Positions 1 through 26,644 of a stretch of DNA of 26,644 bases are shown one piece after another (position 1 is the stretch's first letter; every line of letters begins with the position of its first letter). Below the pieces are notes generated by a model that saw only the letters and a list, made by a program, of their open reading frames with translations, was not told where the DNA came from and searched no databases. Source of the stretch: a virus; IMG/VR virus record IMGVR_UViG_3300022214_000015, positions 1 through 26,644 of that record. The stretch is one strand, 5' to 3'. The position numbers were made by a program, and so were the translations under genes.

Positions 1-1
1 C

Positions 2-1189
2 ACACTCTTTGCCGACCGCACGAAATCGGCGGAGTTCGAGCAACTGCTGAACCTGATTGAGTCTGATACCGGCACCCACATTGACGGAACAGGGCTCACG
101 ATCTACCACGATGCACGGATGGGCGGTGCCACCAGCACACAGAAGATTGTCTTGTACGAAGCCTGGATGCGCGACCCGGAAACCATCGAACGGTTCGGGT
201 GGATCATTGAGCCCTCCGATTCCGGCGTTAAGCCGCAGAAGCGCAAGCGGTCTTACGCCAAGTACCCGACCGGGCGATACATCCGGTGGGCCGGAGATGT
301 GAAGTTCGAGGACCGCGAAAACCCGTTCCCCGACTTCCCGTACTCCGAGATGATCTACATGAGCGACGATCTGGAGTGGCCGATGGGTGGCATGGATCAA
401 CTCATCCCCATTCAAGACCTGTACGATCTGCGTAACAACCAGCTTAACGATTCGATGAACTTCGCGGTGATGGGCGACCAGACGTGGATGGACGCCCGAA
501 CCGGGGTAAAGAGTGCGCGCCAGATCACGAACCGCCCCGGAGAGGTTAGATTCGTCGCAAGCATCGACGGTATCAAGACAACTCCCGGCCCGCGAGTCCC
601 CGGAGAAGCGTTCGCATCCATCAACCAGATTCTCGCAGACTTCGACCGCGTATCGGGCTCCCCCGACATTCTACCTCAACTATCGTCCGGTGACTGGCGG
701 AGTGGGTACGCGGTCGATGCGCTTTCTGAACTCGTTCGCGGCAGGCTGAAACTGCTGACCTACTCGCAGGAAGCTTGTATGCGCGACTTCGCGCAGAAGA
801 ACACCCGGATGCACGGGATGTTCTACGAGCGAGGGGTTCACTACCCGCAGGAAATGGACCTTGTGGGTGTTCACCCGGAGATGTTCGAGTACACGATTCG
901 CGCAGGATTGAACCTTCCCGCGAGTCGGCGCGCTCAGGAACAGTTCCTTCTCCAGATGCTCGACCGCGCAGGCCCGGTGGGGAGTGGCCCGCACGCGGTC
1001 ATGTACCAGTACACGCTCTCGCAGACCGACCTTCCGAATAAAGACGCGCTCCTCGATGAGATGAAGGCGGCGCGAGAGCAAGATATGAAACAGGCGCAGG
1101 CTGCACAGCAGGCTCAACAGGAAGCCGACTTGCAGGCCGAAGCGATGAAGAATCAACCCGAGCCGGTCCCGCCAGGATCGGTTCAGTAG
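2..1189 (+). CDS. Portal (head-tail connector) protein, 5' end missing
   Basis: The reading frame is open from base 2, so this is the C-terminal 395 residues of a longer protein whose start lies left of the window. It probably forms the dodecameric portal ring at the head vertex, through which DNA is packaged and ejected. Support comes from position (directly upstream of scaffold and major capsid genes), a long mixed alpha/beta body, a segment typical of podovirus portals (VSGSPDILPQ, followed by a long helical stretch rich in R and L) and a Q/A/E-rich C-terminal tail of about 50 residues that looks disordered or coiled-coil. An internal ATG at 119 is not the true start, because coding sequence continues upstream of it in frame. 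The terminase genes that usually precede a portal are not in view. The family assignment is from residue pattern and synteny only. Confidence 0.8.
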   Translation, partial: TLFADRTKSAEFEQLLNLIESDTGTHIDGTGLTIYHDARMGGATSTQKIVLYEAWMRDPETIERFGWIIEPSDSGVKPQKRKRSYAKYPTGRYIRWAGDVKFEDRENPFPDFPYSEMIYMSDDLEWPMGGMDQLIPIQDLYDLRNNQLNDSMNFAVMGDQTWMDARTGVKSARQITNRPGEVRFVASIDGIKTTPGPRVPGEAFASINQILADFDRVSGSPDILPQLSSGDWRSGYAVDALSELVRGRLKLLTYSQEACMRDFAQKNTRMHGMFYERGVHYPQEMDLVGVHPEMFEYTIRAGLNLPASRRAQEQFLLQMLDRAGPVGSGPHAVMYQYTLSQTDLPNKDALLDEMKAAREQDMKQAQAAQQAQQEADLQAEAMKNQPEPVPPGSVQ

Positions 1190-1197
1190 GAGACACC

Positions 1198-1575
1198 ATG
1201 TTCCCTCCAAGCGGTGGCGGCGGTAACAATCCGCAGTCCAAACAGGTAACGACATTGTTCAACCGCAACAGGCCCGGTGGCCTCGCGCAAGGGGGAGCAC
1301 AGGGTATTGCGGGTGGTCAAGGGATGACACCACCCGCAGCCGGATCGGTCGGAGAGCATCTGGCCGAAGCCTTCAAGGGAATCACCGCACAGGAACCCGG
1401 AGCGATGGAATCTCTCCGTGCGTTCCTTCTTGCGTTGCAGGAACTTGGAGGACAGTCATCTCAGCAACCGCCCGCCACTGAGCCCGGCGCGATGGAGCAG
1501 CGACCGACTGGCTTTCCGGGGATCGCCCCGGCAGCAGCGCAGTCGGCCCCGTCCGGTCGCGCCCCCTTAGGGTAG
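1198..1575 (+). CDS. Small Gly/Pro/Gln-rich protein between portal and scaffold
   Basis: This 125-residue protein is not recognised. It has low-complexity Gly, Pro, Ala and Gln-rich ends and one short helical stretch in the middle (about residues 50-85, LAEAFKGITAQ onward). The start is supported by an AGGAG Shine-Dalgarno at 1188-1192 that overlaps the portal stop codon. It is co-directional with the portal, 8 bases downstream, and lies 22 bases before the scaffold gene, so it is almost certainly co-translated with the head module. Such proteins between portal and scaffold are often minor head or scaffold-accessory proteins, but nothing in the sequence shows a specific role. Confidence 0.7.
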   Translation: MFPPSGGGGNNPQSKQVTTLFNRNRPGGLAQGGAQGIAGGQGMTPPAAGSVGEHLAEAFKGITAQEPGAMESLRAFLLALQELGGQSSQQPPATEPGAMEQRPTGFPGIAPAAAQSAPSGRAPLG

Positions 1576-1597
1576 GCATAACAAGGAGTGATCCTTC

Positions 1598-2386
1598 ATG
1601 CCAGAGCCTAACGGTACCGCCGTTCCGACTTCCCTCGACGTGGAAGCCCCGGCTCCCGAGCCCGCCGCGCAAGCAGCGTCAGCCCCGGAGACTCCGGCAA
1701 TTGCGCCGCGTGAGGAAGAAAGCCCGTTCGATGCGTCCGCACTTGAGGCAACATTAAAAAGCAAGTTCGGCCCGGACATCTCTCTCAAGACGTTGGACAA
1801 GTGGGTAGATAAACTCCACAAGACCAACAGCAAACTTGGAAGGGAACTGGCCGAATACAAGAAAGCCAATGAGCCAAAGGATGCGTTCTGGAAGATGATT
1901 GACCAGAACGAGGAAATGCGCATGGAGATGGCAAGCGTCGTTGAGAAATACGAGCAGGCCAACCCCGGCGTCTCCTCGCAGGCCAACTTCCAGAACCTCG
2001 ATCTGGCTGAGCGGCTAAACAGAATTGAGATGGAGAACCTGGTAACTCGAACCGAGAGTGAAATCAGCGCCCTCGAAGCAAGAGGGTGGCCGGTTGACGA
2101 AGCGATGCGGGATGAGATAACCGCAGCGGTTCTTGAGTCCAGAGGAGGCGTTACCCCGAAGGGCGTCTATATGGCGAAGTACGGGGACATTCTTCTGGAA
2201 CACGAACGCCGCAAGGCCGCAGAGGATGCGGTTGCTGCAATCAAGATGAACAACAACTCTTACGTTCCGGCGGCTCCGCAGCGCGGCCAAGCTGCCGCGA
2301 CTTCGCCCGCACAGGACGTAAGCAAGATGACTGCATCAGAGTTTGCGGCATACGCAACGCAGCGGATTGCAAAGGGTCTGTCCTAG
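1598..2386 (+). CDS. Putative capsid scaffolding protein
   Basis: The 262-residue protein starts at an ATG with AAGGAG at 1583-1588. The N-terminal 40 residues are Ala/Pro-rich and probably disordered. Residues about 45-200 are highly charged and helical with coiled-coil character (alternating E/K/R with L, M and A). A short C-terminal helix (about 240-262, ending in a basic patch RIAKGLS) follows an Ala/Gln linker. This architecture and the slot immediately before the major capsid gene match phage scaffolding proteins, which template procapsid assembly through a C-terminal capsid-binding helix and then leave or are degraded. No protease motif is visible. The assignment rests on composition and synteny, since scaffolds share little sequence similarity. 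Confidence 0.72.
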   Translation: MPEPNGTAVPTSLDVEAPAPEPAAQAASAPETPAIAPREEESPFDASALEATLKSKFGPDISLKTLDKWVDKLHKTNSKLGRELAEYKKANEPKDAFWKMIDQNEEMRMEMASVVEKYEQANPGVSSQANFQNLDLAERLNRIEMENLVTRTESEISALEARGWPVDEAMRDEITAAVLESRGGVTPKGVYMAKYGDILLEHERRKAAEDAVAAIKMNNNSYVPAAPQRGQAAATSPAQDVSKMTASEFAAYATQRIAKGLS

Positions 2387-2432
2387 TCGCTCATTGGTTC
2401 TGGTGACGGTTCTCCACTAGGAGACAATCACC

Positions 2433-3440
2433 ATGCCTTCAATCGCGGAACTTAACGCTCTTACTCAGGAGCTTTATCTTCCCCGGATTACAACGAACTT
2501 CGGATCGGAAGTCCCGGTCCTGAAGGCGTTGCTGTCTAAGGGAAGCAAACTCCAGGGTGGAACGAGTATCCGTAAGTCTATCGCCTATCAGTACACGAAG
2601 GGCGGGGCTTACGGTCGCGGGCAGGTATTCGACCTGTCTGGCGAGGAAAACTTCACGGCTGCCGAGTGGACGTATCGCTACTACATGTGGCCTACGATGA
2701 TCACGCGGCAGGACCAGCTTGAGAACGCCGGTCCTTCGCAGGTCCATGACATCATGGAAGCGAAGGTCATGGTTATGAAGTACGGCGGCGAGCAGGATTT
2801 GGCGAATGATTTCTTCACTGGTGGCGGGACGGACTCGTCTCTTGTCATCAATGAACTGGATCACGCGCTAAACGATGCTTCCGATTCGCTCGGTGCCGGT
2901 GTCACGTATGGTGGCATCAGCAAGTCCACGTATTCGTGGTGGGCTGGAAATTGCAAGGACCTTGATGGTACGGGCGGCGACCATGGCCCGACCTACTCCA
3001 ACATCAAGTCCGGCCTCGCGCTGGCACATGATGCGGACAAGGTTCCCAACTTCCTGATGGCCTATTCCACGACCATCGACACGTTCATGCAGTCTCAGCA
3101 GTCCAATCAGCGGTACATCGCTGACGGGGCAAAGGGTCCGTATGCACAGTTGCTCGCCGGTTTCAAGATGGCGCATGTGGATGGTATTCCGTTTGTCGCG
3201 GATAACCATATCGCGTACAGCACGTCTGTCCCAGCGACCAACCGCATCTACGCGCTCAACCTGGATTACTTCGACCTCATCACCCACGAAAAGGAAAACT
3301 TCCGAGTCGATGGGTGGAAAGAGCCGATTGACCAGGCTGCGCTCGTCAATAAATTGTTCTGGGCCGGTAACGTTGTTACGTGGGACCCGAGCCGTCATGT
3401 CGTGATTCACGACTTCGACATCGCTTCTATCACGACCTAA
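2433..3440 (+). CDS. Major capsid protein
   Basis: This 335-residue protein is the expected size for an HK97-fold coat protein without a maturation-protease domain. It starts at an ATG with AGGAG at 2419-2423. Features consistent with the family are an N-terminal helical segment (SIAELNALTQELYLP), a beta-rich E-loop region around residues 40-85, a central SQVHDIMEAKVMVMKYGGEQ helix resembling the spine helix, and a C-terminal P-domain/A-domain stretch ending in a conserved-looking beta strand (HVVIHDFDIASI). It follows the scaffold and precedes a small capsid-associated gene. It assembles into the icosahedral shell. The HK97 fold is inferred from context and length, not shown directly. Confidence 0.85.
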   Translation: MPSIAELNALTQELYLPRITTNFGSEVPVLKALLSKGSKLQGGTSIRKSIAYQYTKGGAYGRGQVFDLSGEENFTAAEWTYRYYMWPTMITRQDQLENAGPSQVHDIMEAKVMVMKYGGEQDLANDFFTGGGTDSSLVINELDHALNDASDSLGAGVTYGGISKSTYSWWAGNCKDLDGTGGDHGPTYSNIKSGLALAHDADKVPNFLMAYSTTIDTFMQSQQSNQRYIADGAKGPYAQLLAGFKMAHVDGIPFVADNHIAYSTSVPATNRIYALNLDYFDLITHEKENFRVDGWKEPIDQAALVNKLFWAGNVVTWDPSRHVVIHDFDIASITT

Positions 3441-3455
3441 GGGAGGTGAACTAAC

Positions 3456-3950
3456 ATGGCTATCGAACTTAATGTAAGGGGTGCCACGTTCACCTCGGAT
3501 ACCCTCACCGACTTTGGCGCTAATGCGCGCACTGGTATGATTGTTCAGTTTGCTGACAGCACATACGGAGTGCGTGACTACATTATCGTCAAGGCGGCAG
3601 AGGCAATCGCCGATGGGCTTCTGGTGATGAAGGATTCAACTTCTTCGTCCACCGTCACTGTTATCAAGACTTCTGGTGTCGCTGTTGCGGCGCTTGGTGT
3701 CAATAACACGGGCGGTACGGTTGCAAGCGGCGATTATTTCTACGCACTTCGTCGTGGCCTCGGCTACGCCGACCCGGAAGCGGGCGGTTGGGTCGATGGA
3801 GCGAAGATTGGTCCCGCAGCCAACGGTGAGGCCGATACGGTCGGAACGGTTGGTGATGTTGTTGGTGTCGCCATCCTCGACTCCAGCGCAACCGTGAATG
3901 CGAACCTTGTCTTGTTTGACTTTGGGTTCGGATTCGTTGCGGCTAGCTAA
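3456..3950 (+). CDS. Probable capsid decoration or stabilisation protein
   Basis: This 164-residue protein has a strong ribosome-binding site (GGGAGG, 3441-3446) only 15 bases after the capsid gene, which suggests very high expression. It is rich in Gly, Val, Ala and Thr with alternating hydrophobic residues, giving an almost all-beta prediction. The pattern of repeated short strands (TSGVAVAALGVNN, VGDVVGVAILD) resembles DUF2190-like or head-fibre/decoration proteins that bind the outer capsid surface. A strong hairpin follows directly, closing the head module. The function is inferred from position, composition and expression signals. A capsid cement protein is the best guess and a minor head protein is the alternative. 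Confidence 0.62.
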   Translation: MAIELNVRGATFTSDTLTDFGANARTGMIVQFADSTYGVRDYIIVKAAEAIADGLLVMKDSTSSSTVTVIKTSGVAVAALGVNNTGGTVASGDYFYALRRGLGYADPEAGGWVDGAKIGPAANGEADTVGTVGDVVGVAILDSSATVNANLVLFDFGFGFVAAS

Positions 3951-3961
3951 CTGAACGGGAT

Positions 3962-3987
3962 GGGGCGGGGGCTTCGGCTCCCGCCCC
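3962..3987 (+). terminator. UUCG-capped GC hairpin after the head module
   Basis: An 11-bp stem (3962-3972 with 3977-3987, one G.U pair, otherwise perfect, nearly all G:C) closes on a TTCG tetraloop at 3973-3976. It lies between the capsid-associated gene and the spike gene. No T-tract follows, so it is not a textbook Rho-independent terminator. It may be a partial terminator or a 3'-end-stabilising structure that lowers tail expression relative to capsid. It sits directly upstream of the next Shine-Dalgarno (3993-3997). Confidence 0.65.
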
Positions 3988-3992
3988 TACAT

Positions 3993-3997
3993 GGAGG
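3993..3997 (+). promoter_or_regulatory. Ribosome-binding site that sets a GTG start at 4006
   Basis: GGAGG is followed by 8 bases and then GTG. An in-frame ATG at 3991 overlaps this motif and has only the hairpin upstream of it, so the GTG at 4006 is the better start for the spike gene. Confidence 0.6.
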
Positions 3998-4005
3998 AAG
4001 AAATA

Positions 4006-5478
4006 GTGGCTACATACACAGTAAGCCCCGGCCTGAACACCATTCAGACGGCAATCAACGGAGCAAACAATACCAGCGGGGATATAATCGAACTGAACGA
4101 TGGAACTTATACGTTCAGCACTTCTGCGATGGATTTCAGGTCCGCTGTAACTGGCACGCTGTTCGCGCCATCTGGATCGACTCCGGGGCTTACCATTCGC
4201 TCTAAGAATCCTGGTGGAGCCACGCTCAATCTTTCTGGATGTCCGTTCGAGGCTATCCGTGGAGGGGATGCGACAGGCGTTATTATCGAGGATATGACAT
4301 TCCTCAATCAGACTGGATCGAACACAATCCTTCGTGACAATGCCGACTGCCCGTTGACGAAGTTTGTGTTCCGGGACATCGTGCTTTCCGGTCAAAGCGC
4401 AACCGCGTTCTTCCTTTCGGCTCATGCCGGAACGACCATCACATTTGAGAACATCACGACCACAGCAACTTATGCCGGTGACTATGTGTTCTGGATCGTC
4501 GGGACGACAAGCAATCTTGATATGCTTATCAAGAATGTGGATGCCCGGCTACATACATCGGAAACTATGGTAAACGCGGTTTACACCCGTGATTGCAGGG
4601 ACGTTAGGATTGATGGTCTGTGGACAAAGGACACTACTAGTTACGGACTACATATTCAGGCAAACAGCGCGAATGGAACGTATGACATTGACGTTTCAAA
4701 TGTGTGGGTGGATGGAAACACCACGGCGGTTCCCGGTATCCATGTTGGGCATACTTCGACGCTGTATCCAGCGAAAAGAATCAGGCTGCATGGAATCAGA
4801 GTGAATGATACCGGTGCGTATGGAATTGAGTTTGAGAACGGAGCAGAGGACTGCGAGTTGGTCAACTTCCGCGTAACCAATGCCGCTACATACGCAGTAC
4901 CTCTGGCAGAGGATACGAAGAACATACTGGTGTCTGACGGATTCATTGATGGTGGTACGGCTGGTGTGGTGATTGCACACGGGCAGAGGCACCGCATCCT
5001 TCGCAATGTGATTGCGAACTGCACGTATGGAATCAGGATCAATGGCGACTCTGCTTTCGTTACCGATCCCGAGCGATGCACCGTAAAGAACAACATCTTC
5101 TACGGGTGCGATTACATCTATCAAATCATGGACAGTACATACTGGCCCGCATTTGCAGTTGACCACTCGTTCGGGCCAAACACCGTGTACTCGCCTGGTT
5201 CCTATTACGCTTCGGTGAACGCGAATGATAAGACGCAGGCTGAGTTTGAGGCATTGTTCCCGACGGCGATTGATGAATCTGATAATGCCGTATCAGGTGA
5301 TGGACCGTCGCCATTTAAGTATTCAACGCAGCAGGTTCTAAACATTCTGTGTGGTGTAGCAGATGAGCCGTTCCTTAAATACAGCACCACCAACGCGGCC
5401 AACATTCTTGTAGGCAATACAAGTGGAAACCCAAACAAGTTCTCAACGCAGCAGGCATTGAACCTGCTTATTCCGTAA
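4006..5478 (+). CDS. Beta-helix tail spike or fibre protein (pectate-lyase-like fold)
   Basis: This 490-residue protein starts at GTG 4006. It opens with a pattern typical of right-handed parallel beta-helix proteins (SPGLNTIQTAINGAN, then DIIELNDGTYTF). About 380 residues of repeating short strands with Asn, Asp, Gly and Val/Ile turns follow (ILRNVIANCTYGIRING, CTVKNNIFYGCDY). Such folds occur in phage tail spikes that bind or cut surface polysaccharide, and in pectate lyases. I could not pick out a convincing catalytic pair, so enzymatic activity is unproven. The C-terminus carries an exact 20-residue repeat starting at K438, K458 and K478 (K-[YF]-S-T-x-x-x-x-N-[IL]-L). Its neighbours are small structural proteins and a lyase-like protein, so it is probably a host-adsorption component. 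Confidence 0.78.
   Translation: MATYTVSPGLNTIQTAINGANNTSGDIIELNDGTYTFSTSAMDFRSAVTGTLFAPSGSTPGLTIRSKNPGGATLNLSGCPFEAIRGGDATGVIIEDMTFLNQTGSNTILRDNADCPLTKFVFRDIVLSGQSATAFFLSAHAGTTITFENITTTATYAGDYVFWIVGTTSNLDMLIKNVDARLHTSETMVNAVYTRDCRDVRIDGLWTKDTTSYGLHIQANSANGTYDIDVSNVWVDGNTTAVPGIHVGHTSTLYPAKRIRLHGIRVNDTGAYGIEFENGAEDCELVNFRVTNAATYAVPLAEDTKNILVSDGFIDGGTAGVVIAHGQRHRILRNVIANCTYGIRINGDSAFVTDPERCTVKNNIFYGCDYIYQIMDSTYWPAFAVDHSFGPNTVYSPGSYYASVNANDKTQAEFEALFPTAIDESDNAVSGDGPSPFKYSTQQVLNILCGVADEPFLKYSTTNAANILVGNTSGNPNKFSTQQALNLLIP
5317..5475 (+). repeat. Three 60-nt (20-residue) tandem repeats at the spike C-terminus
   Basis: Units start at 5317, 5377 and 5437, exactly 60 bases apart and in frame. Each begins Lys-aromatic-Ser-Thr and continues to N-[IL]-L. 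The first and third units share QQ after the Thr, and the third is cut short by the stop codon after 13 residues. DNA identity is only partial (TCAACGCAGCAGG recurs in units 1 and 3), so the repeat is old or selected at the protein level. A capping or oligomerisation role is possible. Confidence 0.7.
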
Positions 5479-5503
5479 CTGTGTAAACTAGGAAGGATCA
5501 GAG

Positions 5504-6097
5504 ATGAAGATTGACCCGAGATATAAGAAGGTGCTGCGCGAAATCTATGGAGACACGGGCGTCACCGACGATGACCACGAACTGGCGAGCAATCTGCTCT
5601 CCAGCCTGGAGATTGCCCACACAACCGGCAAGGGCAGGCTGTGCTACAACGATGTATGGACTCCGTTCTCAAGCAACCGTCTGGTCAAGTATGGCCCGGA
5701 GCTTTTGCTTGGACGCCTGTTTGACTCCAGCACGTATGACACTGGCTCCTACGCGCTACCGAACATCCCGAATGTAATCACACTTGGCACGGATGCGACT
5801 GCGTGGACGGACACGACCATCGAACTTGGCAACGAAATCTCCGACGCCGGGCTTTCGTTTGCGGCCCCGGATGATGTGACCTGTACGAGTTCTCCGGCTG
5901 CAAAGTTTCCGAATGACATCGTTACGATTACGCGCAGCTTCGGGCTGTTGACTCTGATTAGCGGCCCGTATTCGGTTACGGAAATGGCGCTTCGGAACTC
6001 GTCCAGCAAATACTTTAACCGTGTGCTGGTTTCGTCCACGTCTATTGCGACAAATGGAACGCTCACGGCGCAGATGGTCATTCAGGTCATTCCGTAA
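5504..6097 (+). CDS. Unrecognised structural protein in the tail module
   Basis: This 197-residue protein has a good start (AGGAAGGA upstream of ATG 5504). It has a short helical N-terminus (DPRYKKVLREIYGDTG) followed by a long beta-rich body with many Thr, Ser and Val residues, ending in a strand (TLTAQMVIQVIP). The final segment resembles the end of phage structural proteins of the kind seen in tail-fibre-associated or neck proteins (a coat-like fold with TLTAQMVIQV). It lies between the beta-helix spike and another small beta protein, so it is probably a virion component such as a connector or fibre adaptor. I cannot name its family. Confidence 0.65.
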   Translation: MKIDPRYKKVLREIYGDTGVTDDDHELASNLLSSLEIAHTTGKGRLCYNDVWTPFSSNRLVKYGPELLLGRLFDSSTYDTGSYALPNIPNVITLGTDATAWTDTTIELGNEISDAGLSFAAPDDVTCTSSPAAKFPNDIVTITRSFGLLTLISGPYSVTEMALRNSSSKYFNRVLVSSTSIATNGTLTAQMVIQVIP

Positions 6098-6108
6098 CGG
6101 AGGGTACA

Positions 6109-6573
6109 GTGCCTTCCATGAACCTGTATCCGCTATCGGATGTTTCTGTATCGTGGACTCCATCGTCAGCCGTAGACCACTACACTCTAATAGATGATTT
6201 GGTTGCGGATGATGGGGACTACATTGTTGCTGCGTCTGATGGGAAAGTAGACCGATTCACATTTGGTTCGGTTACGCCAGGCTTCAACATCATCACTGAC
6301 ATCACGGCAAACATTCGCATCAAGGGGTCTGCTTCACCACAGATACCGGCTATAAACGTGCGACTGTTCTTGAACGGCGCGAAGATAGCGGAATACTCGG
6401 CATCGTCTGATACATCCGGAGCGTGGCTCAACTCGTACATTCCGTTCACAGGGTTCTCAATTCCGGCTTCCGTGTGGAACAACGGTGTTAAAGAGATTGA
6501 GATACGGTCTGTGAATGGTTCCGCAAGTGGCGGCGGCAGCAAGTATCCTGATCCGTTCGATCAAGATGTGTGA
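6109..6573 (+). CDS. Unrecognised beta-rich tail-module protein
   Basis: This 154-residue protein starts at a GTG with GGAGGG at 6099-6104. The composition is strongly beta (repeated Val, Ile, Ser, Thr, Gly), with a likely jelly-roll pattern (NIITDITANIRIKGSAS, then AINVRLFLNGAKIAEYS, then KEIEIRSVNG). It resembles the small carbohydrate-binding or fibre-associated modules that sit beside phage depolymerases, and the N-terminal repeats of the next gene have a similar strand pattern. It ends 6 bases before that gene, so the two are probably co-translated. The role is inferred from context only. Confidence 0.6.
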   Translation: MPSMNLYPLSDVSVSWTPSSAVDHYTLIDDLVADDGDYIVAASDGKVDRFTFGSVTPGFNIITDITANIRIKGSASPQIPAINVRLFLNGAKIAEYSASSDTSGAWLNSYIPFTGFSIPASVWNNGVKEIEIRSVNGSASGGGSKYPDPFDQDV

Positions 6574-6579
6574 TAAGTA

Positions 6580-9500
6580 ATGGCAACATTCAGTGAATAC
6601 ATATCCAATCTGAGCCTTACGGTAACAGGAACGGACTCTCCGGTCGCTGTGAGCGAAGATGCGCTGACTGTCGTGTCGAGTTCGTACAACCAGGTGTACG
6701 AGACATCAAGCACGAGTCCCGTGCGTTCTCCCGATATTGGGCTTCCGTATCTCTCTGCGGATGACCTTGTGGCCGGGTCAACGTGGCTTATCTACTATCA
6801 GGCGAGCGTTGGCAACCAGAGCAATTCTGTTCCGTCCACCTGCTATCTTGTTGATGTTCCGGTGGCCACGAGACCATCGGGCGCATCCGACCTTGCGGGC
6901 GTTGAGGTGGAGTGTACGGGTACGGGCACGCCATACGCGATGAACGGAACGCTCCTGTGCGGGATGCTTGAGTATTCACCGGACGGGACCAAGAACATTG
7001 AGTTCAGTTTCAAGAATCTTGCTACTGGTGGTCTGTGCTCGGTAACGGGCGTGTCACTTGTTGCAATTCGCGTTGACGACAAGCTCACCAAGAGCGCAAC
7101 CGGTGGGGATTACTGGCATGATGCACAGTCCTCATTTAGCACAGTTCAGACGAACTCAACAACCGTGGCGTCCACTATCCACGTCACCAACTATACCCCG
7201 GATTCAACGGATGACTTCTGGCTGATCGTCTCCGGCGAGTCGCTGGATATGCCCATCAGTGAACTGGTGACGATGTGGGTTGAGGTAGATGGCGTCCAAA
7301 TCCTTACCCCGTGGGTCAAGAACTCTGCGGACAGCCGAGATTCACACTGCTTCTTCCTGTCGAAGAAACTTAGTCTATCTGGTGGGGTGCCACATGAAAT
7401 TAGGCTGCTTGGTAGAAAGCAGTCCGGCACCGGGCTAGCATCGTTCAAGCGTGGCCGCATAACACTGCTGAAGTTGTCCTCATTCGGATCGCATACGTAT
7501 CTATCCTTGCAGCAGCCGAGTGTCACCACAGAGTATCCGTCGCGGCAGGAAATCATTTCTGGCACGTTCACACCTTCGTCCTCGGGTGAGAATGTGCTTG
7601 TGATTGCCAATGGGGCGGTATCTCACAGCCCCGGCGCAGCCGCCGCCATCACCGGGCATGTAACCAATATGACTGCCACCGGGGAACTAGTTGACTTCTC
7701 CGGGTTCGCTCACCCATCCAGCACCGCAGAGGTTGTTGCGATGACGTGCGGCGGTTCTGAAGTCGTAAACGCGCAACAGGTGTATTCGTACCAGCTGTCC
7801 AGCCAGTCCGGGTTCGGTGCCAGCAATCCGCTTGTAGGGAAAACGCTCTGGCCTCATACGCTGATGATGCTTGGCCTGTCTACAAACCCAACACCTGGTG
7901 TTGTTATGCTGTCGGCGAGTGATTCGATAGGCCGCGACAACATGCTGGACTCTCCGAGTGGCACGTATGACGGCGACCCGATTTCGTCGCCCATGAACGG
8001 GTACGATTCTATTGGGCTTGCCAACATATCGGACTCGGGAAGCGCATCAATCGTGTACGAGGGGGTAATACCAGTTGCCCATCCGCGCATGTGGCTCAAT
8101 GACAACATTGGTGGCGGTTGGGCGAATCGTCTCGCATACCTTCAGGCGCATACGAGTGGTACGCGCTGGACCACGCTACTTAATTACATTGACCGTAGCC
8201 CGGCGCACTATGCGCTCGCCTACAAGATGACAGGGACGACATCCTACCGGGATAGCGCGCTGGCAAGGATTGATACGATCCTATCGAACGCATCAATCAA
8301 TATGTCCTCATCCGGTGTCACGTACCGGGAAACCATGCGGACGTTTGCGCTTACCTATGACTGGTTGCACGACGAACTGGGTTCTGTTCGTAAGCAGAAG
8401 ATGCAGGACTACATGCTCGGTGCTGTGTTTGCGTTTATGAACGACAAGCACCCTGACGCAGCCGCAGTAACACATACCGGTGGTGATCCGTCACCGAACG
8501 GATGGGACAAGGGCAACAACTTCTACGTCGCATACACCATGATGTGCGCGTATGCGGCCATCGCTCTGTACCATGAGCAACCGCTTGACTGGGGATGGCC
8601 TCCGGGTAGCTCTACGCGCCGTCAGTTTATTCTCCCGCGCCACCACACGCAGGGTGGACCGTTGTTCACGGACCTGTATGAGTACACTATCGACAGGATA
8701 GATCAGGCGACGGACCCAAGCAATCCAGTGTGGACACGGCAGGGATTTGGGTCGTTCATTGGCGGCGGATGGATTGAGGGTTCCGAGTACGGGCGTGGTG
8801 TGGGCCGCGCTATGATGGAAACGCTACTGATGTTGCGAAATGCGGCTGGTCAGCCATACTTCGACAACTTCGGGTTCGCATCCGACATCGTGCAGTATAT
8901 GTACTACGAGACGCAGCCCGGAAGCACAGCCCAGATATGTCTCGGTGAAGCGACGATCAATGAGTATATCACCGTCCACACGTACAACAGGCTGGAAATG
9001 TTGTTCTGTGTGGGTGGATTGCTTGGCACGCAGGTTGGCAAGTGGGGACAATACTGGCTGGACAACATCTTCACTGATGAAACCAGCGCGAACGCACATG
9101 ACTTCACTGACCGTGAAATGCTCATGTACTGCGAGGATTTCGCAGAGGAGAACGCATACCTATCTCTTGGTCTTGGCTGGTTCTCTATTGGCAACGGGTT
9201 CCTGAACAGCCGAAACGTATGGAGTAGCACCGGGACATCCGCCACCATATCAGCGGTACATTTTGCGCAGGGACACCAGCACAACGATCAGGGGCATATC
9301 CAGATATTCAAGGGCGGCCCCGGTGGCAGGCTTGGCGGGTGGCTTCTTGGAGAGCCACAGGGACTCGCAACTGGCGGTATATCCGGCGATCCGTGGCACA
9401 CCAAGTTCCACAACACATACCTGTGGGTTCCATCAAACTATCCTGGCGGATGGATGCAGGCAACAGGTATCCAACTTCGTAGAGAACCTGGGTTTGAAAA

Positions 9501-11226
9501 CGCAGTAAACGCTGAAATCACGCGGCACAAAATCGACAGTGATTACGTGTACGGAAGCGTGGACATGAACAACTCCTACTGGTCCCTTCTGTCACCGGCG
9601 GATCAGGAGTCGTCTATTGGCGACCCGATTACGGACGTTGCGCAGCGGGAGTTCTTCCACCACCACGCCACAAACTTCGTGGTTTCCTATGACCGTATGC
9701 GTGTCATCAGCCCATTCACGACAGATGGTGGCGAGTTCCACGCGCACTGGCACTATGCTGCTGATCCGGTCGCCAATGGTACCGACACGGTGGAGATTCG
9801 CACGTCCAGCGGCGTGATGTTCCGTAAGTACGTTATCCATGATGGTGTGTCGCCCACCTATTCCGACCTTAATAGCCCCCCAGGATTTACGGTGCAGTGC
9901 TTCCGCGAGGTAATCACCCTGCCGCTGGCGACAAGCCTTGAAAGCGTGTTTAAGAAGTACGGGCGGCTATGCACCACATTCGAGGTGGGAGAAACTACGC
10001 AGAGTGCTCCGACCACCACGCGGGCAATCAAGTATCAGTCAGCCCTTGGATTTGACCAGACCTCTATGGAGGGTGTGTCGATTCAGGCCACCCCGTTTGT
10101 GCATGTTGTGTTCAGCGCAGAGGAGGACGGGTCAACGCCCAACCACGCGCTGGCCCCGGTTGGCATATCGTATTACGTGGTCAAGGGCGGGTCGAGCGAC
10201 AAGCACTATGTCCATAACCTCGTGCCAAACCAGTATTACCATGTGACGGAAACCGACCTGAATGGGACGTACTTTCGATACGACTTCACGCCGACGACTT
10301 CGAGCACGCTCAGGGCCAATGACGCCGGTGTGCTTGAGTTCGCGGCACTCGACATCGGCTCCCAGGTGGATTTCCTCGTAATCGGCAGCGAGTCCATAAA
10401 CACGGGGAACATATCCGAGACGCCAGCGCGTACCGTGTCGTGGCTTTCCGATGGTAGCGACGATGAACTGGCTGTTACGGATACCGGAGTAATGGTTTAT
10501 GACGGGGTTCAGGTTACGCCGACAATCATCGTTGACTCGTATGAGTACATAACGAATGACAAGATTTCCGACGCTGGATACCGCATCGGAGACTTTTTGA
10601 AATCTGATATTCTGACGATGACTGATGGTGGGTCGCTGTCGTACACGCCTCCGTTTGTGCCACCGCCCGCGTACACGGAGAAGAAGATATTCCGTGGCAA
10701 CGTAGCGTTCTACCCGAACGGTGATCGTGGACTTGCGTACTTTACGGTTGAGCCGTCTGATTCCAACTACTCGGATGTGCTGGCCGATGAAGATGACAAC
10801 ACGTTCATCAAGACGTGGCCGACAATCGCGGGCATCATCACGATTTCTCACGCAATCGTGTCGGTTGAACTGGACGACCCGGCTGGATTCAATGGCACCA
10901 TACGAACGATCAAGTTCAAGGCCAGGATCAGGTCGTCTGACATTGGCGGGGTTGGAAATCCCGGCCTGTTGATTCAGCTTAACAAGGATAGCGCAAGCGG
11001 AGAATTGGTCGCAATTTCGTACATCGAGGTTCCATCCGTCACAACGGCACAGGTTGTAGAGATAGAGTCTACACCGATACCCGTTAGCATCACCACGGAC
11101 AACATGGCCAGGTGCGTGCTGACTGCAAGGCCCGCTGCATCTGTCTACTCGGAAACCTACTCGATGGAGATTTCTTCGATGTGGGTTGAGACAACCGGAA
11201 GCGGTAGCGAGAAGGTGATTAAGTGA
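6580..11226 (+). CDS. Giant tail protein with heparinase II/III-like polysaccharide lyase core
   Basis: This 1548-residue protein is the largest in the window. Residues about 1-490 look like two or three successive beta-sandwich modules (strand patterns recur near 60-165, 185-310 and 315-440). Residues about 498-860 are helical and begin HPRMWLNDN. This region resembles the alpha/alpha toroid of heparinase II/III, alginate lyase and related polysaccharide lyases, with N646-N647-F648-Y649 in a long helical stretch and a YDWLHDELG motif. Residues about 880-1150 form a beta-rich domain with G898-H-Q-H901-N-D903-Q-G-H906, similar to the His/Asp-rich strand of the heparinase II/III C-terminal sandwich. 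The remaining 400 residues are beta modules that may mediate attachment or trimerisation. A tail-borne capsule or exopolysaccharide depolymerase is the best reading. The exact lyase family and its catalytic residues are unverified, and the ribosome-binding site is weak. Confidence 0.65.
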   Translation: MATFSEYISNLSLTVTGTDSPVAVSEDALTVVSSSYNQVYETSSTSPVRSPDIGLPYLSADDLVAGSTWLIYYQASVGNQSNSVPSTCYLVDVPVATRPSGASDLAGVEVECTGTGTPYAMNGTLLCGMLEYSPDGTKNIEFSFKNLATGGLCSVTGVSLVAIRVDDKLTKSATGGDYWHDAQSSFSTVQTNSTTVASTIHVTNYTPDSTDDFWLIVSGESLDMPISELVTMWVEVDGVQILTPWVKNSADSRDSHCFFLSKKLSLSGGVPHEIRLLGRKQSGTGLASFKRGRITLLKLSSFGSHTYLSLQQPSVTTEYPSRQEIISGTFTPSSSGENVLVIANGAVSHSPGAAAAITGHVTNMTATGELVDFSGFAHPSSTAEVVAMTCGGSEVVNAQQVYSYQLSSQSGFGASNPLVGKTLWPHTLMMLGLSTNPTPGVVMLSASDSIGRDNMLDSPSGTYDGDPISSPMNGYDSIGLANISDSGSASIVYEGVIPVAHPRMWLNDNIGGGWANRLAYLQAHTSGTRWTTLLNYIDRSPAHYALAYKMTGTTSYRDSALARIDTILSNASINMSSSGVTYRETMRTFALTYDWLHDELGSVRKQKMQDYMLGAVFAFMNDKHPDAAAVTHTGGDPSPNGWDKGNNFYVAYTMMCAYAAIALYHEQPLDWGWPPGSSTRRQFILPRHHTQGGPLFTDLYEYTIDRIDQATDPSNPVWTRQGFGSFIGGGWIEGSEYGRGVGRAMMETLLMLRNAAGQPYFDNFGFASDIVQYMYYETQPGSTAQICLGEATINEYITVHTYNRLEMLFCVGGLLGTQVGKWGQYWLDNIFTDETSANAHDFTDREMLMYCEDFAEENAYLSLGLGWFSIGNGFLNSRNVWSSTGTSATISAVHFAQGHQHNDQGHIQIFKGGPGGRLGGWLLGEPQGLATGGISGDPWHTKFHNTYLWVPSNYPGGWMQATGIQLRREPGFENAVNAEITRHKIDSDYVYGSVDMNNSYWSLLSPADQESSIGDPITDVAQREFFHHHATNFVVSYDRMRVISPFTTDGGEFHAHWHYAADPVANGTDTVEIRTSSGVMFRKYVIHDGVSPTYSDLNSPPGFTVQCFREVITLPLATSLESVFKKYGRLCTTFEVGETTQSAPTTTRAIKYQSALGFDQTSMEGVSIQATPFVHVVFSAEEDGSTPNHALAPVGISYYVVKGGSSDKHYVHNLVPNQYYHVTETDLNGTYFRYDFTPTTSSTLRANDAGVLEFAALDIGSQVDFLVIGSESINTGNISETPARTVSWLSDGSDDELAVTDTGVMVYDGVQVTPTIIVDSYEYITNDKISDAGYRIGDFLKSDILTMTDGGSLSYTPPFVPPPAYTEKKIFRGNVAFYPNGDRGLAYFTVEPSDSNYSDVLADEDDNTFIKTWPTIAGIITISHAIVSVELDDPAGFNGTIRTIKFKARIRSSDIGGVGNPGLLIQLNKDSASGELVAISYIEVPSVTTAQVVEIESTPIPVSITTDNMARCVLTARPAASVYSETYSMEISSMWVETTGSGSEKVIK

Positions 11227-11927
11227 CACGCGGAGAGATGAGAGAGACGGTTCGGGTGCTGCTTGGAGAGACTGTTGAGGATGGCGTGAAGGACACTGAA
11301 ATCAACACGCAGTTGGACAATGCGTGCGTCAATGTGGCCATTGCAACCAAGTGCCTCACCACGTTCGCCAATATGGAGACGATAGCGTTTGACGATGCGG
11401 GGCTTGACCCGCTGGATGACAACGACATCCCGCGCATAGAAGGTCGATACGGGCTACCCGATGATTTACTCGCCATTCAGGATGTCATTATCCTTGACGG
11501 GTCCGTTAAGACGTACCCGCAGAAGAAGGACATCCATGAACTGGAGCGGCTGTACGCCACGGTGACGGGCGGGCTTCCGCGCTTCTACGGAGTCGGGTTT
11601 GGTTCCACGTCACAGACAGCCCCCACGCGGGGCGATATATGGTTCCGCCCGTGGCCGGATGCGGCCTATGACGTTACCATTCACTACATCCAGCGTCCAA
11701 GCAAGATGGACGAGGACAATGACTACAGCGAGTTGCCAGAGTTCTCGCACATGGCGGTGTGCTACTACGCAACGATGGTGTTGTCGAGGAAGTGGAAGGA
11801 CCGGGAGCTTCTCTCTGAGATGGCGGCGCTGTATCGCAATGAGATGAACGAGATTCAGACGATGGTTCACCAGCAGGATATGACGGGCAGCGGCCAGATC
11901 AGGAACGTGTACCAGAGGCGCAGATGA
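11223..11927 (+). CDS. Head-to-tail adaptor protein
   Basis: This 234-residue protein starts at GTG 11223, which overlaps the stop of the preceding gene as GTGA. It has an N-terminal helical pair (GEMRETVRVLLGET and INTQLDNACVNVAIATKC), a central beta region (YGLPDDLLAIQDVIILDG) and a late WFRPWPDAAYDVTIHYIQRPSKM segment followed by a long C-terminal helix. This pattern is typical of podovirus adaptor or gp11-like tail tubular A proteins, which form a ring between portal and nozzle. It is followed by the nozzle candidate through an ATGA overlap, the usual gene order. The family call is from pattern memory. Confidence 0.68.
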   Translation: MTRGEMRETVRVLLGETVEDGVKDTEINTQLDNACVNVAIATKCLTTFANMETIAFDDAGLDPLDDNDIPRIEGRYGLPDDLLAIQDVIILDGSVKTYPQKKDIHELERLYATVTGGLPRFYGVGFGSTSQTAPTRGDIWFRPWPDAAYDVTIHYIQRPSKMDEDNDYSELPEFSHMAVCYYATMVLSRKWKDRELLSEMAALYRNEMNEIQTMVHQQDMTGSGQIRNVYQRRR

Positions 11928-14326
11928 CAGTCAGCCGGTATTCAGAACCCAAGATCGTCCTCGACGGATTCCCCTACGGGGTGAACGAGTTGTCGGACCC
12001 GACGCACCTGCGCCCCGGAGAACTTGCCGGGGTGAAGAACATGGTGCTTCGTGATGGCCGCACGCTCGAATCCCGTCTCGGGCAGACCGGGGAGCATGAC
12101 CGTTCATACCGACCGCTTGCTTACGGGTGCAAGCTGCTGCACCGCTATATGTCGCTTGCGAACGACAAGCGCCTGCTGCTGGTTAGCCGCGGCAAGATGT
12201 ACGCGGACACCGACGACAACCGCCTGTTCGATGAGGTGGTGTCGATCACGGGCACCCCCGCGACACAGCAGTTCTACGACTCCGTGCTGTTCTGCTCCGA
12301 TGAGTACGAGTTGGCTGCGTGGGAGCCTGGGGTCGGCGTGGAGAGGCCGAACTTAAACGTATTCATTGGTAACCAGAACTTTATTAAGGCATGGACGCAG
12401 GGTGAATATGACCCGGCGTGGACCCCCGGAGAAGGCGGGGGCTATCTCCCGTATAGCAAGTTTGAATACTACATGACGTTCGACGTGTCTATCGGTGACA
12501 CATTTCTTGGTGAAACTGGCCCAGTAGAAACAACTATTGCTCGCGCTGGTTCTTCTGCAACAACTTACGCAGATGCGTTCTGGTATAGCAGGGTTGACCT
12601 GTCGATATACGCTGCGTTCTATGCCGTGTCCGTTGGAATTGATACTGCCGGTTCTGGACACGCCGTAAATGACAAGGTCACTGTTACCGGTGGCACCATT
12701 CTCAATGTTACTTCCATAGACGGTGGAGGCGGTGTAACCGGAGTTGAGATATACGACGCCGTTTTGAACTCATCGGAGCCAACCAACCCGGTATCGCAAA
12801 CTGCTACGACTGGCAGCGGAATAAATGCCAAGTTTGATCTGGCTTTCAGTTCAATGTCTGACAACAAGGTTCTATTCCTCAGACCGAACGATTACTGGCT
12901 CAGCAGGATACCGCCATATGTAAGCGCGATAAACTTCTATCGCACTCCACCATTGGATTCATTCTCTGACTACCCGTATGACGGGAACGCATACTCGGCG
13001 TTTTGGGTTGGTAGTGTGTCAATGGATTCAATCCGTGCGACCACATACGATCCGCTGTTGGGGCCGGTTATCTTCGAGGATGACGGCTCTATATTCCAGA
13101 AGCAAATGCGGAAGCCCCCGCTAACGTCCCCACCGCGCTCCAAGCACATGACGCTCCACAAGGGACGGCTGTGGATGACATCCCCATCCATCAAGGGGAA
13201 CAACGAAACCGAGTGGACGTACTACCCGGACCTGATTGCGTTCTCCGCGTTCGAGGCCAACGGTACCGAACCGATGGTGTTCTTCCCCGAGAGCACCTTC
13301 CCGGTTGGAGCGGGTGAGCCGGACGAAATCACGGGGATACGCTCATGGCGGAACCAGGTGTTGCTCGCGTGGAAGGCGAACAAGATGTACGCCGTCCTCG
13401 GCGGTGACGACGAACTGGACTTCGGCATCCCCAACATCTCGGTGCAACTGATCGACCCGAACGTGGGGTGCATCGCACCGAACACGATCTGCGAAGTAGA
13501 CGGCGGGATTGCATGGCTCAGTAACCGTGGCCCGTACATCTATGACGGAACGGCCCCGAGGCCGCTTGCGGCTCACAAGGTCAAGAAGTCGTTTGAGCGT
13601 ATCCCGAACAACCGGCGCACGAGTGCCTGCGCGGTCTACAACTCGAAGGAACGCGAGTACACGATCTTCTACACCGACCCGAACGGTACGACTTCGGCAT
13701 ACAATCGGCACTACATGACCTACAATTTCGGCACTGCAACGTGGACGATGGGGGTACTGGAACGTGGCGTCAACGTCGCTCTGGAAGTCAGGGACGCGGA
13801 TGTTCAGTCCTATACGCTGTGGGGACTTGAGGACAACACCGGGACAATGCTTGCCAGTACGCCACTGGTACAGCGCGCGGAAAGTGGATTTCTGGAGGGC
13901 TTCGTTACACCAGCATACGGAGATTCGCAGAAGATTGACTTCTCTGCGGACCTCGGGTTCCTTGATGGCGGAGCACCGTTCATGGACAAGAAGTTCAAGG
14001 AGATTATCGTTGAAGCCTCCTCGCAGGTTCCGTTGACGCTGGACATTCTGATTGACAACAAGTACGACAGCCGCGCAGCGGGCACATCGCTGACCCTTGA
14101 CCCGCCTGTTTCAGATGACACGCTCATTTGGGGCGAGGGGAATTGGGGCGAGAAGAATTGGGGCAGTTCCTTGCAGGGTTCAACGAGCATCGCTCTTACC
14201 CGCAACCTGGATACGCTTCCGGTGGGGAAGTCCATCCGGCCCATCATATCGGGCATCAATATATATGACCCGGTGAAGATACACTCGATCACGATTTACT
14301 ATGAGCCGAAGGAAGGCACACGATGA
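11924..14326 (+). CDS. Tail nozzle (tubular B-like) protein with an inserted domain
   Basis: This 800-residue protein starts at ATG 11924, which overlaps the adaptor stop. Its N-terminus (FPYGVNELSDPTHLRPGEL, then KNMVLRDGRTLESRLG) is typical of podovirus tail nozzle or stabilisation proteins that form a beta-propeller tube. Residues about 145-320 look like an insertion, with different composition and a GSGHAVNDKVTVTGG...GGGVTGV pattern known from repetitive beta domains in phage structural proteins. After it the propeller-like body resumes (LHKGRLWMTSPS, SWRNQVLLAWKANKMY, GGIAWLSNRGPYIYDG). Near the C-terminus three WG steps recur (W736, W741, W746). It would form the hexameric tail tip through which DNA leaves. 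Nozzle is the most probable role, though the family is not verified. Confidence 0.7.
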   Translation: MTVSRYSEPKIVLDGFPYGVNELSDPTHLRPGELAGVKNMVLRDGRTLESRLGQTGEHDRSYRPLAYGCKLLHRYMSLANDKRLLLVSRGKMYADTDDNRLFDEVVSITGTPATQQFYDSVLFCSDEYELAAWEPGVGVERPNLNVFIGNQNFIKAWTQGEYDPAWTPGEGGGYLPYSKFEYYMTFDVSIGDTFLGETGPVETTIARAGSSATTYADAFWYSRVDLSIYAAFYAVSVGIDTAGSGHAVNDKVTVTGGTILNVTSIDGGGGVTGVEIYDAVLNSSEPTNPVSQTATTGSGINAKFDLAFSSMSDNKVLFLRPNDYWLSRIPPYVSAINFYRTPPLDSFSDYPYDGNAYSAFWVGSVSMDSIRATTYDPLLGPVIFEDDGSIFQKQMRKPPLTSPPRSKHMTLHKGRLWMTSPSIKGNNETEWTYYPDLIAFSAFEANGTEPMVFFPESTFPVGAGEPDEITGIRSWRNQVLLAWKANKMYAVLGGDDELDFGIPNISVQLIDPNVGCIAPNTICEVDGGIAWLSNRGPYIYDGTAPRPLAAHKVKKSFERIPNNRRTSACAVYNSKEREYTIFYTDPNGTTSAYNRHYMTYNFGTATWTMGVLERGVNVALEVRDADVQSYTLWGLEDNTGTMLASTPLVQRAESGFLEGFVTPAYGDSQKIDFSADLGFLDGGAPFMDKKFKEIIVEASSQVPLTLDILIDNKYDSRAAGTSLTLDPPVSDDTLIWGEGNWGEKNWGSSLQGSTSIALTRNLDTLPVGKSIRPIISGINIYDPVKIHSITIYYEPKEGTR

Positions 14327-14919
14327 GCACGCTTAACTACACCTACACGACCCTGCCCGATGGGACTACGGCGCTTGGCACTCAGGTAATGAAGAACTTC
14401 AATGACGTTAGGGCCGTCATTAACGGGCTGACGCAGGAGAACATTGCAACCGGCGCGGTTGACTCGGATGAGATTGCCACCGGGGCTGTGACGGCAAACA
14501 AGCTTGCTTCTGATTCTGTCATCGAAGCGAAGGTTGACTACTCGAAGGCAAACTCGGGTGTCAAGGCTATCCAGTACGGCCCCGACTATACGAATGTTGG
14601 GGCGGGCGGGCTTAGATTTGTTCGTGTGCATAAGGTTATGAGCGTTACAACGGCTACGACAGTGCAGACCCTCAACATAGACTGGGGTGGTGGGGATGGG
14701 GTTGATGGCTCAACCACGTTCGAGTCTCCTCCGACAGTTGTTGGGATAGAGATTGAAGAAACTGATTCCCCGACATGCTTTGGCGCTTCAACCGTTCTTG
14801 CTGCGAAGTATGTGACAGAGATAACCGAGACGGGCTGCATCGTGAATATTCGGTTTAGCGTTGCTGCCAGCGCCGGGGACATCATCATTCATCTTACGGT
14901 ACTTGGTCCGGTGGCGTAA
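14323..14919 (+). CDS. Small tail-fibre-like protein
   Basis: This 198-residue protein starts at ATG 14323 through an ATGA overlap with the nozzle gene. The N-terminal half has the phage-fibre repeat style, with NFNDVRAVINGLTQENI and then two units of IATGAV followed by NKLA, a pattern common in trimeric tail-fibre shafts. The C-terminal half (about 85-198) is a compact beta domain (TVQTLNIDWGGG, VVGIEIEETD, GCIVNIRFSV, IIIHLTVLGPVA), perhaps a receptor-binding or fibre-tip domain. It lies between the nozzle and a small protein of unknown role. A short fibre or tail-tip component is most likely. No catalytic motif is visible. Confidence 0.6.
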   Translation: MSTLNYTYTTLPDGTTALGTQVMKNFNDVRAVINGLTQENIATGAVDSDEIATGAVTANKLASDSVIEAKVDYSKANSGVKAIQYGPDYTNVGAGGLRFVRVHKVMSVTTATTVQTLNIDWGGGDGVDGSTTFESPPTVVGIEIEETDSPTCFGASTVLAAKYVTEITETGCIVNIRFSVAASAGDIIIHLTVLGPVA

Positions 14920-15245
14920 TGAGAACGCGGCTATATCAGAGAATCAGCGGCGGGCATGAGGACATCAGCGACACAGAGCGCGGGTTCCTCGGCGCGCTCA
15001 ACGAGGACTTGCAGGAGATGGACTCGCGTATAAATCGGGCGCTCAAATACAAGACCCGAATCGTTGCAACGCGAGTGGTGCAGACCGGGACGGAGATCAG
15101 GCACAACCTGGGGCGCGTGCCGCGACACGTCTCGGTCGCACCGAAATCAGATGTTCGCTGGTGGGAGTACAAGCCCCGCACACGGGACAGCATATTTCTC
15201 AAGACCAGCGCCGATGCTGACCTTGAAGTCAGGATTGAGGGATAA
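14919..15245 (+). CDS. Small protein between tail fibre and ejection genes
   Basis: This 108-residue protein has a start that overlaps the previous stop as TAATG. The first half is a charged helix (ISDTERGFLGALNEDLQEMDSR) and the second half is beta-rich (TEIRHNLGRVPRHVSVAP), ending in DADLEVRIEG. The HNLGRVP...V motif is common at the end of phage tail-fibre and tail-tip proteins, where it precedes a final beta domain. It is probably a small virion or assembly protein. I do not recognise a specific family. It precedes the first ejection-protein candidate with almost no gap, so it is part of the same operon. Confidence 0.6.
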   Translation: MRTRLYQRISGGHEDISDTERGFLGALNEDLQEMDSRINRALKYKTRIVATRVVQTGTEIRHNLGRVPRHVSVAPKSDVRWWEYKPRTRDSIFLKTSADADLEVRIEG

Positions 15246-15247
15246 AC

Positions 15248-15949
15248 ATGGCTGTAGAACGCAGAAGAGGGACCAGGAATGGCCAGGCGTATGACATCTG
15301 GTATGACACCGATACCAACACTTGGGTTGAGTATGGGGCCGGTCCAGATGAATTGGACCCAAATGCGTCCATCGGCCTAAAAAGTACAGCACGAGACACG
15401 CGGTTCAATCGTGACCTTGCCCGGTACGACGCTGAGGCTCAGAAGTACCGGCAGGCTTTGCTTGGCGCGTTCGGCATCCAGTCGCAGACGGCACAGGGCT
15501 TGGCGCAGCGCGGAACTCAGGCCACGGTCAGCCAGTTCCTTCAGCGCCGAGGCATTGACTCGACGCGGGGTGGGCTTGGGGCGTCCCTCCAGAACAGCAC
15601 GCAGGCGCAGTTGCAGGGCCAGACGATGCAGGCGCAGCAGAACTTCTCGACCACGCTGTACGGGCTCATGCAGCAACAGCGTGATGCGTTCATTAACAAG
15701 GAGTTCGACTTCTTCAGGCGCATTGACTTGATGGGGTACGAGGCCGAGTTGCAGAAGGACATCATGCGCTTCCAGCAACAGTTGCAAAGCGACCTGTCAT
15801 TCAGGGATGCGTTCATGGGGATACTTGGGACGGCGGGAACAGTCGCAGCGGCGCTTATTCCGGGGGCTGGCCCGGCGGTGGCGGCGGGAGTTGCCGCATC
15901 ACAGGCCACGAACAGTCGGAACTTTGAGAACCAGTACCGCTATGAGTAG
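15248..15949 (+). CDS. Putative internal virion (ejection) protein, small
   Basis: This 233-residue protein has GAGGGAT upstream of ATG 15248. Residues about 50-190 are Gln/Ala-rich and helical (repeated TQAQLQGQTMQAQQ and LMQQQRDAFINKEF), consistent with a long coiled-coil bundle. Near the C-terminus (about 195-225) there is a hydrophobic Gly/Ala stretch (GILGTAGTVAAALIPGAGP) that could insert into a membrane. Size, composition and position before two larger proteins mirror T7 gp14, gp15 and gp16, the core proteins ejected into the cell envelope during infection. The equivalence is by architecture and order, not demonstrated homology. It would act as the outer-membrane part of the ejection conduit. 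Confidence 0.58.
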   Translation: MAVERRRGTRNGQAYDIWYDTDTNTWVEYGAGPDELDPNASIGLKSTARDTRFNRDLARYDAEAQKYRQALLGAFGIQSQTAQGLAQRGTQATVSQFLQRRGIDSTRGGLGASLQNSTQAQLQGQTMQAQQNFSTTLYGLMQQQRDAFINKEFDFFRRIDLMGYEAELQKDIMRFQQQLQSDLSFRDAFMGILGTAGTVAAALIPGAGPAVAAGVAASQATNSRNFENQYRYE

Positions 15950-15961
15950 GAGATGAGATAG

Positions 15962-17140
15962 ATGCCACAGTACACAGGGGTTGATAAGTTCCCGGTTGGA
16001 CAGGGCGCGATGTCGTTTGCGCATGAATTCCTCCAGCGGTTCCTAGCGGATCGTGATCAGCGGGCGCAGTATGCGCGAGAGAGCCAGACGGCGCAGACTA
16101 AACAGCGCCAGGAGATGGACCTTCTCAGGGCTCAGGACCAGATGGCGCGGTCACGCGGCGAGCAACAGGCTATGTTTGAGCACACGCTTACGCAGGAAGA
16201 TGACAAGCGGCTCAAGACAATCTCTGGTCTTGAGAAGTCAGCCTATGGTGGAGCGCCCATCACTCCTGCAATCGTTGACATCTATGCGAGGGCGGCGAAG
16301 GTATCGCCGGAAGATGCAAAGGCTTATCTTGAGTCGCAGGCCGAGGCAGGGAAGGTTGAGCGTGCTCACGAAATCCAGCAGCGCCAGACAGGGGGGAGCA
16401 AGGGCGGCGCGGACATCACCGAGGCGACCAGGGCTCTGAATCTTAGATATGGTCTTTCGCCTGATAGTCAAGTTGCGAGCCCGGATGATTTCAATGCCAG
16501 AATCAATGCGTTCCGCCAAGACCCTGAAGGCGGCTCTGCGCTTCTTGAGTACGAGCGTGTTAATGGGAGGCCCATGCTTACCCCGCAGGCTCCAGATGAG
16601 GCAAAAATCAACACGGACGTAAAGAACTTCGAGTCTGGTTGGCTCGCATACTACAACAACACCAGCAAAAATCGCGGTGAGTTTCAACAGCCTATGGTTG
16701 GGGCCACCACCCCGCCGATAGACCCGACTACGGGCGAGGTAATCGACAAGAGCTTGGCACATGATGTTGCGGTTACGGCTGCTCGCCAGAATATTACACC
16801 GGAGAAGGCCGCTGTCATCGTTGTGTCCAGAATGGAGATTGCCAATCTGGCTCAAGAGTTCGGGATTGATGACACAGCATCCCCGCTATTCAGCAAGGAA
16901 GATGTGGACGCCGTTTCCTCCGCACTTGGGATTAAAATACCCGTCAAGGCAGGGGGGCTTTCTCTTAATGTGCTCGGCTCTCTGGTTGGAATGGGGGCTA
17001 TCACAAGAGAGCAGGCATACGCTCTGATCGACAGGCTGACATCCCCAGGGAGCCAGCTTGGTTCTGCATACAGGGATACCGGACTCCCCACTGGAAGCCC
17101 GAAGAAGAACCTTCCTGTCTCTCAATACTTGAGGCGGTAA
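15962..17140 (+). CDS. Putative internal virion (ejection) protein, medium
   Basis: This 392-residue protein starts at ATG 15962 after a GGAG motif. The N-terminal 120 residues are strongly helical and Gln/Arg-rich (FLQRFLADRDQRAQYARESQ onward). The middle is less ordered, and the C-terminal third has a hydrophobic region (VKAGGLSLNVLGSLVGMG) before a short basic tail (PKKNLPVSQYLRR). It stands between the small and the giant ejection-protein candidates, the slot of the gp15-like component in T7-type phages. No enzymatic motif is visible. The stop codon is followed at once by the ATG of the next gene. The role is inferred from order and helical composition. Confidence 0.55.
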   Translation: MPQYTGVDKFPVGQGAMSFAHEFLQRFLADRDQRAQYARESQTAQTKQRQEMDLLRAQDQMARSRGEQQAMFEHTLTQEDDKRLKTISGLEKSAYGGAPITPAIVDIYARAAKVSPEDAKAYLESQAEAGKVERAHEIQQRQTGGSKGGADITEATRALNLRYGLSPDSQVASPDDFNARINAFRQDPEGGSALLEYERVNGRPMLTPQAPDEAKINTDVKNFESGWLAYYNNTSKNRGEFQQPMVGATTPPIDPTTGEVIDKSLAHDVAVTAARQNITPEKAAVIVVSRMEIANLAQEFGIDDTASPLFSKEDVDAVSSALGIKIPVKAGGLSLNVLGSLVGMGAITREQAYALIDRLTSPGSQLGSAYRDTGLPTGSPKKNLPVSQYLRR

Positions 17141-20100
17141 ATGGCTACCAGCGACGAAGAACTGCTGCGCATCCAGAACGAGTTGCGCGCACAATCCGAG
17201 GGAACTAAGCAGCCCATCCGTCCGACAAACGCGGGTGGCAAGAAGCGTTCCCAGGTTGAGGACTTCATCCGAAAGGAAGAAGCCAAGCTGATTGACCCCA
17301 AGCCCCGTATTGGCGCAGTCAGAAAGGGGCAGGAGTTTTCTCAGAAGCAGGCGTTGCGTGGGTTGCAAAAGATTGAGAACGCGATCAATCATATCGAAGG
17401 GGTTACGGCTGGAATTATCCAGTACGAGCGTGCGAAGGTTGAGGAAGCAGCGGCGCAGGCCGACAAGGAAGGGCAGACGTTCATAGGGCACGCCATCACC
17501 AATCCGCAAAAACCAGACCCAATCGGAATCGCTAAGGCTGCTATTGGCGGATGGAAGGACAAGACGAAGTATTCAGAGGCGATGCAGGGGATGAAGGGGG
17601 TTGTCCCCCCAATACCCATTCCTGGCAGAACACCGCTAATGATGACGTATGAAGTTGGAAAGCCCCTTGATCTTCTCGCCCCAACATCTATGTCGCTCCC
17701 CATTAACATCCCGGCGAGGGTCGCCACCAAGTTCGCTGTCGGCGAGGTTTCCGCGTTGTTCAAGGGTGCCGATGAAATAGCGGGGCTTACCCGGCCAACG
17801 AGGGAAACGGCAGAGTTCTTGAAGGAAGCTGGTAGCCGTATTGGCGAGGCGTTCAATCAGGCATACCACTTGAAGAAGATGGGAGTGCCGGGGTTTGCCA
17901 AACTCAAGAGAGAGCACGCCGGGGAACTACATGCTATCGCTAACATCCCGCAGTCCGAGTACACCAAGCGTGCCGTTGAACTCGTACCCGACCCGAAGCG
18001 CATGGAGCATATCTATGTGACTGTAGATCAGGCTCCGGTACGCAGGATCGCCAACCCACAGAAGGTCATCAAGAAGTACAAGTCAAGCATTGACGACCTT
18101 ACCAATCGCCACGCCAGGCTTAAGAAGAAGGCCGAGTTGATAGAGGCCAAGATTTCCGCTGTTGAGAGCAGCCCAGATATTCTCAGCGCGATTGAAGCCG
18201 CGAAGGGCAGAGAGAGAGCGAAGGCGTACTCTAAGATAGAGAAGAACATCGACCGCTTTGCTGCGAAAGAGGTTGATCTTCGCGCTAAGATTCCGGGGCT
18301 GAAGGCCGCGCATGAGGAGGCCACTAACGCTCTCCACGCCAGCACGACCAATACGCTTCGTGGCAACAAGTGGAACATCCGCCCGAACAAGGAGATTATC
18401 GACACCGCCACAAAGAAGGAGCGCGCCCGTGCTGCGGTCGGTGCGAACCAGAAGGCGTTTAACCGGGCTGCGGCTGACGCTGCGAAGGAAGGCAAGGCGG
18501 CGGCAAGACTTCTGACAAAGGACTTCAAGACCCGCGAGGAAGCAATCCTCGACCGTGAAGTGAAGCGGCTTCATCGTGACTCCATTCGCATCCAGCGCGA
18601 GATTTCTGCCATCGAACTGAAGCAGCAGAGCATTGCTGAAAACATCGCGCTCGTAACGCACATGGATGAGATGGTAAAGACGGGCGAGTACGCCAAGAAC
18701 GAAGCGGCATTTCGGGATGCGTTCAATGCGCTCTCCCCCAACGAGAAGGAAGCCGCCGACCTGCTCAAGACATACAAGGACATCCAGCAGGCAAAGAAAC
18801 TTGAGGAAGGGTTCATATCCGCTGAGAAGGCGCTTGGTGTGGAGCAGCGGCAAGGGCACGAATACTGGCCGCGTCACGCCAACACCAAAGATGAGGCGCT
18901 GGCCGGGATCAATCGGGCCATTGAGGAACAGGGTCCGGTGAAGTGGTTGGTTGACAAGAAGGCCGAACTGGAGGCCATGCCGCGCAACGAGTTCATGGCG
19001 ATGGTTCAAAAGGCCGGGCGCAAGTTGATGGGGAAGCCTGGGTTTACTCGCAAGCGCACCATCGGGGCGACACTCGATGAGATGGGTGAGGCTCGCGCCA
19101 TGTTTGACATGGACCTGCCCGCTGTGCTGGAAGCGGAGAATATATCCATTGCCCGGACGAAGGCGGACAAGATGCTGATAACGAAGGCGCATCAGTATCT
19201 CAATGAACTTGGTATCCCGAGGATGGTGGAGCAGCCACTTCTGGACAGCGGGTCGTGGGTTCAATACCCGAAGTACATGCAGGAAATGGGATGGGTTCCG
19301 AAGGATGTAATGATACCGAAGGAAATCGCCAACGAACTGTTCCCCATGATGGGGCGCATGATTAGCGCGGGGGACGGTGCCGGGCTGGAGTTTATCTGGA
19401 ACATGGTGGACCGGGCAACCGGGCTGTACCGAAACTGGAACCTGTTTGTTGCGCCGGAATACTTCGTCCGAAACGTGGTTGGCAACTACCTGAACAACTA
19501 CGCAGTACACGGCATGGGGGCGAGTTCCTTTCAGGACTATGTAATCGCGGCCAGATATAACGCAAAACAGATGGCAACGCAGAGCGAGAAGCTGCGCGCA
19601 TCCGGATGGACCCCATTGTCCGAAACCGAGTTGATGCCCAACTCGCTAACCCCGATGCCCAATATGACCGAGGCCGAGTTCATGCGGTGGGCTGAGAAGC
19701 AGCGCATCATCAATGCAGGCCAGACATCAGAAGCGGCGATTGACTTCCGTGGATACGGCGGAAGTAGAAAGAAGTCCGGGTTCTTCAACTGGCTCAATGA
19801 GGAAAATAAACTCATCAGTACGGGCCATGATGTGCAGCGCATCACTGAAAACGACGCCCGACTCGCGGCTTACTTCTACCAGGTGCGGCGCGGAAAGACC
19901 CCGGATCAGGCGGTAGAGGGCGTACTCAAGTCCCTTTTTGACTACCAACTCGGGCTGACTAACTTCGAGCGCAAGTGGGTTCGCAAGTTCTTCCCGTTCT
20001 ATTCGTGGCCGCGCTTCAACATACCACTGCAACTGGAGATGTTGTCGCAGTACCCGAGCCGGTATCTTGACATGGCGCGTGCGGCGCGGGCGTGGGAGAC

Positions 20101-20746
20101 AACGCAGGGTGGACCTGAGCCGAACGAGGCTTACTTCCCCGACTACATAAAGGACTCTCTGCACATGCGTGTTCACTACGATGAGCAGACCAAGACGTAC
20201 TATGTACTCAAGGGAAAGAACTGGGTTCCTGCGGCAGACCTTGAACTTGTATTCAATCCCAAGCAGTGGCCCAAAGAGATTCTTAATCAGTTCACTCCGA
20301 TTATCGGGACTCCCATTGACATAGGGACAAACACCGATTCATTCCGTTCCACCCCCGGAAAGCATGTCCCGCTTGAGAAGTTCCCCGGTGAGCGCGAGAA
20401 GATACTTGGAGTTGACGTTCCCAAGAGAACAACGGGCGCATTGCTTCACGAGGCTCGCATCGTCCGTATCATTGACAACATAATCACCGAGCTTCAGGCC
20501 GAGACTCCGATGGTATCCAATATTGAACGGGCCGCCATGAGGACTGTTGTTGGTAAGGCGCATCCTGTGAAGATGGAGGATGCGGAGCGTTGGTCAAGGT
20601 ACAGCAGCGAGATGTATATAAAATTCCTTGAGCGAGAGCGCAACAAGGCCAGCAATAAGGGCGATACGGCCAACGTTAAGGTTCTGGATAGGCTTATCAA
20701 GGAAGAAGTGCGCAAGCGCGATGAGGCTCTTGCGGGTGAACAGTAA
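17141..20746 (+). CDS. Giant putative ejection protein, 1201 residues
   Basis: The 1201-residue protein begins at an ATG directly after the previous stop (TAAATG). Residues about 1-100 are charged and helical. A hydrophobic stretch lies at about 150-205 (PIPIPGRTPLMM, then PARVATKFAVGEV). Residues about 300-600 are a Lys/Glu/Ala-rich coiled coil. The C-terminal third contains motifs seen in large phage internal or polyvalent proteins (EYFVRNVVGNYLNNY near 773, FERKWVRKFFPFYSW near 941). The size, the position after two smaller helical proteins and the lack of a signal peptide fit a gp16-like ejection protein that crosses the inner membrane with the DNA. Unlike T7 gp16 I see no lytic transglycosylase motif at the N-terminus. 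It has no obvious catalytic domain. Confidence 0.6.
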   Translation: MATSDEELLRIQNELRAQSEGTKQPIRPTNAGGKKRSQVEDFIRKEEAKLIDPKPRIGAVRKGQEFSQKQALRGLQKIENAINHIEGVTAGIIQYERAKVEEAAAQADKEGQTFIGHAITNPQKPDPIGIAKAAIGGWKDKTKYSEAMQGMKGVVPPIPIPGRTPLMMTYEVGKPLDLLAPTSMSLPINIPARVATKFAVGEVSALFKGADEIAGLTRPTRETAEFLKEAGSRIGEAFNQAYHLKKMGVPGFAKLKREHAGELHAIANIPQSEYTKRAVELVPDPKRMEHIYVTVDQAPVRRIANPQKVIKKYKSSIDDLTNRHARLKKKAELIEAKISAVESSPDILSAIEAAKGRERAKAYSKIEKNIDRFAAKEVDLRAKIPGLKAAHEEATNALHASTTNTLRGNKWNIRPNKEIIDTATKKERARAAVGANQKAFNRAAADAAKEGKAAARLLTKDFKTREEAILDREVKRLHRDSIRIQREISAIELKQQSIAENIALVTHMDEMVKTGEYAKNEAAFRDAFNALSPNEKEAADLLKTYKDIQQAKKLEEGFISAEKALGVEQRQGHEYWPRHANTKDEALAGINRAIEEQGPVKWLVDKKAELEAMPRNEFMAMVQKAGRKLMGKPGFTRKRTIGATLDEMGEARAMFDMDLPAVLEAENISIARTKADKMLITKAHQYLNELGIPRMVEQPLLDSGSWVQYPKYMQEMGWVPKDVMIPKEIANELFPMMGRMISAGDGAGLEFIWNMVDRATGLYRNWNLFVAPEYFVRNVVGNYLNNYAVHGMGASSFQDYVIAARYNAKQMATQSEKLRASGWTPLSETELMPNSLTPMPNMTEAEFMRWAEKQRIINAGQTSEAAIDFRGYGGSRKKSGFFNWLNEENKLISTGHDVQRITENDARLAAYFYQVRRGKTPDQAVEGVLKSLFDYQLGLTNFERKWVRKFFPFYSWPRFNIPLQLEMLSQYPSRYLDMARAARAWETTQGGPEPNEAYFPDYIKDSLHMRVHYDEQTKTYYVLKGKNWVPAADLELVFNPKQWPKEILNQFTPIIGTPIDIGTNTDSFRSTPGKHVPLEKFPGEREKILGVDVPKRTTGALLHEARIVRIIDNIITELQAETPMVSNIERAAMRTVVGKAHPVKMEDAERWSRYSSEMYIKFLERERNKASNKGDTANVKVLDRLIKEEVRKRDEALAGEQ

Positions 20747-20770
20747 CCCCTCCCCGGCGGAAAGGCATCT

Positions 20771-21064
20771 ATGGGTGGCATAAAGTCAGACGGCAACGGA
20801 GGTTACTGGATTTCGAAGGGGATGATGGGATTCTTTGCCATCGTCGTCACTGTTCTGCTATTCTTCGCCGGAAACGGGATAGCCGAGTACAACCGCGACT
20901 ACGATAACCTTGTCGCTGCCGAGAAGGAGCACGACGCCAGGCTCGCCAAGCTGGAGACAGCGGTTGTCAACATCCAGAACAACCGCGAGGACATCAAGGA
21001 AATCCGACAGGACATGAAGGATATGAACAAGAAACTCGACAGCATTGCACAGATCAGGCGGTGA
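20771..21064 (+). CDS. Membrane-anchored coiled-coil protein of the lysis cassette (i-spanin-like topology)
   Basis: This 97-residue protein has a short positively charged N-terminus, one transmembrane segment at about residues 18-38 (GFFAIVVTVLLFFAG) and a charged coiled-coil tail from about 42 to 97 (repeated E/K/D with heptad Leu, Ile and Met, such as KEIRQDMKDMNKKLD). The basic N-terminus favours N-in, C-out topology, the layout of inner-membrane spanins. The alternative is a holin-accessory protein of XhlA type, but XhlA has its coiled coil before the membrane segment. It opens the lysis cassette, 4 bases ahead of the holin candidate. I saw no o-spanin-type lipoprotein partner, so a spanin role is unproven. 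Confidence 0.6.
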   Translation: MGGIKSDGNGGYWISKGMMGFFAIVVTVLLFFAGNGIAEYNRDYDNLVAAEKEHDARLAKLETAVVNIQNNREDIKEIRQDMKDMNKKLDSIAQIRR

Positions 21065-21068
21065 AACG

Positions 21069-21263
21069 ATGAAGCATAAGGACCGGATTGAACTCATGTT
21101 CGCAGTGACGCTGTGCGGGACGCTGCTGGTTGGGACTGTTGCCATCCCTTTTCTGATGTTCACCGGCCACAACGTAGCCAAAGAGGTTTCCATCGCGCTC
21201 ATCAGCCAGTGGGCGGTGGTGGCTGGTCTGATGTGGAAGTCGCTTGGCGGGAGGGAGCCGTGA
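21069..21263 (+). CDS. Putative holin, two membrane segments
   Basis: The 64-residue protein starts at ATG 21069, a better start than the in-frame upstream codon at 21045 that lies inside the preceding gene. It has a basic N-terminus (MKHKDRIE), a first hydrophobic segment at about 10-31 (FAVTLCGTLLVGTVAIPFLMF), a short polar turn (TGHNVAKE), a second segment at about 40-57 (IALISQWAVVAGLMW) and a short charged tail. Two membrane segments in fewer than 70 residues, directly before an endolysin, are typical of a class II holin, which forms inner-membrane lesions to release the endolysin. Its stop overlaps the endolysin start as GTGA. The function is inferred from topology and position. Confidence 0.6.
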   Translation: MKHKDRIELMFAVTLCGTLLVGTVAIPFLMFTGHNVAKEVSIALISQWAVVAGLMWKSLGGREP

Positions 21264-21697
21264 GCCTGGATTCCAAGCAGTTCGCGGACCTGATCGAACG
21301 GGTGCTCGGCGGATTCGGGAAGGAACTCAACTCGCCCGTGGCGGTCAAGCTGCTGCTCGGGACCGCCGCCCATGAGAGCCGCTTCGGGACGTACTTGAAG
21401 CAAATCCGCGGCCCGGCCATCGGCATATTCCAGATGGAGCCGGATACCTTCCGCTGGCTGCAAGACACTTATCAAGACACATATGTTTATCTCAAGGGGC
21501 GGGAGCCGGAGGAGATGGAGTGGGATTTGCGGCTTGCGATTCTCGCGGCCCGCTTGCGATACTGGATCGTGCCCAAGCCGTTGCCCCACGATGACGTACA
21601 AAGTATTGCGGGGTACTGGAAGCGGTGGTATAACACATCTGCCGGGGCGGGTACCGAGGAGCAGTTCATCGACGCCTATGAGAAGTACGTTAGTTAA
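21260..21697 (+). CDS. Endolysin, lysozyme-fold (SLT-like) muramidase or transglycosylase
   Basis: This 145-residue protein starts at GTG 21260, overlapping the holin stop. The lysozyme-like signature is clear: A-A-H-E39-S-R-F-G, with E39 as the likely catalytic acid, followed after a dozen residues by G55-I-F-Q-M-E-P61, as in SLT-type transglycosylases and related phage endolysins. The rest is helical and ends with a YWKRWYNTSAGAGT segment. There is no signal peptide or membrane segment, so release to the periplasm should depend on a holin. Upstream in-frame starts would extend into the holin gene and are less likely. It cleaves the glycan strands of peptidoglycan in the third step of the cassette. 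Confidence 0.8.
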   Translation: MSLDSKQFADLIERVLGGFGKELNSPVAVKLLLGTAAHESRFGTYLKQIRGPAIGIFQMEPDTFRWLQDTYQDTYVYLKGREPEEMEWDLRLAILAARLRYWIVPKPLPHDDVQSIAGYWKRWYNTSAGAGTEEQFIDAYEKYVS

Positions 21698-21712
21698 CAA
21701 GGAGGACAAGCG

Positions 21713-21883
21713 ATGAAATGGTATACGAAGTCAATCACGGTGCTCGGCGTGGTTATCACGGCGCTCTCGGCCATCCTCGCCTTCATGCAGACCATCACCC
21801 CGGAGATTGCCAAGACGATGGAAGTCGTCGGCGCGTCCATCGTGGCGCTCGGCATCCGCAAGAAGTTGGAAGCCCCCAAGTGA
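21713..21883 (+). CDS. Small membrane protein of the lysis cassette
   Basis: This 56-residue protein is short and easily missed. It starts at an ATG with AAGGAGG at about 21699-21705, and its stop overlaps the next gene's start as GTGA. A basic N-terminus (MKWYTK) precedes a hydrophobic segment at about residues 7-25 (ITVLGVVITALSAILAFM). A short polar turn and a second, weaker hydrophobic stretch at about 36-46 (VVGASIVALGI) follow, with a basic tail (RKKLEAPK). Holin, antiholin or pinholin-like roles are all possible given its place between the endolysin and the outer-membrane phospholipase. The sequence alone does not separate them. Confidence 0.68.
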   Translation: MKWYTKSITVLGVVITALSAILAFMQTITPEIAKTMEVVGASIVALGIRKKLEAPK

Positions 21884-22719
21884 GACGGCTCAACTGGACG
21901 GCGCTCATCCTGATCCTGGTGGCACTGGCCGTCGCCGGGATCGCCTCGGTCAAATGCGCGAAGGCCGACCCGGTGGGGCCAAGGGAGCCGTCCCCCCTGC
22001 GCTTCCGGCAGTTCAAGCCCGCCTACATCGCCACCGACTACTCGACCTCCGAGGACTGGCGCAAGGACTACACGCCCTACCTCAAGGCTCAGGCGTCGAT
22101 GGCTATGAGCATCCTGCGCTCGCCTGTGGGCCTCGGACCTGCCTCGCTGGACCCGGAGTTGGCCTTCTCATGGAAAGCCAATCTGTGGCCAATTGGGGCG
22201 CCTTCTAGCCCCATTCAGGAGAATATCTACATGCCCGAAGCGTTCATCCGGTTCAACGAGGACGAATCGGGCTGGTGGCGGGGTGCCCGGGCGGGATGGA
22301 TGCACGCTTCCAGCGGCACCGATACCATGAGCGCGTCCATCGACCGGGTACTGGTGGAGTCCAAGTTCGGGGCGGAGATGCTGCTGAACGACCAGTATTT
22401 CCTCTACCTGACCGGGTACGTCCGGGGCTGGTGGGTCGCCGGGGTGGGCAGCGAGACAGCGGACATCGTGGACTACATCAACTTTGCCCGCTTGCGTGAC
22501 TTCGGCGGCGAGGTTATGCTTACCCTCGAAGTGCCGGACGTAATCCGCGTGGTGGGCGAGTTCGGGCTGTCCTATCAGCACTATGAGGTATACATCCCGC
22601 TGGCCGATGCGTATGATATTGACCTGTTCGGGCAGCTATGGAACGGGAACGCGAACGGGATTAACAACTACCAGGATCGCGCCACCAGCGGCGGCGTGGG
22701 CTTGGCGTTGGTTCGATGA
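21880..22719 (+). CDS. Outer-membrane phospholipase A (OMPLA/PldA)-like protein
   Basis: This 279-residue protein starts at GTG 21880. PldA in E. coli hydrolyses phospholipids in the outer membrane through a 12-strand beta-barrel. Here residues 1-29 look like a Sec signal (RR, then LILILVALAVAG, with likely cleavage after A-K-A29). The PldA-type block SSP(109-111)...E114-N-x-Y117-x-P119-E-x-F122 is followed by W140-M-H142-A-S144-S-G146, matching the H-D-S-N-G active-site motif of E. coli PldA, and by S151-A-S-I-D155-R156, matching the PldA S-R-S-W-N-R segment. His142 and Ser144 would be the catalytic pair, and the third triad position reads Asp rather than Asn. The rest alternates as beta strands with aromatic girdles. 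It is the last gene of the lysis cassette, so outer-membrane disruption at lysis is the likely role. The C-terminus ends V-R, not the aromatic residue usual for BAM substrates. Confidence 0.75.
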   Translation: MRRLNWTALILILVALAVAGIASVKCAKADPVGPREPSPLRFRQFKPAYIATDYSTSEDWRKDYTPYLKAQASMAMSILRSPVGLGPASLDPELAFSWKANLWPIGAPSSPIQENIYMPEAFIRFNEDESGWWRGARAGWMHASSGTDTMSASIDRVLVESKFGAEMLLNDQYFLYLTGYVRGWWVAGVGSETADIVDYINFARLRDFGGEVMLTLEVPDVIRVVGEFGLSYQHYEVYIPLADAYDIDLFGQLWNGNANGINNYQDRATSGGVGLALVR

Positions 22720-22747
22720 TTGCGGCGACGGTCGGGTGCCCTATAAG
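22720..22747 (+). promoter_or_regulatory. Weak sigma70-type promoter candidate after the lysis cassette
   Basis: TTGCGG at 22720-22725 and TATAAG at 22742-22747 are separated by 16 bases. The -10 box is one base off consensus and the -35 box keeps only the TTG core. It overlaps hairpin sequence, so it may be coincidental. If real it would drive the two genes at 22950-24295. Confidence 0.2.
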
Positions 22748-22772
22748 GGCGGGCCGGTAGCGTATCGCCGCA
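22721..22772 (+). other. Nested inverted repeats directly after the phospholipase gene
   Basis: An 8-bp perfect inverted repeat (22721-22728 with 22765-22772) encloses a 5-bp hairpin with a 3-base loop (22738-22742 with 22746-22750). It is GC-rich and begins 2 bases after the phospholipase stop. With no T-tract it is not a canonical terminator, but it may stop or stabilise the lysis transcript. Confidence 0.4.
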
Positions 22773-22782
22773 CAACCGCCGA

Positions 22783-22808
22783 GTGCGTGCTTCTCCTTTC
22801 ACACGCAC
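22783..22808 (+). other. Hairpin in the intergenic region
   Basis: A 7-bp perfect stem (22783-22789 with 22802-22808) closes a 12-base pyrimidine-rich loop containing TTCTCCTTT. That loop is complementary to a Shine-Dalgarno-type sequence (AAAGGAGAA), and AAAGGAGAA occurs at 22938-22946 immediately before the next start codon. Pairing of the two could regulate that gene. This is inference from base matching. Confidence 0.35.
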
Positions 22809-22882
22809 CTCCACCCTGTGGTCCTGCGGGGTAGGCGTCTGGAGCCGGAGCAAAGGTTAGCCGGTCGGCATCCATGCAGTAA

Positions 22883-22919
22883 TGAGGTACTAACCACGGA
22901 AAGGGGGGATAGTACCTCA
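22883..22919 (+). promoter_or_regulatory. Perfect 10-bp inverted repeat with a G-rich loop
   Basis: TGAGGTACTA (22883-22892) and TAGTACCTCA (22910-22919) are exact reverse complements around a 17-base loop that contains six consecutive G bases (22903-22908). It lies 30 bases upstream of the HExxH gene start. The 5' arm overlaps CTAACC (22890-22895), which can alternatively pair with GGTTAG at 22855-22860, so two mutually exclusive folds are possible. It could be an operator for a dimeric protein or an RNA switch. Nothing else in the window repeats it. Confidence 0.5.
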
Positions 22920-22939
22920 GAAATGCCGCATTATCTGAA

Positions 22940-22945
22940 AGGAGA
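22940..22945 (+). promoter_or_regulatory. Ribosome-binding site that sets the start at 22950
   Basis: AGGAGA sits 4 bases before ATG 22950. In-frame upstream starts (GTG 22818, ATG 22923) lack a comparable motif, so 22950 is preferred. The motif can pair with the pyrimidine loop at 22790-22801. Confidence 0.55.
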
Positions 22946-22949
22946 ACGG

Positions 22950-23294
22950 ATGGCGAAGCGAAAGATCAAGATACCCGAGGGGACACGGCAGCGGGTCACG
23001 GATTTCGCGGGGAAGATGTGGCTGACGCTGCGCCTACCGCTGGACTTCAACCAGCGCGTCGGACCCCTCAAGGCCAACGAACTCGGCTGCGTGGACTACG
23101 AACGGAACTACATCATGTTCCGGTCCATCAACGACGACACCGACATCATCACCATCATCCACGAACTCGCCCACATTGCCTTCCCGAACGCCACCGAGGA
23201 CGACATCCAGCGCGGGGACTCCATCTTCAAGGACGCGCTTGAATCCTACGGCGTGGACCTGATGCCGCTGCTGAAAGGATACCGCAAGCCATGA
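22950..23294 (+). CDS. Small HExxH metalloprotease-like protein
   Basis: This 114-residue protein carries I-I-H71-E72-L-A-H75-I, the zinc-metalloprotease HExxH motif, in a helix after a short beta region (CVDYERNYIMFR). The following stretch (PNATEDDIQRGDSIFKDALESYG) may supply a third ligand from an acidic residue, as in gluzincins, but this is not clear. Proteins of this size with HExxH occur in phages, often of unknown target (ImmA/IrrE-like or SprT-like comparisons come to mind, but neither is well supported). Its stop overlaps the phosphoesterase start as ATGA, so the two are translationally coupled. It has no signal peptide and is probably cytoplasmic. Regulation may involve the hairpins upstream. 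Confidence 0.7.
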   Translation: MAKRKIKIPEGTRQRVTDFAGKMWLTLRLPLDFNQRVGPLKANELGCVDYERNYIMFRSINDDTDIITIIHELAHIAFPNATEDDIQRGDSIFKDALESYGVDLMPLLKGYRKP

Positions 23295-24295
23295 GGGGTA
23301 ACTACGAGGCGCAGAAGATCATCCGCGAGCACGTTGAGAAGCACCCCGAGGCGCGGGACATGCCGGGCCGCACGCTTGCCCGCGCTCTATACGCGAAGCA
23401 CCCCGAGGTATGGCCATCGCTCGAAGCCGCCCGGCACGCAGTCGGGTGGTTCTTCGGTCAGGCCGGGAAGGGAAGCAAGCGGTACTCCAAGAACAAGCGC
23501 CCGGCCCGAACACCGGGCGAGGATTGGGAGCAGTATCTACCGGAAGCGTGGCGGGAGCCGGTGGAGTGGGAGCCCTTCCTGATCCACGGCGCAAACCGCA
23601 CCCTCGTTATCTCCGACCAGCAAGTACCCTTCCACGATGAACTCGCCTGCAAGATTTCGATACGCTACGGGCTAGACCACGGCGCGAACCTGGTGCTGTT
23701 GAACGGGGATGTGGTGGACTCCCACTGGCTCTCGAAATACATCAAAGACCCGCGCCTTCGTGACTTCCCCGAGGAAGTGCGGCTCGGGATACAATACCTG
23801 AACACCATCCGCAAGGCGTTCCCCGATGCTCGCATTATCTACAAGCACGGGAACCACGAAGAACGCTATCAGAACTACATGCGGACCCACTCGCCGGAAC
23901 TGCTGGGCGTGCCGGAGTTCTCATGGGAACACATCTACCATCTGGATGATTACGGGATTGAGATTGTCACCGACAAGCGCCCGATTGAGTTGGGGAAACT
24001 CAACGTCTACCACGGGCATGAGATACCAACGGGTGGCGTGATGCCTGCGCGCACACTGTTCAACAAAGCGATGGAGTCGAGCCTCGCCGGTCACGTCCAC
24101 CGTTCCCACCACTTCTCGGAACCCACCGCGTCGGGGAAGCTCATCAGCACATGGACAACCGGGTGCCTGTGTCAGCTACACCCGGAGTTCGCACGCATCA
24201 ACAAGTGGAACCACGGATTTGCGCTTGTGGAAGTCAGTGATGACGGCGCGTTCCGCGTGGAGAATCTACGGATCGTGGACGGGAAGGCCTGGTAG
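23291..24295 (+). CDS. Calcineurin-like metallophosphoesterase with N-terminal extension
   Basis: This 334-residue protein begins at ATG 23291 (ATGA overlap). Residues about 1-100 form a charged, mostly helical extension (EAQKIIREHVEKHPEARD, SLEAARHAVGWFF, then a basic GSKRYSKNKRPAR stretch) that may bind nucleic acid. From 105 onward the phosphoesterase motifs appear in order: S-D109-Q-Q111 (motif I, with Gln where most families have His), N-G139-D140-V-V-D143, G187-N188-H189-E190, G242-H243-E and G267-H268-V-H270-R. These bind two metal ions and cleave phosphomonoesters or phosphodiesters. Phage members of this superfamily often have the D-x-Q variant and are thought to act on nucleic acids or nucleotides. 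The substrate cannot be read from sequence. It ends 2 bases before the stop of the convergent - strand operon. Confidence 0.85.
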   Translation: MRGNYEAQKIIREHVEKHPEARDMPGRTLARALYAKHPEVWPSLEAARHAVGWFFGQAGKGSKRYSKNKRPARTPGEDWEQYLPEAWREPVEWEPFLIHGANRTLVISDQQVPFHDELACKISIRYGLDHGANLVLLNGDVVDSHWLSKYIKDPRLRDFPEEVRLGIQYLNTIRKAFPDARIIYKHGNHEERYQNYMRTHSPELLGVPEFSWEHIYHLDDYGIEIVTDKRPIELGKLNVYHGHEIPTGGVMPARTLFNKAMESSLAGHVHRSHHFSEPTASGKLISTWTTGCLCQLHPEFARINKWNHGFALVEVSDDGAFRVENLRIVDGKAW

Positions 24296-24297
24296 GT

Positions 24298-24558
24298 CTA
24301 CTCCCACCCGCACCGTTTGCGCGACTCTCGGGACACCTTGCGGTCTTTCGCGTGTTCGTAGGCGCAGGCCATGCACACCATGACGGCCCCAACCTCGCCC
24401 CCGTCGTCACGCTTCAGATCGTACACGTCATTGAGGCAAATCTCCTGCTTGCCGTTCCCACACATGGTGCATTTCTCGTACAGCGTTTCGTCAATGTTCG
24501 GACCCGTGCGGTCCTCGGGCGTGAAGCGCCGGTGCATCATCTGGTCAAAATTGCTCAT
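24298..24558 (-). CDS. Small putative zinc-binding protein (two CxxC)
   Basis: This 86-residue protein is the last gene of the - strand operon and ends next to the convergent phosphoesterase stop. It has C30-T-M-C33 and C62-M-A-C65, an arrangement that would bind one zinc ion, plus an extra C41 and a basic C-terminal tail (KDRKVSRESRKRCG). Its start overlaps the stop of the upstream gene as ATGA. It resembles the many short zinc-ribbon proteins of phage early regions. These may bind nucleic acid or host proteins, but no family is recognised. Confidence 0.7.
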   Translation of the reverse strand: MSNFDQMMHRRFTPEDRTGPNIDETLYEKCTMCGNGKQEICLNDVYDLKRDDGGEVGAVMVCMACAYEHAKDRKVSRESRKRCGWE

Positions 24559-24803
24559 TCTTCATCCGTCCCTTCCAGTGCGCGGCGGGCGATACCAGCG
24601 CAGTCCATAGTGTGCGGTGGCTGACTGGCTATCTCGCGCAGCGCCTTCTCCAGCCGTTCCTCGCGGGGGCGCGTGTTCCACAGTTCTACTAGGGCGACAC
24701 CATCAAGCATCCACGGCCACTCATCCTTACAACAAGCAAACCCATCACCAAAATCATATGCCTCGCCCCCACAAAACGGGCACGGCTTAAGTTTCTCGCT
24801 CAT
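24555..24803 (-). CDS. Lar-like small zinc-finger protein (restriction-alleviation family signature)
   Basis: This 82-residue protein starts with LKPC8-P-F-C11-G-G and continues with C24-C25, then a tryptophan-containing V-E-L-W42-N-T-R45 segment. The CPFCGG...C..C...WN[TR]R pattern is the signature of the Lar restriction-alleviation family named from the Rac prophage. Many phage members have this signature without tested anti-restriction activity. A ribosome-binding site (AAAGGAG, 24814-24820) lies inside the upstream gene. The C-terminal 35 residues are helical. Its position in a methyltransferase operon fits a DNA-protection theme, but that is inference. Confidence 0.7.
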   Translation of the reverse strand: MSEKLKPCPFCGGEAYDFGDGFACCKDEWPWMLDGVALVELWNTRPREERLEKALREIASQPPHTMDCAGIARRALEGTDEE

Positions 24804-24963
24804 GGCTCAATCGCTCCTTTCGTTTCAAGTCGTATCGTTTCCGGGCGTACTCGCGCACCCGTTTCATCTTGCGCTTGTGCGCGCACGGCTCACAGCGTAC
24901 ACGGTTCGACCGCGAGTAGAACTCCCGCCCGCAATCCTCACACTTCTTCCGAGTCTCGTTCAT
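24787..24963 (-). CDS. Very small basic zinc-ribbon protein
   Basis: This 58-residue protein is below common length cut-offs. Its ATG overlaps the methyltransferase stop as ATGA (24960-24963), and its end overlaps the next gene by 17 bases. It has C8-E-D-C11 and C24-E-P-C27, a clean zinc-ribbon pair, and then a Lys/Arg-rich helix (HKRKMKRVREYARKRYD) typical of nucleic-acid binding. The tight coupling on both sides and the conserved cysteine spacing argue that it is translated. It may be a small DNA- or RNA-binding early protein. No named family is recognised. Confidence 0.68.
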   Translation of the reverse strand: MNETRKKCEDCGREFYSRSNRVRCEPCAHKRKMKRVREYARKRYDLKRKERLSHERET

Positions 24964-25940
24964 AGCGGCAGCACTTCCTGCTCAAGCCTGCGGGCAGCTA
25001 TCCCGATGTAGTCCGCATTGAGTTCAATCCCGATAGCCTTGCGGTTGTTTTCCTTTGCGACGTACCCAACCGTACCGGCCCCGTTGAACGGGTCCAGCAC
25101 CGTGTCGCCCTTCCTGGTTCCCGCGACGATGCAGCGCCGGGCTAGTTCTTCGGGCATCACCGCGAAGTGCGCTTCCTTGAACGGTTGGGTTGTGATCGAC
25201 CAGACCGTGCGGGCGTTGGCCCCTTTAATCTCATCATATACTTTCGCAGTCTGTTGTGATGTTCCATACACCCTATCTCTACCGCATTTTGGCGCACGCA
25301 TATTTTCACCACTCGACGGTTTTACTTCTTCTCGGATTGCTTCTAGATCGTAGTAGTACCGTTCCGATTTCGACAGCAGGAACAGGTATTCGTGCGCCTT
25401 GGTGGGCCGGTCGGTGATGGACTCCGGCATCGGGTTCGGCTTCGCCCAGATGATGTCGCTCCGTAGATACCATCCGTCCGCTTGCAGCGCGAACGCCACC
25501 CGCCACGGGATGCCCACGAGGTCTTTGGGCTTGAGATTAACCACTGGTGGACGTGATGGTTTAGACGTATCGACAGCTGCTTGTTTTCCGCCATCTGTTT
25601 CTCGCCCGAAATAGCGGTCATTAAATCCTGCCATCGTCCCGCCGCCCTCTGATCTTGCCCCGGCATAGCTATCCCCCAGATTCAGCCACAGCGTCCCGTC
25701 GTCGCGCAGCACCCGCCGTACCTCGCGGAACACCGCGACCATGCTGGCGACGTACTCATCGGGCGTCGGTTCGAGGCCGAGTTGCCCATCCACCCCATAA
25801 TCCCGAAGCCCCCAGTACGGCGGCGAGGTCACGCAGCACTGGACGGACTGTTCAGGGAGAGACGGCAGCACCGAGCGCACATCACCGTGATAGATCGTGA
25901 TGCCCGCGTGGTCATAGTACGGAGTCATCATCTCGTTCAT
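24960..25940 (-). CDS. DNA methyltransferase, beta-class with TSPPY motif (N4-cytosine or N6-adenine)
   Basis: This protein has 326 residues if translated from ATG 25940. It carries T38-S-P-P-Y42-W-G-L (motif IV, catalytic), then a central region with IWAKPNPMPESITDRPTKAHEYLF and, near the C-terminus, D283-P-F-N-G-A-G-T (motif I, S-adenosylmethionine binding). The order IV then I marks a beta-class enzyme. SPPY is commoner in N4-cytosine enzymes, but N6-adenine enzymes also use it. It probably modifies phage DNA against host restriction. The start is uncertain: TTG 25955 and ATG 25931 or 25928 are alternatives, and the Shine-Dalgarno-like GAGG fits none ideally. It overlaps the RusA-like gene by 29 bases. 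No restriction endonuclease is nearby, so it is an orphan. Confidence 0.85.
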   Translation of the reverse strand: MNEMMTPYYDHAGITIYHGDVRSVLPSLPEQSVQCCVTSPPYWGLRDYGVDGQLGLEPTPDEYVASMVAVFREVRRVLRDDGTLWLNLGDSYAGARSEGGGTMAGFNDRYFGRETDGGKQAAVDTSKPSRPPVVNLKPKDLVGIPWRVAFALQADGWYLRSDIIWAKPNPMPESITDRPTKAHEYLFLLSKSERYYYDLEAIREEVKPSSGENMRAPKCGRDRVYGTSQQTAKVYDEIKGANARTVWSITTQPFKEAHFAVMPEELARRCIVAGTRKGDTVLDPFNGAGTVGYVAKENNRKAIGIELNADYIGIAARRLEQEVLPL

Positions 25941-26310
25941 ATTCCTCAATCTCAACGTCCGTGAAGTCCTGCCCCTTGCCGATCAGCTTGGTGGCCTCCA
26001 GCCGGTACACCTGGCGGTCGTTGAAGCACCCCTTCAACCCGTCCAGCACGGCCTTCGCCATGTTGTCTACGTCAGCGCCGGTTATCATGGGAGCAACCGC
26101 GACGGGCTTCTTGCTCTTGTCGGTGAAGTGGGCGACGATCCGCACCCGCAGCGGTCCGGACAACTCCGGCACCTTTGCCAGTAGCGCCATCTGCGACACC
26201 TTCTTTTCGTATGCTTTCGTGGCGCTTGGCGTGTAGACGTTCCCGTACTTCCCAACCCGTGGGCGTTCCTTTGCGACACACGGCCCAGGTATCGTGAAGG
26301 TGTACCTCAC
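25912..26310 (-). CDS. rusA: RusA-like Holliday-junction resolvase
   Basis: This 132-residue protein starts at GTG 26310 in a GTGA overlap with the preceding stop, with AGGAG at 26316-26320. Matching E. coli RusA, it has A-D80-V-D82-N-M-A-K86-A-V-L-D90-G-L followed by F-N-D98-R-Q-V. D80, D82 and D98 would be the metal-binding acidic residues and K86 the conserved lysine. The length is close to the 120 residues of E. coli RusA. It cuts four-way junctions during phage recombination and before packaging. Longer in-frame starts to 26406 would overlap the upstream gene by 100 bases and lack a ribosome-binding site. Confidence 0.87.
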   Translation of the reverse strand: MRYTFTIPGPCVAKERPRVGKYGNVYTPSATKAYEKKVSQMALLAKVPELSGPLRVRIVAHFTDKSKKPVAVAPMITGADVDNMAKAVLDGLKGCFNDRQVYRLEATKLIGKGQDFTDVEIEEYERDDDSVL

Positions 26311-26597
26311 TTCTTCTCCTTCATGCGGGCGGCGAACTCGTGCGCGGCGTGAGTTGGTCGATAGCCAACCGTTCCGCGTGACGTGTGCGTTTCGTACTGT
26401 TCCCAAAAACCAAGGTCAACCATCAAATCGACTACCGGGTTTTTTTCTCCACGGAGCTTTTCCACTCCCCCCAAAAACCCTTGAGCAAAGCTACGCTCGC
26501 TCGGGAAAAACACCCACAACGCCCGCTCCATCCGCTCGTACTCCTCGCGGGGGACGGGGATGCAGCCGCGGAGACAATCAATGTCGGCGCGGATCAA
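26307..26597 (-). CDS. Unrecognised protein of the early operon, TTG start
   Basis: The 96-residue protein has a TTG start at 26597 that overlaps the preceding stop as TTGA, with AAGGA 7 bases upstream, which fits the overlap pattern of this operon. The N-terminus is charged and helical (PREEYERMERALWVF). The middle reads NPVVDLMVDLGFWEQY, followed by a short basic tail (AARMKEKK). No catalytic or metal motif is visible. The frame stays open to the right edge, so a longer protein starting outside the window cannot be excluded, but the TTG start is favoured by the overlap. It is co-transcribed with the RusA-like resolvase, so a DNA-metabolism role is possible. Confidence 0.6.
   Translation of the reverse strand: MIRADIDCLRGCIPVPREEYERMERALWVFFPSERSFAQGFLGGVEKLRGEKNPVVDLMVDLGFWEQYETHTSRGTVGYRPTHAAHEFAARMKEKK
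26316..26320 (-). promoter_or_regulatory. Ribosome-binding site that sets the RusA-like GTG start
   Basis: AGGAG on the - strand lies 5 bases before GTG 26310 and inside the upstream gene. It decides against the longer in-frame starts. Confidence 0.6.
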
Positions 26598-26644
26598 CTC
26601 CGCTTCCTTCGCGCACCCCTGATGAGCAACATAAGAGGCACGGT
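26594..26644 (-). CDS. C-terminal end of a further early gene, cut by the right edge
   Basis: In the frame of base 26644 the last 16 codons end in a basic tail (LLIRGARRKRS) and TGA at 26594-26596. This stop overlaps the TTG of the next gene as TTGA, matching the junction style of the operon. Too little is visible to suggest a function, and an ORF this short could be chance. Confidence 0.4.
   Translation of the reverse strand, partial: TVPLMLLIRGARRKRS

Follow-up and report, generated by a model that had tools for sequence, protein, structure and literature searches.

The window analyzed here, 26,644 bases long, is a whole virus record of IMG/VR (IMGVR_UViG_3300022214_000015), a linear fragment. 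Genes for a portal and a major head protein are followed by genes for tail-type proteins and then by a lysis cassette (positions 20771 to 22719), the last gene of which, referred to here as PLA1, codes for a 279-amino-acid homologue of the outer membrane phospholipase A of the PldA/OMPLA type (21880 to 22719, plus strand). Downstream of the cassette there are genes for a possible metallopeptidase and a phage metallophosphoesterase, and then, clustered on the minus strand, for a Lar-like restriction-alleviation protein (24555 to 24803), a DNA methyltransferase (24960 to 25955), and a RusA resolvase (25912 to 26406). Contig G002 is 99.5% identical to positions 1 to 19116 and comes from the same virus; it extends 15.7 kb further upstream and stops short of the cassette. 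The window is a real tailed phage that was encountered in two contigs, only one of which includes the PLA1 region. The sole strongly divergent stretch with respect to G002 was a 164-amino-acid gene located after the major head protein (3456 to 3950), at a decoration- or head-type position, whose alleles were 51% identical in protein, as if the whole gene had been swapped. Promoter and terminator scans of the window gave a signal at chance level.

The original prediction had placed a phospholipase within a lysis cassette, and the gene order bears this out: two genes for small membrane proteins come first, followed by the endolysin gene, one more small membrane gene, and PLA1, all on the plus strand. 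The first gene (20771 to 21064) codes for a 97-amino-acid protein with an N-terminal transmembrane segment (residues 19 to 37 by hydropathy) followed by a coiled coil, which could be Rz-like (i-spanin topology) or associated with the holin/antiholin. In PHROG, it matched phrog_1152 (Rz-like spanin) and an unknown family (E value, 1.4e-5) as well as a holin/anti-holin family (5.5e-5), an assignment that remains weak because coiled coils draw such matches. The second product (21069 to 21263) is a 64-amino-acid membrane protein with a transmembrane segment at residues 13 to 31 and a second hydrophobic stretch, for which no convincing family match was found. The gene after the endolysin (21713 to 21883) encodes 56 amino acids, with a transmembrane segment at residues 7 to 25, a second apolar stretch, and a basic C terminus. 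The latter two are holin candidates on the grounds of size, hydropathy, and position only.

The endolysin itself (21260 to 21697; 145 amino acids) is of the lytic transglycosylase (SLT-like) type. It matched phrog_3108, of unknown function, with an E value of 1e-35 and, weakly, the Pfam SLT family (E value, 0.0094), and it contains a catalytic-type Glu in AAHES and a GIFQMEPDT motif, common to its relative on contig L003. A structure model of this protein was discarded since its confidence was too low. By tblastn, 149 deposited phage records had a match; most belong to phages of Vibrio, Klebsiella, and Pseudoalteromonas, and several annotate an endolysin or a lytic murein transglycosylase. Given the phage records of this endolysin family, the host is very likely Gram negative. 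In Pantoea phage Nufs112, a homologous endolysin is followed by two hypothetical genes, a transmembrane protein, and overlapping Rz/Rz1 genes, while the endolysin of the window is followed by a membrane gene and PLA1. This is a single comparison, and the intervening gene content differs.

The PLA1 frame is open from a GTG at 21880 to the stop at 22719, and its start and the stop codon of the 56-residue membrane gene before it share a four-base overlap (GTGA). A longer reading would begin at an ATG at 21718, and the N terminus thus added covers the 56-residue gene in another frame. We favored the start at 21880 because of the signal-like sequence behind it. As had been predicted, an N-terminal hydrophobic segment is followed by an A-K-A site and resembles a Sec signal peptide (residues 1 to 29, 21880 to 21966, plus strand, with putative cleavage after A-K-A). 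This call was made by eye from hydropathy and the A-x-A rule, without a predictor. The structural model has a helix at residues 6 to 25, with low confidence for residues 23 to 35. No lipobox is present in the signal sequence. The protein ends in LALVR, while E. coli PldA has an aromatic end.

Several lines of evidence agree on the PldA-like identity first proposed from motifs alone. In a scan of 24,736 Pfam families, PLA1 (PF02253) was the only one named (E value, 1.4e-5), although the score of 25.3 bits falls just short of the curated gathering cutoff of 27. BLASTP against E. coli PldA (K-12 genome) gave an E value of 3e-10 across 236 residues, and the NCBIfam model for phospholipase A gave an E value of 1.1e-5, under its cutoff. 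A profile of 26 PldA proteins, all of them cellular, scored the window protein at 59.8 bits, while the best of 2,000 shuffled versions reached 10.3 bits and the second-best of the 219 window frames 0.8. Identity to E. coli PldA was about 22 to 28% (overall range, about 19 to 29%). In the phylogenetic tree, the window protein was the most divergent member of the set, with an end branch of 4.1 changes per site, and was unlike all the cellular PldA proteins sampled. It could not be placed, and one origin could not be separated from several, given the long branches. The conclusion that 21880 to 22719 encodes a divergent relative of PldA/OMPLA, and that the resemblance is not due to chance, holds. 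We refer to it as a divergent homologue and not as a formal Pfam member because it misses the Pfam cutoff and two conserved positions.

The AlphaFold2 model, built from an alignment of 21 sequences, was a barrel with 13 strand segments (mean pLDDT, 73; pTM, 0.66). The only Foldseek matches with an E value of <0.001 were the OMPLA structures of E. coli and Salmonella. Comparison by VIA-align with six OMPLA entries gave Z scores of 21.6 to 22.6 at 2.4 to 2.7 Å over 218 to 222 residues, the best being 1qd6 (Z score of 22.6, 2.4 Å over 218 residues), while the next barrel, an unrelated porin, had a Z score of 14.2. Thus, the structural comparison left the OMPLA entries of E. coli and Salmonella as the only strong solved matches, and the lack of a 12-strand barrel, which would have refuted the prediction, did not materialize, as the model has 12 to 13 strands. 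Since the alignment behind the model included OMPLA homologues, the model and the sequence evidence are not independent, and the former speaks for compatibility with the fold more than it provides separate proof. In a library of predicted viral structures, no OMPLA-like model was found at an E value of ≤0.001.

The motifs on which the identification had been based, H142-A-S144-S-G146, S151-A-S-I-D155-R156, and S109-S-P…Y117-x-P119-E, were confirmed at those positions, and they align to E. coli SSPFRETNYEPQ and HDSNGRSDPTSRSWNR. The SSPIQENIYMPE block (S109 to E120; 22204 to 22239, plus strand) is the counterpart of E. coli SSPFRETNYEPQ, which contains the calcium-site Ser106, and its residues S109, P111, and P119 were invariant across the 21 aligned sequences. 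In the catalytic segment (22303 to 22344, plus strand), H142, S144, S151, and D155 correspond to His142, Ser144, Ser152, and Asn156 of E. coli. Both H142 and S144 are kept and were invariant in the same alignment. The two calcium-site serines (S109 and S151, equivalent to Ser106 and Ser152) are kept as well. Because one loop residue (R147) is absent, Asn156 pairs with Asp155. Position 147, deleted here, is variable across the family (R, Q, K, L, N, or E).

The third triad position is therefore Asp in the window protein versus Asn in E. coli, and Asp was also found there in 2 of the 26 cellular homologues and in one of the phage relatives described below (L027). In other hydrolases, Ser-His-Asp is the commonest form of the triad, and Asp can fill the same role. 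Phospholipase activity is plausible with Asp at this position, for which there are no activity data. HASSG replaces the HxSNG motif, with Asn145 changed to Ser, while the motif Asn was present in all 26 cellular sequences and HxSNG in the phage proteins of L007, L027, and L038. HxSNG has been reported to be conserved in all bacterial PldA proteins (PMC5043575). With HxSNG and a calcium-site loop residue lost, a very divergent sequence, and a score below the Pfam cutoff, altered or reduced activity is possible. That the protein works in the manner of OMPLA is a separate claim, inferred from the catalytic His and Ser and the calcium-site serines, all of which are retained. The conservation of these key residues while identity fell to about 19 to 29% suggests that the active site is under selection. 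Among the relatives, the proteins of L038 (8013 to 8792) and L019 have an insertion of ca. 15 residues between HxSNG and the third triad position, and in L038 the third triad residue aligns to Glu.

Across 2.9 million IMG/VR contigs, profile searches detected very few PLA1 genes. Looking in viral databases for further copies adjoining endolysins, as the original prediction had proposed, yielded three more phage contigs (L007, L027, and L038), in all of which the gene lies beside or near a peptidoglycan hydrolase gene. The Pfam scores of these proteins were above the cutoff of 27 (154.7, 133, and 82.3 bits for L007, L027, and L038, respectively). In L038 (Pfam E value, 5.3e-23), the endolysin begins at the base right after the PLA1 stop codon. 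In L027 (1.8e-38), an endolysin of phrog_465 is located ca. 1.2 kb downstream, and a coiled-coil membrane protein matching an Rz-like spanin family (E value, 1.4e-5) lies between the two. The same interval of this 151-kb phage also contains a stand-alone response regulator receiver domain (8896 to 9354; Pfam E value, 1.8e-14). The PLA1 genes of L027 and L038 are both deep within phage late operons. In L007 (4.5e-45), whose contig carries single-stranded DNA-binding protein (SSB), DNA polymerase, and virion genes, a membrane-anchored, transglycosylase-like gene is found ca. 170 bases downstream of PLA1. The identity of this muralytic gene is weak (Pfam E value, 0.029, without a match in the PDB or in phages). 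L007 also encodes a Tad2-like (Thoeris anti-defense 2) protein (3305 to 3643; Pfam E value, 2e-20), which lies a few genes downstream of PLA1.

Between L027 and L038, both genes show relatedness (38% identity between endolysins and 32% between PLA1 proteins). Taken over all the contigs, the pairing does not look like one inherited block but like about three independent pairings, because three different endolysin types are involved. A random-placement test of the linkage gave a combined P value of about 0.004 to 0.02, a modest statistic that assumes randomly placed genes. No close relative of the window protein was found in IMG/VR or in deposited phages. Along similar lines, tblastn of 50,697 deposited phage records with PldA of E. 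coli, L007, L027, and L038 gave no genuine phage case, and no cultured phage carrying the gene came to light. Only five records matched (CAKLQH020000031.1, CAKLQF020000008.1, AGRM01000003.1, AFYI01000004.1, and MT839379.1), which proved to be bacterial DNA labeled as phage where checked. Two of them were fragments of bacterial chromosomes, and the remaining ones look bacterial from their titles and annotation; the types among them were Salmonella shotgun sequence, a contig of Acinetobacter rich in housekeeping genes, and a fragment whose genes are of bacterial type. Other candidates were also rejected. The pldA gene of L026, found at the edge of a provirus, clusters with cellular PldA of the Rhodocyclales type and was set aside as host flank; L040, the best of the Campylobacterota matches, is an ordinary bacterial gene; and neither L003 nor L006/G002 yielded a further PLA1.

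We scanned all six frames for short coding frames that carry a lipobox signal, an approach that recovered lambda Rz1 and T7 gene 18.7 as positive controls. No o-spanin or u-spanin lipoprotein frame was found in the window, nor any lipoprotein spanin frame in the stretches fetched around PLA1 in L027 and L038. One lipoprotein-like frame was detected in the extra 15.7 kb upstream of the same virus, in G002, and two candidates of this kind in 50 kb of the L007 contig. The record is a fragment, and the result is consistent with an absence of spanins without proving it. The original prediction had left open whether the enzyme replaces or assists spanins; replacement is favored, though undecided, because no o- or u-spanin lipoprotein gene was found in the record.

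Homology, the predicted fold, the catalytic His and Ser, the signal-like N terminus, the position in the cassette, the recurrence beside or near peptidoglycan hydrolase genes in other phages, and the lack of an identified lipoprotein spanin gene in the record are the basis for the reading that we consider probable: PLA1 is a secreted barrel phospholipase of the OMPLA family used for the outer membrane step of host lysis. Enzyme activity, location in the outer membrane, and an effect on lysis are inferred, in the absence of activity or lysis data, and latency and dimerization are inferred by analogy with E. coli OMPLA. PLA1 would be a late product, made along with the endolysin and the holin-like proteins; after export via Sec, the BAM machinery of the host would insert it into the outer membrane. 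The monomer would stay inactive as long as membrane asymmetry and calcium bridging exclude phospholipids from the outer leaflet. Once the holin has opened the inner membrane and the endolysin has cleared the peptidoglycan, the disturbed outer membrane would let phospholipids flip out, and PLA1 would then dimerize, bind calcium, and hydrolyze them through its putative Ser-His-Asp triad. The resulting lysophospholipids and fatty acids may break the last barrier. We also lean, with only slightly more conviction than doubt, toward a broader class of enzymatic disruptors, in which several unrelated phage lineages captured a host pldA and a latent enzyme of their own, activated by the collapse of the cell wall, replaces spanins.

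Some of the same data can be read otherwise. The 97-residue protein at 20771 to 21064, with its i-spanin-like topology and weak Rz-like matches, could act as a spanin together with an undetected or atypical partner, and then spanins would do the main step and the phospholipase would only speed up or clean up release. The Rz-like coiled-coil protein of L027 and the lipoprotein-like frame in the additional upstream sequence of G002 also fit such an accessory factor. However, matches of coiled coils to Rz families are unspecific, and no o- or u-spanin lipoprotein frame turned up in the window or in the fetched L027 and L038 stretches, so that we regard this as rather unlikely, if still worth keeping in mind. 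In bacteria, PldA is an enzyme of lipid homeostasis, and other outer membrane barrel proteins of unknown role are carried by phages, judging from names among the viral structure library matches. A passenger that modifies the envelope or metabolism (superinfection exclusion, membrane turnover, or fatty acid supply) without any part in lysis is conceivable. For such a gene, though, recurrence next to lysis genes would be unexpected, and PLA1 overlaps the cassette here, adjoins the endolysin in L038, and neighbors a transglycosylase-like gene in L007, which makes this explanation improbable in our judgment.

The very great branch length, the change from HxSNG to HASSG, the replacement of Asn156, and the deletion of R147 are what would be expected of a relic, i.e., a captured pldA drifting after loss of function or a barrel retained without enzymatic activity. 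Against this stand 279 open codons, a signal-like N terminus, and the conservation of the catalytic His and Ser and of the calcium-site serines, and we consider decay very unlikely. A bacterial gene in a misassembled or misbinned contig had to be taken into account, since the PldA matches checked in deposited phages were bacterial DNA and the pldA of L026 looks like a host gene. It is largely refuted and retains hardly any credibility: PLA1 is flanked by phage genes (the endolysin upstream and the metallophosphoesterase, methyltransferase, and RusA genes downstream), overlaps its neighbor, and differs from the cellular PldA proteins sampled, and the L027 and L038 copies sit deep in late operons.

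Taking PLA1 as a phospholipase for the outer membrane step of lysis, it can be compared with known systems. With E. coli PldA/OMPLA it shares the barrel fold (as predicted), His142/Ser144, the equivalents of Ser106 and Ser152, the SSPFRETNYEP-type block, and a putative signal peptide. In contrast, the E. coli gene is a housekeeping gene and this one belongs to a phage lysis cassette, with Asn156 changed to Asp, Asn145 changed to Ser, and Arg147 deleted. Spanins (lambda Rz/Rz1 and T1 gp11) carry out the same third step as proposed here, and the position of PLA1 in the cassette is like that of Rz/Rz1 in Nufs112, but they are nonenzymatic membrane fusion proteins with an outer membrane lipoprotein part, while PLA1 is homologous to a barrel enzyme. 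Disruptins, of the type found in phage phiKT, are a nonspanin route to breakage of the outer membrane (PMC12819732). These are short amphipathic antimicrobial peptides, unlike the 279-residue exported enzyme homologue described here. Mycobacteriophage LysB is a lipolytic enzyme of the lysis cassette that performs the third lysis step (PMC5707550). It cuts the mycolyl-arabinogalactan ester bonds of mycobacteria, a substrate different from that inferred for PLA1. Its fold is unrelated to that of OMPLA. Colicin lysis proteins work by activating the host outer membrane phospholipase A (PMC9517006). However, these bacteriocin release proteins are small lipoproteins that trigger a host enzyme, whereas here the phage would supply the enzyme. 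By analogy, colicin release may serve as a functional precedent and LysB as a precedent for the presence of a lipolytic enzyme among lysis genes.

No published report of a phage-encoded PldA or of a phospholipase in a lysis cassette was found in the open-access literature, in line with the earlier statement that no characterized phage lysis system of this type was known. Both the enzyme family and the cassette are known; their combination is new. In a survey of 677 phages of Gram-negative hosts, 91 (about 13%) had no identifiable spanin (PMC6139136), and whether spanin-less phages encode disruptins or other disruptors was called an open question in 2026 (PMC12819732). If the interpretation is true, a phage-encoded OMPLA would be a concrete and testable answer for some of these phages, with a different chemistry and with a structure and mutable catalytic residues that are already known. 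Phage lysis would also be linked to the activation of the host outer membrane phospholipase A at colicin release.
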